Positions 1 to 64,000 of a stretch of DNA of 64,000 nucleotides are shown in pieces. Below the pieces are notes generated by a model, which made no database searches, was not told where the DNA came from, and worked only from the letters and a program-made list of their open reading frames with translations. Every line of letters starts with the position of its first letter. The first letter of the stretch is position 1. The stretch is from contig NZ_JAFKDE010000002.1 in assembly GCF_017255295.1 (NCBI RefSeq), positions 1 to 64,000 on the forward strand, given 5' to 3'. A program made the position numbers and the translations under genes. The DNA is from Nitratireductor aquimarinus (lineage in GTDB: Bacteria; Pseudomonadota; Alphaproteobacteria; Rhizobiales; Rhizobiaceae).

Positions 1-1
1 C

Positions 2-3000
2 TTCACGCAGACTGCAGCCTATCCGCATGCGCCGGGGACGGCGACGGATCAGGGCAGCGTGGCGGTGACGATCGAAGACAGCGACGGCTCGACGGCTGTT
101 GCGACGATCACGCTGAACATCGGCGACGATGTGCCCACGGCCTCGAATGATGCGAATGGCGCGAGCGAAGACGGTGGGTCTGTCAACGGCAATGTTCTGG
201 ACAATGACGATCTCGGGGCCGACCACGGAACGGTGGGCACGGACGGCCGTGTCGACGGCGTTGTTGCCGGGGCAGGCGGCGGTGTGACGACGGGTGGCAC
301 GAATCTGGGCGGCATTGCCGGGGCGTATGGCCAGCTTGTTCTGAACGCTGACGGCACCTACAGCTACACGCCGACGGCGGGGATGTCGGTGCCGGCGGGC
401 TCGACGGATGTGTTCACCTACACGGTGATCGACGCCGATGGCGACACGGCGACGGCGGAACTGACCATCACCTTCTCGGGTGACAATTTTCACGCCACTG
501 CGGGCAATGCGACGGCTCTTGTTGATGAAGATGATCTTGCGACGGGCAACAACGATGCTGCCGCTGGCGACGATGCGCCGTCGGCACAGCCAGGTGTCCT
601 ACCGCATAATTACGGCCCGGACGGGGCTGGCTCGATCAAGCTTGTATCGGGTTCCGAGACGGTCAATGGGGTATCGTACACCTACACGGTGAATGCGGAC
701 GGAACGGTTCTGACGGCCAATGACGGGACGCAGGACGTGTTCCGGGTGACGCTGACCGACGCAGAGGCTGGCACCTATACGGTCGAGCTTCTGGCGCGTG
801 TCGAGCACGACAATGCCAATGGCTCTCCTGGCTTTGAGGACAATCTGGACTTCACGCTGGGGTATGAGGTCTATGACGCCGACGATGCCACGGGAACGCC
901 CGGCACGCTGACGCTGACCATCGATGATGACATTCCGGTCGCGGTTGATCCTGAACAAGCCGTTCTCAGCAATTCCGCGGGCGCGCCGCAGGAGTTCGAT
1001 CTGGACGTCGATGGCATGGTCACCGACAATTACGGCGCCGATGGCGCAGGTACGGTGCGCTTTACCGTGACGGACGGGCAGGACAGCGGCCTCACTTCAG
1101 GCGGCCAGCCGGTCACCTACCACCTGTCTGCCGGCGGAACGGTTCTGACCGCCAAGGTCGGCGGGGCAGGGGGCACGACGGTCTTCACGGTCACGCTTGA
1201 TCCTGCAGACGGTACCTACACGGTGGATATGGATCGTCCGGTCGATGCCTTCACCCAGGTCGACTTCGATCCGGGCATCTATGATTTCGTCGGCGGCAAC
1301 GATCCGTGGGCCGGTTTCGTGCCCAATGGACAGGACGGGAATTCGCCTGGCGGCTCGCCGGTGGACGACAATTCCCGTGACCTGCTGTTGACGCCGATCG
1401 GCGCTAGCGGCTCCTCGATCAACGGCAATGCCGCTTCGGCGGGTGTCGGCGGCGGTTCCGGTGGCCAGAACATCGGTGCCGGTGAAGGCATCCGTCTGGA
1501 CTTTGTTCAGGATCTCACGGGCGACCCAGCCGGCTCGCCGGCGGATTATCAGGGCAATCCCGCCCAGCAGGATCATCTGTTCGATGGCCACTACACGGTG
1601 AATGGCGCCGCCGTTACCTTCGGAGATGGCTCGACAGACACCACCATCCAACTGAGCGCTTTCGATGACCCGGACGGCAACACCACGGTTGGAGACGGAA
1701 CCGGCGACGATATCACGAGCATCGTGATCGCCTATGACGGTGAAAACCAGGTCATCACCTATGATCCGCTGGACACTTACCCGACCACGGTCACGGTTGG
1801 CAGCCCGGGCGGTCTTGCCGACCGAAGCTACACCGTCGATTTCGTCATGGTGGGCGGCGCCCGCGTGGCGCAGGTCACGGGCGTGCTGGACACGCAGGTC
1901 ACAATCACCAGCTTCACGGCGGATGGCTATAACAGCCTCGAAGTGCTCTATATCTCGGGTGACGATTTCGCCATGACCGGGTTCGGCACCTCCGTGGTGA
2001 GCACGGATCCGGTGGACTTCACTCTGCCCATCGAGATCGTTGATGGAGATGGCGATACGGCTCCTGCCGAGATCGACCTCACGCTGCAGCCCGACGCAGC
2101 CCCCACGATCAGCGCGTTCACCGCCGAGGTCAACGAGGCCGGTCTTGCAGGCGGCTCTGAAGAGGGCACGGCAAGCACGGTGGATACGGGCGCGCTCAGC
2201 ATTGCGCTCGCATCGGGCGACACGCTGGACACGCTCGAGGTGAGCGACGCCAATGGCAACTGGGTCGATGTCACGGGCGGCGGCACGGTGCAGGGCAAGT
2301 TCGGCCTGCTGACGGTCACGGCGAATGGCAGTGGCGGTTACTCCAGCTCCTACCAGCTCAACCAGAACTCGCTCGACCACAATGTGCGGCCCGGCAAGGG
2401 CACGCCCGAAGGTGTGGCGGAACGTTTCAATGTTCGTGCAAAGGACAATGATGGCGACTATTCGGCCGTCGATACGCTGAAGGTCAATGTGCTCGACGAT
2501 GCACCGGAGGCCGTTGCTGACCATGCAAGCCTGACGCTCGGGACCGAAAACTTCAACATCGCTTTCGTTCTCGATTTCAGCGGCAGTGTCAGCAACAGCG
2601 AACTGGATGCGATGCTAGACGCGGTCAAGGCGGCCGGTCAGGCCTTCTTCGATGGAACCTCGGGCAATGTGCAGATCGAGCTGGTCGCCTTCTCATCCAG
2701 CGCCAGTGCTGCAGGGCCGTTCACCGACTATGCGTCCTTCGCAGCGCAGATCGATGACTGGAACCCGACGGAAGGCGGCTCCCGCCCCTATAATGGCGGC
2801 ACCGACTTCACGGCGGCCATTGAAGAAACCATGGATGCCTACACGCCCCTTTCGGATCACAACAATCAGGTCTTCTTCCTGAGCGATGGCAATCCGAACG
2901 AGCAGATTGGCGCTGGAGGACATTCGCTCTACGGCAGCACGCAGACGGCCTGGAACAACTTCGTCCAGAACAATGACGTGACCGTGCAGACGGTCGGCAT

Positions 3001-4825
3001 CGGCAACAACATCGATGTCGAACAGCTTCAGGATGTCGACGAGGCCGACGGCAGCGATGTGGTGGTGTCGGTTTCGAATTTCGATGGTCTGGTCACCGCA
3101 TTGCTCGATCTCACCAATCAGGTGGATGTCTCCGGCAATGTCCTGCTCGGCAACGACAATGCCGTGGGCGGTGGTGACGACGACATCCTCGGCGCAGACG
3201 ATGGTCGCATTCTCTCCATCACGGTGGATGGCGTCACTTACACCTATCAGGAAGGCCCGGATAAGATCTTCAACGATGGCGGCCAGCCGGCAATCAGCGG
3301 GTCGAGCCTTGTCGTGGACGGTTCGCTTGGCGGCGAACTCTCGTTCAACTTCGAGACCGGCGCGTGGAGTTATCAGGCCGATGGTGACACAACGCCCGGC
3401 ACCGAGAGCTTCGACTATGTTCTGGTCGACAATGACGGCGACACCAGCGGCGCGTCGCTGACAATCGACATCCTGCCGCCTCCGGGCGCAACGGATGACG
3501 TGGTGCTGACAAACATCACCGATTACTCGGCGATCGATATCCCGACGGCAGCGCTGCTGCACAATGACCCGGCTCCGGCTCCGACGAGCCCGCTCAGTGT
3601 CGACGGGGCGAGCAATCCGCAAAATGGCGGTGTAAGCCTGGCCGGCGATGTCACCTTCACGCCGTCCAGCACGCCGGTGGAGTTCGTTGATGAGGACTTC
3701 AGCAGCGGTGAAGGCTCATTCGTCTACCGCGATGCTTATTATCCGGGCACGGGTTCGGAAGCCCGTGGTTTCCAAACCTCGTCTGGACCTGCCGGTGGTG
3801 GTGCGCTGAAGATCGAGCTTGGCGATGGTGGTGGTGATGACCGTGAAAACATGAATGGTGCCTTCACGCGAACATTCAATCTGGCTTCCGCAGCGACCGT
3901 GACAATCACATTCGATTATTACGCGATGCTGACTGACGATACGGATGTCGGCGAAGATGTTCGCGTTCTGGCCGGCATTGATGGCGAGGCATTTGGCGCC
4001 GGCGGTGTCGTTGATGAACTTCTAGGCGATCCCAGCAACTCTGGCGGCGATGCCGTGACTGGCTGGAAAACCTTTACCACCACAATTGATCTGTCTGCCG
4101 GTGAGCACACTCTGGCGCTGGGCGGTCTGATGACGGAGAAAACGAGAAGCGGTGAATTCGCGGACGTTTACTTTGATAATGTCAGCGTTGAGTACACCCC
4201 GACTCCTTCCTTCTCCAGCGGCGGGTTCGATTACTCGGTCTCCGATGGCAGTGGCTTCACTGATGACGCCCATGTCAGCGTTACCGGCGTCTCGGGCAGC
4301 ACCATCACCGGAACGGATGCGGACGAAGTTCTCGTCGGCAATGACAGCGGTTCGACACTGCTCGGCATGGGCGGCGACGATTCACTCGTCGGTGGCGATG
4401 CAGCCGATCTTCTGGATGGCGGCGAAGGTGACGATCTCCTCATCGGCGGCGACGGCGCAGACGTGCTGATCGGCGGCGAAGGGCAGAACACCTACGATCT
4501 CACCGATACCGACGGCGCCATCGATACGGTGGTGCTCGATCCTTCCGCGCTCACCGGCATGAACCCGGACGAGATCATCGGCTTCAGCTCCGAGGACGTC
4601 GTGGACCTCACCGAACTGGTTTCGCTCTCGACCACGTCCGGTGAAAATGTCGGTGATTTCGTCCGGCTCAACCCCGGCGACGGTAAGGAACTGCAGGTGG
4701 ATGCGGACGGAACCGCCGGCGGCGACGACTGGGTGACAGTCGCCACCTTCGACGTGCCGCAGACCCCGGCTTCCATCAAGATCCTCTACGACGATGATGG
4801 CAGTGACACTTCGGGCACAGTCTGA
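2..4825 (+). CDS. Giant RTX/VCBS-type adhesin with vWA domain, T1SS substrate (5' end missing)
   Basis: Secreted repeat protein, cut by the window edge. The frame is open from base 2, so the GTG at 59 is only an internal codon. At least 1,600 residues are visible. They hold beta-sandwich repeats with VCBS/RTX-toxin character (GTYSYTP-type motifs near 350; two related units starting NYGPDGAG near 608 and NYGADGAG near 1027). A von Willebrand A domain lies at about 2550-3120 with a MIDAS-like set (DFSGS at 2573, GGTDF near 2795, LSDGN near 2879). Five glycine/aspartate nonapeptides of RTX type lie at about 4370-4500, followed by an acidic C-terminal target region typical of type I secretion substrates of the VCA0849 class. 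No cysteine was noticed, and the protein is very acidic and rich in Asp, Gly and Thr. Role inferred: calcium-folded surface adhesin or biofilm protein. Export genes are not in the window. Confidence 0.9.
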   Translation, partial: FTQTAAYPHAPGTATDQGSVAVTIEDSDGSTAVATITLNIGDDVPTASNDANGASEDGGSVNGNVLDNDDLGADHGTVGTDGRVDGVVAGAGGGVTTGGTNLGGIAGAYGQLVLNADGTYSYTPTAGMSVPAGSTDVFTYTVIDADGDTATAELTITFSGDNFHATAGNATALVDEDDLATGNNDAAAGDDAPSAQPGVLPHNYGPDGAGSIKLVSGSETVNGVSYTYTVNADGTVLTANDGTQDVFRVTLTDAEAGTYTVELLARVEHDNANGSPGFEDNLDFTLGYEVYDADDATGTPGTLTLTIDDDIPVAVDPEQAVLSNSAGAPQEFDLDVDGMVTDNYGADGAGTVRFTVTDGQDSGLTSGGQPVTYHLSAGGTVLTAKVGGAGGTTVFTVTLDPADGTYTVDMDRPVDAFTQVDFDPGIYDFVGGNDPWAGFVPNGQDGNSPGGSPVDDNSRDLLLTPIGASGSSINGNAASAGVGGGSGGQNIGAGEGIRLDFVQDLTGDPAGSPADYQGNPAQQDHLFDGHYTVNGAAVTFGDGSTDTTIQLSAFDDPDGNTTVGDGTGDDITSIVIAYDGENQVITYDPLDTYPTTVTVGSPGGLADRSYTVDFVMVGGARVAQVTGVLDTQVTITSFTADGYNSLEVLYISGDDFAMTGFGTSVVSTDPVDFTLPIEIVDGDGDTAPAEIDLTLQPDAAPTISAFTAEVNEAGLAGGSEEGTASTVDTGALSIALASGDTLDTLEVSDANGNWVDVTGGGTVQGKFGLLTVTANGSGGYSSSYQLNQNSLDHNVRPGKGTPEGVAERFNVRAKDNDGDYSAVDTLKVNVLDDAPEAVADHASLTLGTENFNIAFVLDFSGSVSNSELDAMLDAVKAAGQAFFDGTSGNVQIELVAFSSSASAAGPFTDYASFAAQIDDWNPTEGGSRPYNGGTDFTAAIEETMDAYTPLSDHNNQVFFLSDGNPNEQIGAGGHSLYGSTQTAWNNFVQNNDVTVQTVGIGNNIDVEQLQDVDEADGSDVVVSVSNFDGLVTALLDLTNQVDVSGNVLLGNDNAVGGGDDDILGADDGRILSITVDGVTYTYQEGPDKIFNDGGQPAISGSSLVVDGSLGGELSFNFETGAWSYQADGDTTPGTESFDYVLVDNDGDTSGASLTIDILPPPGATDDVVLTNITDYSAIDIPTAALLHNDPAPAPTSPLSVDGASNPQNGGVSLAGDVTFTPSSTPVEFVDEDFSSGEGSFVYRDAYYPGTGSEARGFQTSSGPAGGGALKIELGDGGGDDRENMNGAFTRTFNLASAATVTITFDYYAMLTDDTDVGEDVRVLAGIDGEAFGAGGVVDELLGDPSNSGGDAVTGWKTFTTTIDLSAGEHTLALGGLMTEKTRSGEFADVYFDNVSVEYTPTPSFSSGGFDYSVSDGSGFTDDAHVSVTGVSGSTITGTDADEVLVGNDSGSTLLGMGGDDSLVGGDAADLLDGGEGDDLLIGGDGADVLIGGEGQNTYDLTDTDGAIDTVVLDPSALTGMNPDEIIGFSSEDVVDLTELVSLSTTSGENVGDFVRLNPGDGKELQVDADGTAGGDDWVTVATFDVPQTPASIKILYDDDGSDTSGTV

Positions 4826-4839
4826 GTGAAATGACACGA

Positions 4840-4867
4840 CATGCGGCCGCCATTGCGCGGCCGCATG
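4840..4867 (+). terminator. Rho-independent-type hairpin after the adhesin
   Basis: Perfect 11-bp inverted repeat CATGCGGCCGC / GCGGCCGCATG with a 6-base loop, 15 bases after the adhesin stop. It is followed by TTTGATAAA, so the T tract is short. It separates the adhesin from the next gene. Confidence 0.65.
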
Positions 4868-4947
4868 TTTGATAAACCGCCGGGAACCGTGTAATTTCCC
4901 GGCCAGGGAACACAACACACCACAGGCGGCAACGCCACGGGGGACTT

Positions 4948-5304
4948 ATGAAGAAGCTTACTTTGGGGCTTGCTGTCGTTGTCGGGACCATTCTGGCCGG
5001 CGGGGCGCAATCTGCCGATCTCTCCACCGGCGATTATTGCCCGGTGGCCGGGAATGCCAAACTTCTCACCATCGAAAACAATGCCACCCTCACCAATGAG
5101 GTCGTCCGCCTCATGGATGAGGCCGTCGCCGTTGCCGACAGCCCGCAATGGATCAACTCGGGTCGCCCCGCCTTCGTCTGGGCCTCCGAGGCCAAGGTCG
5201 CCTGCGGCAAGGCCTATGGCTATCTCCAGTCCGCCTATCGGGATGAGGACTATCTGAACAAGTGCGAGTGTTTCCACTCGCGCATGGTTCGGTACATGTA
5301 TTGA
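4948..5304 (+). CDS. Small exported protein of unknown function
   Basis: 118 residues. The start ATG follows GGGGGAC. A clear Sec signal peptide (MKKLTLGLAVVVGTILAGGAQSA) gives a mature protein of about 95 residues with four cysteines (DYCPV, KVACGK, KCECF), which suggests one or two periplasmic disulfides. The family is not recognised. The WINSGRPAFVWASEAK and YGYLQSAYRDEDYL stretches look like a compact helical domain, and the C-terminus is basic-aromatic. It stands alone between the adhesin terminator and a lipoprotein gene, in the same direction as both. A periplasmic or outer-surface role is all that can be inferred. Confidence 0.75.
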   Translation: MKKLTLGLAVVVGTILAGGAQSADLSTGDYCPVAGNAKLLTIENNATLTNEVVRLMDEAVAVADSPQWINSGRPAFVWASEAKVACGKAYGYLQSAYRDEDYLNKCECFHSRMVRYMY

Positions 5305-5370
5305 TTTGCCGTAGATCCGGGTGCCTGGTGTCCCGATGAGAGTGTCTTCCGAGCCGTTGCTGCGCCCTGA

Positions 5371-5416
5371 AGCAATTTCAGGAAAAGTGGAAACCGGTTT
5401 TCCGTCCGGAATTGCT
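5371..5416. repeat. Rhizobial-type imperfect palindromic repeat
   Basis: The 46-bp element begins AGCAATTTCAGGAAAA and ends TTTTCCGTCCGGAATTGCT, with the centre GTGGAAACCGG, so it can fold on itself. From memory, elements of this form are scattered between genes in Rhizobiales genomes. The core AAAAGTGGAAACCG reappears as AAAAGCGGAAACCG at 12061. It lies just upstream of the lipoprotein gene and would fall inside the coding region if the earliest ATG at 5321 were used. Confidence 0.6.
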
Positions 5417-5443
5417 CAAAAGCGCTCTGGTGATCGCGCGTTT

Positions 5444-6565
5444 TTGCTCGCGCGTCTGACGCGGCCACTTGCGGTCTGCGCCATGCTGGCTCTCGCCGCC
5501 TGCCAGTCATCCGGCGTCGAAGACACGCTCAACGTCGAAGACAGCAAGGTTGCATCCTCCGCAGCCGGGCTCGAGACCATCGGCTCCGGGCCCGTGACAA
5601 TCGGCATGGTCACCGGGCTTGCAGGCACCGCGCGCGCCTCCGAACGCGATTACCGCGATGGCGCGAAGCTCGCCGCGCAGCAGCTTGGCGGAGATGCGGT
5701 CACGCTCGCCATCTACAACGCACAAGCCAATGCCTCAGGCACGAAAACCGCGGTTGATGCGCTCGTCGAACGCGGCGCGAAGATCATCATCGGCCCGGCG
5801 CAGGCCGGTCTTCTGAACGCCGTTCCATCGGGCGGCAATCCGCCTGTGGTGGCGTTCGTCACCAATGGCGCTCAGCGCAAGAACGGCGTCTTCGCCTTCC
5901 TGTCCGACGCGGTTGACAGCAGCATCGAGGCTGCGGCCTACGCCATTGGCGCGGGCCGCAAGAAGATCGTGATCGTTCACGCTGCGGATGCAGATCAAGC
6001 CAGTCTTGCGCGCCTGCGTTCCGGTATCTCTGCCAAAGGCGGCACGGTCATCGCAGACATTCCGGTCTCGGCAAACTCCACGAGCGAGCTTGCATCCAGA
6101 GCCGCGCAGCTTCAGGGGGCGCAGGCCATCGTTCTTGCCCCCGGCCTGCGTTCGCCGGCAGCCACGCTGGCGGGGCTTCGCGCCACCGGCGCATTGCCGG
6201 CCAGCGCGCTCATCCTCGCCACGCCCGACTTTCCGCCCGGTCCCGCAGGCGCAGGCGTTCTCATGTGCCGTGTCGACCAGCTGGCCGTCGGCGAGATTAC
6301 CGAGCGCTTCCGCACCGAATTCGGCAGGGCCATGTCGCGGGATGCGGCCTATGGTTTCGATGCCGCAGCCCTCGCCATCGGCATCGCCCGCGCCAGAGGG
6401 GCTGCCGGGCTGACAAGCGGCACGCTCACCTCGCGCTCCGGTTTCCGGGGCGTGCTTGGCTCGTTCCGCTTCTCGTCATCGGGCGCGGTCGAGCGCAACT
6501 GCTCCATCTACCGGGTGGAGGGCAATGCCTTCAAAATGCATGATCCTGCGCCCAACGGCTTCTGA
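5444..6565 (+). CDS. Periplasmic binding-protein-like lipoprotein (LpoA/LivJ-type fold)
   Basis: Type I periplasmic-binding fold protein like the 'penicillin-binding protein activator' and branched-chain amino acid receptor family. A lipoprotein signal ends in the lipobox LALAAC, so it should be anchored to a membrane. The mature part opens with GPVTIGMVTGLAGTA (strand beta-1 of the fold) and contains a second-lobe segment GRKKIVIVHAADADQ. The open frame extends back to an ATG at 5321, but that version carries a palindromic repeat (5371-5416) and about 40 residues with no signal-peptide character. A TTG at 5444 places the hydrophobic signal correctly and is preferred, although no strong Shine-Dalgarno is visible for any start. 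No permease genes are adjacent, which favours a cell-envelope role over transport. Confidence 0.8.
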   Translation: MLARLTRPLAVCAMLALAACQSSGVEDTLNVEDSKVASSAAGLETIGSGPVTIGMVTGLAGTARASERDYRDGAKLAAQQLGGDAVTLAIYNAQANASGTKTAVDALVERGAKIIIGPAQAGLLNAVPSGGNPPVVAFVTNGAQRKNGVFAFLSDAVDSSIEAAAYAIGAGRKKIVIVHAADADQASLARLRSGISAKGGTVIADIPVSANSTSELASRAAQLQGAQAIVLAPGLRSPAATLAGLRATGALPASALILATPDFPPGPAGAGVLMCRVDQLAVGEITERFRTEFGRAMSRDAAYGFDAAALAIGIARARGAAGLTSGTLTSRSGFRGVLGSFRFSSSGAVERNCSIYRVEGNAFKMHDPAPNGF

Positions 6566-7063
6566 TCTTGGCCTTTTCTTGCCCTATACCAAAGGGGTCT
6601 TGGCATTCGAGTAAAACGCCGCTTAAATGATTTCCGGGAGTGAACTGGAAAATGCATTCGGTCGCGTTGCGCGGCCACAATCGGGCGCGGGAGGCCTCGT
6701 TTGGCGAATTGCATTGCTGGCGCGGTTTCAGGGAAGATGGAGGAAAATCTCCCCTCTGGACCTGCCACAAATCAAGATGAGTGGGCGTTTCCCCGTTTCC
6801 ATGAAGCGGTGAGGGCAGCCGCTATGCGCATGCATGCCGCATCTTTGCTGTGCGCCCGGCACAGCCACAGAAGCGTTCAGCACATTTCATCCGGTTTTCC
6901 GGCGTCGTCCCGGCGCTTCATGCCGAAGCAGACCGCCGGACGCGCCAATGGCGCCAATGAATTGTCCTGCCATCTCATTGATCCATGTGAAGGAGCAGGA
7001 CGGATCGTAACCTAGGATTCCGGTCCGCAGGCGCGGGCGCGGCCCAAGGCAAGGGAGGAATAT
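6566..7063. other. 498-bp non-coding stretch upstream of coxS
   Basis: Two open frames here (6627-6812, 6701-7015) read as low-complexity Arg/Ala/His-rich sequence with no domain, signal or ribosome-binding site, so no gene is called. The segment should hold the promoter of the coxSLM-type operon; a good ribosome-binding site (AGGGAGGAA) sits just before the coxS ATG. No convincing terminator or operator was found. Confidence 0.5.
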
Positions 7064-7543
<480 letters not shown>

Positions 7544-7555
7544 GGGAGGATAGAC

Positions 7556-9919
<2,364 letters not shown>

Positions 9920-9930
9920 GGAGGCCTGCC

Positions 9931-10722
9931 ATGTATGACGTAACCTATCACCGCGCCACCAGTGTCGACGATGCCGTCGCCAGGCTTTCCGCAGCCTCCG
10001 AAGGGCAGCTTCTTGCCGGCGGGCAGACCCTGCTCCCCACCATGAAGCATCGGCTGGCGGCTCCTTCAGACCTGATCGACCTGCGCGGCATTGCCGATCT
10101 CGTGGGCGTCCGCGTGTCCGGTCGCAGCGTCACCATCGGCGCGATGACCACGCATGCGGCCGTCGCCGGGAATGCTGAGCTCGCAAAGGTCTGCCCGGCC
10201 ATCGTCAAGCTCGCCGGCGGCATCGGCGATCCTGCGGTGCGCCATCAGGGCACGATTGGCGGCTCCATCGCCAACAATGATCCTGCGGCGGACTATCCGG
10301 CAGGCCTCATGGCGCTTGGCGCGACGATCCACACCAACCGGCGCGAGATCGCTGCGGATGATTTCTTCACCGGGCTGTTCTCCACCGCGCTCGATGAGGG
10401 CGAGATCGTCACGGCGGTCAGCTTCGACGCGCCGGAAACCTGCGGCTACGCGAAATTCCCGAACCCGGCCTCGCGCTATGCGATGACGGGCGTCTTCGTC
10501 GCGAAAGGCGGTGACGGCGTGGTGCGTGTGGCGGTCACCGGTGCAGGGTCGGATGGCGTCTTCCGCCATGAGGGGCTCGAGCAGGCTCTTTCGAAAGACT
10601 GGTCTTCTGCCGCCGTGGATGGCGTGTCCGTCTCCGCCGATGGCCTCATGTCCGACATCCATTGCGATGCCGCCTATCGCGCCAATCTCATCAAGGCCAT
10701 GGCCAAACGCGCGCTCGCCTGA
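9931..10722 (+). CDS. coxM: Molybdenum hydroxylase (CODH-like) FAD-binding medium subunit
   Basis: 263 residues. The FAD-binding PCMH-type domain is shown by AGGQTLLPTMKHRL (residues about 31-44) and GTIGGSIANNDPAADYP (about 109-125), the two flavin-contact loops of the family, followed by the CO-dehydrogenase flavoprotein C-terminal domain. It accepts electrons from coxS and hands them to a membrane acceptor. The ATG at 9931 has GGGAGGCC ahead of it; the open frame extends upstream into coxL but that version has no ribosome-binding site. It closes the S-L-M operon and is followed by a strong terminator shared with the converging M20 hydrolase gene. Confidence 0.92.
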   Translation: MYDVTYHRATSVDDAVARLSAASEGQLLAGGQTLLPTMKHRLAAPSDLIDLRGIADLVGVRVSGRSVTIGAMTTHAAVAGNAELAKVCPAIVKLAGGIGDPAVRHQGTIGGSIANNDPAADYPAGLMALGATIHTNRREIAADDFFTGLFSTALDEGEIVTAVSFDAPETCGYAKFPNPASRYAMTGVFVAKGGDGVVRVAVTGAGSDGVFRHEGLEQALSKDWSSAAVDGVSVSADGLMSDIHCDAAYRANLIKAMAKRALA

Positions 10723-10740
10723 CCGGGTTCACGAGATGCA

Positions 10741-10773
10741 AAAAAGGCCGGGCGTCTCGCGCCCGGCCTTTTT
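10741..10773. terminator. Bidirectional Rho-independent terminator
   Basis: Perfect 14-bp stem AAAAAGGCCGGGCG / CGCCCGGCCTTTTT with a TCTCG loop, A-rich on one side and T-rich on the other. It sits between converging coxM and the M20 hydrolase and can stop transcription from both sides. Confidence 0.9.
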
Positions 10774-10808
10774 CTTTGCCTGCAGATGCCGGCAACGCCG
10801 GCAGCCGG

Positions 10809-11999
10809 TCAGTCCTTCATCAGGTCGATGGCCGCTGCCGCGATGGCCTTCACCGCTGTCGGAATGCAGGCCTCGTCCAGATCGAAATCGCTGCGATGAA
10901 GCATCGTGTTGCGGTCCTTCAGGCGCGAGCCGATGCGCAGATGCGCGCTTGGCACGCGGGTGGAAAACTCCGCGTAATCCTCGCTGCCCATGGACCCCTG
11001 CGGCAGCTCAACGATCCTGTCATCTCCCAGCATGCCACGCGCGCTTTCAAGCACGGGATGCAGAATGTCGGGATCGTTTACCACCGGCGGTACGCCCGTC
11101 AGGAAGGTCGGTTCGCAGGTCACCCGGTGTGTGAGCGCAATGCCCGCACATACCCGCTCGATGGCTGCTTTCACGGCTTCCCGCACGGCCGGGTTCTGGC
11201 TGCGCGTGGTGCCTTCCAGCGTCACGCTGTCGGGAATCTGGTTGCGCGCCGATCCACCCTTGATCGAGCCGATGGTCACCACGGCTGCTTCCAGCGGCGC
11301 GATCTCGCGGGCGACGATGGTCTGGAGGGAAGACACGAGATTGCCAGCCGCCACGATCGGGTCCACCGCCAGATGTGGATGCGCGCCATGGCCCGACTGA
11401 CCGGTGATCGTGATGTCGAACGGATCGGTGGAGGCGAACGCCGTCTTCGGATGATAGCCAATCGTGCCGCCATCAATCAGCGGCCAGTTGTGATAGCCAA
11501 GCATGATGTCCGGCTTGACCCATTCGAACAGGCCGTCTTCCAGCATGGCGCGCGCCCCGCCCAGTCCCTCTTCTGCGGGCTGGAAAATCATCAGCGCGCG
11601 GCCCGGCAGAACGTCGGAAAGACGCGCCAGAACCTGGCTCACGCCAAGCGCGATGGCGGTGTGGGCGTCATGGCCGCAGGCATGCATCTTGCCGGGATTG
11701 CGCGATTTATATTCCGGCGAGGCGGTCTCCTCGATGGGCAGGGCGTCCATATCGCCGCGTATGCCAATGGTCTTGCCATTGCCCTGGCCGATGGTCGCGG
11801 CAACGCCGGTCTTGCCGAAGCCCGAACGATGGGCAACATCCATCCGGGTCAGCTCCTGCATCACCAGAGCCGATGTTTCATATTCCTCGAAGCCCAGCTC
11901 CGGGTTGGCGTGGAGCTGCCGACGGATTTCGATCAGGCGCGGGGTAATCTCGGCGGTGATCTCGTCGATGCGCTCGCGCAGGTTCTGGGTGTCGCTCAT
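10809..11999 (-). CDS. M20-family amidohydrolase (hippurate hydrolase / IAA-amino acid hydrolase type)
   Basis: 396 residues, normal for the M20D amidohydrolases that cleave N-acyl amino acids. Metal-binding motifs are visible: ACGHDAHT (about residue 105), PAEEGLGGA (about 140) and the C-terminal SMGSEDYAEF. No signal peptide, so it is cytoplasmic. It is the last gene of the minus-strand TRAP operon, 224 bases after dctP, with two stable hairpins in between. Together with the creatininase-family gene in the same operon, this suggests that the transported compound carries an amide bond, opened in the cytoplasm. The exact substrate cannot be told from sequence. Confidence 0.9.
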   Translation of the reverse strand: MSDTQNLRERIDEITAEITPRLIEIRRQLHANPELGFEEYETSALVMQELTRMDVAHRSGFGKTGVAATIGQGNGKTIGIRGDMDALPIEETASPEYKSRNPGKMHACGHDAHTAIALGVSQVLARLSDVLPGRALMIFQPAEEGLGGARAMLEDGLFEWVKPDIMLGYHNWPLIDGGTIGYHPKTAFASTDPFDITITGQSGHGAHPHLAVDPIVAAGNLVSSLQTIVAREIAPLEAAVVTIGSIKGGSARNQIPDSVTLEGTTRSQNPAVREAVKAAIERVCAGIALTHRVTCEPTFLTGVPPVVNDPDILHPVLESARGMLGDDRIVELPQGSMGSEDYAEFSTRVPSAHLRIGSRLKDRNTMLHRSDFDLDEACIPTAVKAIAAAAIDLMKD

Positions 12000-12051
12000 G
12001 GCGTTGCTTGAATCCTGAAATTGAAAAAATGGGTGGCGCGGTCACAAGGGT

Positions 12052-12087
12052 ATCGGGCCGAAAAGCGGAAACCGTTTTCGGCCCGAT
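12052..12087. repeat. Rhizobial-type palindromic repeat (hairpin)
   Basis: Perfect 13-bp arms ATCGGGCCGAAAA / TTTTCGGCCCGAT around the loop GCGGAAACCG. It shares the AAAAGYGGAAACCG core with the element at 5371. It lies in the dctP to M20 intergenic gap and may lower expression of the downstream gene or protect dctP mRNA. Confidence 0.6.
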
Positions 12088-12152
12088 GCTCCATCAAAAG
12101 ACTTGCTCGTCCTTTGTGCGTTCCTATGGACGCAGGGAAGCAGGCAGACAGA

Positions 12153-12185
12153 CCGGTTCACCGTTTCCGGTAAACGATGAACCGG
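12153..12185. repeat. Second hairpin downstream of dctP
   Basis: 14-bp arms CCGGTTCACCGTTT / AAACGATGAACCGG with one G-U type mismatch and a CCGGT loop. In the minus-strand transcript it is the first structure after the dctP stop. Stem-loops after binding-protein genes often stabilise that segment so it is made in excess over the other operon products; this is inference. Confidence 0.5.
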
Positions 12186-12223
12186 CCAAAGCCGCACCAG
12201 ACAATGTATCTGCCGGGTTCGAA

Positions 12224-13174
12224 CTACTCTTTGCCGATCTCGACGATCTGCTTGTAGACCTCTTCACCCCAGACGCCCTTGCCCAGATTGTCACGCACGG
12301 ACTGCGTGGCTTCCATGAAGGGCGCGGTGTCCGGGTGGGTCACGGTCACACCAGCCGCTTCCATCTCGGCGATGTACTTCTTGGTCTGGTCGGGCATCAG
12401 TTCGTTCACCTTGGCCGTCGAAGCGTCATTGGCCTTCTGCAGAAGCGCCTGATCTTCCTCGGACAGTCCCTTCCAGAACTGGTCGCTGATAACGACATAA
12501 GCGGGTTTGTTGATGTAATCGACCATCGCCACACCCTTCTGAACTTCATAGAACTTCTGGGCGTAGATGGTTTCGACCGGGTTTTCCTGACCGTCGACAA
12601 TGCCGGTCTGGAGCGCGGTGTAAACTTCCGCGAAGGCCATGGGCGTCGGGTTCGCGCCCAGCGCGCGCAGCGATTCCACATAGTAGTCCCGCTCGGGCGC
12701 ACGCAGCTTCAGACCGCTCAGATCGTCCATCGAGTTGATGACCACATTGGCGCTGATCTGGCGCGGGCTGCGCGGCATGAAGCCGAGCATGCGCACCTGG
12801 CGCTCTGCGGTCAGCCGCTCGTTCCACTCCTTGCCGAAGTCCGTGTCGAGCACCTTCTTGTAGTTGTCGATGCCGTTCATCAGATAGGGCAGGGCAAGAT
12901 ACTCGATCTCCTTGAGGCCCGGGTCGCCGCTGGCGAGCATCTGGGTGGAGCCGAGCGCCATCTGCGCGTAAACCTCACGCGGCGTGCCGAGCTGGTCGCC
13001 GGGGAAGATCGTGACGGTGTGGTCGGAGCCTTCCTCCACCACGCGCTTGAATTCCATCGCGCCTTCATACTGCGCTTCGCCGGGCTGCGCCCAGAGCGCG
13101 TAGCGGATTTCATCGGCCTGTGCGCTGGCGGTCGCCAGAAGCACGGCGCTGAGTGCAAGTGCCTTCATCTTCAT
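12224..13174 (-). CDS. dctP: TRAP transporter solute-binding protein (DctP family)
   Basis: 316 residues with a Sec signal (MKMKALALSAVLLATASAQA) and mature start DEIRYALWAQPGEAQYEGA. It contains the DctP family segment PMAFAEVYTALQTGIVDGQENP, whose conserved Asn/Arg region near residue 145 usually contacts the substrate carboxylate. It captures the ligand in the periplasm for DctQM. The open frame runs far upstream through the creatininase gene, but the true ATG at 13174 has AAAGGGGAAC before it and overlaps the creatininase stop by four bases (ATGA). This placement after an enzyme gene, rather than next to dctQM, is unusual. Confidence 0.92.
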   Translation of the reverse strand: MKMKALALSAVLLATASAQADEIRYALWAQPGEAQYEGAMEFKRVVEEGSDHTVTIFPGDQLGTPREVYAQMALGSTQMLASGDPGLKEIEYLALPYLMNGIDNYKKVLDTDFGKEWNERLTAERQVRMLGFMPRSPRQISANVVINSMDDLSGLKLRAPERDYYVESLRALGANPTPMAFAEVYTALQTGIVDGQENPVETIYAQKFYEVQKGVAMVDYINKPAYVVISDQFWKGLSEEDQALLQKANDASTAKVNELMPDQTKKYIAEMEAAGVTVTHPDTAPFMEATQSVRDNLGKGVWGEEVYKQIVEIGKE

Positions 13175-14001
13175 TTTGCAAGTTCCCCTTTGGCTTTCGG
13201 TTTTGTGGATGATGGAACAGAGCGCATGTGCTCGACAAAGTCGGAGCAGAACGCGATGAGGTGCTCGACGAAGCGCGCGCCCTTGTCGGCAGAGGATTTG
13301 CGCGCGTCCCCTCCGGCAATGCCGTTGGAGCAGTGATCGTCGACATTGACCGGCAGTGCGATTTCCGTTCCCTGGAAACGCACGCCGGAAAGACCGGCGG
13401 TCGGCAGATCGAGCATCTTGCCGAACGCGGCATCGATCTCCACGGCGTCCATTCGCGTCAGATCCGGGAAGAGGTGCAGATAGACCGAGGTGATCGGATC
13501 TCCGCCATGGGCGAACGCCTTCTTGCCGAAGTCGCCATGAAGTTCCTTCCACAGATCGTCGGGAATGGAGCGCCACAGATTGATGCTTGGCACCAGCACG
13601 TCATGATCGCGGCGCACCGAGCGGATCACCTGGTCGATCAGGGGCGCATTGCCGCTGTGCCCGTTCAGGATCACAAGCCTGGTCAGGCCATGGTCGAGAA
13701 AATTGTCGAGCATGTCGCGCAGCGTGGCGCGGAAGGCGTCGGCCGAAAGCGCGATGCCGCCCGGCACGGAGCGGAAATACTCCGCATAGCCGAAAGGCAT
13801 GGTCGGGGCGGCAATCGCCCCGGTCTTCTCGGCCACGAGGCTGGCGATTTCGCGGGTGAGCATGAAATCGCCCATGGGCACCATCGGGCCCTGAATTTCC
13901 TGCGAGCCGAGCGGAATGAGGATCACCGGATCCTCGCTCATGCGCTCCTGGAATTCCAGAAAGGTCATGTCCTCCAGAAGGTGGTTCTTCACGGTACTCA
14001 T
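13171..14001 (-). CDS. Creatininase-family amidohydrolase
   Basis: 276 residues of the creatininase/FAPy deformylase/MftE fold. Metal-ligand motifs are visible: Glu35 in GSQEIQGP, Asp45 in VPMGDFML, and LNGHSGNAP near residue 118, which carries the family His. The family uses zinc or manganese to open cyclic or linear amides (creatinine to creatine, formamidopyrimidines, peptides). No signal peptide. It sits inside the TRAP operon, 30 bases after dctM and overlapping dctP by four bases, so it is translationally coupled to the binding protein. The likely job is first-step hydrolysis of the imported compound, with the M20 hydrolase acting later. The actual substrate is unknown. Confidence 0.88.
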   Translation of the reverse strand: MSTVKNHLLEDMTFLEFQERMSEDPVILIPLGSQEIQGPMVPMGDFMLTREIASLVAEKTGAIAAPTMPFGYAEYFRSVPGGIALSADAFRATLRDMLDNFLDHGLTRLVILNGHSGNAPLIDQVIRSVRRDHDVLVPSINLWRSIPDDLWKELHGDFGKKAFAHGGDPITSVYLHLFPDLTRMDAVEIDAAFGKMLDLPTAGLSGVRFQGTEIALPVNVDDHCSNGIAGGDARKSSADKGARFVEHLIAFCSDFVEHMRSVPSSTKPKAKGELAK

Positions 14002-14031
14002 TTATGCATGGACTCCAAAGTCATTGAACGC

Positions 14032-15309
14032 TCAGTTCCCGAACACGAGGTTGGGAAGGAAAAGGCTGATCTCGGGGAACAGGACCAGCAGCACCACCGC
14101 CGTGAACAGCGGGATGTAGAAGGGCAGCATCGCCTTCACCATCTGGCCGTGCGATATCTTGGCTATGTCCTGCGCGATGAACATCAGCACGCCCACCGGT
14201 GGGGTCGCGCCGCCGATGATCAGGCTGAAGACCAGCAAAACGCCAAAGTGCACCGGATCGATGCCGAACTGCAGGATCACCGGAACGAGGATCGGCGTCA
14301 GCACGATCTCGGCCGAAGAGGCAACCATCAGAAGCCCGACGCCCAGAAGCATCGCCACGATCACGAAGAGCGCGATGACCGGGTTTTCCGAGATGGAGGA
14401 AATGCCGTTTGCAATGGCCATCGGCACCTGCTCGCGCACCATGATCCACGAAAACGCAGACGCAACGGCGATGATGGAGAGGATGCGGGCCGAGCCCAGC
14501 GCCGTGTTCTGGATCGCGCCCCAGATGTCGGCGAGTTTTACATTGCGGTAGAAGAGGCTGAGCAGCAGGCCGTAGAGCACGGCCACGGCCGCCGCCTCGG
14601 TCGGCGAGAAGATGCCGAACAGAATGCCAGCCACGATGATGACCGGGAACATGATGGCCGGGCCGCCGCCCTTGATGGCGGTGGCCAGTTCCGGCATCGT
14701 CGCCCGTTCATAGCGCGGAAAATTGCGTTTGCGCGCATAGAAATAGGTGAACAGCATCTGCGTGCCGATGATCACGAAGCCCGGCAGAATGCCTGCCAGA
14801 AGCAGGCGGCCGATGGAGACATTGGCCAGCGTGCCATAGATCACCAGTGCAACGCTCGGCGGGATCATCGGTCCCACCATGGAAGACGCCACGGTCACGG
14901 CTGCCGAGAAGGGGCCTGGATAGCCTTCCTTCTTCATTGCCGGAATAAGCACCGAGCCCAGTGCGGTCGTGTCTGCGGTGGGCGAGCCCGACATGCCGGA
15001 GAAGATCAGGCTGGCGAAGATGTTCACCTGCGCCAGACCGCCATGGATATGCCCCACCAGCGCCTTTGCCAGAGCGATGATGCGGTCGGTCAGCTTGCAC
15101 GCATTCATCAATTCGCCGGCCAGGAAGAAGAACGGGATGGCCAGGATCAGGAAGGAATTGATCGATGCCGTCATGCGCTGGGTCAGCAGCGCCAGATTGA
15201 TGTCGGCAAAGAAGAAATACACCATGGACGATGCGCCGATGGCGAAGACCAGCGGCAAACCCATGAATAGAAGGACCAGAAGCAGTCCGATAATAGCAAT
15301 TGTCAGCAT
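14032..15309 (-). CDS. dctM: TRAP transporter large permease (DctM family)
   Basis: 425 residues, highly hydrophobic, with the 11-13 membrane spans expected. Family landmarks include SGMSGSPTADTTALGSVLIPAM, cut here to its middle part, and IGGATPPVGVLMFIAQDIAKI near the C-terminus. It forms the sodium-driven permease with DctQ. It starts 15 bases after dctQ and is followed by the creatininase gene. Confidence 0.93.
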   Translation of the reverse strand: MLTIAIIGLLLVLLFMGLPLVFAIGASSMVYFFFADINLALLTQRMTASINSFLILAIPFFFLAGELMNACKLTDRIIALAKALVGHIHGGLAQVNIFASLIFSGMSGSPTADTTALGSVLIPAMKKEGYPGPFSAAVTVASSMVGPMIPPSVALVIYGTLANVSIGRLLLAGILPGFVIIGTQMLFTYFYARKRNFPRYERATMPELATAIKGGGPAIMFPVIIVAGILFGIFSPTEAAAVAVLYGLLLSLFYRNVKLADIWGAIQNTALGSARILSIIAVASAFSWIMVREQVPMAIANGISSISENPVIALFVIVAMLLGVGLLMVASSAEIVLTPILVPVILQFGIDPVHFGVLLVFSLIIGGATPPVGVLMFIAQDIAKISHGQMVKAMLPFYIPLFTAVVLLVLFPEISLFLPNLVFGN

Positions 15310-15324
15310 TGATTGGTCCGCAGA

Positions 15325-15849
15325 TCACATGGGGTCTTCATGGCCATAGGCCGGGTCGGTCTGGCGGTGCATGGGCCGCACGTAGACGATGCGTCCGATG
15401 ATCGCGAGGATCATCAGGGCCGCACCAACGGTCGCTGCGAGCCGCACCACGCCTGCCGGAAGCGGCAGGGCCGAGAGGTCCTGCATGTTCTCCAGGATCA
15501 CCAGCTTGACGCTGGTCCAGCCGAGAATGGCCAGAAAGCCGATGGAAATTCCGGCGTTGATGTAGCGCACCACATTGCGCGCCTTCTGCGGAAGCATCAG
15601 GAAGAAGACATCAACGTTCAGATGGCGGCCGTCCCAGCAGACGGCGGCCGCGCCGATAAAGGCGATCCAGACGATGAGAAGCTTTGCCAGCTCCTCACTC
15701 CAGACAAGCGGTGCGTTGAAGAAGTAACGCAGAATGATCTGCAGCAGCGTCACACCCACAACCACGATGAGCATGAGGCCAACAGCGATCCGCAGCGGTC
15801 GTGCGAGATCGATCGGCTTTTGGTCGTTCACGAAGTCTCTCCCAAACAA
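15325..15849 (-). CDS. dctQ: TRAP transporter small permease (DctQ family)
   Basis: 174 residues with four hydrophobic spans. The WSEELAKLLIVWIAFIGAA segment is the typical DctQ signature. It is the first gene of the dctQ-dctM-creatininase-dctP-M20 operon on the minus strand, divergent from a LysR regulator whose start is 92 bases away. That spacing suggests the regulator acts on this promoter. Confidence 0.9.
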   Translation of the reverse strand: MFGRDFVNDQKPIDLARPLRIAVGLMLIVVVGVTLLQIILRYFFNAPLVWSEELAKLLIVWIAFIGAAAVCWDGRHLNVDVFFLMLPQKARNVVRYINAGISIGFLAILGWTSVKLVILENMQDLSALPLPAGVVRLAATVGAALMILAIIGRIVYVRPMHRQTDPAYGHEDPM

Positions 15850-15874
15850 ATTCGAACTACGGAAGCATGTGCCA

Positions 15875-15892
15875 ATATTGCTTGTCCAATAT
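15875..15892. promoter_or_regulatory. Candidate LysR operator between dctQ and lysR
   Basis: Inverted repeat ATATTG-CTTGTC-CAATAT holding a T-N11-A spacing (T at 15876, A at 15888), the minimal LysR box. It lies in the 91-bp divergent intergenic region, where one site could control both the TRAP operon and the regulator itself. Confidence 0.55.
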
Positions 15893-15940
15893 ATTTATGA
15901 AGGCTATTTTTCTGTTTTGAATATGAATTACGGAGGAGCA

Positions 15941-16852
15941 ATGCAGTCACTGGGAGCCATTGAGTTCCGGCATCTGCGCTATTTCATGCGGGTCGCGCAG
16001 GAGCTGCATTTCGGCCGCGCTGCGGAGATGCTCGGCGTCTCCCAGGCGCCGCTCAGCCAGCAGATTCGTCAGTTGGAAGAACGGCTTGGCGTTCGTCTGT
16101 TCGACCGAACGACACGCAGCGTCACGCTCACGCCGGCCGGTCGCGTGCTGTTTGAAAAGACCCAGCAGATCTTCGTTTCGCTGGAAGAGGGGTTCCGTGA
16201 AACCCAGGCGGCCGGCGGGCTTTCGGCAGGGCGGTTGCGCATTTCCACCGTGTATGTCGGGCTCTACACCTTTATGTCGAATGCGATGCGTGAGTTCAGC
16301 CAGCGCAATCCGGCCGTTCAGATCGACATGCAGATCCACACCACCGAGGAGCAGCTGGCGCTCCTCAAAGAGCGCAAGATCGACGTGGCCTTCGTGCGCC
16401 CGCCCCGCACCATGTCCGGCATCACCTATCGCGAAGTGTATCGGGAGGGGTTCGTCGCGGTGCTGCCGGCAGACTCGCCCCTTGCCGCGAAGGAAGACCT
16501 CGAGGTCGAAGACCTGAGTGAGGAAAACTTCATCACCTATTCATCGATCGTCGGTGTCAGCTATCAGGATGTGGTCCTGCAATATTGCCGCAAAGCCGGC
16601 TTCGCACCGAAAGTGGTTCAGGAGGTCAGCCACACGATGACGGTCGTCGTGATGGCATCCGCCGGCATTGGCGTCGGCATCGTGCCGTCCTGGGTGGTAA
16701 TGACGCCGACGACAGGGGTGGTCTACCGCGAGCTTCCAAAGCTGCCCAAGGCGGTTTCGCTGGTGGTGGCCTGGCGCGAGGACAGCATAAACCCGTTCGT
16801 GCGCGATTTCGTCAAATGCACGCTATCGGCTGTGGGCGACATTGGCGCGTGA
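15941..16852 (+). CDS. LysR-family transcriptional regulator
   Basis: 303 residues, the usual length. The N-terminal winged helix-turn-helix (HLRYFMRVAQELHFGRAAEML, then SQAPLSQQIRQLEERLG) is followed by a LysR substrate-binding domain from about residue 95. It resembles the BenM/CatM type. The ATG at 15941 follows CGGAGGAGC; the frame stays open upstream to 15734, inside dctQ on the other strand, but that is not credible. It is divergent from the TRAP operon, so it probably activates that operon in response to its substrate or a breakdown product. It ends six bases from the converging GGDEF gene. Confidence 0.92.
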   Translation: MQSLGAIEFRHLRYFMRVAQELHFGRAAEMLGVSQAPLSQQIRQLEERLGVRLFDRTTRSVTLTPAGRVLFEKTQQIFVSLEEGFRETQAAGGLSAGRLRISTVYVGLYTFMSNAMREFSQRNPAVQIDMQIHTTEEQLALLKERKIDVAFVRPPRTMSGITYREVYREGFVAVLPADSPLAAKEDLEVEDLSEENFITYSSIVGVSYQDVVLQYCRKAGFAPKVVQEVSHTMTVVVMASAGIGVGIVPSWVVMTPTTGVVYRELPKLPKAVSLVVAWREDSINPFVRDFVKCTLSAVGDIGA

Positions 16853-16858
16853 GTGCGT

Positions 16859-18082
16859 TCAGACGCCCGGTGCCTGATCGGCTGGCTTTGCCGCCGGGGT
16901 TGCGTCCGTGTGCGGCGCGGCTTCGGAAACCTCCCGCGCAACGGTGCGGTCGCGTCCGTCGTTTTTGGCCTCATACAGATAGCCATCGGCCCGCTTGAAC
17001 AGCGTGCCAAGCGTGTCCTGCGGAGCCTTCTCCGCCACGCCGAAGCTTGCGGAAAGGTCGATGCCCTTCTGCGTCAGCGGAAAGTCGTCGGCTGCAAGGT
17101 TCCGGCGCAGGCGTTCGGCCATGTCGCGTGCGCCGGCGAGGTCGGTGTTGGGCAGGAGCAGCGCGAATTCCTCGCCGCCGATCCGACCCACAATGTCGGT
17201 GGAACGCGCCGTATCGAGAAGCATGGTGCCGAAGACCTTCAGCGCCGCATCACCGGCACTGTGGCCATGGGTGTCGTTCAGGAGCTTGAAGTGGTCGAGA
17301 TCGCACACGATGAGCGACATGGCTGCTCTGCGCCGCGAATTCACAAGCCTGTTGGCGCGTTCCTCGAAACCCCGGCGGTTCAGAATGCCCGTCAGCCCGT
17401 CACGGTCGCGATCGCGCCGCAGGTCTTCCATCATGTCGGTCAGAATGGTGGCGAGCACGGCCAGCGCCAGCATGGCCCCCAGCACCGAGAGCGAGAGCTG
17501 GAGCGTCTGCCAGAACAGTGATCCATCCGGCGCAATGCCGTCATGCGCTATCGCGGGGCCGGTGGTGAAAAGCGTGCGCGGAAAGAAGTGAATGGCGAAG
17601 ACCAGCAGCACCCAGAAGAGCACCCGGTCCGCAGCACCTGCGCCCTTTGCCGGCCGCAGGCGCAGGGCGTTGACGAGAAGTATGGCGCCATAGCCGAAAT
17701 TCTGCACATAGATGCGCATCAGCAGGCTTGGCTCGACATAGGAGAAATACCAGAGCGGCGCCATGATGGCGATCATCAGAGCGATGCCGGCTAACAGGCT
17801 GAGCCGTTTGCCGGCGCGTCGTAACATGCCGTCGCTCGCCAGCAACACGGCCAGCGTATAGAAAAAGCCGGAAAACAGCACATTCGGACCAGGCCCCGCC
17901 GGCCATTCCAGAAGCTGCAAGGTCATGCCCACGCTCAGGAAGGCGCAGGCGGCTGCAAGAATGGCGGAATTCAGCTGCCGCCGGTCCACGAGCCACACCC
18001 AGACGAAGCCGAGGGCGAAAAGGAGCATGATCGCAGGACCGACAAAGCCGGTCATGTTGATCGCAGGGGTGTTCTCCATCAT
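16859..18082 (-). CDS. Membrane-bound diguanylate cyclase (GGDEF)
   Basis: 407 residues. The first 200 or so form about seven hydrophobic spans with no recognised sensor name. A single GGDEF domain follows, with the active-site motif GGEEF (about residues 303-307). The RSTD tetrad five residues upstream is a proper RxxD inhibitory site, so product feedback should be intact. It should make cyclic di-GMP in response to a membrane or ligand signal. No EAL domain is present. The C-terminal tail is alanine/proline rich and disordered. It is monocistronic. The link to the adhesin at the window start (c-di-GMP often controls adhesins) is speculation. Confidence 0.9.
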   Translation of the reverse strand: MMENTPAINMTGFVGPAIMLLFALGFVWVWLVDRRQLNSAILAAACAFLSVGMTLQLLEWPAGPGPNVLFSGFFYTLAVLLASDGMLRRAGKRLSLLAGIALMIAIMAPLWYFSYVEPSLLMRIYVQNFGYGAILLVNALRLRPAKGAGAADRVLFWVLLVFAIHFFPRTLFTTGPAIAHDGIAPDGSLFWQTLQLSLSVLGAMLALAVLATILTDMMEDLRRDRDRDGLTGILNRRGFEERANRLVNSRRRAAMSLIVCDLDHFKLLNDTHGHSAGDAALKVFGTMLLDTARSTDIVGRIGGEEFALLLPNTDLAGARDMAERLRRNLAADDFPLTQKGIDLSASFGVAEKAPQDTLGTLFKRADGYLYEAKNDGRDRTVAREVSEAAPHTDATPAAKPADQAPGV

Positions 18083-18368
18083 GCTTTCCAGGCGTGTCGC
18101 GAAAGGGTTTCGCAGGGGCGAAACGTTCGAAGTCTCCAGAGAACTTCCCTAATGTCACATTCATAACAAAGCCTGAAGGCCTTCTTTTCATACTATCCCA
18201 CGTTGTTTCCGTGCGCGCGCACCCGTCTGTGCCAATGCTCCGCCGGCGCAGGCCATTGGCCCTTTTCGCGCGGATCGGATAAGTGGCTCTGGATCGCCGT
18301 GGTTCATTCGGATCCGCCGCGATCCAGGCGGTTGATGCAAGTCCGGTTTTTCAGAGCGTGGGGGACGC

Positions 18369-19121
18369 ATGGAAGAGTATCTGATCCTGGCGGTCGCGGC
18401 GTTCTTTGCCGGCACGCTCAACACGGTCGCAGGCGGCGGCACGTTTCTCACCTTCCCGGCGCTGGTCTATACGGGCGTGCCCGTCGTTGCGGCAAACGCG
18501 ACAAGCGCAGTCGCCGTGTTTCCCGGCTATCTGGGCGGCGCGCTGGGCTTCCGTTCGGAGCTCGCGGCTTTCGACCGGTCCAGGCTTCTGCGCATTGCCG
18601 GCCTCACGGCCATTGGCGGGCTGATCGGCTCGCTCCTGCTGCTGGTGTCTTCCAACGAAGCGTTCTCGTTGGTGGTGCCTTTCCTGCTGGCAGCCGCCAC
18701 GCTCATCTTCGCCTTCGGCGCCCGCATTCAAAGCTGGGCGCGCCGCCACGGTTCGGGCGGTGGCGAGGCAGGTGAGGGGCGGATCAGCACCCTCGTCGTC
18801 TCCATCTATGGCGGCTATTTCAATGGCGGTCTGGGCATTGTCCTGCTCGCCCTGTTTTCGCTCTGGGGCATGCGTGACCTCAACACGATGAACGGTCTGA
18901 AGAACGGGTTGTCCTTCATCCTCTCGGCCATCTCGGTCGCCACTTTCGCGCTTGCCGGGATCGTTGCATGGCCGCAGGCGCTGGTGATGATGGCAGCCGC
19001 CACCATTGGCGGCTATGCGGGTGCGCCGCTGGCCCGCGCGCTGCCGCCTGCCGTGGTGCGCGCGGTGGTCATTCTGGTCGGCACGGTGATGAGCCTGGTC
19101 TTCTTCGTCAGGCTCTTTTAA
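18369..19121 (+). CDS. TSUP-family membrane permease (TauE/SafE)
   Basis: 250 residues with about eight hydrophobic spans and the paired glycine-rich motifs of the TauE/SafE family (FAGTLNTVAGGGTFLTFPAL near residues 13-32; GGYFNGGLGIVLL near 150). Members export sulfite, sulfoacetate or other organosulfonates, or move other small anions. A ribosome-binding site (GGGGGACGC) precedes the ATG. It ends only six bases before the stop of the converging ABC ATPase gene, so transcription from both sides collides here. No sulfonate genes are nearby, so the substrate is open. Confidence 0.87.
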   Translation: MEEYLILAVAAFFAGTLNTVAGGGTFLTFPALVYTGVPVVAANATSAVAVFPGYLGGALGFRSELAAFDRSRLLRIAGLTAIGGLIGSLLLLVSSNEAFSLVVPFLLAAATLIFAFGARIQSWARRHGSGGGEAGEGRISTLVVSIYGGYFNGGLGIVLLALFSLWGMRDLNTMNGLKNGLSFILSAISVATFALAGIVAWPQALVMMAAATIGGYAGAPLARALPPAVVRAVVILVGTVMSLVFFVRLF

Positions 19122-19127
19122 GCCGAC

Positions 19128-20957
19128 TTATCGCCCCGCCGCTTCCCACACCATGTGTCCGCCGCCAATGTCGCGTGCAGCCTGTAGCGGTGGCGTGTAG
19201 TCGAGCTCATGGACGGGGCTCGGCAGGTCTTCCGCCCTTTCCATGAAGGCGCGGCGCGGGCGCGAAGGGTCCGCCACCGGCACCGCCGCCATCAGCTTTT
19301 TCGTGTAGTCGTGCTGCGGGTTCTCGAAGATTTGCGCACGGCTGCCCATCTCCACGAAACGCCCCATATACATCACCGCCACCCGGTGGCTGATCTGCTC
19401 CACCACCGCCATGTCGTGCGAAATGAAGAGATAGGACATGCCGGTTTCGTTCTGGATATCCTGCAACAGATCGAGCACCTGCGCCTGGATCGAAACATCG
19501 AGTGCGGCGACGGATTCATCCGCCACGATCAGCTTTGGCGAGAGCGAAAGCGCACGCGCTATGCAGATGCGCTGCCGCTGGCCGCCGGAGAACTCGTGCG
19601 GATACCGCCGCATCTGGTCGGCCGAGAGCCCCACGCGGCGGAAGAGATAGGCCACGCGGTCATCAAGTTCGCTGCCGCTTGCCAGCCCATGGATGTGCAG
19701 CGGCTCGGCCACCAGATCGCCTACCCGCATGCGCGGATCGAGCGAGGCGTAAGGGTCCTGAAAAATCATCTGCACGTCGCGCAGCACGGGCCGCATGGCG
19801 CTTGCGCCGAGCCCGCGCGTTTCACGGCCGGCAACGCGAATGTCGCCCTGCCACGGGATCAGGTTGAGCAGCGCCTTGCCGGTGGTCGACTTGCCGCAGC
19901 CCGATTCCCCGACCAGCGAGAGTGTTTCGCCGGGCATGATGTCGAAGGAAACACCCTCCACCGCATGCACGCGCTGCACCGGGCGTTGCAGGATGCCGCC
20001 CTTGATGTCGAAGCGCACGGTCAGGTCTTTCACCGCGACCAGCGGTTCGGCGGGCGCGGGCGTCTGCACCGATGCAGTCGCGTCATCGCTCATGCGCTTG
20101 GGCGCACTCGTTCCCGTCATCTCGCCCAGCCTTGGAACGGCGGCGAGCAGTTCCTGCGTGTAAGGGTGACGGGGTTTTGAAAAGATCACGCTGGCGGGGC
20201 TGTGTTCCACCATGCGCCCGTGCTGCATCACCAGCACGTCATCCGCCATCTCGGCCACCACGCCCATATCGTGCGTGATCATGATCACGGAGATGCCGAG
20301 ATCGGCCTGCAATTTGCGGATCAGCGCCAGAATCTGCGCCTGCACGGTCACATCCAGCGCCGTGGTCGGTTCATCGGCAATCAGGATCTGCGGGCTCTGG
20401 GCCAGCGCCATGGCAATCACCACGCGCTGGCGCATGCCGCCGGAAAGCTCGTGAGGAAACTGCTTCAGGCGTCGCGCCGGCTCGGGGATCTGCACCTGGT
20501 CGAGCAGTTCCAGCGCACGGGCGCGGATCGCGGCGTCCGACAGGCCCCCCCGCATGCCGCCATGTGCGGAAATGGCCCCGCCAAGCTGCTTGCCGATGGT
20601 CAGAACCGGGTTGAGCGAGGTCATCGGTTCCTGAAAGATCATGCCGATATGGCGGCCGCGCACCTGGCGCATCTCCGCCTCGGGCAGGGCGAGAATGTCG
20701 CGCCCGTCAAGTTTGGCCGTTCCGGCGGAAACCCGCGCCATGGGCTTGGGCAGAAGCTGCATCAGCGAGAGTGCGGTCATCGATTTGCCAGAACCGCTTT
20801 CGCCGGCGATGCAGAGCGTCTTTCCGCCTTCCAGCGTGAAAGACAGATCGTCGACGACAGTGCGCGCGCCGGCGGGTGTGGCCACCTGAACGGTGAGGCC
20901 GTTCACCTCCAGAAGACCGCTGGTTGTTTTCTGTTGCATGGCGCGCGCTTTGCTCAT
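19128..20957 (-). CDS. Dipeptide-type ABC transporter, fused dual ATP-binding subunit (DppD-DppF)
   Basis: 609 residues with two complete nucleotide-binding domains in tandem, equivalent to DppD plus DppF. First domain: Walker [11 protein letters not shown], signature LSGGMRQRV, Walker [13 protein letters not shown]. Second domain: [31 protein letters not shown]. Each is followed by an oligopeptide-transporter C-terminal extension. It powers the DppBC-type permease encoded upstream in the same operon. The frame opens at 21050, but the ATG at 20957, just after the formamidase stop, is the natural start. It is the last gene of the ami-type operon. Confidence 0.92.
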
Positions 20958-20967
20958 TGGCGTCGGC

Positions 20968-21933
20968 TCACGAAAAGACGACGCGCGGGAAGTAGAAGGA
21001 AACGACCCAGTTGGGCTGGTCGACGATTTCGCTGATGCGCAGGTCGCCACACACCGAACACAGCATGTAGGCGTCCTCGGGCGAGAGCCCGCGCGTGGCG
21101 CACAGAAGGTCGATCATGCCGGAAAGGGCCGCACGTGCGCCTTCCATGAGGTCGGAGCCGATGCCGGTCGTCACCTCATAGCCTTCCGCATCCAGATGCC
21201 GCGTCACCGGTCCCGGCGTGGTGAAGCGCGGCATGGCAAGGTTTGCATCCTTCACCACGTCCAGCTTCACCGCCACGTTCATCTGGCTCTCGATGGCCGT
21301 GCCGCACACTTCGCCGTCGCCCTGGGCGGCATGGGTGTCTCCGATGGAGAACAGTGCGCCCTCCACCTCGACCGGCAGATAGAGCGTGGTGCCCGCCGCC
21401 AGATCGCGGATGTCGAGATTGCCGCCCATGCGGCGCGGCGGCACAACCGAGTGGAGACCCGCTTCCGCCGGCGCCAGTCCGATTGTGCCGGCAAAGGGTT
21501 TCAGCGGCACACGGCCGTGCTTGCCAAAGGCAGCCGGCTCAAGGCTCGTTGCGTCATAGTTCCACAGCGTCAGCGCCGGGTCCTTGAACTGGTCCGCCAG
21601 AAGGCCAAAGCCCGGAATGTTCGCCGTCCAGCCGAAGCCGGACGGTTTGAACGAGAGGATCTCGACCTTCAGCGCATCGCCGGGGCTGGCCCCTTCCACA
21701 TAGATGGGGCCGTTGACCGGATTGACCTTGGAGAAATCCAGCGTGGCGATGTCGTCCACGGTGCTTTCGGGCGTGAAGTGGCCGGAGCCGGAATCGAGAC
21801 ATTCGAATTCCAGCGTCGAGCCCGGCGTCACCCGTTCTGCGGGCGGGATCGAATGATCCCACCCAAAATGGTGGTGGCGTCCGTGGATGGTGTAGTCGCA
21901 GTTATTGCACATCTTTGGCATAGACCTCGTCAT
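20968..21933 (-). CDS. Acetamidase/formamidase family amide hydrolase
   Basis: 321 residues of the FmdA/AmdA family, which release ammonia from short amides. Family features are HFGWDHSIPP near the start, FECLDSGSGHFTPES, VEGASPGDALKVEIL and GDTHAAQGDGEVCGTAIES. It is cytoplasmic (no signal). The start overlaps the end of the binding-protein gene. ATGs at 21933, 21921 and 21912 are all in frame, and the one at 21921 has ACGAGG directly upstream. It sits between the binding-protein and ATPase genes of an amide-regulated transporter operon, so it probably hydrolyses the imported amide. Confidence 0.9.
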   Translation of the reverse strand: MTRSMPKMCNNCDYTIHGRHHHFGWDHSIPPAERVTPGSTLEFECLDSGSGHFTPESTVDDIATLDFSKVNPVNGPIYVEGASPGDALKVEILSFKPSGFGWTANIPGFGLLADQFKDPALTLWNYDATSLEPAAFGKHGRVPLKPFAGTIGLAPAEAGLHSVVPPRRMGGNLDIRDLAAGTTLYLPVEVEGALFSIGDTHAAQGDGEVCGTAIESQMNVAVKLDVVKDANLAMPRFTTPGPVTRHLDAEGYEVTTGIGSDLMEGARAALSGMIDLLCATRGLSPEDAYMLCSVCGDLRISEIVDQPNWVVSFYFPRVVFS

Positions 21934-23527
21934 AGTGGACGGGAATGTGCACCGGATCGACGAACAGCTTGTCGTCGCCGCCGATGCGTTCGGAGCGAAT
22001 GGTGAAGCGCTCTTCGTTGAAGATCGGCGCCCAGGGGGCGTCTTCCATGACCTTCAGATAGATGTCGCGCCACATGGCCTCGCGCTCGCCGGCCTTGGCC
22101 GGATCGACCATGGAATCGGCTTCCTGCGCCATGGCGTCGAGATCCTCATTGCAGTACCAGGCCCAGTTCCAGCCGCCCGAAACCGCGCCGTCGCAGCCCA
22201 GGATCGGGCCGTAGAAGTTGGACGGATCCGGGAAGTCGGCGATCCACGCCATGCCGCCCGACCAGATCATCGGAGCCTGATCTTCCTCGCCGCCTGCCGC
22301 AATCACATTGGCCTGCGCCAGAGACTTGATCGAGGCGTTGATGCCGATGGCCTTCAGGTCCTGCTGGATCGCCTGCGCAATGCGCGGCTGCGGGTCGGTG
22401 TTCATGACGTAGAGTTCGGTCTCGAACCCGTCTGCAAGCCCGGCCTCGGCCAGAAGCGCCTTGGCGGCTTCCGGATCATAGGCATAGCCCTCATGGTCCT
22501 TGGCGTAGCCCGGCATGGAAGGCGGCAGCGGCTGGTTCGCCGTCACGGCGCGACCATTGATGATGCGCAGGATGCGGTCCTTGTTGATGGCCATGTTCAC
22601 GGCCTGGCGCACTTCCGCCTTGTCGAAGGGCTCCATCTTCACATTCATGGTCACGTAGCCGGTGTGCAGCTGGCCGCCCTGAATGATAAGGTCCTTGAAC
22701 TTGGGATCGTTCTTCACCTCGATGAACTTCGCCGGCGGAATGCCGTCGCCCGGCACGTCCACTTCGCCGTTCTGCAGGCGCAGCAGCGCCACCACCGGCT
22801 CCTGGCCGACCTCGAAGACGATCTGGTCGAGCTTCGGCACGCCGGGGTTCCAGTAGTCCTCGAAGCGCTCGAAGACGAGGCGCTGGCCGAGCGTCCATTC
22901 CGCCAGCTTGAACGCGCCGGAGCCGACCGGATGCTTGCCGAAGTCCGCACCGTATTTCTCGACCTCTTCCTTCGGCACCACATGGGCGAAGTTGAGCGCC
23001 AGCACGTGCAGGAAGGTCGCGTCGGGACGTGAAAGCTCGAATTTGATCGTGCCGTCATCGACGACCGTGATGCCCGAAAGCCCTTCCGCATCGCCGCTCG
23101 AAGCTTCCTCAAACCCCTTGATGGAGCCGAAGAAACCCGCACCCGGGCTCTGGGTCTTCGGGTTCACCGCGCGCTCGATGGAATATTTCACGTCCTCGGC
23201 GGTAAGGGCGCGGCCATTGTGGAATTTCACGCCGTCGCGCAGCTTGAAGGTGAAGACCGTGCCGTCCTCGGAAATCTCATAGGATTCGGCAATCTCCGGG
23301 CGCAGCTCCGTCGTGCCCGGCACATAATCCATCAGGCCGTCGAACAGCGATTTGATCATCGACCAGTTCTGCCAGTCATAGCCGATGGCCGGATCGAGCG
23401 TCGACACGTCGTCCTTGTAGGTCACGGTCATCGAGCCGCCCTGCTTGATGTCCTGTGCAAGGGCGGGCGCGAGCGCGGAGGCGGAAAGGGCAGCGGCGGC
23501 AACGCCGGCCAGAAGCAGATTTCTCAT
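21902..23527 (-). CDS. Peptide/amide ABC transporter substrate-binding protein (SBP_bac_5)
   Basis: 541 residues, standard for the DppA/OppA family. The Sec signal ends in SALAPALAQD. Family motifs include TFKLRDGVKFHNGRALTAEDVKYS and QAVNMAINKDRIL, and a tryptophan-rich C-terminal lobe. It captures the solute in the periplasm for the DppBC-type permease. A short untranslated gap of 46 bases separates it from the dppB-type gene; the formamidase start overlaps its 3' end. Substrate unknown: the amide-sensing regulators in the operon suggest an amide or amidated peptide. Confidence 0.92.
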   Translation of the reverse strand: MRNLLLAGVAAAALSASALAPALAQDIKQGGSMTVTYKDDVSTLDPAIGYDWQNWSMIKSLFDGLMDYVPGTTELRPEIAESYEISEDGTVFTFKLRDGVKFHNGRALTAEDVKYSIERAVNPKTQSPGAGFFGSIKGFEEASSGDAEGLSGITVVDDGTIKFELSRPDATFLHVLALNFAHVVPKEEVEKYGADFGKHPVGSGAFKLAEWTLGQRLVFERFEDYWNPGVPKLDQIVFEVGQEPVVALLRLQNGEVDVPGDGIPPAKFIEVKNDPKFKDLIIQGGQLHTGYVTMNVKMEPFDKAEVRQAVNMAINKDRILRIINGRAVTANQPLPPSMPGYAKDHEGYAYDPEAAKALLAEAGLADGFETELYVMNTDPQPRIAQAIQQDLKAIGINASIKSLAQANVIAAGGEEDQAPMIWSGGMAWIADFPDPSNFYGPILGCDGAVSGGWNWAWYCNEDLDAMAQEADSMVDPAKAGEREAMWRDIYLKVMEDAPWAPIFNEERFTIRSERIGGDDKLFVDPVHIPVHYDEVYAKDVQ

Positions 23528-23573
23528 CTCAAGTGTTCCTTTCTCTGGTGCTGCACGTGTTGTTGGAAACGCA

Positions 23574-24494
23574 TCAGCGCAGCTTGATGCGGGGATCGAT
23601 GAGCGGGGTGATCAGGTCGGCAAGCAGATTGCCGATCACGATGGCGCAGGCCGAAACCAGCGTGACGCCCATGATGATTGGAATGTCGACGCGCTGGATC
23701 GCCTGCCAGGCGAGCTGGCCGATGCCGGGCCAGCCGAACACGCTTTCCACCACCACGATGCCCGACATGAACAGGCCGATGTCGATGCCGATCATGGCGA
23801 TGATGGGCAGGATGGCGTTGGGCAGCGCATGGCCGAAAAGCACCTTTGCACGGGTCGCGCCGGTGGCGCGGGCGGTGCGGATGTAATCCTGCCTGAGCAC
23901 GTCGATCAGCGACGAACGCATCATGCGCGAATACCAGCCAGCCCCCAGAAAGCCGAGCGTGATGGAGGGCAGAACCAGATGCGCAAACGTGCCGTAACCG
24001 CCGATGGGGAACCAGCCGAGCTTTACCGCAAACACGTAGAGCAGCAGAATGCCGATCACGAATTGCGGGGCCGAAACACCCACGAAAGAGGCGATCATCA
24101 GCGTGTCGTCGGTGCGCGAACCGCGCTTCAGCGCCGCCACAACGCCCATGGTCAGGCCAAGCGCCAGCTCGCAGAAGATCGCGCCCGCCATCAGGAGCAG
24201 GCTCGCCGGCAGACGCGCCGCGATCAGCGTGGAAACCTCGGTCTTCTGCAGGTAAGAGCGGCCGAGATCGCCGTTCAGAAGCCCTCCGAGATAGCGCAGA
24301 TACTGTTCGTAAAAGGGCAGGTTGAGGCCAAGCTGCTCGCGAATGTTCTCCACCGTCGCGGCGGTTGCGCTGCGGCCGGCGATCTGGCGCGCCGGGTCAG
24401 CCGGCACAAGGTAAAGCAGCACGAAAGTCACGAAGCTGATGCCGAGCAGGATCAGCGCCGTCTGCACCAGACGGCGGGTTATGTAGGCAAGCAT
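23574..24494 (-). CDS. dppB: ABC transporter permease (DppB type)
   Basis: 306 residues with six hydrophobic spans. The N-terminus (YITRRLVQTALILLGISFVTF) is typical of DppB/OppB. The EAA loop is seen as DYIRTARATGATRAKVLFGHALPNA. Start and stop of the neighbours interlock (TGATG at 24492-24496), so translation is coupled to the DppC-type gene before it. It forms the membrane channel with DppC. Confidence 0.92.
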   Translation of the reverse strand: MLAYITRRLVQTALILLGISFVTFVLLYLVPADPARQIAGRSATAATVENIREQLGLNLPFYEQYLRYLGGLLNGDLGRSYLQKTEVSTLIAARLPASLLLMAGAIFCELALGLTMGVVAALKRGSRTDDTLMIASFVGVSAPQFVIGILLLYVFAVKLGWFPIGGYGTFAHLVLPSITLGFLGAGWYSRMMRSSLIDVLRQDYIRTARATGATRAKVLFGHALPNAILPIIAMIGIDIGLFMSGIVVVESVFGWPGIGQLAWQAIQRVDIPIIMGVTLVSACAIVIGNLLADLITPLIDPRIKLR

Positions 24495-25384
24495 CAGTGG
24501 CGTCCCTGCTGTGTCGGGTCGAGAATGTCGCGCAGCGCATCACCCACCAGGTTGAAGGCAAGCGCCAGCGCCAGAATGGCGGCGCCCGGAATGAACACGA
24601 GCCAGGGCGCGGAAGTGAAATAGGTCTGGTTCTCGAAGATGATGTTGCCCCAGGAGGGAATGGGCGGCTGAACGCCGATGCCGAGGAAGGAAAGCGTCGC
24701 TTCCAGAAGCACGGTGGTTGCGATGCCCAGCGTCGCCCACACGATGATGGTGGAGAGCAGATGCGGCAGGATGTGGCGGAACAGGATGCGCCCTGCGCCC
24801 GCACCCATGGCGCGCTCGGCCACCACGAAGTCGCGTTCGGCGATGGAGCGCGTCTCGGTGTAGGTCACGCGCGCGATCTGCACCCAGTTCACCATGGCGA
24901 TCACCATGGCCACGATCCACAGGCTCGGGCTGAAGATCGCCGCCAGAACGATGGCCAGGAGCAGCGCCGGAAAGGCCATCATCAGGTCGGTGAAGCGCAT
25001 CAGAACCGTGTCGGCCCAGCCGCGAAAATAGCCGGCCGAAATGCCCACCGCCGAGCCGATCACCACGGCGATGCCGTTGGCCACCACGCCGATGATAAGC
25101 GAGGTCTGTGCGCCATAGATCAGGCGGCTGAAGAGGTCGCGTCCCACCAGGTCGGTGCCGAACCAGAACTGCGCGCTTGGCGGCAGCGGCGCACCCTCAA
25201 TGGTCAGCCCCTCGAAGAACTGCTCATAGGGATCATAGGGGGCGAGCCATGGCGCAAAGACTGCGGCCAGAACCACCACCGCGATGATGACAAGGCCCGT
25301 CAGCGCCAGCGGTCGGCGCAGAAGGCGCGCCAGAACCGACGGCGTCGCCACGTGCGTCTCCGTCTCAGCGACCGTTTGTGACAT
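24494..25384 (-). CDS. dppC: ABC transporter permease (DppC type)
   Basis: 296 residues. A cytoplasmic N-terminus, then six spans; the family motif FGTDLVGRDLFSRLIYG and the EAA loop RDFVVAERAMGAGAGRILFRHI are visible. The ATG at 25384 follows GAACGA and overlaps the end of the ANTAR gene by 20 bases; the frame is open to 25495 but that part only shadows amiR. The dppC-before-dppB order is the reverse of the classical operon. Confidence 0.9.
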   Translation of the reverse strand: MSQTVAETETHVATPSVLARLLRRPLALTGLVIIAVVVLAAVFAPWLAPYDPYEQFFEGLTIEGAPLPPSAQFWFGTDLVGRDLFSRLIYGAQTSLIIGVVANGIAVVIGSAVGISAGYFRGWADTVLMRFTDLMMAFPALLLAIVLAAIFSPSLWIVAMVIAMVNWVQIARVTYTETRSIAERDFVVAERAMGAGAGRILFRHILPHLLSTIIVWATLGIATTVLLEATLSFLGIGVQPPIPSWGNIIFENQTYFTSAPWLVFIPGAAILALALAFNLVGDALRDILDPTQQGRH

Positions 25385-25982
25385 TCGTTCTTCCGTGTGT
25401 ATCGAAACTTGCGATGATGCCGGCGGCGGCTTTCTCGATGGAGCGCCGCTCGGCCATGGCCGTCTTGCGAAGACGGTTATAGGCGGCCTCGGCATCGCAA
25501 TTGTGCTTCAGCATGAGGATGGCGGTCGCCTCGGCGACGACCTGCCGCTTGGCGAGCTGGTCTTTCAGGAGGGCGATTTCCTCCGTCTGGGCCGTGCGCC
25601 GCAAAAAACCCTGGCTCGCCACGACAAGCGCGCTGTAGAGCCCGGCGCTGCCGATGGGCTTCAGAAGCTGGGCGTCCGCCCCCTGACCGATGGTCCAGGC
25701 GATGCGCCCGGGCGCTTCCGAGCCGATCAGCGCGATCATCGGCATGGGCGCGAGCCCCGGCGCCCAGGGAAACTGCTCGTCATGGCCCATGTCGGCGTCG
25801 ATCAGAAGCACGTCATAGCCGCGCATGGCTTCGGCGTCTTCCAGCGTCGGCCAGGCCTGATCGGCGGCAATGCCGATGCGCGCGCACTGCGCCATCAGCG
25901 CGTCCACGTTCTGGTGCGGCCGGTGCAGGATGAGCGCCCGCCAGCCGACGAAATTGGGTGTATGGGCGAGGGTGGGGCTCAT
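25365..25982 (-). CDS. amiR: ANTAR-domain transcription antiterminator (AmiR-like)
   Basis: 205 residues. The N-terminal part is a degenerate receiver-like domain (YDVLLIDADMG keeps an Asp but the rest of the phospho-acceptor site is not obvious), as in AmiR of Pseudomonas. A coiled region (EEIALLKDQLAKRQVVAEA) leads into a C-terminal ANTAR domain (AEATAILMLKHNCDAEAAYNRLRKTAM) that binds paired RNA hairpins. The start codon overlaps the amiC stop (ATGA), the same arrangement as the Pseudomonas amiC-amiR pair, where AmiC holds AmiR inactive until an amide binds. The expected target is the leader terminator at 27163-27198. Confidence 0.88.
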   Translation of the reverse strand: MSPTLAHTPNFVGWRALILHRPHQNVDALMAQCARIGIAADQAWPTLEDAEAMRGYDVLLIDADMGHDEQFPWAPGLAPMPMIALIGSEAPGRIAWTIGQGADAQLLKPIGSAGLYSALVVASQGFLRRTAQTEEIALLKDQLAKRQVVAEATAILMLKHNCDAEAAYNRLRKTAMAERRSIEKAAAGIIASFDTHGRTNVTNGR

Positions 25983-27139
25983 CGCACCACCCTGAGCTGC
26001 CGCGCATCGGCGGCCATGGTCGCGTAAAGCCGGTCGAGCGGCGTGGCCGTCAGGAACGGGTCGGGCGCAATGGTTTCGCGGCAGTAATGCACGATGTCGA
26101 AATCGCCATCCGCGCGTGCCCGTCCGATATGGGCGCACAGATTGACATGGTTGGTGCCGCGGTCGACGCGCACCGGTCCGAGCGGCGTCGCCGTCTCCTG
26201 CGCGCGCACCGCTTCCAGCACGTCCTGCGCCGCGTCACTGCCGGTCCGGCGGATCGCCTCGGCGATCATCACCACCGCCGCATAGGCCTGCACGAAGAAC
26301 GCATCGGCCACGCGCGACGGCTCGCTCGCCTTCATGCGGGCGGCAAAGCGGTCGTTCTCCTCGCTCGCCAGTGCGCGGAAATAGCTTGAAACCGTGTAGT
26401 GCCCGGCTGCGTCTTCGCCGAGCCGCGTGGTCTCGTTCTCACACAGATTGCAGCTCACCACTGGGCAGTTTTCGGGGCGGAAGGCCGGGTCTTCCATGCC
26501 CAGCGCCCGATAGGCCGCCAAAAACGCATAGGAGGAGGTGCCGATCAGATTGTTGAGAATGAAGTCCGGGTGCTTCTCCCGGATTTCCTCGATCAGATGG
26601 TCGATGTCCTCATCGCCGATCGGCACATAGCGCTCGCCCAGAACAGCGCCGCCGGAACGGGTGAGGATGTCGCGCGCGATGCGGTTCGTCTCCCAGCCCC
26701 AGATATAGTTGGAGCCGGTCAGGAAGGCGCGCGCGCCGAAGCGCGGAACGATGTGGTCGAGCAGCGGCACCAGATGCTGGTTGGCGCAGGCCGCCACATA
26801 GATCAGGTTTTCCGAGACCTCGAAGCCCTCATAGACGCAAGGATACCAAAGAAGCGCATCGAGTTTCTCGACAACCGGGATCACCTCCTTGCGGCTCCAC
26901 GAGGTGGTGCAGCCGACAATATGCTGCGCGCCGGTCGTGCGGATCAGATCGCGGCAAAGCTCTGCATAGCGGTCCGCATTGCCCTTCGGGTCTGCATGAT
27001 GGGCTTCGAGCGTGAAGGGGTAGGCGTCGTCCGCGTTGATGTCGGCCACCGCCGCCAGCGCGCCGAAGTAACCCTGCTCGGCCGGCCGGCTATAGCCGCC
27101 GCTACGCGAAAACAAAACTCCGACCGGATAGACGCTCAC
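25979..27139 (-). CDS. amiC: Amide-sensing periplasmic-binding-fold regulator (AmiC-like)
   Basis: 386 residues in the type I periplasmic-binding fold (PVGVLFSRSGGYSRPAEQGYFG at the N-terminus, here without a signal peptide, as expected for a cytoplasmic ligand sensor). It resembles AmiC/UrtA-type proteins that bind short amides or urea. The frame is open to 27289, but the GTG at 27139 has TTAAGGAACCC in front and begins the fold correctly; the upstream part would run through the leader hairpin. First gene of a seven-gene operon (amiC-amiR-dppC-dppB-SBP-formamidase-ATPase). Likely keeps the ANTAR protein inactive until the inducer binds. Confidence 0.88.
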   Translation of the reverse strand: MSVYPVGVLFSRSGGYSRPAEQGYFGALAAVADINADDAYPFTLEAHHADPKGNADRYAELCRDLIRTTGAQHIVGCTTSWSRKEVIPVVEKLDALLWYPCVYEGFEVSENLIYVAACANQHLVPLLDHIVPRFGARAFLTGSNYIWGWETNRIARDILTRSGGAVLGERYVPIGDEDIDHLIEEIREKHPDFILNNLIGTSSYAFLAAYRALGMEDPAFRPENCPVVSCNLCENETTRLGEDAAGHYTVSSYFRALASEENDRFAARMKASEPSRVADAFFVQAYAAVVMIAEAIRRTGSDAAQDVLEAVRAQETATPLGPVRVDRGTNHVNLCAHIGRARADGDFDIVHYCRETIAPDPFLTATPLDRLYATMAADARQLRVVR

Positions 27140-27162
27140 TTTGGGTTCCTTAAAACGCAAAA

Positions 27163-27198
27163 GGCCCCGACGGGAACAACAATATTCCCGGCGAGGCC
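27163..27198 (-). promoter_or_regulatory. Leader terminator with ANTAR-type hexaloop before amiC
   Basis: In the minus-strand RNA, a 15-bp stem with one mismatch closes on GGGAAT-ATTGTT-GTTCCC and is followed by TTTTGCGTTTT, so it looks like a Rho-independent terminator 24 bases before the amiC GTG. The loop AUUGUU has A at position 1 and G at position 4, which are the conserved bases of ANTAR-bound hexaloops. A weaker upstream hairpin AGAT-TTTGGC-ATCT (about 27200-27213) could be the partner stem, though its loop starts with U rather than A. The placement fits AmiR-mediated antitermination of this operon. Confidence 0.65.
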
Positions 27199-27320
27199 CA
27201 GATGCCAAAATCTTATTAGGTCTTAAGCCTATCTCGCGAAACGAAGCTGTCAAGGGCCTTGAAGAATTCGATTTGGTGCAGCGCAGCAAGGTGAGGCGCT
27301 TGACAGATTATGGAGTCTTG

Positions 27321-27341
27321 CGCATTGATCCTACCAATGCG
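27321..27341. promoter_or_regulatory. Candidate GntR (FadR-type) operator
   Basis: Inverted repeat CGCATTG-ATCCTAC-CAATGCG ending 15 bases before the GntR ATG. Its centre, read on the minus strand as TGGTAGGATCA, differs by one base from the FadR-subfamily consensus TNGTNNNACNA. A TTGACA hexamer lies just upstream (27300-27305). Probably autoregulates the whole GntR-tct operon. Confidence 0.5.
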
Positions 27342-27356
27342 AGATGAGGAGGGCGT

Positions 27357-28100
27357 ATGACGTCGCGCAGTACGGCTCAATGGAGGTCGGGAGCCTTCAT
27401 CACGGCCGAGGCCATTGGTCAGGCGATTGTGGAGGGAGAGTTTTCCGAGGGCGAACGTCTGCCCCTGGAAGCCGAGCTCGCATCGCGCTTTTCGGTTTCG
27501 CGCAATACGCTGCGTGAGGCGATGAAGCTGCTTGCCGCCAAGTCGATGGTGGCCATTGCGCCGCGCCGGGGCACGGTGGTTCTGCCGCGTGCGGAGTGGA
27601 ACGTGCTCGATCCAGACGTGATCGATTGGTTCGGGGCGCTGTTTCGCGCCGATCCGCAGTTTCTGGAGGAACTCGCAAGAACGCGCCAGACCATCGAGCC
27701 GGCAGCCGCCTATGAGGCAGCGCGTTCAGCGGATCCAGAGCAGGTGAATGCCATCGCCGAGGCTTATCGCGGCATGGAAGAACTGCGCGGCAGCGACAAC
27801 GCCGCCGATCAGGTCACGGTGGATGTGGCCTTCCATCTGGCGGTCGCAGACGCTGGAAACAACCGGTTCATCCAGTCCATCATCCGCTCGATCATCCATG
27901 CCGTGCGCGCCAATTTCGAGGCGCTTCTCGAACAGCCCGGCAATTTCGAGGGCAATCTCAAAAACCACCGCCTCGTCTACGAAGCCATCGCCGCACACGA
28001 CCCGGACAGGGCCCGCGCTTCCATGGAGCGCCTGCTTGAGCAGAGCCTGTCCGACACGAAGGAGCTTTTCGGTTCAGCACGAACCGGCAACCGGCATTGA
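27357..28100 (+). CDS. GntR-family regulator, FadR/FCD subfamily
   Basis: 247 residues. Winged helix-turn-helix with GQAIVEGEFSEGERLPLEAELASRF and SVSRNTLREAMKLLAAKSMV, followed by an all-helical FCD ligand domain whose metal-binding His/Asp pattern (DVAFHLAVADAGNN, HRLVYEAIAAHD) is present. Such repressors usually sense sugar acids or small carboxylates. The ATG follows GATGAGGAGGG. It leads the tctCBA-SDR-RraA cluster, with tctC starting 27 bases after its stop, so it is in the operon it probably controls. Confidence 0.92.
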   Translation: MTSRSTAQWRSGAFITAEAIGQAIVEGEFSEGERLPLEAELASRFSVSRNTLREAMKLLAAKSMVAIAPRRGTVVLPRAEWNVLDPDVIDWFGALFRADPQFLEELARTRQTIEPAAAYEAARSADPEQVNAIAEAYRGMEELRGSDNAADQVTVDVAFHLAVADAGNNRFIQSIIRSIIHAVRANFEALLEQPGNFEGNLKNHRLVYEAIAAHDPDRARASMERLLEQSLSDTKELFGSARTGNRH

Positions 28101-28127
28101 GGAATGCCAATCAACGGAGGAGAAGCA

Positions 28128-29090
28128 ATGAAATACGTAACCCTGACGACGCTGTTTGCAGCGACCGTGGCCTTTGCCGGCCCGGCCTTTGCCGAGTATC
28201 CCGAGCGCCCGATCACGCTGATCGTGCCGTGGTCCGCCGGCGGCGGCACCGATGCCGTTGGCCGCATGCTTGCCAAGGGTCTGCAGGAAGAACTCGGCAC
28301 GCCGGTCAATGTGGTCAACCGCACCGGCGCCGGCGGCATCGTCGGGCACACGGCGATGATCGACGCCGACCCGGACGGCTACACGCTGGGTCTCGCCACG
28401 GCCGAACTCACCACCTACGCCGCCATCGGCACGTCCGAGGCGTCGCCTGCTGATGTGACCCCCATCGCGCTTGTCAATTTCGACGCTTCCGCGTTCAACG
28501 TGCGCGCTGACAGCGAGTGGGAAAACGCCGGCCAGGCGCTTGAGGCCATCAAGGCAAACCCGGGCAAGTTCAAGGCTTCCGGTTTCCCGGTTGGCGCTGC
28601 CTACCATCTGGCCTTCGCCGGTTTCCTCAATGACAATGGTGTGGACCCGACCGCACTCACGGTTGTTCCCAGCCAAGGCGCTGCGCCCGGCTTTCAGGAG
28701 CTGGTTGCCGGCGGTGTGGCCGTCGTTCCGTCCTCGTTACCGGAAGCTGCATCCATGCGCGATGCCGGTCTCGTAAAGACGCTCGCCGTTCTGGCCGATG
28801 AGCGGCTTGCTTCCTACCCGGATGTTCCGACCGCCAAAGAGGCCGTCGGCACGGCTTCTGTCGGTGGCACCTGGCGCGGCATTGTCGGTCCGAAGGGGCT
28901 CGACGCGGCGATCTCCGACAAGGTCGAGGCTGCGCTCGACAAGGTCTACCAGAGCGATGAGTTCCAGGAGTTCATGAGCAGCCGCGGCTTTGGCGTGCGC
29001 TGGCTCCCAGCGGATGAGTTCGGCAGCTTCATGGAAGGCGCTTCCAAGAGCAATGCCGACGTCATTCAGAAGCTCGGCCTGAAGCAGTAA
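28128..29090 (+). CDS. tctC: Tripartite tricarboxylate transporter solute receptor (TctC/Bug family)
   Basis: 320 residues with a Sec signal ending GPAFAEYP. The Bug-family hallmark YPERPITLIVPWSAGGGTDAVGR follows at once, with later GAGGIVGHTAMIDADPDGYT. Binds a carboxylate in the periplasm for TctAB. The ATG at 28128 has CGGAGGAGAAGC before it; an in-frame ATG at 28104 lacks one. Ligands of Bug proteins vary widely, so the solute is not predictable. Confidence 0.93.
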   Translation: MKYVTLTTLFAATVAFAGPAFAEYPERPITLIVPWSAGGGTDAVGRMLAKGLQEELGTPVNVVNRTGAGGIVGHTAMIDADPDGYTLGLATAELTTYAAIGTSEASPADVTPIALVNFDASAFNVRADSEWENAGQALEAIKANPGKFKASGFPVGAAYHLAFAGFLNDNGVDPTALTVVPSQGAAPGFQELVAGGVAVVPSSLPEAASMRDAGLVKTLAVLADERLASYPDVPTAKEAVGTASVGGTWRGIVGPKGLDAAISDKVEAALDKVYQSDEFQEFMSSRGFGVRWLPADEFGSFMEGASKSNADVIQKLGLKQ

Positions 29091-29113
29091 CCGGGCGCGG
29101 GGAGGCCTGAACC

Positions 29114-29581
29114 ATGCGCATGAACGACGCTCTGATAGGAGGCATTTTCGTCCTCCTGTCGGTCATCATCCTGTTTGCCGTTCGCGGCTTCCCCACCCTG
29201 CCGGACCAGCCCTATGGGCCCGGCACATTTCCCACTATCATCGCGAGTGTGATGATGGTGGGCGGCCTCGCGCTCGTCTGGAGCGGGGTGCGCAGCCACG
29301 CACCGCTTCTCGTTATTGCTGACTGGATGCGGGGTTCGGCCACGCTCCATCGCATGGCCTGGGTGCCGGGCTTCGTGGTCGCCTACATCTATCTCAGCAA
29401 ACCTATCGGGTTTCCGCTTCTGGTGCCGGTGCTGCTCGGCGCATTCCTGACCGTCACCACGGGCAAACCGGTGCGCGCCGCCATCATCGCCCTGCTCGGC
29501 ACAGGCGCTCTCTGGCTGCTGTTTGCCTATCTCCTGCGTGTGCCGCTGCCGCTCGGCCTTCTGACGGAGGTGATCTACTGA
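29114..29581 (+). CDS. tctB: Tripartite tricarboxylate transporter small permease (TctB)
   Basis: 155 residues with four hydrophobic spans. The segment LPDQPYGPGTFPTIIASVMMVGG is the usual TctB family feature. It ends in TGATG, where its stop and the tctA start share a base, so the two are coupled. Confidence 0.9.
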   Translation: MRMNDALIGGIFVLLSVIILFAVRGFPTLPDQPYGPGTFPTIIASVMMVGGLALVWSGVRSHAPLLVIADWMRGSATLHRMAWVPGFVVAYIYLSKPIGFPLLVPVLLGAFLTVTTGKPVRAAIIALLGTGALWLLFAYLLRVPLPLGLLTEVIY

Positions 29582-31089
29582 TGGACGCCGTTCTCACAGC
29601 TTTCGGTCAGGTCCTGCAGCCGCAGGTCTTCTTCATCATCGTCGCCGCATCCGCCTACGGTCTGATGATCGGCTCCATACCGGGGCTCACCGCAACCATG
29701 GGTACCGCGCTTCTGGTGCCGATCACCTTCTTCCTCGATCCGATCCCGGCCATTGGCGCGATTGTCGCCGCCACCACCATGGCCATTTTCGCGGGCGACA
29801 TTCCCGGTGCGCTTCTGCGCATTCCTGGCACGCCCGCCTCCGCCGCCTATACGGACGAGGCCTATCGCATGCGCGAAAAGGGGCAGGTGGAGCTGGCGCT
29901 CGGCGTCAACATGCTCTGTTCCACCATTGGCGGCCTCGTCGGCGTCGCCGTGCTCATTCTGGCTGCACCGCAGATCGCGGCCGTGTCGCTCGGCTTCTCC
30001 AGCTACGAATATTTCTGGCTGGCGCTGCTCGGCCTGTCCTGCGCCATCTTCGTGTCCAGCAGTTCACCGGTAAAAGGCGTCCTGTCGCTGTGCATCGGCC
30101 TCATGCTGTCCACCATCGGCATCGACGTGGTGATGGGCGTCAAGCGCTTCACCTTCGGCGATACCGAGCTGATCGGCGGCGTGTCCATCATCCCCGTGCT
30201 GATCGGCATGTTCGCCATCACCGAGATCCTGCGCAAGGTCGCGCGCCCCTCGCGGCTGCCGGCGCCGCCGCCCGTGCGGCTTGGCGCGATGGTGTCCGGT
30301 GTCGGCAGCACCATCTGGCGTTTCAAGGGCGGTGTCGCGCGCTCCTCTCTGCTTGGCAGCGTGATCGGCGCTCTGCCCGGAGCCGGCGCGGACATCGCCG
30401 CCTGGATCGCCTACGCGCTTTCCAAGAAATTCTCCCGGTCGCCTGAAAAGTTTGGCACCGGCTATCCCGAAGGCATCGTCAGCGCTTCCAGCGCCAACAA
30501 TGCCGCGCTGTCCGGCGCTTATGTGCCGAGCCTCGTTTTTGGCATCCCCGGCGACACGATTACCGCGATCCTGATCGGCGTTCTTCTGATGAAGGGCATT
30601 ACGCCTGGGCCGATGGTGTTCGTCATGGACACCGGGCTGGTCAACGCCATCTTCGCCGTCTTCATTATCGCGAACCTCCTGATGCTGCCGCTCGGTCTGG
30701 CTGCCGTCTACGGCTCGCGGCGTCTCCTCAGCATTCCGCAGGACATCCTGTTTCCGATCATCCTACTGTTCTGCGTGATCGGCGCTTTCGCCGCCAACAA
30801 CACGCTGTTCGATGTCTGGGTCATGCTGGTTGTCGGGCTCATCGCCTTCGTTCTGGAGGAGAACGACTTCCCGCTCGCGCCGATGATCCTGGCGCTCATC
30901 CTCGGGCAACTGGTCGAGGAGAACTTCATGAAGTCGATCATCAAGGCGGACGGGCAGCTCATGGAGTTTTTTGCCCGCCCCATCGGCGGAACGCTGGGCG
31001 TGCTGACACTGGCGCTCTGGGCGCTTCTGATCGGCCTGTCGCTTTACAGGGCCGCGCGCACACGCCGCGCCGCATCAACTGGAGACTGA
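29581..31089 (+). CDS. tctA: Tripartite tricarboxylate transporter large permease (TctA)
   Basis: 502 residues, 11-12 hydrophobic spans. Two family motifs stand out: GSIPGLTATMGTALLVP near residue 27 and the matching GSVIGALPGAGADIAAWIAYAL near 260, followed by NNAALSGAYVPSLVFGIPGD. These are the two inverted substrate-gating loops of TctA. It works with TctB and TctC in cation-coupled uptake of a carboxylate. The SDR gene begins five bases after it. Confidence 0.93.
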   Translation: MDAVLTAFGQVLQPQVFFIIVAASAYGLMIGSIPGLTATMGTALLVPITFFLDPIPAIGAIVAATTMAIFAGDIPGALLRIPGTPASAAYTDEAYRMREKGQVELALGVNMLCSTIGGLVGVAVLILAAPQIAAVSLGFSSYEYFWLALLGLSCAIFVSSSSPVKGVLSLCIGLMLSTIGIDVVMGVKRFTFGDTELIGGVSIIPVLIGMFAITEILRKVARPSRLPAPPPVRLGAMVSGVGSTIWRFKGGVARSSLLGSVIGALPGAGADIAAWIAYALSKKFSRSPEKFGTGYPEGIVSASSANNAALSGAYVPSLVFGIPGDTITAILIGVLLMKGITPGPMVFVMDTGLVNAIFAVFIIANLLMLPLGLAAVYGSRRLLSIPQDILFPIILLFCVIGAFAANNTLFDVWVMLVVGLIAFVLEENDFPLAPMILALILGQLVEENFMKSIIKADGQLMEFFARPIGGTLGVLTLALWALLIGLSLYRAARTRRAASTGD

Positions 31090-31093
31090 ATAC

Positions 31094-31798
31094 ATGACAA
31101 GAACGGTTGTCGTCGTCGGCGGATCGAGCGGTATTGGCCGCGCCATCGCCGCCGGCTTCGCAGGCGGGAAGGGGGCGCGCGTTGTCGCGACCGGGCATGA
31201 GGAGGGCGTTGTCGCGAGCCTGCCGGAGGGCGTTGAAGGCGCGGTGCTGGATGTGCGGGATGCTGAAAGCGTAACCGCCTTCTTCGCGGGGTTTGAACGT
31301 CTTGATGTGCTGGTCAATTGCGCCGGCGTGATCCGCCGCAACGGGGCCGAGTTCCGCCAGCAGGATTTCGCCGATGTGCTGGACATCAACCTCAATGGCA
31401 CGCAGCGCTGCTGCGAGGCCGCCCATGCGGCCCTCAAGGCTGCCGGCGGCTGCGTCATCAACACCGCGTCCATGCTCACCTATTTTGGCAGCGCCACCTC
31501 GCCGGCCTACGCCGCCTCCAAGGGCGGTGTGGCGCAGCTGACGAAGTCGCTCGCCATCGCCTGGGCTGCAGACGGGATCCGCGTCAACGCCATCGCGCCG
31601 GGCTGGATCGCCACCGATCTGACACGGGCGCTGACCGAAGATCCCGCGCGCAGCGATCCGATCCTGTCGCGGACCCCCATGAAACGCTGGGGCAAGCCGG
31701 AAGATCTGGCCGGCCCCGCACGCTTTCTCGCATCTCCCGAAGCTGCCTTCGTCACCGGCGTCATCCTGCCGGTCGATGGCGGTTACTCGGCCTCTTGA
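31094..31798 (+). CDS. Short-chain dehydrogenase/reductase
   Basis: 234 residues of the classical SDR type. The cofactor loop GGSSGIGRAIAAG stands at residues 8-20, NCAGVIRR corresponds to the NAG motif (about 75), the catalytic Ser lies in NTASMLTYFGS, and YAASKGG provides Tyr and Lys (about 137-141). Asp/Arg for NADP choice is not clear. It ends in a normal VDGGYSAS tail. Encoded directly after tctA; likely oxidises a hydroxyl group of the imported acid. Confidence 0.92.
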   Translation: MTRTVVVVGGSSGIGRAIAAGFAGGKGARVVATGHEEGVVASLPEGVEGAVLDVRDAESVTAFFAGFERLDVLVNCAGVIRRNGAEFRQQDFADVLDINLNGTQRCCEAAHAALKAAGGCVINTASMLTYFGSATSPAYAASKGGVAQLTKSLAIAWAADGIRVNAIAPGWIATDLTRALTEDPARSDPILSRTPMKRWGKPEDLAGPARFLASPEAAFVTGVILPVDGGYSAS

Positions 31799-31813
31799 AG
31801 AAGGATTTTCCAG

Positions 31814-32509
31814 ATGAGCAAACCCTACGCCAATGACACGGAAATGTTCACGCTCATGCGTGAGCGGCTGTTCACGGCCGTGCTCGGCGACATTCTCGAT
31901 GAGATGGGCCTGCACCATCAGTTCCTGCCGGCCGGCATTGCGCCCTTGAAGCAGAAGATGATCACCGTCGGCCGCGCCATGCCCGTTCTTGAGGCCGATG
32001 TGTTCGGCAATGGCGGAAAAGAGGCGCGCGGGCCGCTGGCGCACAAGCCCTTCGGCCTCATGCTCGAGGCGCTCGATGATCTGAAAGAGGGCGAGGTTTA
32101 TGTCGCCACCGGCGCATCGCTGCGCTACGCGCTGTGGGGCGAGCTCATGGCCACCCGCGCCGGCTTCCTGAAAGCCGCAGGCGCGGTGCTCGACGGCTAT
32201 GTGCGCGATGCCGACGGCATCGAGGCGCTGGGTTTCCCGACCTTCTGTCGCGGCGTCTACGCGCAGGATCAGGGACCGCGCGGCAAGGTAATCGATTTCC
32301 GTTCGGCGGTTCAGATCGACGGCATCCGGGTCGAGCCCGGCGCGCTTGTCTTCGGCGATCGCGAAGGCGTCCTCATCATCCCGCGCGATGCGGAGGAGGA
32401 AGTGGTGCGCCGCTCGCTGGAAAAGGCGGAAACGGAAAACCGCGTCGGCAACGCCATCCGCAAAGGCATGCCCGCCGTCGAGGCGTTCGAGACCTTTGGC
32501 GTGATGTAG
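31814..32509 (+). CDS. RraA-like protein, probable HMG/CHA-type aldolase or decarboxylase
   Basis: 231 residues of the RraA/DlpA family. Members bearing the Arg-Asp pair (here YVRDADGIEAL) and the following GDREGVLIIPRD are class II aldolases/oxaloacetate decarboxylases, while E. coli RraA is an RNase E inhibitor. The catabolic setting (TTT transporter, SDR) favours the aldolase function on a 4-hydroxy-4-carboxy-2-oxoacid type compound. It starts 15 bases after the SDR stop, with a GAAGAAGG ribosome-binding site. Confidence 0.85.
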   Translation: MSKPYANDTEMFTLMRERLFTAVLGDILDEMGLHHQFLPAGIAPLKQKMITVGRAMPVLEADVFGNGGKEARGPLAHKPFGLMLEALDDLKEGEVYVATGASLRYALWGELMATRAGFLKAAGAVLDGYVRDADGIEALGFPTFCRGVYAQDQGPRGKVIDFRSAVQIDGIRVEPGALVFGDREGVLIIPRDAEEEVVRRSLEKAETENRVGNAIRKGMPAVEAFETFGVM

Positions 32510-32575
32510 TCACGCGCGATCACAGCAAAGCGGAAGTCGTTTCTGCATCCGCATTTGCATGAATTTGAACAGATC

Positions 32576-32613
32576 GAGCATTTCGGGTGACCCTGTTTTC
32601 ACCCGAAATGCTC
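32576..32613. repeat. Perfect 15-bp palindromic repeat before the cupin gene
   Basis: GAGCATTTCGGGTGA / TCACCCGAAATGCTC with an 8-base loop CCCTGTTT. The preceding 32527-32575 (AAGCGGAAGTCGTTTCTGCATC...) looks like part of the same mosaic element. From memory this type is frequent between genes in Rhizobiales. It ends 13 bases before the cupin ATG and may separate the cupin from the operon. Confidence 0.6.
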
Positions 32614-32626
32614 CCGGGAGAGAAAA

Positions 32627-33148
32627 ATGGCCCAGAGCGAAGACGAAAAGAGAATGCCCTATCAGCTGCCCATGCCGCCGGAGGCGGGCAGCGACATCGT
32701 GGTCCCCAGTGCAATTCCGGAAGACGACCGGGTGTGGGTGCCGCAGGCCGATCAGGTCTGGTTCCGCCCGCTCTGCCTCAATGCCTCACAGGGCTATTGG
32801 GTGAATCTCCTGAAGGTGCGCAAGGCGGGCGTACTGGCCCGTCACCGCCATCCCAATCCCGTTCACGGCTATGTGATCAAGGGGCGCTGGCACTATCTGG
32901 AGCACGACTGGGTGGCCAAAGAAGGGGGCTATGTCTATGAGCCGCCGGGCGAAACCCACACCCTCGTCGTGCCGGAAGACGTTGAAGAGATGATCACGCT
33001 CTTCCAGGTTAACGGCGTCATGTACTACGTCGACCCCTGGGGCAAGCATGAGGGGTTCGAGGACGTCTTCACCAAGATCGAGATGTGCCGCAACCACTAT
33101 GAAAAGGTCGGCTTAGGCCGCGACTACGTGGATCAGTTCATCCGCTGA
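32627..33148 (+). CDS. Cupin-domain protein (2,4'-dihydroxyacetophenone dioxygenase-like)
   Basis: 173 residues. A single cupin with metal ligands visible in RHRHPNPVHG (about residues 76-85) and the second-motif GETHTLVV (about 108-115). The sequence resembles the 2,4'-dihydroxyacetophenone dioxygenase family, which cleaves a C-C bond with non-haem iron, but many relatives have no proven activity. The ATG is preceded by CGGGAGAGAAAA. It is separated from the RraA gene by a hairpin repeat, so it may be transcribed at a different level. Confidence 0.82.
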   Translation: MAQSEDEKRMPYQLPMPPEAGSDIVVPSAIPEDDRVWVPQADQVWFRPLCLNASQGYWVNLLKVRKAGVLARHRHPNPVHGYVIKGRWHYLEHDWVAKEGGYVYEPPGETHTLVVPEDVEEMITLFQVNGVMYYVDPWGKHEGFEDVFTKIEMCRNHYEKVGLGRDYVDQFIR

Positions 33149-33153
33149 GCCAC

Positions 33154-33170
33154 AGGCGGAAAATCCGCCT
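33154..33170 (+). terminator. Possible weak terminator after the cupin gene
   Basis: AGGCGGA / TCCGCCT, 7-bp perfect stem, AAA loop, followed by TTCGATC without a real T tract. Starts five bases after the stop codon. Confidence 0.45.
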
Positions 33171-33480
33171 TTCGATCATCGTTGCATGAAAGGCGTCGGG
33201 GCATCCGCTCCGGCGCTTTTGGCGCTGGCCGCATCATTGTCCCGCAAAGACGCTCTGATAGAGCCGAGCTGAAAGCCTTGCATTTCAATAGGTCGCAATT
33301 TTACATGCATCTTCAATGATAATTTATTGACAAAATATCTGGAAATGTTTTCTTTTGATTGGGAGGCCGCTCATAACGCGCGGAAAACACGCGTCTGTCG
33401 TCAAACTGGACTAACAGTTGGGGCCAGATGCAGCCGGGTTCAATGAGACATCTCGGCCTACCCTTCAAATGGGAGCACCT
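33171..33480. other. 310-bp intergenic region with an AT-rich promoter-like core
   Basis: No credible gene. Positions 33285-33360 are strikingly AT-rich for this genome and contain TTGACA at 33327-33332, but no good -10 hexamer at the right distance, so the promoter of the peptide ABC operon is only placed roughly here. Confidence 0.4.
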
Positions 33481-35319
33481 ATGCCGCAGCTCGGACAGGA
33501 CACGTTACTGGAAATTCGTTCACTCGCCGTCGAATTCGGCTCGAACCGGGTCGTGGACGATCTGAGCTTCAGGGTCGCGCCGGGGCGCACGCTGGCCATT
33601 GTGGGCGAGTCCGGTTCCGGCAAATCGGTCACCTCGCTCTCCATCATGCGGCTGATCGATCACATGAACGGAACCATCGCCAAGGGCGAGATCCTGTTTA
33701 ATGGCGGTGACGGTCCGGTCGATCTCGCCAAGGCCCCGGTCGAAACCATGCGCAAGGTTCGTGGCAAGGACATCGCCATGATCTTCCAGGAGCCGATGAC
33801 CTCGCTCAACCCGGTCTTCACCATCGGCGACCAGATCACCGAAGTGCTGATGCTGCATGAAAGCGTTTCCAGAAAAGAGGCGCTGCGTCAGGCCGGCGAC
33901 CTTCTGGAGATGGTGCGCCTGCCGGATGCCCGCGCGCTGCTGTCGCGCTATCCGCACCAGCTTTCCGGCGGCATGCGCCAGCGCGTCATGATCGCCATGG
34001 CGCTTGCCTGCAAGCCAAAACTCCTGATCGCCGACGAGCCCACCACCGCGCTCGACGTGACCATTCAGGCGCAGATCCTCTCCATCATCCGCGACCTGCA
34101 GGAAAAGCTCGGCATGGCGGTCATCTTCATCACGCACGACATGGGCGTGGTGGCCGAGGTGGCCGACGAGGTGGTCGTCATGTGGCGCGGCCAGAAGGTC
34201 GAGGAAGGCCCGGTCGACCAGATCTTCGCCAATCCGCAGCATGCCTACACGCAGACCCTTCTGTCCGCCGTTCCCACCCTTGGCTCCATGGCCGGCGAGA
34301 AATATCCCAAGCGCCTGCCGGTTGCCGTCATGGATGGCGAAACGCCCCGTCTCGTGGGCGAGGAGCATCTTCAGGACACCGCGCGCTACGATCAGTCCCC
34401 GATCCTCACGCTGAAGAACCTGGAAACCCGTTTCGACATCAAGAAGGGTTTCTTCGGCGGCGTCACCCATCGCGTTCACGCGGTGGAAAAGGTCAGCCTC
34501 GACATCTGGCCGGGTGAGACCCTTTCGCTGGTCGGCGAGTCCGGTTCCGGCAAGTCCACCATCGGCCGCACCATCCAGCAGCTTCAGGAAGCGACAGGCG
34601 GCGAGATCTTCTTCGAGGGCAAGGCCATTTCCGCCATGTCGTCGGCCGAGCGTCACAGCCTGCGCCAGAAGGTGCAGTATGTCTTTCAGGACCCGTTCGC
34701 CTCGCTTGATCCGCGCCGCACGGTCGGCTTCTCCATCGCAGAGCCAATTGTCACGCATGGCCTGATCGAAGGCGCCGCCGCCCGGCAGAAGCGTGTGGAC
34801 GAACTGCTTGAGCGCGTCGGCCTCAAGGCCGAGCATGCGCGGCGCTACCCGCATGAATTCTCCGGCGGCCAGCGCCAGCGCATCTGCATCGCCCGCGCGC
34901 TTGCCTCGCGGCCCAAGCTCATCATCGCCGATGAGGCGCTGTCGGCGCTCGACGTGTCGGTGCAGGCGCAGATCATCAATCTCTTGATGGAGCTGCAGGC
35001 TGACGAGGGCCTGTCCTACCTGTTCATCAGCCACGACATGGCGGTGGTCGAGAAGGTCAGCCACCGCGTCGCCGTGCTCTATCTGGGGCAGATCGTGGAG
35101 GCGGGGTCGCGCGAGGCCGTGTTCGAGCGCGCCACGCATCCCTACACGAAGAAACTGCTCTCGGCGGTTCCCATCGCCGACCCGACAAAGCGGCCCGACC
35201 GGCCCATGCTCGAAGGCGAAATCCCGAGCCCTGTGCGCAGGGTCGGCGACGAGCCCGAAATTCAGCCTCTGGTGGAGATCGCGCCCGACCATCTGGTCGC
35301 GCAGAACGCCGCAGGCTGA
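33481..35319 (+). CDS. Dipeptide-type ABC transporter, fused dual ATP-binding subunit
   Basis: 612 residues, two nucleotide-binding domains in one chain (GsiA-like). First: [31 protein letters not shown]. Second: [31 protein letters not shown]. Both ATP sites look complete. The chosen ATG follows GGGAGCACCT; the frame is open back to 33418. It heads the second peptide ABC operon, with the order ATPase, binding protein, permeases, peptidase, opposite to the order of the first peptide system. Confidence 0.92.
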
Positions 35320-35359
35320 TTGCTGGAACACAAACGCAGATGAAACGGAGGACTTTGAC

Positions 35360-36889
35360 ATGAAACTGGGCAATACACGCGGCGCGTTACTCGCCGCCGT
35401 GCTGGCGGCTCTGCCGTTCGGCGTCATGCCGGCGCAGGCCGCAGGCACGCTCACCATCTCTTCCCCGCAGGACCCGGGCAGCTGGGACCCGATCGACACC
35501 TTCCTGGTGAACTGGTCGTCCGTCGCCACCAACATCTATGATGGCCTGGTCTATCGCGGTCCCGATACGAAGATCGTCCCCGGCCTCGCCACCGAATGGG
35601 AAGTGCTCGACGAGGGCAAGCGTCTCCGCTTCAAGCTGCGTGAAGGCGTCAAGTTCCACAATGGCGAGGATTTCAACGCCGACGCCGTGAAGTTCACCTT
35701 CGACCGCCTGCTCGGCGAAGAAGGCAAGAAGGGCCCGCAGCGTTCCAATTACGCCGTGATCGAGAAGGTCGATGTCATCGACGATTTCACCGTCGATCTG
35801 ATCCTCACCCAGCCCGATCCGGTGCTGATCACCAAGCTCGCCGGCTATGGCGCGATGATCGTGCCGCCGAAATACGTCACCGAGAACGAAGAAGACTTCG
35901 TCAACGCAAATCCCGTTGGCACCGGTCCGTTCAAGATGGCCTCCTACGAGCCGAAGGTCGGCGTGAAGCTTGAAGCCTTCGCCGACCACTGGGGCGGCGC
36001 ACCGAAGCTCGACGCCGTCGAGTACCGCTTCATCTCGGAGCCGGCCACCGCCGTTGCCGAGCTTCAGGCCGGCCGTGTCGACATCGTCATTCCGCCGACC
36101 ATCCCGATCTCCATGGTTCCCACCATCGAGGCCGACGACAAGCTCGAAATCGTTTCCGTCACCAGCCCGACGGTCTATGCCCTGCGCTTCAACACCGGCA
36201 ACGGCATCACCGCCGATGAGCGCGTGCGCAAGGCCATGATCATGGCCGTGGATCGCGAGGCCATCATCGACGCCGTTCTCGGCGGTCAGGCCAAGCAGAT
36301 CGCATCGTTCCAGTCGGAACTGTCCTTCGGTTACGACCCGGAGATGGAGCCGCTGCCGTTCGATCAGGCCAAGGCCAAGGAACTGCTGAAGGAAGCCGGC
36401 GTTGCGCCCGGCACGGCTGTTCAGATCGACATTCGCGGCAATGACGCCACCTTCGGTGAAGTCACCCAGGCGGTTGCCAGCTACCTGCAGATGGCCGGCC
36501 TTAACGCCACCATCAAGCCGTATGAGACCAACGTTCTGCTCAACGACATCATCCCGCAGGGCAAGACCGGCGAGATGTTCCAGCAGAGCTGGGGCGGCTG
36601 GACGCTCGACTACGACAACACCGCTTACCTGATGTACCACACGGGCGAGCGCTGGAACCCGTATGACAGCGACGCGGAGCTGGATGCGCTTCTGGAATCG
36701 CAGCGCCCGATGATCGATGTCGATGCGCGTGAGAAGGTGCTGCAGGAAATCGCAGCCTACGCAGCCGACCGCGCTCTCGAAATGCCGCTTTACAACCTCA
36801 ATGCGCTCTACGGCGTCAACAAGCGGGTGAAGAACTTCATCGCGCCGCCGGACAGCCGCATGCGTCTCAACGAGGTTGAGGTCGAATAG
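35360..36889 (+). CDS. Peptide ABC transporter substrate-binding protein (SBP_bac_5)
   Basis: 509 residues. The Sec signal ends in MPAQAAGTL. The family core RFKLREGVKFHNGEDFNADAVKFTFDRLL is split here by normal family spacing, and VRKAMIMAVDREAII marks the second lobe. Binds peptides or similar ligands in the periplasm. The ATG follows CGGAGGAC. A strong hairpin stands between it and the permease genes, which fits the binding protein being made in excess. Its ligand may be the substrate of the M14 enzyme at the operon's end. Confidence 0.92.
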   Translation: MKLGNTRGALLAAVLAALPFGVMPAQAAGTLTISSPQDPGSWDPIDTFLVNWSSVATNIYDGLVYRGPDTKIVPGLATEWEVLDEGKRLRFKLREGVKFHNGEDFNADAVKFTFDRLLGEEGKKGPQRSNYAVIEKVDVIDDFTVDLILTQPDPVLITKLAGYGAMIVPPKYVTENEEDFVNANPVGTGPFKMASYEPKVGVKLEAFADHWGGAPKLDAVEYRFISEPATAVAELQAGRVDIVIPPTIPISMVPTIEADDKLEIVSVTSPTVYALRFNTGNGITADERVRKAMIMAVDREAIIDAVLGGQAKQIASFQSELSFGYDPEMEPLPFDQAKAKELLKEAGVAPGTAVQIDIRGNDATFGEVTQAVASYLQMAGLNATIKPYETNVLLNDIIPQGKTGEMFQQSWGGWTLDYDNTAYLMYHTGERWNPYDSDAELDALLESQRPMIDVDAREKVLQEIAAYAADRALEMPLYNLNALYGVNKRVKNFIAPPDSRMRLNEVEVE

Positions 36890-36905
36890 TCCTCCTCAGC
36901 ATTTT

Positions 36906-36931
36906 GCGGTCGGGTGATCTCACCCGACCGC
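36906..36931 (+). other. Intercistronic hairpin between binding protein and permease
   Basis: Perfect 12-bp arms GCGGTCGGGTGA / TCACCCGACCGC around TC, 16 bases after the stop, without a T tract. More likely a 3' mRNA stabiliser or partial attenuator than a full terminator, since the permease genes continue in the same direction. Confidence 0.5.
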
Positions 36932-37060
36932 GCACAAATGCGAAGGTCAAAGGACTGCGACTTGCATGTCGGGGGCGGCCCGTGTCGCCCCCGGCCCCTT
37001 GAACATCGCGCACCGCAAAAGAATCACGCGGCGCGCAACGAATTTATCCCGGAGGCTCTG

Positions 37061-37984
37061 GTGGCCAGTTTTCTTCTCAAACGCATCCTGCAGGCGGTGT
37101 TCGTCGTTTTCGTCGTCACCCTCACGGTGTCGTTCGCCATCCGGCTGACCGGCGACCCGGCGCTCATGCTGTCCCAGGGCGCGGGCAGCGTCACGGAAGA
37201 GGATCTGGCGAACATCCGCCAGGCACTCGGCCTCAACGAGCCTTTCATCACCCAGTACTGGGATTTCATAAAAGGGCTGTTCGTTGGCGATTTCGGCCGC
37301 AGCTTCCTTGGTGGAACCTCGGTTTCCATGCTCATTTCCAAGGCCCTGCCGGCCACGCTGGCGCTGGCCTTCTCGTCCATGTTCGTGTCCATCGCGATTT
37401 CCATCCCGCTTGGCGTTCACGCTGCGGTCAACAAGGGCAAGACCGCCGATCAGGTGATCCGCATCCTGTCGCTGGTCGGTCTTTCCTTTCCGAATTTCTG
37501 GCTCGCCATCATGCTGGTGCTGGTGTTCTCGGTGATGCTGCAATGGCTGCCGCCTTCGGGCATGGGCGGCTTTGCAAGCTACATCATGCCGGCGGTCACC
37601 ATGGGCGTCATTCTCACGGCCACCAATGTGCGGCTGGTGCGCACGGCCATGCTTGAGACGCTGCGCTCGCAATACATTCAGGTGGCGCGGGCCAAGGGCC
37701 TGAGCGAGACCAAGGTGCTCTACAAGCACGCGCTCAGAAACTGCGCCATTCCGCTCATCACCTATTTCGGCCTCCAGTTCGGCGGCCTTCTGGGCGGCAT
37801 CGTCGTCATCGAGCGCGTGTTCAACTGGCCGGGCCTCGGCACGCTGGCCTTCGATGCGGTGGCCGGTCGTGACTATCCGGTCCTTCAGGCGGTCATCACC
37901 GTTCTGTCGCTGCTCATCATCGGCATCAACCTGCTGGTCGACATCGCCTACGGGCTGGTCGATCCGCGCATCCGCAACCGCTAG
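37061..37984 (+). CDS. dppB: Peptide ABC transporter permease (DppB type)
   Basis: 307 residues with six hydrophobic spans, N-terminus FLLKRILQAVFVVFVVTLTVS and EAA loop QYIQVARAKGLSETKVLYKHAL. The frame is open from 36914, but the GTG at 37061 has CCCGGAGG just upstream and gives the typical family N-terminus. The DppC partner follows by 14 bases. Confidence 0.92.
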   Translation: MASFLLKRILQAVFVVFVVTLTVSFAIRLTGDPALMLSQGAGSVTEEDLANIRQALGLNEPFITQYWDFIKGLFVGDFGRSFLGGTSVSMLISKALPATLALAFSSMFVSIAISIPLGVHAAVNKGKTADQVIRILSLVGLSFPNFWLAIMLVLVFSVMLQWLPPSGMGGFASYIMPAVTMGVILTATNVRLVRTAMLETLRSQYIQVARAKGLSETKVLYKHALRNCAIPLITYFGLQFGGLLGGIVVIERVFNWPGLGTLAFDAVAGRDYPVLQAVITVLSLLIIGINLLVDIAYGLVDPRIRNR

Positions 37985-37998
37985 GAAAGGACGCAATC

Positions 37999-38847
37999 AT
38001 GGCACAGGCTGTTTCGCGTTTGCGTCACTTCAAGAACATCGAGTTCATCCTCGGCATCCTGCTCGCCGGCACGATGACGCTGGCGGTGCTTCTCTCGCCG
38101 CTTCTGTTCCCCGATGGTGGCGAGCAGATCAATCTTGCCGCCCGCCTGACCAAACCCTTCACCGACTGGGCGCACATTCTCGGCACTGATCCGCTGGGGC
38201 GCGATGTGCTTGCGCGTGTCATCTCCGGCGGCAAGATCTCGCTGCTCGTCGGCTTCACCTCGGTTGCCGGCGCGGTGGTCGTGGGCGTCGTGATGGGCCT
38301 GATTTCGGGCTATTATCGCGGCTTCTGGGATGTGCTGGTGATGCGCTTTGCCGATGTGCAGCTCGCGCTGCCCTTCATCCTGCTCGCCATCACCTTCATC
38401 GCCATTGTGGGCGGCGGCATCACCAACACGATCATCCTGCTCATCGTGTCGCAGTGGGTGCAGTATGCGCGCCTTGTGCGCGGCTCCGTCCTGTCGCTCA
38501 ACGACCGCGAGTTCATCCATGCGGCCAAGGCCATCGGCGTGCCGGATTTCAAGATCCTGTTCCAGCACCTTCTGCCGAACCTGGCCGGCCCGGTCATCGT
38601 TCTGATGACGCTCAACGTCGCCACCAACATCCTTCTGGAAAGCTCGCTCACCTTCCTCGGTCTCGGCGTCGATCCGACCATCCCGAGCTGGGGCGGCATG
38701 CTGGCGGACGGGCGCACCTATATGCAGAACGCATGGTGGGTCAGCGTCTTCCCGGGACTTGCCATTCTCTTCACCGTGCTCGGCCTGAACCTGCTTGGCG
38801 ACTGGCTGCGCGATCTCCTTGATCCAACAGGACGGACAGAAACATGA
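37999..38847 (+). CDS. dppC: Peptide ABC transporter permease (DppC type)
   Basis: 282 residues. Six hydrophobic spans; LGTDPLGRDVLARVISGGKIS is the DppC signature and REFIHAAKAIGVPDFKILFQHL the EAA loop. The last four bases overlap the M14 peptidase-like start (ATGA at 38844), so the peptidase is coupled to the transporter. Confidence 0.92.
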   Translation: MAQAVSRLRHFKNIEFILGILLAGTMTLAVLLSPLLFPDGGEQINLAARLTKPFTDWAHILGTDPLGRDVLARVISGGKISLLVGFTSVAGAVVVGVVMGLISGYYRGFWDVLVMRFADVQLALPFILLAITFIAIVGGGITNTIILLIVSQWVQYARLVRGSVLSLNDREFIHAAKAIGVPDFKILFQHLLPNLAGPVIVLMTLNVATNILLESSLTFLGLGVDPTIPSWGGMLADGRTYMQNAWWVSVFPGLAILFTVLGLNLLGDWLRDLLDPTGRTET

Positions 38848-40595
38848 CCGCGATCTTCGAAAAGACCTTTGACCGAACGCTCGACCGTCTGATCGCCGAC
38901 TATGCCAGTGAGGCATGGCGCGGCGCAGAGCTGGAGGCCTGGCTTTTCGAGGATGAGGCAGCACGCCGCGCTGCCGGGAAGCGCTTTGCGGCAGCGGGCG
39001 TCACCGCCCGGCTCTACAGCGCCTACAAGCCGCTGGTTCATTTCTTCACCGAGGATGCGGCAGCCAGCGCAAGCCGCATCGCCATCACCTACCCGGTGAG
39101 CCCGGCTGCGCCCGGGCAGCGTTTCCTTCTGGAGGCCTATCCGCTTGCCGGCATGGTGGGCGCGGCGGAAATCGCCTTCACCCCGGCCGAGGCCGGCGGC
39201 GCGCTCGAATATGGCGTCGAGATCACGGCGGCGGATGGCGCTGTCTCGCGCCATGCGGTGTTCGCGCCCAACCGGCTTGCCGAAGATCACATTGGCAAAG
39301 AGCTTCTCTCGCCCTGCGGCTGGCTGCGTGTGCGCCATCCCGATGGCCGCAGCGTGGATGAGGCGCTGGAAACCGATTTCGAGCGTCTGTTCCACGAAAC
39401 GGTACAGGCCATCGATGCGCATCCCTGGGGCGACAGCGAACCCTTCTTCGAGGCGCTGCACATTGCCGTGTCCATGCCCGGCGCAGACGCACGCCTCCCG
39501 GTTGGCGAGGAAGCGATCAGCCTGCATGAGGCGCTGCACGAGGATTTCTATTTCTCGCTGCTTGAACTCTTCCAGAAGAAATCCGGCCGTCCGCTCGGTT
39601 CGCGCGGGCTTCAGCCCGGTCAGATCATTCCGGTGATCGCGGCAGGCGAGGGGCCGCTCACCGTCAGGGTCGAAACGCGCCCGCTCACCACCGAGCCTGC
39701 CGCATGGCCCGCACAGCCGCTGCACGAGGCAACGGGACCGTTTTCGGTCGCCGCCGTCAACGAGACGCTGGAGCGGATCGGCGGCGAGGCGTTTGCGGTC
39801 AAATCGCGCGCGGGCCGCGCGGTGGCAGGGCGCTATGTCAGCGGAAGCGATCATCCGATCATGCTGAGCGGCGGGCAGCACCCGAACGAGATTTCCGGCG
39901 TCGCCGGCGCACTGCGCGGCGCGACGATGCTCTCAGAGCGCACAGGCGCGCATTTCACCGTCTCGCCGCTGGAGAACCCGGATGGCTATGCGCTGCACTG
40001 GCATCTCTGCCAGAGCCAGCCGCATCACATGCATCACGCCGCCCGCTACACCGCGCTGGGCGACGATCTTGAATATCGCGAGGCCGAGCCGCTTTATGAA
40101 AAGGGCATCCGGCGTCTGTGCTTCGAGCGCACAAAGGCGGCCCTTCACGTCAATCTGCACGGCTATCCCGCCCATGAGTGGACGCGGCCGCTGACCGGCT
40201 ACATCCCGCGCGGTTTCGAGATGTGGACAGTGCCCAAGGGCTTCTTCCTGATCGTCCGCCACAAGGCGGGCTGGGGAGAGCGCACGCGCCGGCTTCTGGA
40301 AAAGGTCACGACGGAACTGGCAAAAGTGCCGGGGCTGGTCGAATTCAACGCGCGCCAGATCCGGCTTTACGAGATCCATGCGGGCACGCTGCAGTTCGAG
40401 GTTCTGAACGGCTTCCCGATCACGATTTCCGAAGATGATCGTCACGAGGCGCCGATGATGCTCATCACGGAATATCCCGACGAGACCATCTATGGCGATG
40501 CCTTCCGGCTCGCGCATGAAGCGCAGGCGCAGACGGTTGTCGCCGCCTACGACGCGCTTCAGGAGATCATGGCCGAGACGGCGCTGGAGGTCTGA
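38844..40595 (+). CDS. M14-family zinc carboxypeptidase-like protein
   Basis: 583 residues, long for M14. The zinc-binding HxxE motif is seen in SGGQHPNEISGV (about residue 346) and the third ligand in NLHGYPAHEW (about 437). The catalytic glutamate region near the C-terminus (YEIHAGTLQFEVL) is plausible. The N-terminal 300 residues are not a known domain to me and carry no signal peptide, so the protein is probably cytoplasmic. Translational coupling to dppC implies it trims the imported peptide or deacylates an amide. Its stop is four bases from the converging DUF983 gene. Confidence 0.8.
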   Translation: MTAIFEKTFDRTLDRLIADYASEAWRGAELEAWLFEDEAARRAAGKRFAAAGVTARLYSAYKPLVHFFTEDAAASASRIAITYPVSPAAPGQRFLLEAYPLAGMVGAAEIAFTPAEAGGALEYGVEITAADGAVSRHAVFAPNRLAEDHIGKELLSPCGWLRVRHPDGRSVDEALETDFERLFHETVQAIDAHPWGDSEPFFEALHIAVSMPGADARLPVGEEAISLHEALHEDFYFSLLELFQKKSGRPLGSRGLQPGQIIPVIAAGEGPLTVRVETRPLTTEPAAWPAQPLHEATGPFSVAAVNETLERIGGEAFAVKSRAGRAVAGRYVSGSDHPIMLSGGQHPNEISGVAGALRGATMLSERTGAHFTVSPLENPDGYALHWHLCQSQPHHMHHAARYTALGDDLEYREAEPLYEKGIRRLCFERTKAALHVNLHGYPAHEWTRPLTGYIPRGFEMWTVPKGFFLIVRHKAGWGERTRRLLEKVTTELAKVPGLVEFNARQIRLYEIHAGTLQFEVLNGFPITISEDDRHEAPMMLITEYPDETIYGDAFRLAHEAQAQTVVAAYDALQEIMAETALEV

Positions 40596-40599
40596 GAAA

Positions 40600-41025
40600 T
40601 CAGGCCTTGTCGGCCTGCTTCTGCGCTTCGGCCGCCTGTTCGTGCCAGGCGTAGTCGATGGAGCCTTCCGCCGCCTTGTGGAAGTATTGCGAGCAGACCA
40701 GCCAGCCCTTGAGCGGGCGCAAAAGCGCCATGCAGCTCAGGATCGTCAGCGGCACGGTGGTGAAGACGTGAACCCAGAGCGGCAGTTCGAACGCCATCTG
40801 GAACCAGACGCCGAAGGCAAGGGCCGGAACGGCGGCAATCGTCATCGCGAAGAAGGCCGGGCCGTCCGCCGGGTCGGCGAAGGAAAAGTCGAGACCGCAG
40901 ACGTCACAGTTTTCAGCGATCTGCAGATAGCCCTTGAAGATATGCCCCTTCTGGCACTGCGGGCAGCGGCCGAGCGCGCCGGTCAGCATGGGATTGTCAG
41001 TCGGTGTGTATTCGGCGTTCTTCAT
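40600..41025 (-). CDS. DUF983 family small membrane protein
   Basis: 141 residues. A zinc ribbon (GRCPQCQKGHIF and CDVCGLDFSF) is followed by two hydrophobic spans, the normal DUF983 layout. Function unknown; in other alphaproteobacteria members often lie near cytochrome oxidase genes. The ATG at 41025 has ATGGAGGCCGAG before it, so GGAGG decides against the earlier in-frame ATGs at 41037 and 41064. Monocistronic, converging with the M14 gene. Confidence 0.85.
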   Translation of the reverse strand: MKNAEYTPTDNPMLTGALGRCPQCQKGHIFKGYLQIAENCDVCGLDFSFADPADGPAFFAMTIAAVPALAFGVWFQMAFELPLWVHVFTTVPLTILSCMALLRPLKGWLVCSQYFHKAAEGSIDYAWHEQAAEAQKQADKA

Positions 41026-41315
41026 CTCGGCCTCCATTGGGGCGCGCAGTGTCGGGCAAAGCAAATCGCTTGACCATGTGACAATTGCGCTTGCGACAAT
41101 ATTGCCTGAAATTCTCCAAAACGGCGATTTTCCAGAAAAACGACGGGCTTTTTCGGGAAAACCAGGCGCTTTTTCCGAAAAAGAAATGCTCCCAAAGCAG
41201 TGCCGTAATCGCGCAGTTCTGATCTTGCGAAAACAACCTGCCGCATCGTAGCCTTGACCATGGAGGCGCGCAGGGCGGATCTTCTTCCGCCTGCCGGTGA
41301 GCGGGGCTGACGGCC

Positions 41316-42914
41316 ATGGCGGAGACGTTCGACTACATCGTCGTCGGTGCGGGAACGGCAGGATGCCTGCTGGCCAACCGGCTTTCCGCCGATCCGAATG
41401 TCTCCGTTCTGCTTCTCGAAGCGGGCGGGCGGGACAATTACGCCTGGATCCACATTCCGGTCGGCTATCTCTACTGCATCTCCAATCCGCGCACCGACTG
41501 GTGTTTTGCGACCGAAAGCGAGCCGGGGCTCGGCGGGCGCTCGCTCGCCTATCCGCGTGGCAAGGTGCTGGGCGGCTGCTCGTCCATCAATGGCATGATC
41601 TACATGCGCGGTCAGGCGCGCGACTATGATCGCTGGCGGCAGATGGGCTGCACGGGATGGGCATGGGATGACGTGCTCCCATTCTTCAAGAAGCCCGAGG
41701 ATTATTACCGGGGCGCCGACGAGATGCATGGCGCGGGCGGCGAATGGCGCGTGGAAGAGGCGCGGGTGCGCTGGGACATTCTCGACGCGTTTCAGGAAGC
41801 CGCCGAAGGGCTGGGCATTCCAAGGGTCGATGACTTCAACCGGGGCGACAATGAGGGTTCGTCCTATTTCCGGGTGAACCAGCGCGGCGGCGTGCGCTGG
41901 AATGCGTCGAAAGCCTTTCTGAAACCGGTGCGCCACCGGAAGAATCTGCGCGTGGAAACGGGCGCGCATGTGCGCCGCCTGCTTCTGGAAGCCGGGCGTG
42001 TGACGGGCGTTGCCTATGAACAGAATGGCGAGGCGCGCGAGGCAAGGTGCCGTCGTGAGACGGTGCTTGCGGCAGGCGCGATAGGCTCACCGCACATTCT
42101 GGAACTGTCAGGCATAGGGCGCGGTGATGTGCTTCAGGCGGCAGGCATTCCCGTGGAGTTCGAGCAGAATGGCGTGGGCGAAAATCTTCAGGACCACCTG
42201 CAATTGCGCTGCGCCTACAAAGTGTCGGGCATCCGCACGCTGAACGAGCAGGCGAGCAGCCTGACAGGCAAGGCGGCGATTGCGCTGGAATATTTCCTGA
42301 AACGTTCGGGGCCGATGTCGATGGCCCCAAGCCAGCTCGGCCTCTTCACCCGTTCGGATGAGGCGCGCGAGACGCCGAACCTGCAATATCACGTGCAGCC
42401 GCTCTCGCTCGACAGGTTCGGCGAGCCGGTTCATCCGTTTCCTGCCTTCACGGCGAGCGTGTGCAATCTGAGGCCGGACAGTCGCGGCTCGGTGCATCTG
42501 ACGTCTGACGATTTCCGCCGGCAGCCGGCAATCCGGCCCAATTACCTTTCGACCGAGAGCGACCGGCAGGTGGCTGTCGATGCGATCCGGCTGACACGCC
42601 GCATCGTCGCGCAGCCGGCCTTGCAGCGATACAGCCCCGAAGAGTTCAAGCCGGGGCCGCAGTACCAGAGCGAAGAAGAACTGGTGGAGGCGGCGGGGCA
42701 GGTGGGCACGACAATCTTCCATCCCGTCGGCACCTGCCGCATGGGCGCGGATGAAGGGGCGGTGGTGGACCCGCGGCTTCGCATGCGCGGGCTTCGGGGG
42801 CTGCGCATCGCCGACGCCTCGGTCATGCCGGTGATCACATCGGGCAACACAAATTCACCGACGCTGATGATCGCGGAGAAGGCGGCTGCGATGATCCTTG
42901 AGGATGCGCGCTGA
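41316..42914 (+). CDS. GMC-family FAD oxidoreductase (choline dehydrogenase-like)
   Basis: 532 residues, typical length. The ADP-binding loop GAGTAGCLLANRL stands at residues 12-24, the first GMC signature region RGKVLGGCSSINGMIYMRG near 84-102, the second GAIGSPHILELSGIG near 251-265, and the active-site pair TIFHPVGTCRMG and ITSGNTNSPTLMIAEKAA near the end. Oxidises an alcohol with FAD; the electron acceptor is not shown. No signal peptide, so cytoplasmic, unlike the GMC enzyme at 59538. It stands alone before the TetR gene. Confidence 0.92.
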   Translation: MAETFDYIVVGAGTAGCLLANRLSADPNVSVLLLEAGGRDNYAWIHIPVGYLYCISNPRTDWCFATESEPGLGGRSLAYPRGKVLGGCSSINGMIYMRGQARDYDRWRQMGCTGWAWDDVLPFFKKPEDYYRGADEMHGAGGEWRVEEARVRWDILDAFQEAAEGLGIPRVDDFNRGDNEGSSYFRVNQRGGVRWNASKAFLKPVRHRKNLRVETGAHVRRLLLEAGRVTGVAYEQNGEAREARCRRETVLAAGAIGSPHILELSGIGRGDVLQAAGIPVEFEQNGVGENLQDHLQLRCAYKVSGIRTLNEQASSLTGKAAIALEYFLKRSGPMSMAPSQLGLFTRSDEARETPNLQYHVQPLSLDRFGEPVHPFPAFTASVCNLRPDSRGSVHLTSDDFRRQPAIRPNYLSTESDRQVAVDAIRLTRRIVAQPALQRYSPEEFKPGPQYQSEEELVEAAGQVGTTIFHPVGTCRMGADEGAVVDPRLRMRGLRGLRIADASVMPVITSGNTNSPTLMIAEKAAAMILEDAR

Positions 42915-43079
42915 CGTAAGGTGTTTCAGGCTTTTTGCGCCTTGCGATTGCCGCTCTTATAAAGGATTCATGGTGTTGTCCGGTCGCCAGTGCCGGGCAA
43001 AGCCCCACGTCTGCGGCTGGCCGGGCCTGTAGCCTGCCGGCGGGACGTGGTAGAACGCGTTTCAACGCTTGACTCAATG

Positions 43080-43107
43080 AATAGTGATGATTATTGAAAA
43101 TCATCAG
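43080..43107. promoter_or_regulatory. 28-bp palindromic operator copy 1 (before tetR)
   Basis: AATAGTGATGATTATTGAAAATCATCAG; the core is TGATGATT-ATTGAA-AATCATCA. It is repeated with one base change at 43778-43805. It ends seven bases before the TetR start, so it would block that gene if bound. AT-rich and partly like a Fur box, but the pairing with a TetR gene and an RND operon points to a TetR operator. Confidence 0.7.
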
Positions 43108-43114
43108 GAATTAG

Positions 43115-43732
43115 ATGATGAAGCCAGTTTCACGCACGCGCACAGATCCTGAAGAGACCCGCTCCCGCATTCTGGAGGTTGCGGAGAACTTCTTCCGAAC
43201 CATCGGTTATCAGAAGACCTCGGTCGCTGATATCGCGGCGGAACTGCGCATGAGTCCGGCCAATATCTACCGGTTCTTCCCTTCCAAGGGCGCAATCAAC
43301 GAGTCCATCTGCGGGCGCATCGTGGAAGAGGTGGCCGATATCGCCTTTACCATCGCGCGGACTGACGCGCCTGCGCCGGAGAAGCTGACGAAGCTTCTGA
43401 CCGCCATTCACGAGCACAACAAAGCGACCCTTATAAGGGAAAAACGCACGCACGATATGCTTTCGGCGGCGATGCACGAGAACTGGGCGACGATCAAGGA
43501 CCATATCGAGCGCATGACCCTGATCATAGAAGGGGTCATTCGTGAGGGGATCGCTTCCGGCGATTTCGACGTGGACGATCCTGCGGAAGCAGCGCGCTGC
43601 GTGAAGACGGCTTTCATGACATTCGTACATCCGCAGATGATCGAACACTGCATCCTGCATGGTGAAGACACCGAAGAGGGGCTGCGCGAGCAGCTTCGCT
43701 TTATTCTGAGAGGGCTGGGCAAGCGAAACTAG
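43115..43732 (+). CDS. TetR-family transcriptional repressor of the RND efflux genes
   Basis: 205 residues. The helix-turn-helix reads SVADIAAELRMSPANIYRFFPS (about residues 32-53), then an all-helical ligand domain. The operator-like palindrome lies before this gene and again before the membrane fusion protein gene, 102 bases downstream of this stop. Likely represses both; the ligand should be an efflux substrate. Close neighbours on the iron side suggest the signal may be a metal-linked compound. Confidence 0.92.
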   Translation: MMKPVSRTRTDPEETRSRILEVAENFFRTIGYQKTSVADIAAELRMSPANIYRFFPSKGAINESICGRIVEEVADIAFTIARTDAPAPEKLTKLLTAIHEHNKATLIREKRTHDMLSAAMHENWATIKDHIERMTLIIEGVIREGIASGDFDVDDPAEAARCVKTAFMTFVHPQMIEHCILHGEDTEEGLREQLRFILRGLGKRN

Positions 43733-43777
43733 GGCGTTACCGGGAAACCGGGAGCCAAAGTCTGTTTCGTGCGCCTA

Positions 43778-43805
43778 AATAGTGATGATTATTGAGAATC
43801 ATCAG
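43778..43805. promoter_or_regulatory. 28-bp palindromic operator copy 2 (before RND operon)
   Basis: AATAGTGATGATTATTGAGAATCATCAG, 27 of 28 bases identical to the copy at 43080. It lies 28 bases before the ATG of the membrane fusion protein, overlapping where a promoter is expected. Confidence 0.7.
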
Positions 43806-43833
43806 TTAACAACATTTATAAGGTAAGGCTTTC

Positions 43834-44925
43834 ATGCCCCTGGCGACGATGAAACGGACCGTTCTTTTGAGCGCAATGGCGCTGGCGCTTGTCGCCTGCC
43901 AGGATGAGGAAGTGGCCGAACGGCCAGACCCGGTGGTGCGCGTGGCGACGGTGCGCCTTGCGCCGCTTGCCGAGACCCGCACCTACACCGGAACCGTGAT
44001 GCCGCGCACGGAAGTGGCCGAGGCGTTTCGCGTCGGCGGCAAGGTGGCGGCCCGGCTTGTGGATGTGGGCGACCGGGTGAAAGCAGGCCAGACGCTGGCG
44101 CAGCTCGACCCGGTGGATCTGAACCTGCAGCTCGAACAGCAGCGCGCCGCGCTGACGGCGGCGCAGGCGAGCCTCACCAAGGCGCAGTCCGATCTGGAGC
44201 GCGCCCGCACGCTGTTCAAGCGCGGGCATGTGACCGAGGCCGCGCTCGATGCGCAGTCGCTGGCCGTGGATGAGGCGCGCTCGCGCTTCGATCAGGCCGA
44301 ACGCGCGGTTGCACTCGCCACCAACCAGATGGGCTATGCGGAACTGACGGCCTCTGCCGATGGCGTGGTGAGCGCCACGGGCGTCGAGGCCGGGCAGGTG
44401 GTCTCGCCCGGTCAGATGGTGGTGAGCGTTGCACGGCTGGACCAGAAGGAGGTCGTGGTTTCGATCCCGGAAAGCCGGCTCGCCGATCTGGAAGGCTCCA
44501 CCGCCGAAGTGACCCTGTGGGCCGGCGACGGGCGCTATGCGGCGACGGTGCGCGAGATCGCGCCGGAGGCCAATGGCACGAGCCGAACCTATCCCGTGCG
44601 GTTTTCCGTGCCGGAGGCGGACGAGAATGTCCGGCTTGGCATGACCGCCACCGTTTCACTGACCAAAGGAGATCCGTCACCGGTTGCTCGCATACCGATG
44701 ACGGCGGTTCTTGACGACGGCCGGGGCCCGGTCGTGTTCGTTGTCGATCCCCCCTCGCACGAACTCAAACGCCGGCCGGTCGTCGTCGAGGCCTACCAGA
44801 CAGAGAATGCGATCATCGCCGAGGGGCTTGAGGATGGCGACAAGATCGTGACGCTTGGAGTGCAGAAGCTCCGCGACGGGGAGCGTGTCCGGCTCGCCGA
44901 AATCCAGTCCGCCAGCGCCGACTGA
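43834..44925 (+). CDS. RND efflux periplasmic adaptor (membrane fusion protein)
   Basis: 363 residues. A lipoprotein signal (VLLSAMALALVACQDEE) predicts lipidation at Cys22. The lipoyl half-motif DVGDRVKAGQTLAQLDP and its partner ASADGVVSATGVEAGQVVSPGQ bracket a helical hairpin, then a beta-barrel domain, as in AcrA/MexA. It bridges the inner-membrane pump to an outer-membrane channel that is not encoded here. It is 12 bases before the pump gene. Confidence 0.92.
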   Translation: MPLATMKRTVLLSAMALALVACQDEEVAERPDPVVRVATVRLAPLAETRTYTGTVMPRTEVAEAFRVGGKVAARLVDVGDRVKAGQTLAQLDPVDLNLQLEQQRAALTAAQASLTKAQSDLERARTLFKRGHVTEAALDAQSLAVDEARSRFDQAERAVALATNQMGYAELTASADGVVSATGVEAGQVVSPGQMVVSVARLDQKEVVVSIPESRLADLEGSTAEVTLWAGDGRYAATVREIAPEANGTSRTYPVRFSVPEADENVRLGMTATVSLTKGDPSPVARIPMTAVLDDGRGPVVFVVDPPSHELKRRPVVVEAYQTENAIIAEGLEDGDKIVTLGVQKLRDGERVRLAEIQSASAD

Positions 44926-44937
44926 CCGGGGGCTCAG

Positions 44938-47900
44938 ATGCAACGCTTCAACCTTTCGCAGTGGGCCGTCACCCACCAGACGCTCGTACTGTTTCTGATC
45001 ATCGTCCTGTCGCTTGGCGGGGCCTATTCCTACGCGCGGCTTGGCCGGGCGGAAGACCCGAGCTTCACCATCAAGGTGATGGTGGTGAACGCGGTCTGGC
45101 CGGGCGCCACCGCCGAGGAAGTGCAGCGGCAGGTCGCCGATCCCATCGAAAAGACGCTTCAGGAAGTGCCTTATTTCGACAAGGTGCGCACCTATTCCAA
45201 GCCCGGCTCCACCTTCATGCAGGTGCAGCTTCAGGACACCACGCCGCCGGGTGAGGTGGAGGAACTCTGGTATCAGGTGCGCAAGCGGGTGGGCGACATT
45301 CGCGCGCAGCTGCCGCAAGGCGTGATCGGGCCGTTCTTCAACGACGAGTTCGGCGATGTGGACAGCGCGCTCTACATGCTGAGCGGCGAAGGCGCGACCA
45401 TGCGCGACCTGAAGGACGCGGCGGAAGACATACGCCAGCGGCTTCTGCGTGTTCCCGATGTGGAGAAGGTGCGCTTCTACGGCGCACAGGATGAGCGCAT
45501 CTTCGTCGAGTTCTCGCATTCAAAGCTTGCGACGCTGGGCATCGACCCGCAGGTGATCTTCAACTCCATCGCGGCGCAGAACGCGGTGACGCCGGCAGGC
45601 GAGATCGAAACGGCCTCTGACCGGGTGTTCCTGCGTGTTGAAGGCGCGCTGAAGGGCGTGGACGCGGTCGCGTCGGTGCCAATTGCGGCGAACGGAACCG
45701 TGTTCCGGCTGGGTGACATTGCGGATGTGCGGCGCGGCTATGAAGACCCGCCGGCCTTCCTTGCCCGCCATGACGGGCATCAGGCGCTGGCCATTGGTGT
45801 GGTCATGGCCGAGGGCGCGAACATTCTGAAGCTCGGCGAAAACCTCGATGCGGCCATGAGTGAAATCAGGGCCGACATGCCGGTGGGGCTGGAACTCGAG
45901 ATGATCGCCAACCAGCCCGAAGTGGTGCAGGATTCGGTCGGCGAGTTCATCAAGGTGTTTCTGGAAGCGCTGGCCGTGGTGCTGGCGGTGAGCTTCCTGT
46001 CGCTCGGCTGGCGCACGGGCATCGTTGTGGCGCTGGCCGTGCCGCTGGTTCTGGCCATCGTGATGATCGCGCTCGACATGCTGGGCATGAGCCTTGAACG
46101 CATCACGCTTGGCGCGCTCATCATCGCGCTCGGCCTGATGGTGGACGATGCGATCATCGCCGTCGAGATGATGGTCGTGAAGATGGAGCAGGGCTATGAC
46201 CGGCTGAAGGCGGCGACCTTCGCCTGGACATCAACGGCCTTTCCCATGCTCACCGGAACGCTGGTGACGGCGGCGGGCTTTCTGCCTGTCGGGTTCGCCA
46301 AGTCGACGGCGGGCGAATATGCCGGCGGCATCTTCTGGGTGGTGACCATCGCGCTGGTGGCGTCGTGGTTCGTGGCGGTGATCTTCACGCCCTATATCGG
46401 CGTCAAGCTGTTGCCGGACTTCCACAAGCATGGTGGTGCGGTGGCCGAGGGCGGGCAGCATCACGACATCTATGACACGCGCCTCTACAATGCTTTGCGC
46501 CGGGTGGTGAACTGGTGCGTCTCCTGGCGCTGGGTGGTGATCGCCTCGGTGATCGGCCTTTTTGCGGCTTCCATCTGGACATTCGGTTTCGTGCAGCAGC
46601 AGTTCTTCCCGACCTCGCCGCGACCGGAGCTGATGGTGGAAATCCGTCTGCCGGAAGGCGCGCCGATCAAGGCGACGGAGGCTTCCGCCCGCACCATGGA
46701 AGCGGTGGTCGCGGCGGATGAAGAGGTTCTGACCTACGCCACCTATGTGGGCGCTGGCGCGCCGCGCTGGTTCCTCGCTTCCAATCCGGAGTTGCCGAAG
46801 CCGAACTTCGCGACCATCGAGATGTACACGAAGGACGCGGAAGCCCGCGACCGGGTGAAGGCGCGGTTGCAGGACTACATCGCAGACGGCGGTCTGCCGG
46901 AGGCGCGGGTGCGCGTGACCGAACTCGTGTTCGGCCCGCCGGTGGGCTTTCCCGTGCAGTTCCGCGTGGTTGGCCCCGATCCGCTCGAGGTGCGTCGCAT
47001 CGCTTATGATGTGCGCGATGTGATGGCGCAGAACCCGAATGCGCTCGACCCCAATCTGGACTGGAACGAGCAGGCGAAGTCGATCCGGCTGGAAGTGGAT
47101 CAGGACCGGGCGCGGGCGCTTGGCCTGACCCCGCAGGACATTGGCCGCACGCTGCAGACGCTGCTTTCCGGCTACACGGTGACGGCGGTGCGCGACGGCA
47201 TCGAGACCGTCAATGTCGTGGCGCGTGCGGTGGAAAGCGAACGGCTTGATGTGGCGCATCTGGGCGATCTGACGATTGCCACGCGCGGCGGGCAGCCGGT
47301 GCCGCTCTCGCAGGTGGCGAAGGTGGTCTATGGCCATGAGGAGCCGATCCTGTGGCGGCAGAACCGCGACATGATGATCACCGTGCGGGCCGATGTGCCG
47401 GCGGGCGTGCAGGCGCCGGATGTGTCGTCGCAGATCTGGCCGACGCTGCAGCCGCTGATCGAGGATCTGCCGGTCGGCTATCGCATCGAGCTTGGCGGGG
47501 CCATCGAGGAAAGCGCCAAGGCGAATGCGGCGCTGTTCGACGTGTTTCCGATCATGTTGCTGGCGATGCTGACGATCCTGATGATCCAGCTGCAGAGCTT
47601 CTCGCGCCTTGCACTGGTCTTCGCGACAGCGCCGCTTGGCCTGATCGGGGCGACGCTGGGGCTTTTGATCTTCAACCAGCCCTTCGGCTTCGTGGCACTG
47701 CTCGGCCTGATCGCGCTGGCCGGCATGATCATGCGCAACACGGTGATCCTGGTCGACCAGATCGGAGCGGACCTTGAAGCCGGCCATGCGGAATGGGACG
47801 CCATTATCGAGGCCACCGTGCGGCGTACGCGGCCCGTGGTTCTGACGGCGGCGGCCGCCATCTTCGCCATGGTGCCGCTCTCGACCAATGTGTTCTGGGG

Positions 47901-48081
47901 GCCGATGGCCTTCGCCATCATGGGCGGCCTGACGGTGGCGACCGTGCTGACCATTCTGTTCGTGCCGGCGCTCTATGCCGCCTTCTACCGCGTGAAGCGG
48001 CCGGAGGAGGGCGCACCTGCAAAAACGGATGCGGCCATGCAGGACAACGAACAGCTCGCGCTGCCACAGGCGGCCGAGTGA
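44938..48081 (+). CDS. RND multidrug/solute efflux pump, inner-membrane subunit (HAE1-like)
   Basis: 1,047 residues, normal for AcrB-type transporters, with twelve hydrophobic spans in two repeats. The proton-relay pair sits in GLMVDDAIIAVEMM (TM4), and the second repeat has MIMRNTVILVDQI. The N-terminus RFNLSQWAVTHQTLVLFLI and FVPALYAAFYRVKRPEEG at the end are those of the 'efflux RND permease' branch with paired adaptors of the VexF/MexF kind. Acts with the upstream adaptor and an unlinked outer-membrane channel. A hairpin follows the stop. Confidence 0.93.
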   Translation: MQRFNLSQWAVTHQTLVLFLIIVLSLGGAYSYARLGRAEDPSFTIKVMVVNAVWPGATAEEVQRQVADPIEKTLQEVPYFDKVRTYSKPGSTFMQVQLQDTTPPGEVEELWYQVRKRVGDIRAQLPQGVIGPFFNDEFGDVDSALYMLSGEGATMRDLKDAAEDIRQRLLRVPDVEKVRFYGAQDERIFVEFSHSKLATLGIDPQVIFNSIAAQNAVTPAGEIETASDRVFLRVEGALKGVDAVASVPIAANGTVFRLGDIADVRRGYEDPPAFLARHDGHQALAIGVVMAEGANILKLGENLDAAMSEIRADMPVGLELEMIANQPEVVQDSVGEFIKVFLEALAVVLAVSFLSLGWRTGIVVALAVPLVLAIVMIALDMLGMSLERITLGALIIALGLMVDDAIIAVEMMVVKMEQGYDRLKAATFAWTSTAFPMLTGTLVTAAGFLPVGFAKSTAGEYAGGIFWVVTIALVASWFVAVIFTPYIGVKLLPDFHKHGGAVAEGGQHHDIYDTRLYNALRRVVNWCVSWRWVVIASVIGLFAASIWTFGFVQQQFFPTSPRPELMVEIRLPEGAPIKATEASARTMEAVVAADEEVLTYATYVGAGAPRWFLASNPELPKPNFATIEMYTKDAEARDRVKARLQDYIADGGLPEARVRVTELVFGPPVGFPVQFRVVGPDPLEVRRIAYDVRDVMAQNPNALDPNLDWNEQAKSIRLEVDQDRARALGLTPQDIGRTLQTLLSGYTVTAVRDGIETVNVVARAVESERLDVAHLGDLTIATRGGQPVPLSQVAKVVYGHEEPILWRQNRDMMITVRADVPAGVQAPDVSSQIWPTLQPLIEDLPVGYRIELGGAIEESAKANAALFDVFPIMLLAMLTILMIQLQSFSRLALVFATAPLGLIGATLGLLIFNQPFGFVALLGLIALAGMIMRNTVILVDQIGADLEAGHAEWDAIIEATVRRTRPVVLTAAAAIFAMVPLSTNVFWGPMAFAIMGGLTVATVLTILFVPALYAAFYRVKRPEEGAPAKTDAAMQDNEQLALPQAAE

Positions 48082-48087
48082 GCAGAG

Positions 48088-48119
48088 GCGGCGGGATTCA
48101 ATTGCTCGCGTCCCGCCGC
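48088..48119 (+). terminator. Hairpin after the RND pump
   Basis: GCGGCGGGA / TCCCGCCGC, 9-bp perfect stem with a 14-base loop, followed by TTCTCC. Seven bases after the stop codon; a modest terminator. Confidence 0.5.
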
Positions 48120-48262
48120 TTCTCCTGACCCCTTTTCGGGCGGGGTTCCGCCGCCCGCTTTTCCACAGCTTCATCGACCGGTTGCCGACCCCGCTGCGCG
48201 CATGGCCAGACAAGGCTTTGTGCCGCTGGGGCATGTCTGAGCGGGGCAATCTGGAAGCGCTC

Positions 48263-48291
48263 TAAAAGATGAGTGTTGACATCATCTTTTA
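48263..48291. promoter_or_regulatory. IRO-type box (RirA) with embedded -35 before the TonB receptor
   Basis: A 29-bp palindrome TAAAAGATGA-GTGTTGACA-TCATCTTTTA. Its centre TGA-N9-TCA (48270-48284) matches the rhizobial IRO box bound by RirA. A TTGACA hexamer (48276-48281) lies inside it, so a bound repressor would block the promoter. It is 53 bases before the receptor start. Confidence 0.65.
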
Positions 48292-48344
48292 ACGGGAGGT
48301 AAGTCGCCCGTATTTCAAGTATGTAATTTTATTGAGAATTAATA

Positions 48345-50483
48345 ATGACTTATAGCTTTTTCGATGCGGCTCCGCGCAGCCCGGCGCGTGCCGGTTTGCG
48401 CGGCGCCGTTTCTTCTTCCGGTCGGCTTGCACTGGCTTTTCTGGGCTGTGTCGCCCTGCCGGTGGAGGGCGCGCTGGCACAGGCGGAAAACCAGAAGGTC
48501 ACGCTTCTTGACACACTGGTCGTGACGGCGACCGGCTTCGAGCAGAGTGTGGTGGATGCGCCGGCGAGCATAACCGTGGTGCCGCGCGAGGCGCTGGAAA
48601 AGGGCGTTTACCGCGACCTGACCGACGCGCTTCGCCATGTGCAGGGCGTGGCGGTGACGGGGTCGCCGGGGCGGGAAGACATTTCCATCCGCGGTCTGCC
48701 GGGCGCATACACGCTGATCCTGGTGGATGGAAAGCGGCAGAACACGCGCGAGTCGCGCTCCAATGGCAATTCCGGTTTCGAGCAGAGCTTCCTGCCGCCG
48801 GTGTCCGCCATCGAGCGGATCGAGGTGGTGCGTGGCCCGATGTCGGCGCTCTACGGTTCCGATGCGATGGGCGGTGTCATCAATGTCATCACGCGCAGGG
48901 TGGCCGATGCGTGGACCGGGACGGTCTCGGCCGACGGAACGCTGCAGCAGCATACCGACCATGGCGATGCAGGGAATGCGTCGTTCTACGCCAGCGGGCC
49001 GGTGATGCGCGACATGCTGGGCCTGCAGATCTGGGGGCGCGGTCTTTTGCGCGGCGAAGACCGGATCATGGGCGGCTTGCCGGAAAAGAAGGATCTCGAT
49101 CTCACCGGGCGTCTGACCTTCACCCCGAACGAGGATCATGAGCTGGTTCTTGATGCGGGCAGGACGCGGCTGTTGCGCACGCACACCGAGGACAGAACCA
49201 GCACGCGCCGGGACAATTACGACCGGCTGGACCGCAGGCACTGGTCGCTGAGTCATACGGGGCGCTGGGACTGGACGACATCGGAGGTTTCCCTCTCGCA
49301 GGAATGGGCCGAGCGCACCCGCTTCATGCGCGATGCGGGAACCGGACAATATGCGGAAGATCCGCGTTCGCCGCTGGTTCGCAACACGGTTTTCGACGTG
49401 AAGACGACCACGCCGCTCGATTTTCACGGGGCGCATACGCTGGTGCTGGGCGGGCAGTATCTGGATGCGCTGCTGACCGATCAGAATCCCGGCCGCCGCA
49501 CGGGGCGCGATGAGAAATTCGGCGTTTCGCAATGGGCGCTGTTTGCCGAGGACGAGTGGTGGATCACGCCGGATTTCGCGCTGACCGGCGGCATCCGCAT
49601 GGACAATCACGAGATCTATGGCGCGCAGTTCAGCCCGCGCGCCTATGCGGTGTGGCATGCGACGCCGCAGCTGACGCTGAAGGGCGGTGTCTCGACGGGG
49701 TTCAAGGCTCCGGTCATTCGCGCGATTGCGCCGGGCTACGCCTATGTGACGGGCGGGCGTGGTTGCAGCTATGGACCGGACGGCACCTGTGGCGTGATCA
49801 TCGGCAATCCGGATCTTGAAGCCGAGAAAAGCACCAGCATCGAGATCGGCGGTCTCTGGGACAGTCTCGGCGGCGTGCGGCTGGGCGCAACCTATTTCCG
49901 CAACGACTTCAAGGACAAGATCAGCAATGCGATGATCTACAATCCCGATGGGTCGCATGCTCGCTGGGACGAGGATCCGAATTACCGCCTCTGGCGCTTC
50001 TTCAACATCGGCCGGGCCATCACGCAGGGCGTGGAGCTGACGGGCGAATGGGATGTGCGTGACGATCTGATCCTGCGGGGCAGCTACACCTACACCCATT
50101 CGAAGCAGAAGACCGGCGATTATGCAGGCTTTCCGCTGATGCGCACGCCGCAGCATATGGCCAGCCTGCGCGCGGACTGGACCACGCCGGTCGAGGGGCT
50201 GAGCGCGTGGGGCGAGGTCAGCTATCACGGGTCGGAGGTGAATGCGGGCCTGCGTATCGGCTCCAAAGGCAAGCCGATCCTGTCGAGCGACGGTTCGAAA
50301 GTTCTGGCGCGCAAATACGATGCCTACACCACGGTCGATTTCGGAGCGAACTATGCACTGAACGACAATGTGACCCTGAAGGCGGCGGTCTACAATGTGT
50401 TCGACAAGCGCATTGACGTGGGCGACATCAACACGGTTGTCGAAGGACGCCGTGTGTGGGTCGGCATGACCTCCACTTTCTGA
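48345..50483 (+). CDS. TonB-dependent siderophore receptor (FepA/IrgA-like)
   Basis: 712 residues. N-terminal leader with a hydrophobic run ending in EGALAQAEN, a TonB box candidate VTLLDTLVVTATG, a plug with ISIRGLPGAYTLILVDGKRQ and VRGPMSALYGSDAMGGVINVIT, and a 22-strand barrel that ends in the usual aromatic residue (VGMTSTF). The plug resembles catecholate receptors of the FepA/PfeA/IrgA kind, so a catecholate-type iron siderophore is likely. Carries the ligand across the outer membrane using TonB energy. The IRO-type box upstream suggests iron-dependent repression. It converges with the DUF2218 gene. Confidence 0.93.
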   Translation: MTYSFFDAAPRSPARAGLRGAVSSSGRLALAFLGCVALPVEGALAQAENQKVTLLDTLVVTATGFEQSVVDAPASITVVPREALEKGVYRDLTDALRHVQGVAVTGSPGREDISIRGLPGAYTLILVDGKRQNTRESRSNGNSGFEQSFLPPVSAIERIEVVRGPMSALYGSDAMGGVINVITRRVADAWTGTVSADGTLQQHTDHGDAGNASFYASGPVMRDMLGLQIWGRGLLRGEDRIMGGLPEKKDLDLTGRLTFTPNEDHELVLDAGRTRLLRTHTEDRTSTRRDNYDRLDRRHWSLSHTGRWDWTTSEVSLSQEWAERTRFMRDAGTGQYAEDPRSPLVRNTVFDVKTTTPLDFHGAHTLVLGGQYLDALLTDQNPGRRTGRDEKFGVSQWALFAEDEWWITPDFALTGGIRMDNHEIYGAQFSPRAYAVWHATPQLTLKGGVSTGFKAPVIRAIAPGYAYVTGGRGCSYGPDGTCGVIIGNPDLEAEKSTSIEIGGLWDSLGGVRLGATYFRNDFKDKISNAMIYNPDGSHARWDEDPNYRLWRFFNIGRAITQGVELTGEWDVRDDLILRGSYTYTHSKQKTGDYAGFPLMRTPQHMASLRADWTTPVEGLSAWGEVSYHGSEVNAGLRIGSKGKPILSSDGSKVLARKYDAYTTVDFGANYALNDNVTLKAAVYNVFDKRIDVGDINTVVEGRRVWVGMTSTF

Positions 50484-50513
50484 GCCTCATGACCTTCTCG
50501 CTGACATCCAACG

Positions 50514-50543
50514 CTCCCGCCATCACCACTTCGGTGGCGGGAG
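50514..50543. terminator. Hairpin between converging receptor and DUF2218 genes
   Basis: Perfect 9-bp arms CTCCCGCCA / TGGCGGGAG with a 12-base loop, in the 101-bp gap between converging genes. No T tract on either side, so termination strength is uncertain. Confidence 0.45.
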
Positions 50544-50584
50544 GGGCAAACCGTCATCTGCGGACTTTCAGGGCCCGAAAGCCG

Positions 50585-50866
50585 TCACACGTTCCAGGCG
50601 ATCTGCGGCTTCTCACGCCATGCGAAGCGGGCCAGATGATCGTCGATCACGTGCTGGGCGCGGGCGAGTTCCTCGTCCGTTTTGGCGGCGCACTCGATCG
50701 TCAGCGAGGTTTCATCGGCGCGCATGAGGCAGTCGCCGAAGGGGAAATCAACCTTGCCCTGCGAGGCGTCGTAATCGACCGAAACCTTGTGCGCGAAATG
50801 CTTGCAGAGCTGCTGCAGATATTTCGAGGCATGCTCGGTGGCGATGACGGCTTTGGATTGCAGCAT
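50585..50866 (-). CDS. DUF2218 family small protein
   Basis: 93 residues, no signal peptide. The pattern ASKYLQQLCKHFAHKVSVDYD, then GDCLMRADETSLTIEC, is that of DUF2218. Members are commonly found next to siderophore genes and are thought to be cytoplasmic, possibly linked to siderophore or iron release, but no biochemical role is known to me. It is divergent from the siderophore-binding protein gene; the IRO-type box between them could control both. Confidence 0.85.
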   Translation of the reverse strand: MLQSKAVIATEHASKYLQQLCKHFAHKVSVDYDASQGKVDFPFGDCLMRADETSLTIECAAKTDEELARAQHVIDDHLARFAWREKPQIAWNV

Positions 50867-50927
50867 GGGAAATCTCCAGAAAAGCGGCGGTTGAAACTGA
50901 GTGTTGGAATGTCCGTACAGAAAAGTT

Positions 50928-50942
50928 GATTGTAGAAATCAT
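50928..50942. promoter_or_regulatory. IRO-type box (RirA) in the divergent DUF2218/siderophore ABC promoter
   Basis: TGA-TTGTAGAAA-TCA, matching the TGA-N9-TCA pattern. It is 62 bases from the DUF2218 start and 94 from the binding-protein start, within a 169-bp divergent gap, where one site could repress both operons when iron is plentiful. Confidence 0.55.
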
Positions 50943-51035
50943 ATTTGCTAACCGAAATCCAGACAAGGGCGTTGCCGACCGCGCAAAACGGAAACCGGCA
51001 GGTGGCGTCCACCCGTCATCCCTGACATTTGGAGC

Positions 51036-51974
51036 ATGTCGATGATCACAAGAACGAACTCCCTGACCGCGCGCTTTCTGGCTTCGGCCATCGCGCTTGC
51101 GGCGTTCCTGCCGGGCTACGCCAATGCCGACGAAATCACCGTCAAACATGCGCAGGGCGAAACGGTTCTGCCGGACACGCCCAAGACGGTTCTGACCTTC
51201 GATTTCGCCACGCTCGACACGCTCGACACGCTGGGCGTCGACGTGGCCGGCGTGCCCAACGCGCTGCTTCCCGACTATCTGTCGAAATACAAGAGCGACG
51301 ATTACGCCAAGGTCGGCTCGCTGTTCGAGCCGGACTTCGAGGTGGTGAATGCCGCCAGGCCCGACCTGATCATCGTCGCGGGCCGCTCGGCCAAGCAGTA
51401 TGAGGCGCTTTCCAAGATTGCGCCGACCATCGACCTGACGGTCGCACAGGATGACTTCCTCAACAGCGCGGAAGACAATGCGCGCAAGCTGGGCGTGATC
51501 TTCGACCGTGAAGAGAAGGCCGAGGAACTTATCGAGAGGCTCAACACCTCCGTTGCAGCGCTGCGCGAGACGGCGAAGGATGCCGGCAAAGGCCTGATCA
51601 TCCTCACCAATGGCGGCAAGGTTTCGGCCTATGGTCCGGGCTCGCGCTTCGGCTGGCTGCATGACGATCTCGGCGTGATCCCTGCTGTCGAGAATGTGCA
51701 GGAGGCGACCCATGGCGAGGCGGTTTCGTTCGAATTTCTCCTGAAGACAAATCCGGACTGGCTGTTCGTGGTGGACCGGGATTCGGCCATCGGCAGTGAA
51801 GGCCAGTCGGCAAAGCAGACGCTGGACAATGAACTCGTCGCAGCGACCACGGCCGCGAAGGAAGGCAATATCTACTATGCCGATTCCGTGCGCTGGTATC
51901 TGGTCGGCGGCGGCATGACTGCCCTCCAGGCAGAAGTCGACGCGCTCTCCAAGGCGCTCACACCAGTCGACTGA
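51036..51974 (+). CDS. Siderophore ABC transporter substrate-binding protein (CeuE/YclQ/FatB type)
   Basis: 312 residues. Sec signal (ALAAFLPGYANAD) without a lipobox, so a free periplasmic protein. Type III binding fold: ITVKHAQGETVLPDTPKTVLTFD, then PDLIIVAGRSAKQYEAL, then a long helix. Residues of the petrobactin/enterobactin receptor family are recognisable in TNGGKVSAYGPGSRFGWLHDDLG. Captures the ferric siderophore delivered by the receptor. First gene of a four-gene importer with two permeases and an ATPase. Confidence 0.92.
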   Translation: MSMITRTNSLTARFLASAIALAAFLPGYANADEITVKHAQGETVLPDTPKTVLTFDFATLDTLDTLGVDVAGVPNALLPDYLSKYKSDDYAKVGSLFEPDFEVVNAARPDLIIVAGRSAKQYEALSKIAPTIDLTVAQDDFLNSAEDNARKLGVIFDREEKAEELIERLNTSVAALRETAKDAGKGLIILTNGGKVSAYGPGSRFGWLHDDLGVIPAVENVQEATHGEAVSFEFLLKTNPDWLFVVDRDSAIGSEGQSAKQTLDNELVAATTAAKEGNIYYADSVRWYLVGGGMTALQAEVDALSKALTPVD

Positions 51975-51981
51975 CAAGGCT

Positions 51982-52983
51982 ATGCAAGCTGCCGCCAGCA
52001 TGCCCCAACGTATCTACCCCGCCGCCGGCCTCGTGCTGGCGGTGGGCGTGGTGATCGTTCTCGCTGCAATCAGCCTTTTCATCGGCGTGGCCGACATGCC
52101 GCTCGGCGATCTTTTGAGCGGTGACGGCAACGCACAGGCCATGCAGCTTCTGCTCGTCAGCCGCATTCCGCGCACCCTGGCGCTGGTGCTTTCGGGCATG
52201 GCGATGGGCGTTGCGGCGCTGATCATGCAGATGCTGTTTCGCAACCGTTTCGTTGAACCGACAACGACCGGCACGGTCGAGGCGGCGAGCCTTGGTCTTC
52301 TGGCGGTGGCGCTGTTCGCGCCCGGCCTGCCGATGCTTTCCAAGATGGCGGTGGCATCGGTTTTCGCGCTGACCGCAACCTTCCTGTTCCTGCGGCTTGT
52401 GTCGAAGATCCCGGCAAGCTCCAGCCTGGTCGTGCCGCTTCTGGGCCTGATGTTCGGCGGCGTGATCAACGCCATGACGACCTTCGTCGCCTATCGCTAC
52501 GATCTTCTGCAATCGCTTTCTGCCTGGACGAATGGTGACTTTTCAAGCGTCTTGCGGGGGCGCTACGAACTGTTGTGGATCGCGGGCGGGCTGGCGCTGC
52601 TTGCCTATGTGGCGGCGGACCGGTTCACGGTCGCCGGGCTTGGCGAAAGTTTTACGCGCAATCTCGGTCTGAACTACGGGCGCATCCTCGCCTTCGGCCT
52701 CGTCATCGTTTCCATGGTTTCGGCGACGGCAGTGGTGACGGCGGGTACGGTGCCCTTTCTGGGGCTGATCGTCGCCAATGTGGTGAGCATGACGGTGGGC
52801 GACAATCTGCGCCGTGCGCTGCCCTGGGTGGCGGTGTCGGGCGCGGGCTTCCTGCTTGCCTGCGACATTGTCGGCCGTACGCTGCGGTTTCCCTATGAGA
52901 TCCCGGTGGGAACGGTGGCAGGCGTGCTCGGTTCGGGCATTTTCCTTTATCTCCTTTTGCGGCGGCGGGCGCGTTTTGGCTAA
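51982..52983 (+). CDS. Siderophore ABC transporter permease 1 (FecCD family)
   Basis: 333 residues, about ten hydrophobic spans. FecCD family features: RIPRTLALVLSGMAMGVAALIMQ and GTVPFLGLIVANVVSMTVGDNLRRALP. An alternative ATG at 52003 would give a slightly shorter, equally plausible N-terminus. It starts seven bases after the binding protein. Forms the heterodimeric channel with the next permease. Confidence 0.92.
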   Translation: MQAAASMPQRIYPAAGLVLAVGVVIVLAAISLFIGVADMPLGDLLSGDGNAQAMQLLLVSRIPRTLALVLSGMAMGVAALIMQMLFRNRFVEPTTTGTVEAASLGLLAVALFAPGLPMLSKMAVASVFALTATFLFLRLVSKIPASSSLVVPLLGLMFGGVINAMTTFVAYRYDLLQSLSAWTNGDFSSVLRGRYELLWIAGGLALLAYVAADRFTVAGLGESFTRNLGLNYGRILAFGLVIVSMVSATAVVTAGTVPFLGLIVANVVSMTVGDNLRRALPWVAVSGAGFLLACDIVGRTLRFPYEIPVGTVAGVLGSGIFLYLLLRRRARFG

Positions 52984-53944
52984 AAATCCGACATGGCGGC
53001 GGCCCCGCGTGGCGCTTGTCGTTCTGGCGTTTGGCGCCATTGCGGCGGCACTGGCCTTCATGACCATTGGCGTGAAGGGCAACTGGGATTTCGTGCTGCC
53101 GTTTCGCAGCGCCAAGCTGCTCGGCCTCGTGCTGGTGGCCTATGCGGTGGCGACGGCGACGGTGCTGTTTCAGACGGTGACGCAGAACCGCATTCTGACG
53201 CCCGCGGTGATGGGCTTCGATTCCCTCTATGTGGCCCTGCAGACGGCGCTGGTGTTCTTTCTGGGCACGCGCGATCTCGCCAGCGTGGACATGCGGTTGC
53301 GTTTCGTTCTGGAGACGCTGCTCATGGTGGGCATGTCCATGGCGCTCTTCTACTGGCTGTTTCTCAGCCGCCAGCGCAGCCTGCATCTCGTCGTGCTCGC
53401 CGGTGTGGTGTGCGGCGTCTTCTTCCGCAGCCTGGCGCACATGATGCAGCGCATTCTCGATCCCAACGAGTTCATCGCGCTTCAGGACATGCTGTTCGCC
53501 AGCTTCAACAGCATCGACCAGCAATTGCTGGCGGTGTCGGCAGTGATCGTTCTGGCGACCGCCTTTGTGAGCCGGCGGCTTCTGACGAAGCTCGACGTGC
53601 TGGCGCTTGGCCGCGATGTGGCGATCAATCTGGGCATTGATTATCAGCGCGTGGTGCTGCTGCTGTTCGCCATGATCGCGGTTCTGGTTTCGGTCTCGAC
53701 GGCGCTTGTCGGCCCGATCACCTTCTTCGGTCTGCTGGTCGCCAATCTCGCCTATCAGGCCGTGGGCACGGACCGGCACAAATACACGCTGCCGGCGGCG
53801 ACGCTGCTTGCCATCATTGCGCTTGTGGGCGGGCAGACCGTGCTGGAGCGCGTATTCGGTTTCGACACGGCGCTCAGCATCATCATCGAATTCACCGGCG
53901 GCATTGCCTTCATGCTGCTGCTTTATCGGAACCTCAGGCGATGA
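52976..53944 (+). CDS. Siderophore ABC transporter permease 2 (FecCD family)
   Basis: 322 residues, about nine or ten hydrophobic spans; TALVGPITFFGLLVANLAYQ is the family gate motif. The frame runs back to 52814 within the preceding permease gene, but the natural start seems to be a TTG at 52976, so the two genes overlap by eight bases (TTGGCTAA). No ATG is available before the first span, and the stretch upstream of TTG is out-of-frame shadow sequence. The stop overlaps the ATPase start by four bases. Confidence 0.9.
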   Translation: MAKNPTWRRPRVALVVLAFGAIAAALAFMTIGVKGNWDFVLPFRSAKLLGLVLVAYAVATATVLFQTVTQNRILTPAVMGFDSLYVALQTALVFFLGTRDLASVDMRLRFVLETLLMVGMSMALFYWLFLSRQRSLHLVVLAGVVCGVFFRSLAHMMQRILDPNEFIALQDMLFASFNSIDQQLLAVSAVIVLATAFVSRRLLTKLDVLALGRDVAINLGIDYQRVVLLLFAMIAVLVSVSTALVGPITFFGLLVANLAYQAVGTDRHKYTLPAATLLAIIALVGGQTVLERVFGFDTALSIIIEFTGGIAFMLLLYRNLRR

Positions 53945-54699
53945 TCGACATCCACAATCTCACCAAGACCTATGACGATGCGACGGTGGTTGACGATGTC
54001 AGCCTGTCGCTTCCCGAGAGCGGCATCACCGCGATTGTCGGCCCGAACGGGGCGGGCAAGTCGACTCTTCTTTCCATGATTGCGCGCCTGATCGCGCCGA
54101 CTTCGGGGCGGGTTCTGGTGGATGGTCTGGATGTGCAGGAAACGCCGGGCGCGGTGCTGGCCAAGCGGCTGGCGATCCTGAAGCAGAACAACCAGGTGGG
54201 CATGCGCCTGACGGTGAGCGAGCTGGTGGCGTTTGGCCGGTTTCCGCATTCGGGCGGGCGACCGACCGTGGAAGACGAGCGCCATATCGGCGAGGCCATT
54301 TCCTATCTGGGGCTCGATGCTCTGCGCGGGCGGTTTCTGGACGAGCTTTCGGGCGGTCAGCGCCAGCGCGCCTTCGTGGCAATGGTTCTGGCGCAGGACA
54401 CGAAATATGTGCTGCTGGACGAGCCGCTCAACAGCCTCGACATGAAACACGCGGCGGCGATGATGAAGCTGTTACGGCGCACGGCGGACGACCTGAAGAA
54501 GTCGATTACCGTGGTGATCCACGACATCAACTTCGCCTCGATCTATGCCGATCACGTGGTGGCGATGCGCGACGGACGCGTGGTGCTGCAGGGCGAGGCC
54601 GGTGACCTGATGCAGGAAGCGGTGCTTGAGGACATCTATGACACCGTCGTGCAGGTGCGCGAGGTGGAGGGGCATCTTCTGGGGCTGCATTATCTGTAG
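53941..54699 (+). CDS. Siderophore ABC transporter ATP-binding protein (FecE/CeuD type)
   Basis: 252 residues. Walker A GPNGAGKSTLL (about residues 34-44), ABC signature LSGGQRQRAF (about 138), Walker B KYVLLDEPLNSLD and the switch His in VVIHDINFA. Start overlaps the permease stop (ATGA). Energises ferric siderophore import into the cytoplasm. Last gene of the importer; the next gene starts 125 bases on. Confidence 0.93.
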   Translation: MIDIHNLTKTYDDATVVDDVSLSLPESGITAIVGPNGAGKSTLLSMIARLIAPTSGRVLVDGLDVQETPGAVLAKRLAILKQNNQVGMRLTVSELVAFGRFPHSGGRPTVEDERHIGEAISYLGLDALRGRFLDELSGGQRQRAFVAMVLAQDTKYVLLDEPLNSLDMKHAAAMMKLLRRTADDLKKSITVVIHDINFASIYADHVVAMRDGRVVLQGEAGDLMQEAVLEDIYDTVVQVREVEGHLLGLHYL

Positions 54700-54824
54700 A
54701 GCCCGGCATCTGCAGAGCCTGCGGAGTGGAGAAACCGTTCAATTGCGGAATTTATTCTCAACTAACCGTCAATGTTTGTGATAAACACTGGTGCAAAACA
54801 AACTTGTGAGGGGGCACAAGGCTT
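54700..54824. other. 125-bp intergenic region before the redox cluster
   Basis: Lower GC than neighbours around 54750-54800. Contains a short inverted repeat TGTTT-GTGAT-AAACA (54773-54787) and a GAGGGGG ribosome-binding candidate (54808-54814). No clear terminator for the siderophore operon, so read-through into the redox cluster is possible. Confidence 0.35.
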
Positions 54825-56483
54825 TTGGCGCACCAGAGGCAATCAAAACGCGTGGCTCGCGTTATTTGCGATCAGGCGAGGGTCGCGAAAAGGGCTTTTT
54901 TCTTAGCGTTTATAAGTACTTCGCTTTCAGTTTCGGCCGTATCGGCCAATCCGAATTCCATTGATTTTGCGATGCAGTATCTGGCGGACCTGCGTGATTC
55001 GCCGGAATGCGCAGTTACGGTGGACGGGGAAGGGCGCTTCGACTTCGGGCCGGAGATAAGCAATCCGTCCATGAGCTGTCCGGATGCTTTCGCCTGGAAG
55101 ATTTTCACCGAGGCGGTGCGCGGCGAATTCTGGTCGCGCTGGACGACCGATGTGCAGATGTGGCCGACCGCGCCATGGCCGGTGTGCGAGCCCGGCCAGA
55201 CGGAAAACTGCTGCAGCACGGTCGAAGTTTCCAACAATCCCGATCCCGAACACTGCCCCGTGCGCCCCGACCCGGCGCTGGGCATGCCCGCACACACACC
55301 GCATGAGCCGAGCAAGGCGCATCAGGTGTCGATGGAGGATGCGGCCAAGACCGACCGGGATGGTGACGGCAGCATCGACTGGGATGACGTGCCGCCGGAA
55401 CTCAAGACCGCAGTGATCGGCGCGGAGCAGGTGGAGCTGGTTTATCACAACCGGCCTATGACCGATTACATCTTCGCAAACGGGCTCTATCACACGGACG
55501 GGCTTGGCCGGGTTTTTCAGACACGTGCAGGCGTCATGGAGCACTATGCGCCATACAATGGCGTGGCCGGCACGGGACCTCTCAGCCAGATCGACCTGCC
55601 GATCCGCTCGCTCATGCTCAAGGCGAACCTGCTCGACATCCGCAAGGCGAAAGAGCTGGGCATCGATCTTGAAAAGAACGCCGACTACATCACGCTCGAT
55701 TTGCCGAAGGGCGGCAACACGCCGGAGACCGGCACTTATATCCTTCTGTCCTTTCACATCTCCTCGAAGGATCTGCCCAACTGGTTCTGGACCACATTCG
55801 AGCATGTGGACAATCAGGGCCGCTGCGACTGGATCGGCTGCAATGACAGTTTCGGTTATGTGGCGAAGGTGAGCGACGGCCCGGTGGCGCGGGACGATCT
55901 GCCCGAGCCGGCAGACAATTACGTGTCGCCGAACCAGCTGGAAATGGCGGACGGCGCCGTGGTCGCATTCGATCTTGCCCGGACCTATGACGCCGACAGC
56001 GAGATGCGCGACGGGCTGGCGGCGGTGTTCAGGACGCTCGGCATCGGAACCGGAGCGGCCAATGAGAGCGGCACGCCGAGGCCCGCCGATCCGGCCTGGC
56101 GCAACTATCGCCTCAAGGGCAGCCAGACGAATTTCGTGACGCCCACGGGCCGGCCGACGCAGCTCGGCAATTCGGTGACGGAAGCCGGCTTCACCAATTC
56201 CAGCTCCTGCATCAGCTGCCATGCGCGCGCATCGGTGACCGAGAAGGGGTTACCGAACTTATCGATCTTCGTGAGCGATCTGAGTGACGCCGGCCTGCCC
56301 AAAAGCACCAATGGCGTGCCGGCGCCGAGCTGGTTCACCACCAGCGCCTATTACGGCGTCGGCGACCAGGTTCTGGCGCCGGGGCTGGTGGCGGTTCAGA
56401 CGGATTTCGTCTGGGGATTCCGCAATGCCTGCCCGATCGAGGTGGGCGCACAGGGCCCGCACCGCTGCGCAAAGAAAGACTGA
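54825..56483 (+). CDS. Exported protein with one CxxCH haem motif and an EF-hand-like loop, function unknown
   Basis: 552 residues from a TTG start; a GTG at 54852 is an alternative and gives a cleaner signal peptide (FFLAFISTSLSVSAVSANP). Seen in the mature part: several Cys in the first 130 residues including an NCC pair, an EF-hand/dockerin-like loop DRDGDGSIDWDD at residues 177-188, and a single c-type haem site SCISCHAR with Cys462, Cys465 and His466. The middle has no domain I recognise (WFWTTFEHVDNQGRCDW is distinctive). A periplasmic haem protein with a probable calcium loop. It heads the redox cluster, 71 bases before the multicopper oxidase, so it may be its electron donor or the substrate-binding partner. 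Confidence 0.8.
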   Translation: MAHQRQSKRVARVICDQARVAKRAFFLAFISTSLSVSAVSANPNSIDFAMQYLADLRDSPECAVTVDGEGRFDFGPEISNPSMSCPDAFAWKIFTEAVRGEFWSRWTTDVQMWPTAPWPVCEPGQTENCCSTVEVSNNPDPEHCPVRPDPALGMPAHTPHEPSKAHQVSMEDAAKTDRDGDGSIDWDDVPPELKTAVIGAEQVELVYHNRPMTDYIFANGLYHTDGLGRVFQTRAGVMEHYAPYNGVAGTGPLSQIDLPIRSLMLKANLLDIRKAKELGIDLEKNADYITLDLPKGGNTPETGTYILLSFHISSKDLPNWFWTTFEHVDNQGRCDWIGCNDSFGYVAKVSDGPVARDDLPEPADNYVSPNQLEMADGAVVAFDLARTYDADSEMRDGLAAVFRTLGIGTGAANESGTPRPADPAWRNYRLKGSQTNFVTPTGRPTQLGNSVTEAGFTNSSSCISCHARASVTEKGLPNLSIFVSDLSDAGLPKSTNGVPAPSWFTTSAYYGVGDQVLAPGLVAVQTDFVWGFRNACPIEVGAQGPHRCAKKD

Positions 56484-56554
56484 ATGCGGCGCGCGGTCTG
56501 CGCGCTGGCGGCAAGAAACATACGAACTGATTGAAGCAAGGCAGGATGTTGCAC

Positions 56555-58099
56555 ATGCAGATGAACCGGCGTGCCCTCCTTTTCGGTTCCACGGCTCTGG
56601 CGACCGTGGCGGCGCTGGCCGTGTTGCGGCCGGACCATGCGGCAGTGGCCGAGGGCAAGGACGATCCGCGGCTCGTGCCGGCGCGCTCGCCGCTCGGCAT
56701 GGAAGGCGATCTGAAGAACCCGCGCGAAATCCACTCCATTGACGGGCGATTCCAGACGGACTTGACGATGAAGATCACCCGTCAGGATCTGCCTTATGCG
56801 AGCGCGGAGCTCAGGCTTTATGAAGGGGAGATCCCGGGACCGACCTTTCGTGTGTCGCCGGGCGACGAGATGGAGATCGCGCTCCATAACCGGATGCCGC
56901 CCAACCGCGACCACGACCCGGTGACCAACACGCCGAACCAGTTCAACTCGACCAATCTGCATTTCCACGGTTTCCATGTGAGCCCCAAGGGCAACAGCGA
57001 CAACGTCTATCTGCAGATCAATCCGGGCGAGAGCTTCAACTATCTGGTTCAGCTTCCGGAGGATCATCCGGCGGGCAATTACTGGTATCACCCGCACAGG
57101 CATGGCTCGGTGGCGGTGCAGGTGGCTTCGGGCTGCGGCGGCATGATGATCGTGCGCGGCACGCTGGATGACGTGCCGGAGGTGGCTGAAGCCATCGAGC
57201 GCGTGATGGTGTTCCAGTGCCCGGTGGTGGATCCGACAAGCGGCGAGCTCGACAGCTTTGACACGATCTGGAACCTGGATTCGGAACGCTACTGGCTGGT
57301 GAATGGCGAATATCAGCCGCGCATCTATATGCGCGAAGGCGAGGTGCAGCACTGGCGCTGGCTGAATGCGGGCGATGAGCAGTTCCTGCCGATGACGCTG
57401 GACGGTCTGGACCTGTTCGAGATCGGTTTCGACGGCAACCCTTATGATTTCGCGCGGAAAACCGACCGCATCTTCATCGCGCCGGGCAACAGGTCGAACG
57501 TGATGGTGCGGGCACCTAAAGTGGGCGTCTACGAGCTGATCCGCCCTGCCTTCTCGCAGGGCAAGACGGCGCTTCCGGAAGTGCGCATGGCGCAGGTCGT
57601 GGTGCTGCCGGCGGATACGGACCGGATCGGGCCGGACGTGAAGATGGGCACGCGCATTCCCGAGGAAGAGCTGCCCGACAACAAGATCCTGACCGACATC
57701 ACCGATGAGGAAATCTCAAAACGCCAGCAGATCGTGCTCGGCGTGACCGACACGCCCGGCATGTACAAGGACACGGTGTTCACGCTCAACGGAAAGCCGT
57801 TCGATCCCTCGCGCGACGACATCGTGGCCAGTCTGGGGACGGCGGAAGAGTGGGAGTTCGTCAACACGACCCCGTTCCCGCACCCGATCCATGTGCATGT
57901 GAACCCGATGCAGGTGACGCACATCAATGGCGAGGAGCTGGCTTACAAGCACTGGCAGGACACGATCGCCGTGCCGGCTGCGGGGTCGGCCACGGTGCGC
58001 ATGCGCTTCACCGAGTTCGACGGCCGCTTCGTCATGCACTGCCATATCCTTCCACACGAAGACCTGGGGATGATGCTCAATGTCAATATCAAGGCTTAG
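56555..58099 (+). CDS. Tat-exported multicopper oxidase
   Basis: About 514 residues. A twin-arginine signal (MNRRALLFGSTALATVAALA) directs folded, copper-loaded export. All four copper-ligand motifs are present: LHFHGFHV, WYHPHRHGS, HPIHVHVNP and the type 1/3 motif HCHILPHEDLGMM, so type 1, 2 and 3 sites should be complete. Three cupredoxin domains fit CueO/laccase-like enzymes, but the long Met-rich insert of CueO is absent, which argues against dedicated Cu(I) oxidation. The frame is open from a TTG at 56531; the ATG at 56555 or 56561 is preferred for the signal. The stop overlaps the cytochrome start. Confidence 0.92.
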   Translation: MQMNRRALLFGSTALATVAALAVLRPDHAAVAEGKDDPRLVPARSPLGMEGDLKNPREIHSIDGRFQTDLTMKITRQDLPYASAELRLYEGEIPGPTFRVSPGDEMEIALHNRMPPNRDHDPVTNTPNQFNSTNLHFHGFHVSPKGNSDNVYLQINPGESFNYLVQLPEDHPAGNYWYHPHRHGSVAVQVASGCGGMMIVRGTLDDVPEVAEAIERVMVFQCPVVDPTSGELDSFDTIWNLDSERYWLVNGEYQPRIYMREGEVQHWRWLNAGDEQFLPMTLDGLDLFEIGFDGNPYDFARKTDRIFIAPGNRSNVMVRAPKVGVYELIRPAFSQGKTALPEVRMAQVVVLPADTDRIGPDVKMGTRIPEEELPDNKILTDITDEEISKRQQIVLGVTDTPGMYKDTVFTLNGKPFDPSRDDIVASLGTAEEWEFVNTTPFPHPIHVHVNPMQVTHINGEELAYKHWQDTIAVPAAGSATVRMRFTEFDGRFVMHCHILPHEDLGMMLNVNIKA

Positions 58100-58385
58100 C
58101 CTCGCAGCACTGCTCCTGATGCCGTTCGCTGCCCAGGCGCAGGACAACAACGCCGTTCCGAAACAGGCGTCGGGCTGCGTCTCGTGTCATTCGGCGGATG
58201 GAAATCCGCTGGTGGAAGGGGTGCCGATCCTTTCGGGCCAGCGGTCCGACTATCTGGAGGCCGCACTCAAGGCCTATCGCGAGGGCCGCCGCACCGGCGG
58301 GCCGGCCGATGTGATGCGCTTCTACACCAAGGAACTGAGCGACGAGGACATCAAGGAGATTTCGGAATGGTTCGCACAAAACTGA
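58080..58385 (+). CDS. Small periplasmic class I cytochrome c
   Basis: 101 residues. Sec signal (SLAALLLMPFAAQAQ), haem site SGCVSCHS at Cys33, Cys36, His37, and a likely axial Met in PADVMRFYTKELSDEDI near residue 80. Cytochrome c553-like: a one-electron carrier between the flavoprotein dehydrogenase and an acceptor. Starts inside the 3' end of the oxidase gene and ends 19 bases inside the next gene, so all three are tightly coupled. Weak own ribosome-binding site. Confidence 0.9.
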   Translation: MSISRLSLAALLLMPFAAQAQDNNAVPKQASGCVSCHSADGNPLVEGVPILSGQRSDYLEAALKAYREGRRTGGPADVMRFYTKELSDEDIKEISEWFAQN

Positions 58386-59062
58386 TCGCGCTGGCCGTTG
58401 CCGCGCTCTGCGCAACGCCGACACTTGCCGCTGAGGATCTCCTCTACCTGACGAGCGAGCAGGGCGAGGAGCGCCTGCTCGACGCCGACCTCAACCGCGA
58501 CTATTTCAGCCTCGCCACCTATGTGGAGAGCGAGCAGATCCTGACCTTCTGCGGGCCGGCGACCGTGGCGGCGGTGGCCAATGCGCTGGGCATTCCGCGG
58601 CCTTCGCCCGACCGGCTCTATCCGTGGACGCTGTTCACGCAGGACACGCTGTTCAACGAGGCCAACCAGAAGCTGAAACCCTATGCGATGGTGGAGCATG
58701 AGGGGCTGACGCTGGCGGAGCTCGACACGTTCATCGAGAACACGGGGCTTGCGGCGGAACACCATTTTGCCGACGAGACATCCGTTGATGAACTGCGCAC
58801 GGCGATCCGGGAAACGCTTGAGGACCGCGATGCGCGCTTCATCGCAAACTATTCGCGCAAGGCGCTGCCCCAGGAAGGCGACGGGCACATTTCGCCCATC
58901 GGCGCTTATGACGAGGAGACCGACAGCGTTCTGATCCTCGATGTGGCGAAATACAAATATCCGCCGGTGTGGATCAGCGTCGAGAAGCTGCATGCGGCGA
59001 TGATGATGGTGGACGAGGGGTCCAACCGCTCGCGCGGTTTCGTCAAGGTGTCGGTCCAGTGA
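58367..59062 (+). CDS. Exported phytochelatin synthase-like papain-fold enzyme
   Basis: 231 residues with a Sec signal (LIALAVAALCATPTLAAED). Phytochelatin synthase family catalytic triad: Cys62 in TFCGPATVAAV, His174 in GDGHISPIGAYD and Asp192 in VLILDVAKYKYPP. The His-Asp distance of 18 equals that of plant enzymes (His162, Asp180). Only the catalytic half exists, as in cyanobacterial homologues of about 240 residues that mainly hydrolyse glutathione. Export is odd, since glutathione is mostly cytoplasmic, so a periplasmic thiol peptide or another glycine-terminal substrate is possible. It overlaps the cytochrome before it by 19 bases and the next gene by four (GTGA). Confidence 0.9.
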   Translation: MVRTKLIALAVAALCATPTLAAEDLLYLTSEQGEERLLDADLNRDYFSLATYVESEQILTFCGPATVAAVANALGIPRPSPDRLYPWTLFTQDTLFNEANQKLKPYAMVEHEGLTLAELDTFIENTGLAAEHHFADETSVDELRTAIRETLEDRDARFIANYSRKALPQEGDGHISPIGAYDEETDSVLILDVAKYKYPPVWISVEKLHAAMMMVDEGSNRSRGFVKVSVQ

Positions 59063-59541
59063 CGGGGCCGCGCCTTTCCCGCCGCGCCTTCCTGATCGGA
59101 AGCTGCTGCGCCATGGCGCTTACGCCCGTGGCGTCCGTGGCGCAGGCGGCGCGTCTGGGCTCCGCCTATGACGACACGGTCTGGGAGGGGCTGGTCTCGG
59201 CCATTGCTGGCCCGGTGAAGACGCCGCAGATCCTGCGTGATGCGCTGAAGCGCGATTTCACCAAGACGTTCGGCGTGCCGGCGCGGCAGGATCTGGTGAC
59301 CCATTTCGGCCGCGCGGGCATCGCCACGGTGCTTGATGCGCAGGAGGGGGACCGGGAAGAGCAGGTGCGCTGGATCGCCGCCTATCTGTTCACCGGCTCG
59401 GCCGACCCCGCCGATAAGGACGCGCCGATGATCAATTATCCATACGCGCTGGGATGGAAGTCGCTGAGCTTTGCCAAAGCGCCGGGCCTGTGCTCGGGGC
59501 CGGAGTTCGGCTATTGGCTCAATCCGTGGGAGGCAGCATGA
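59059..59541 (+). CDS. Tat-exported small subunit of a membrane GMC dehydrogenase
   Basis: 160 residues from a GTG overlapping the previous stop (GTGA). A twin-arginine signal (LSRRAFLIGSCCAMALTP) and a helical mature part that ends in MINYPYALGWKSLSFAKAPG and a Trp-rich tail. It resembles the small subunit of sorbitol/gluconate/fructose-type FAD dehydrogenases, which carries the signal for the co-folded large subunit. The large-subunit gene starts four bases inside this one, matching that pairing. It should let the FAD enzyme ride through Tat. Confidence 0.82.
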   Translation: MTGPRLSRRAFLIGSCCAMALTPVASVAQAARLGSAYDDTVWEGLVSAIAGPVKTPQILRDALKRDFTKTFGVPARQDLVTHFGRAGIATVLDAQEGDREEQVRWIAAYLFTGSADPADKDAPMINYPYALGWKSLSFAKAPGLCSGPEFGYWLNPWEAA

Positions 59542-61145
59542 GCGACCTGCACGCCGATATCGTGATCGTCGGGTCCGGCATGGCGGGGGCGCATCTTTCG
59601 CGCAGCCTCGCTGAAGCGGGACGCGACGTTCTTGTTCTGGAAGCCGGCGACAGCAAGCCGCGTTCGGAATATCTCGCCGATTTCTACGCCAATCCGGTGA
59701 AGGGTCCGCAGGCCCCCTATCCAAGCCAGGATTGGGCGCCGCACCCGACCGATACGGATTATGACGCGTTTTACGATCAGGCGGGGCCGGTGCGTTTCGT
59801 CGGTGCGTATCTGCGCATCTATGGCGGCACGACGTGGCACTGGACGGGCTTTGCCGACCGGTTGCGGCCCAATGACTTCAAGAGCGCCACGCTTTATGGC
59901 CGGGGCGCGGACTGGCCGATCACCTATGACGAGCTGATCCCCTATTACGAGCAGGCGGAAGCGCGCTGGGGTGTTTCGGGCGACCCGGACTTCACATGGG
60001 GCGCGCCGCGCAAGCCGGGCGAAGGCTACACGATGCCGCCCATTCCCGCCTCCTATATGGATTTACAGATTCAGAAGGCGCTGGATCAGATGGGGCTCAC
60101 CTCCAAGCGCTTCTCGCATGCGCGCAACTCGGTGATCTTCGACAACCGGCCAGCCTGCTGCGGCAACAATACCTGCGTGCCGATCTGCCCCATCGGGGCG
60201 AAATACGACGCCTCGTTCGACATGGACAAGGCGGTGGCGGCTGGCGCACGCATTGAACTGCGCGCGCTTGTGACCTTCATTGAAATCGGGGCCGACCAGA
60301 AGGTCGTGTCGCTGACGATCCGCCGCCCGGACGGCGCGACGCAGAAGGTGACCGGCAATATCTTCGTTCTGGGCGGGCACGCCATCGAGAACCCGCGCCT
60401 CATGCTGAATTCCAAGCAGGAAACTGCGCCTGACGGGGTTGGCAACGCGCATGACCAGGTGGGGCGTTACCTCCTGTCGCAGTACAATATCGACGTGTCC
60501 GGCACGGTGACGGATCCGGTCTATCCCTATCGCGGGCCGCAGCAGACCTCCGGCATCATCGAGTATCGCGATGGCGATTTCCGCAAGGAATATGCGGCCT
60601 TCGGCACGTCGTTCATGAACAATGGCTGGAGCGGCAATTCGGATGCAGAGAAGCTCTCGCGTGAGCTGATCGGCAAGGGCATGCGCGGGGCGGAGCTGGT
60701 CAACACGCTCAACGCGCAGATTTCGCGCCATGTGCGGCTCAACTCCTCGGCGGAAACGCTGGGCGTGCCGGAGAACCGCGTTACGCTTTCCGACAAGATG
60801 GACACGTCCGGCGTGCCGCGCCCGCGCATCAACTTCACGGTCGATGATTACACGCAGGCTGGCATCACCGTGGCGCGGGAGGTGAACCAGAAGGTGCTCG
60901 GCCTGATGGGGGCGAAGGACATCAAGGAAGATACGCCCTATCTCTCCAACGCCATCATCGCCGGCACCACACGCATGGGAACCGACCCGAAGCGTTCGGT
61001 CGTGGGGCCGGATCTGAAGACGCACCAGCACCCGAACCTTTATATACTTGGCACCTCGACCCATGTGAGCGCGCCGGTCAACGCGCCGTCGCTGACCATC
61101 GCCGCCATGGGCATCCGGCTGGCCGAGCACCTGAACAAGGGCTGA
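59538..61145 (+). CDS. GMC-family FAD/Fe-S dehydrogenase large subunit (gluconate/sorbitol DH-like)
   Basis: 535 residues, no own signal (exported with the small subunit by inference). FAD loop VIVGSGMAGAHLSRSLAEAG at the N-terminus. A Cys-rich segment CCGNNTCVPICPIGAKYD around residues 207-223 (Cys207, 208, 213, 217) is the hallmark of the FAD-GDH/gluconate dehydrogenase branch, where it holds a 3Fe-4S cluster. C-terminal GTTRMGTDP and NAPSLTIAAMGIRLAEHL complete the GMC fold. Oxidises a sugar, polyol or similar alcohol in the periplasm and likely hands electrons to the cytochrome c encoded at 58080. Start overlaps the small-subunit stop (ATGA). Confidence 0.92.
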   Translation: MSDLHADIVIVGSGMAGAHLSRSLAEAGRDVLVLEAGDSKPRSEYLADFYANPVKGPQAPYPSQDWAPHPTDTDYDAFYDQAGPVRFVGAYLRIYGGTTWHWTGFADRLRPNDFKSATLYGRGADWPITYDELIPYYEQAEARWGVSGDPDFTWGAPRKPGEGYTMPPIPASYMDLQIQKALDQMGLTSKRFSHARNSVIFDNRPACCGNNTCVPICPIGAKYDASFDMDKAVAAGARIELRALVTFIEIGADQKVVSLTIRRPDGATQKVTGNIFVLGGHAIENPRLMLNSKQETAPDGVGNAHDQVGRYLLSQYNIDVSGTVTDPVYPYRGPQQTSGIIEYRDGDFRKEYAAFGTSFMNNGWSGNSDAEKLSRELIGKGMRGAELVNTLNAQISRHVRLNSSAETLGVPENRVTLSDKMDTSGVPRPRINFTVDDYTQAGITVAREVNQKVLGLMGAKDIKEDTPYLSNAIIAGTTRMGTDPKRSVVGPDLKTHQHPNLYILGTSTHVSAPVNAPSLTIAAMGIRLAEHLNKG

Positions 61146-61152
61146 AACCTGC

Positions 61153-62574
61153 ATGAACAAGGCCGCGCTGCCGTTGCTGCTTCTCCTGGTGCTGCTCGGC
61201 AACGGGCTGCGTTCGGTGGTCAGCTCCACCGTGTTCGTCTCGGAAGGGACGTTTGCGAGCTTTCTGAAAATTTCCGTCAACAAGACCTCGGTGATCATCG
61301 AGCTGCTTCTGGGCGCGGTGCTTCTGTCGCTTCTGATCACGCCACGGCTGATCCAGCGCTTTCCGGCACGGCCGCTGGCGGCTGCGATGTGTCTCATCGC
61401 GGGGGTCTCCAGCCTTGGGCTGGCGGTGCTTTTCTGGGTTGCGCCGCCGGTCGCAACGCGTGAGGCGCTGGTGGTGGTGCTGTTTCCACTGATCGGCTTT
61501 TCGCTGGCGGCGCTCGCGCCCATTGCACAAATGATGACCGTGTGGGGCGGCGAGCGGCATTCCAAGCTTTTGACGGGTGTGTGGGCGGTGGCCATGCCGG
61601 CGGCGTTTCTGGTCACGCCGCAACTCGTCCGGGTGATTGCGCCGCGCTATGGGCTGGACATCTTCTTTGCCGGCTTCGCCATGGTGCCTTTCCTGCTGAT
61701 GCTGGGCCTCTGGATGGTGCGCGAACCCGTGAAGGAAACGGCGGGCGAGGCAGGGGAAGAGAAGGCCGCCAGCTTCGCGCTTCTTCCGGTTCTTGCCGTG
61801 TTGATCACCTTCGAGGCGGTGACAACGCTGGTGTCGCTCTCGGGCATCAGTGCGCCGGAAACGCAGATTGCGGCCGGGTTGTTTGCGGCGAGCCTTGCCT
61901 ATCTCATCGTGCGGGCACGGCGGGGAAGGGCTGCGGAACAGGCTCCGCGAGCGCCCGTGGAAGGGGCGACGCTTGGCGTGTTCGCCTTCCTCTTTTTCGT
62001 CAATGTGGCGACCACGGGCTTTTACGACACCGCCTATCTGGTGAAGCACATGTGCTCCAACACGCTGATCGCCGACCGGGCAACGATTGGCGCGCTGGCG
62101 CAGGTGGTAGCGGCCATGGGAGCGACGGCGATCCTGGCGCGCATGCCGATCCAGCGGGCGCTGATGCTCGCCGGCGCGGTGATCACGGCGGCGGGCCTCG
62201 GCTCCTATATGCTGTATTTCGGCTTTCCCTATTACGAGGTCTATCTGGGGTCGAAGGCGCTCACCGGTTTCGGCACGGGGCTGCTGACAACGGCTGCCGT
62301 TTTTGCGGTCACCGGCGCGGCCGGCAAGAACGCGCATCTGTCGCTCTTCATCGCCTTCGTGATCATCGTGGGAACGGAAGTGGGGCTGGAACTCTTCGAG
62401 ATCCTGATACAGGTGATGGAGATGCTGAGCTTTGCGCCTGACGCGGTCTATTCCAGCGTTTTCGTGTTGCAGGCCGTTCTGGTGGTGGTGGCGATGCCGT
62501 TCCTTTTTGCGAAAGAGGCATCGCCCGACGCCATTGCGGCGGAAGGTGCGAAAAGCCCGACCGCGCAGCAATGA
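61153..62574 (+). CDS. MFS-type transporter of unknown substrate
   Basis: 473 residues with about twelve hydrophobic spans and a central cytoplasmic loop (REPVKETAGEAGEEK). It starts with NKAALPLLLLLVLLGNGLRS; the A-motif between spans 2 and 3 is poorly conserved, so family assignment inside MFS is open. It is eight bases after the GMC gene, so part of the redox operon. It may import the product or substrate of the dehydrogenase, or export a metal-binding thiol. It converges with the aminotransferase gene. Confidence 0.85.
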   Translation: MNKAALPLLLLLVLLGNGLRSVVSSTVFVSEGTFASFLKISVNKTSVIIELLLGAVLLSLLITPRLIQRFPARPLAAAMCLIAGVSSLGLAVLFWVAPPVATREALVVVLFPLIGFSLAALAPIAQMMTVWGGERHSKLLTGVWAVAMPAAFLVTPQLVRVIAPRYGLDIFFAGFAMVPFLLMLGLWMVREPVKETAGEAGEEKAASFALLPVLAVLITFEAVTTLVSLSGISAPETQIAAGLFAASLAYLIVRARRGRAAEQAPRAPVEGATLGVFAFLFFVNVATTGFYDTAYLVKHMCSNTLIADRATIGALAQVVAAMGATAILARMPIQRALMLAGAVITAAGLGSYMLYFGFPYYEVYLGSKALTGFGTGLLTTAAVFAVTGAAGKNAHLSLFIAFVIIVGTEVGLELFEILIQVMEMLSFAPDAVYSSVFVLQAVLVVVAMPFLFAKEASPDAIAAEGAKSPTAQQ

Positions 62575-62592
62575 GCGCGGCGCGGGGACAAG

Positions 62593-63909
62593 CTACCAGC
62601 CGGCGAAGTGCTCCAGAAGCTGCGGGTCCACACGCCCGGCCTCCACATCGCCCAGCGCCTGGTCGAGAATGGCGATGCCGCGCAGCGCCTCGTCCTCGCT
62701 CATGGTGAGGGGCGGGGTGAACTCCAGAACATTGGAGTTGATGCCCACATAGTAGATGACGAGGCCGAGCTGGAAGGCGCGGTAGACGACAAGCGCGGTC
62801 TGCTCGATGGCCGGTGTGCGGGCGTTACTGTCGCTGACCAGCTCGACACCCAGCGCAAGACCGTGGCCGCGCACATTGCCGATGAGCTCGTGCTTTGCCT
62901 GCAGGTCACGCAGCGCCGTTAGCATCGTGTCGCCCACACGCGCCGCATTGGCGACGAGGTTTTCACGCTCGATCGTGTCGAGAACGGCGAGGCCCGCCGC
63001 CGCGCAGACGGGATTGCCGTGAAGCGTCTGGAAGGAGAAGGCGGAGGCGTGGTTCATGATCGCCTCGGGGCCTACCGCCGCCGATATGGGCAGGCCGCCG
63101 CCGAGCCCCTTGCCGAAGACAATGATGTCGGGCTCGATGTCACTGTGCTCGAAGGCGTGGAGCCGCCCGGTGCGTCCGAGCCCCACCTTCACCTCATCGC
63201 AGACCAGCAGAATGCCATGTTTGCGGCAGAGCGCCTGAATTTCCCGGAAATAGCCGGGCGGGGGCACCAGCATGCCGCCATCGGACTGGATCGGTTCGAT
63301 GAAGAAGGCCGCCACTTCCTCCGGCGGGACGGTGGTGGCGAAAAGCTCTTCGAGATGCGCAAGTGCCGCGCTGGCGGCAGCCTCGGGGCTGCCGGCGGCG
63401 TAGGCATCGGGATAGGGAACGAGGCTCAGGCCCGATGCCTTGTCGATGCCGCCCTGCGCGGGGTGGCCGGAAATGGCCACCGACCCCACCGTGCCGCCAT
63501 GATAAGCGCCCTTGAAGGACAGGATGCGTTTGCGGCCCGTCGCGGCGACCACGGCGCGGGCGACGGTCTCGTTGGCGTCCGAACCGGAATGGCCGAACCA
63601 GACACGGCCCGCGGCGCGCTCGGGCACGATGGAGAGCAGTTTCTCGGCCAGAAGAACGCAGGGCTCGTTGGCGGTGGAAAGGTAGCTCGCGCCCGCCTGA
63701 TCGGTCAGCGCGCGGTTGACGGCTTCGGCAAGGGCCGGGTGGCCGTGGCCGAGGCTGGCCGCGCCCCACGAAGCGGCGAAATCGAGAAGGTCGCGCCCGT
63801 CATCGCCACGCAGGAGACTGCCCTTTCCGCCGGTCACGGCCTGCGGAAAGAAACGCAGATGGGCGAGCGTTGAAACGCTGCGGCTTTCGCGGTCGTACAG
63901 TCCGTTCAT
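62593..63909 (-). CDS. Class III PLP-dependent aminotransferase
   Basis: 438 residues, normal length. Pyridoxal-phosphate Lys in FGKGLGGGLPISAA, the upstream Asp in LLVCDEVKVGLGRTGR, and the cofactor loop SGSDANETVARAVVAA. Subgroup like 4-aminobutyrate, beta-alanine-pyruvate or diaminobutyrate transaminases; the exact substrate is not predictable. It starts 52 bases after the stop of a gene that continues past the window edge, so it may be downstream in the same minus-strand operon. Confidence 0.92.
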   Translation of the reverse strand: MNGLYDRESRSVSTLAHLRFFPQAVTGGKGSLLRGDDGRDLLDFAASWGAASLGHGHPALAEAVNRALTDQAGASYLSTANEPCVLLAEKLLSIVPERAAGRVWFGHSGSDANETVARAVVAATGRKRILSFKGAYHGGTVGSVAISGHPAQGGIDKASGLSLVPYPDAYAAGSPEAAASAALAHLEELFATTVPPEEVAAFFIEPIQSDGGMLVPPPGYFREIQALCRKHGILLVCDEVKVGLGRTGRLHAFEHSDIEPDIIVFGKGLGGGLPISAAVGPEAIMNHASAFSFQTLHGNPVCAAAGLAVLDTIERENLVANAARVGDTMLTALRDLQAKHELIGNVRGHGLALGVELVSDSNARTPAIEQTALVVYRAFQLGLVIYYVGINSNVLEFTPPLTMSEDEALRGIAILDQALGDVEAGRVDPQLLEHFAGW

Positions 63910-63961
63910 GCCTGCTTTCCCTGTTGTGTTTCCGTGTGTCGGGTGTTGCCCCCAAAGGCCG

Positions 63962-64000
63962 TCAGTAGACTGCCTTGTAACGGGCGCAGCGCTCCGCCTG
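63962..64000 (-). CDS. C-terminal end of an unidentified gene (truncated by window edge)
   Basis: An open reading frame in the same direction as the aminotransferase ends here with QAERCARYKAVY and a TGA. Only 12 residues are visible, so no family can be named. Its short distance to the aminotransferase (52 bases) suggests an operon partner. Confidence 0.4.
   Translation of the reverse strand, partial: QAERCARYKAVY

Follow-up and report, generated by a model that had tools for sequence, protein, structure and literature searches.

Phytochelatin synthase (PCS) makes phytochelatins in plants, and PCS-like periplasmic proteins are frequent in bacteria, where to our knowledge their role is an open question. 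The closest described bacterial relative of the protein considered here is Nostoc Alr0975 (NsPCS), a PF05023 protein with a Cys-His-Asp triad and no C-terminal regulatory domain. A second described group consists of the flavin dehydrogenases of the glucose-methanol-choline (GMC) family, represented by B. cepacia glucose dehydrogenase (BcGDH) and Gluconobacter fructose dehydrogenase (FDH), in which a large subunit with a covalent-FAD His motif and Fe-S cysteines is joined by a Tat hitchhiker small subunit and a multihaem cytochrome subunit. According to PMC6719666, the large subunit is carried in export by the small one, and His476 and Asn519 form the catalytic pair of the family. The third group is that of three-domain multicopper oxidases (MCO) such as Thermus laccase and CueO. 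Here we describe a locus of Nitratireductor aquimarinus that encodes relatives of all three.

The window is the whole stretch of DNA analyzed, 64,000 nucleotides of contig NZ_JAFKDE010000002.1. The features referred to below are as follows.

54825..56483, + strand: single-haem c-type cytochrome, family unnamed, one CXXCH; adjoins the cassette and lies outside its conserved part
56555..58099, + strand: MCO (laccase/CueO-like), Tat-like signal, first cassette gene; Pfam Cu-oxidase_2, _3 and _1 all over cut-off
58080..58385, + strand: small mono-haem cytochrome c, Sec-like signal; PF00034 at 31.8 bits (cut-off 21.3)
58367..59062, + strand: PCS-like enzyme (C83 papain fold), Sec-like signal; PF05023 at 192.7 bits (cut-off 24.9), Nostoc Alr0975 at E 2.4e-42
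58532..58534, + strand: codon for PCS Glu56, aligned with the oxyanion-hole Gln (AtPCS1 Gln50, NsPCS Gln64, papain Gln19)
59059..59541, + strand: Tat-type small (hitchhiker) subunit of the GMC enzyme, from its position, a Tat-like RR motif seen by eye and alignment
59538..61145, + strand: FAD/3Fe-4S GMC large subunit; BcGDH at E 3.9e-114, FDH at E 2.1e-96
60954..60956, + strand: codon for GMC Ile473, aligned with the catalytic His (BcGDH His476)
61062..61064, + strand: codon for GMC His509, a new invariant His of this clade, by alignment
61083..61085, + strand: codon for GMC Ala516, aligned with the catalytic Asn (BcGDH Asn519), with an Asn one residue earlier
61153..62574, + strand: MFS-fold transporter, last cassette gene; MFS_1 under cut-off (25.6 vs 33.4)

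The original prediction took the seven consecutive genes as one operon, most of them overlapping by 4–20 bases and nearly all encoding exported proteins. The genes, their strand and their coordinates are confirmed, and six of them, from 56555 to 62574, recur in order elsewhere as the conserved unit (MCO, cytochrome c, PCS, Tat hitchhiker subunit, FAD/3Fe-4S GMC, MFS); the seventh, at 54825, does not. Overlap is present at four of the six junctions, since the spacing is −20 bases for MCO/cytochrome c, −19 for cytochrome c/PCS, and −4 for both PCS/small subunit and small subunit/GMC, as against +7 for GMC/MFS and a 71-base gap between the end of the 54825 gene and the MCO start. The overlap of the PCS and small-subunit genes is 4 bases in 17 of 18 loci. 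Export signals were judged by eye, without a predictor; they appear Tat-like in the MCO and the small subunit and Sec-like in the cytochrome c and PCS, and the GMC has no signal of its own, which would make the set largely exported. A promoter scan of 54600–56700 returned no sigma-70-type site against 0.6 expected by chance, a result with no bearing on transcription.

Counting the one in the window, 19 distinct loci carry the cassette with its gene order unchanged; two are incomplete, and the hosts are Hyphomicrobiales, Rhodobacterales and one Comamonadaceae MAG. In a species-level genome scan it is found at 14 of 16 PCS loci; as tblastn on these 14 shows, the six genes are intact in 12, the transporter of L054 is split over two frames, and the cassette of L063 ends at the contig end, inside the GMC gene. 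A Salipiger plasmid (L051) carries a further copy, as do G159, G744 and G1071. Two pairs of entries represent the same place (L119 and L061; L022 and L059) and are each counted once, and some genome searches scored 3 to 5 candidates per genome among the matches listed, so the tallies from those searches are lower bounds. The original prediction hung on a neighborhood conserved outside close relatives, and for six genes it stands because the redox gene set is conserved well beyond them; recurrence in order at 18 further loci makes the grouping more than chance.

Pairwise distances of the six proteins correlate in all 15 pairs (Mantel r 0.93–0.97, 17 loci; L118 was added after this test and the trees), and the flanks differ between loci. 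Clustering of the flanks of 18 loci, with ORFs called by a simple home-made method, gave no family present in more than six loci, and the places differ; the 19 flanking proteins that were scanned belong to unrelated families and offer no functional clue. The six genes are one co-inherited, horizontally moving cassette with sharp limits, and they almost certainly represent a functional unit. A second arrangement (variant B) lacks the MCO and encodes a protein distantly related to the one at 54825; the MCO is therefore not required by every member. Two Mesorhizobium genomes contain a Glu-type PCS only, and no such GMC. In the stretch fetched around each of 17 standalone PCS genes, no MCO, cytochrome c, small subunit or GMC is encoded (0/17).

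The PF05023 match and the alignment bear out the catalytic-triad papain-fold enzyme that had been placed in the middle of the operon. The triad is Cys62-His174-Asp192 and is conserved in 25/25 system-type copies; the same 25 keep the Arg and Lys that PMC3855540 places at the second-substrate cavity of plant and Nostoc PCS. In fold family, triad, cavity pair and the lack of a C-terminal regulatory domain, the cassette enzyme is like Alr0975. It differs in having a Sec-like signal, in being tied to an oxidative operon and in the oxyanion-hole position, which is Glu in all 25 system-type copies and Gln in all 17 standalone copies. This count and the tree set aside five distant PCS sequences (L023–L027), four with Gln by eye and L024 falling short of this position; the count likewise leaves out the G594 PCS and hits H2–H30 on plasmids. 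On the PCS tree the Gln-to-Glu switch is a single change, with a split support of only 86 and a long-branch warning. In treating the role of this Gln, PMC3855540 reports the Q50A and Q50N variants of AtPCS1 to be nearly or wholly inactive. Papain Gln19 variants are reported, in PMC4764322, to keep activity, and Glu56 may therefore change little.

The GMC protein is similar to BcGDH and FDH over nearly its full length, with the GMC C-domain at 56.7 bits (cut-off 24.6). The motif CCGNNTCVPICP, the predicted source of the Fe-S cysteines, and WHW, with the putative covalent-FAD His, are present in the window and kept in the cassette copies. As in BcGDH and FDH, there is a Tat hitchhiker small subunit and a likely c-type cytochrome partner. 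The small subunit of the window has no Pfam match; PF12318 (FAD-SLDH) is matched by 2 of 10 aligned relatives, and the Salipiger copy is annotated as a sugar dehydrogenase complex small subunit. In contrast to BcGDH and FDH, the cassette enzyme has Ile and Ala in place of the catalytic His and Asn. The Ile is found in 22/22 system GMCs covering the position (the GMC of L063 stops short of the active site), and the Ala in 19/19 system copies versus Asn in 7/7 relatives, with the same motif in three further copies (22/22 in total). His509 is present in 22/22 system GMCs, 0/7 His-keeping relatives and 0/2 Skermanella enzymes, and would be a candidate relocated catalytic base. The catalytic His is kept in 9 of 11 other GMCs; the two exceptions are the Skermanella enzymes, which are paired with an MCO. 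On the GMC tree, which also carries a long-branch warning, loss of the His/Asn pair is a single change. Since the PCS and GMC switches are each a single change on their trees, the perfect counts are not independent events.

A further difference from BcGDH and FDH is that the multihaem cytochrome subunit, absent from the cassette, gives way to a mono-haem cytochrome and an MCO, with a PCS-like enzyme and a transporter in the same operon. The sole cassette cytochrome is 101 residues long with one CXXCH, and this motif and a downstream Met are found in 22/22 copies aligned. The nearest solved relative of the MCO is Thermus laccase (E 3e-55), and all four copper-ligand motifs of Thermus laccase and CueO are shared; the type 1 and trinuclear motifs are kept in 18/18 cassette copies aligned (L118 is outside this count). 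It differs from both in being encoded with a GMC and a cytochrome c, and at 117.2 bits it is far under the NCBIfam CueO equivalog cut-off of 525. For the transporter, a profile search against solved structures gave no matches. With its AlphaFold2 model (mean pLDDT 78.6), the best seven Foldseek rows are the efflux pumps EfpA, EmrB and MHAS2168 at 12–15% identity, and the weak fold matches also take in importers; the modeled fold suggests that transport is probably outwards.

We read the cassette as a periplasmic, O2-terminated oxidation pathway, and in this general form we give the reading a probability of roughly 0.45. The MFS protein would carry a small compound through the inner membrane, probably into the periplasm, where the PCS-like enzyme would act on a γ-glutamyl-cysteine-type compound such as glutathione or a glutathione conjugate. 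The GMC, exported with its Tat hitchhiker, would then oxidize the PCS product, or a companion of it, with FAD as the first electron acceptor. Its mechanism would dispense with the His/Asn pair of the family, and the electrons would pass on through the 3Fe-4S cluster. Finally, the small cytochrome c would carry the electrons to the MCO, which would reduce O2 to water. Flow from GMC to cytochrome c to MCO is somewhat probable; the original prediction had called such a periplasmic chain plausible, and we still infer it, refined by the loss of the catalytic pair. A γ-glutamyl-thiol-type substrate is possible, at slightly short of an even chance, and it is doubtful that all of the steps hold together.

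Considering that two enzymes have changed catalytic residues, the reaction may be one not yet described. A tentative version of the oxidation pathway, itself on the unlikely side, is that PCS and GMC were re-tooled together and that a glutathione-derived compound is oxidized with O2 via cytochrome c and MCO. The Gln-to-Glu change would let PCS do more than, or something other than, peptide cleavage, for example a hydrolysis that proceeds via a thioimidate, like that of the papain mutant, reportedly Gln19Glu, that was engineered into a nitrile hydratase. The GMC base would have moved to His509, or would be dispensable with a thiol, hemithioacetal or amine as substrate.

The 54825 protein was predicted to be a haem/EF-hand member of the operon. 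Its CXXCH is conserved in 9/9 aligned relatives, which upholds the haem motif. The EF-hand-like loop sits in an insert of the window copy only (1/9) and was rejected as a meaningful feature; core membership was rejected as well, as the gene is absent at the other cassette loci checked, bar a broken copy in L052. The protein has no Pfam or NCBIfam match (a Pfam match is seen in 0/9 family members), its family profile matches none of the solved structures, and a single-sequence structure prediction was useless (mean pLDDT 34.2). Within its own clade the gene seems to stand alone; the scanned neighbors of one relative of this clade, in L009, are a DUF2254 protein, a phytase-like protein, RuvB and a thioesterase. 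Distant relatives do immediately follow a GMC gene of this type in variant B (L078, L079 and L112), and they occur beside a cytochrome c in L074 and before a small subunit-GMC pair in Azospirillum. On that basis, the 54825 cytochrome of the window organism could function as a seventh member and be the one that really receives electrons from the GMC. We consider this unlikely, given that the protein is far closer to four relatives away from the cassette (37–39% identity) than to those of variant B (21%), that the copy is broken in the nearest relative, L052, and that the gap after the gene contrasts with the mostly overlapping junctions elsewhere.

The GMC and small subunit belong by similarity to a sugar/alcohol dehydrogenase family, and the small subunit-GMC-cytochrome order is seen in related operons. 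The cassette might thus encode an ordinary FAD-dependent sugar or alcohol dehydrogenase complex, in which cytochrome c and MCO replace the multihaem cytochrome while PCS performs some secondary task, for instance thiol housekeeping. Two Skermanella operons fit this idea: a sister-clade GMC, also devoid of the His/Asn pair, adjoins a small subunit and an MCO, no PCS, cytochrome c or MFS is annotated adjoining, and glyoxylate carboligase genes lie beside it. The same operons show that MCO pairing recurs with this GMC clade, which favors the oxidation pathway. The His/Asn pair is lost in every system GMC, these enzymes share about 40 more invariant positions that the 7 relatives lack, and PCS co-diverges as tightly as the other cassette genes and has a switch of its own, all of which makes an ordinary complex quite unlikely.

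Copper or heavy-metal tolerance, with the MCO oxidizing Cu(I) and PCS making metal-binding thiol peptides in the periplasm, would draw on the presence of CueO among the relatives of the MCO and on the plant function of PCS. It is improbable: the CueO cut-off is widely missed and a laccase is the nearest solved MCO, none of the 19 flanking proteins scanned is named as a metal pump or metal regulator, the Gln needed by AtPCS1 is gone, and the GMC, small subunit and cytochrome are left without a role. A catecholate-type TonB receptor and an ABC importer precede the operon in the window, and from the importer the original prediction proposed a metal-linked function. In flanking DNA of at most 10 kb (less where a contig ends; L094, L095 and L118 outside the check), a receptor, binding protein or permease is present at 0/17 other loci, including the nearest relative, L052, and a siderophore or metallophore link was rejected as a conserved feature. 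Despite that neighbor and the known periplasmic maturation of pyoverdine by a copper enzyme, metallophore maturation or degradation is very improbable, given those 17 loci and that a biosynthetic core gene was seen beside none.

As the original prediction had it, we found no description of an operon with this set, in literature coverage that was partial and leaves absence unproven. In the cassette, a mobile operon ties a PCS-like protein to a flavo-iron-sulfur dehydrogenase and an O2-reducing copper enzyme, and the question of what bacterial PCS-like proteins do thereby becomes testable. The GMC clade would provide a naturally occurring glucose-methanol-choline enzyme that lacks the His/Asn pair, and the path from GMC through cytochrome c to MCO would link substrate and oxygen by a short, dedicated route. 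Because the cassette is movable as one piece of ~6 kb, gain of function is directly testable.

The seven genes at 54825–62574 all lie on the plus strand, and the features relevant to them in the window are as follows.

48345–54699: catecholate-type TonB receptor, binding protein, two permeases and ATPase
54825–56483, plus strand, first gene of the row: unnamed mono-haem c-type cytochrome, no match in Pfam or NCBIfam
Second gene, plus strand: multicopper oxidase (MCO), by family search
Third gene, plus strand: small cytochrome c, by family search
Fourth gene, plus strand: phytochelatin-synthase-like enzyme (PCS), PF05023, 192.7 bits
Fifth gene, plus strand: small subunit, no match of its own, its relatives being hitchhiker small subunits
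Sixth gene, plus strand: GMC large subunit, by family search
Seventh gene, plus strand: MFS-like transporter, by family search

From MCO to the transporter, the successive junctions measure −20, −19, −4, −4 and +7 bases, and the gap between the 54825 gene and MCO is 71 bases. A PF05023 search of the organism's own genome (4.57 Mb assembly) gave one match.

The original prediction described an unusual and conserved gene set, and for the six genes from MCO to the transporter (the cassette) this was borne out, as they recur at 19 distinct loci in Hyphomicrobiales, Rhodobacterales and a Comamonadaceae MAG. A species-level scan with one genome per species, using an alignment of three PCS as the query, returned 16 loci, 14 of which have the cassette with order and strand kept; additional copies in three genomes (G159, G744 and G1071), the window and a Salipiger plasmid complete the total. 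By tblastn, all six genes are intact at 12 of those 14 loci. The transporter of Alloyangia mangrovi (L054) matches in two frames at 12833–14213 and is thus interrupted or misassembled, and the contig of the Comamonadaceae MAG (L063) ends inside GMC. By record name, the hosts fall into one group with Nitratireductor, Chelativorans, Rhizobium and Agrobacterium and another of Roseobacteraceae or Paracoccaceae, besides the single Comamonadaceae MAG. Chelativorans G340, from the same family as the window, has the six genes in order and lacks the 54825 gene. The Salipiger plasmid carries the same six, annotated as multicopper oxidase, c-type cytochrome, phytochelatin synthase, sugar dehydrogenase complex small subunit, GMC oxidoreductase and hypothetical protein. 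The cassette is rare among the sampled genomes: cassette-type GMC occurs in at least 3 of 345 family, 3 of 289 class and 3 of 398 phylum genomes (own included each time; lower bounds from overlapping samples), one in the family sample, G1276, being the genome of L061, and in none of the five congeners in that sample.

The six genes move as a unit. Across 17 loci, the pairwise protein distances are correlated in each of the 15 gene pairs (r 0.927–0.972), and one copy is plasmid-borne. The Rhodobacterales copies L053 and L060 are nearer to the window's cassette (GMC 83%, MCO 80–82%) than is the copy in Chelativorans, a genus assigned to the window's own family (GMC 64%, MCO 58%). Horizontal transfer would be the simplest reading.

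The proposed tie to the siderophore importer did not hold, since the window's TonB receptor, binding protein and permeases have matches at none of the 17 other loci compared, with flanks of up to 10 kb (6.2 kb in L052, the nearest relative, a Nitratireductor MAG). Between receptor and binding protein lies a 93-residue minus-strand ORF (50585–50866), which we take to be DUF2218-like. The predicted seven-gene operon is likewise one gene too long; its last six genes stand, and among the same 17 loci the 54825-type gene occurs only in L052 (6192–6727), where it is broken: its start and its end survive as two pieces, each in a different frame, and the middle is gone. Few genomes have relatives of the 54825 protein (2 of 240 in the class and 4 of 151 in the family, the own genome counted in both), and 37 plasmid records have them too. 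The window's protein shows its highest identity, 37–39%, to copies encoded apart from the cassette. On an Azospirillum ramasamyi plasmid (L099:7875–11716), a 54825-type cytochrome is followed directly by a small subunit and a GMC that keeps the catalytic His, and so the family may serve as electron acceptor of GMC enzymes. On a Paracoccus denitrificans PD1222 plasmid (L100:4392–9407), a tyrosinase, an unknown protein and a 54825-type cytochrome are consecutive.

A second arrangement, variant B, is found in G483 and G505 (L078:9219–17354; L079:1869–9924), where a GMC of the cassette type, small subunit, PCS, cytochrome c and transporter occur together and MCO is absent. Identities to the cassette are 60% and 58% for GMC, 38% for PCS and 27% for the transporter. 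Both loci also encode a secreted protein of ~510 residues with no Pfam match and, directly 3′ of GMC, a protein distantly related to that of the 54825 gene (21% identity). In G565 and G607, the parts of the system are split between two contigs.

Both B. cepacia glucose dehydrogenase and fructose dehydrogenase align with the cassette GMC from end to end, and the WHW and CCGNNTCVPICP motifs of that family are kept in it. PMC6719666 gives His476/Asn519 as the catalytic pair of the glucose dehydrogenase family and His105 as binding FAD. At the pair's positions, Ile and Ala stand in all 22 GMCs of the system that cover the site, 18 of them from the cassette and 4 from variant B (L063 stops short of it). 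Among 11 other relatives, nine keep the His, and the Asn is kept in all seven of these checked. The two exceptions are Skermanella enzymes lacking the pair, each encoded between small-subunit and MCO genes; these plasmid operons (L103:7355–11229; L107:5328–9205) adjoin glyoxylate carboligase genes. A new His, His509, is invariant in the 22 system GMCs and found in none of nine aligned relatives. That the base pair has been lost speaks against the enzyme being a conventional sugar dehydrogenase.

A catalytic switch is also seen in PCS. According to PMC3855540, the oxyanion hole is formed by Gln50 in AtPCS1, Gln64 in NsPCS and Gln19 in papain, and AtPCS1 Q50A has very low activity while Q50N is inactive. 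Glu occupies this position in all 25 system-type PCS (19 from the cassette, 4 from variant B and 2 from Mesorhizobium) and Gln in all 17 standalone PCS; no more than four positions, this one among them, fully separate the groups (24 vs 17 rows). In the stretches fetched around the standalone genes, MCO, cytochrome c, small subunit and GMC occur at none of the 17. The Mesorhizobium loci L064 and L065 have PCS only (8288–8971 and 10001–10684), which belongs to the cassette clade and has the Glu; other cassette genes were not found nearby, nor was such a GMC anywhere in these genomes at E 1e-60. The triad, Arg and Lys are all kept in system-type PCS. Papain remains active when position 19 is occupied by other residues (PMC4764322), and therefore Glu56 need not mean new chemistry. 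On the respective trees, which were built by a quick method and both carry long-branch warnings, each switch is one change (split support 86 for PCS, 98 for GMC), so that the perfect separation reflects one event each rather than repeated evolution.

Cofactor motifs are intact in all 18 MCO and 22 cytochrome c copies aligned, making plausible, from gene content, a route in which electrons would pass from flavin to 3Fe-4S, haem, copper and finally O2. The conserved cavity residues of PCS suggest a gamma-glutamyl compound as its substrate. Since glutathione is synthesized in the cytosol, the presence of a transporter is in keeping with this; its structural model (mean pLDDT 78.6) matches efflux pumps first in the structure-match list, with importers also present. 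The operon is a real, conserved and mobile one, apparently undescribed in the literature searched, and is assembled from known families with a modified FAD/3Fe-4S dehydrogenase complex at its centre.
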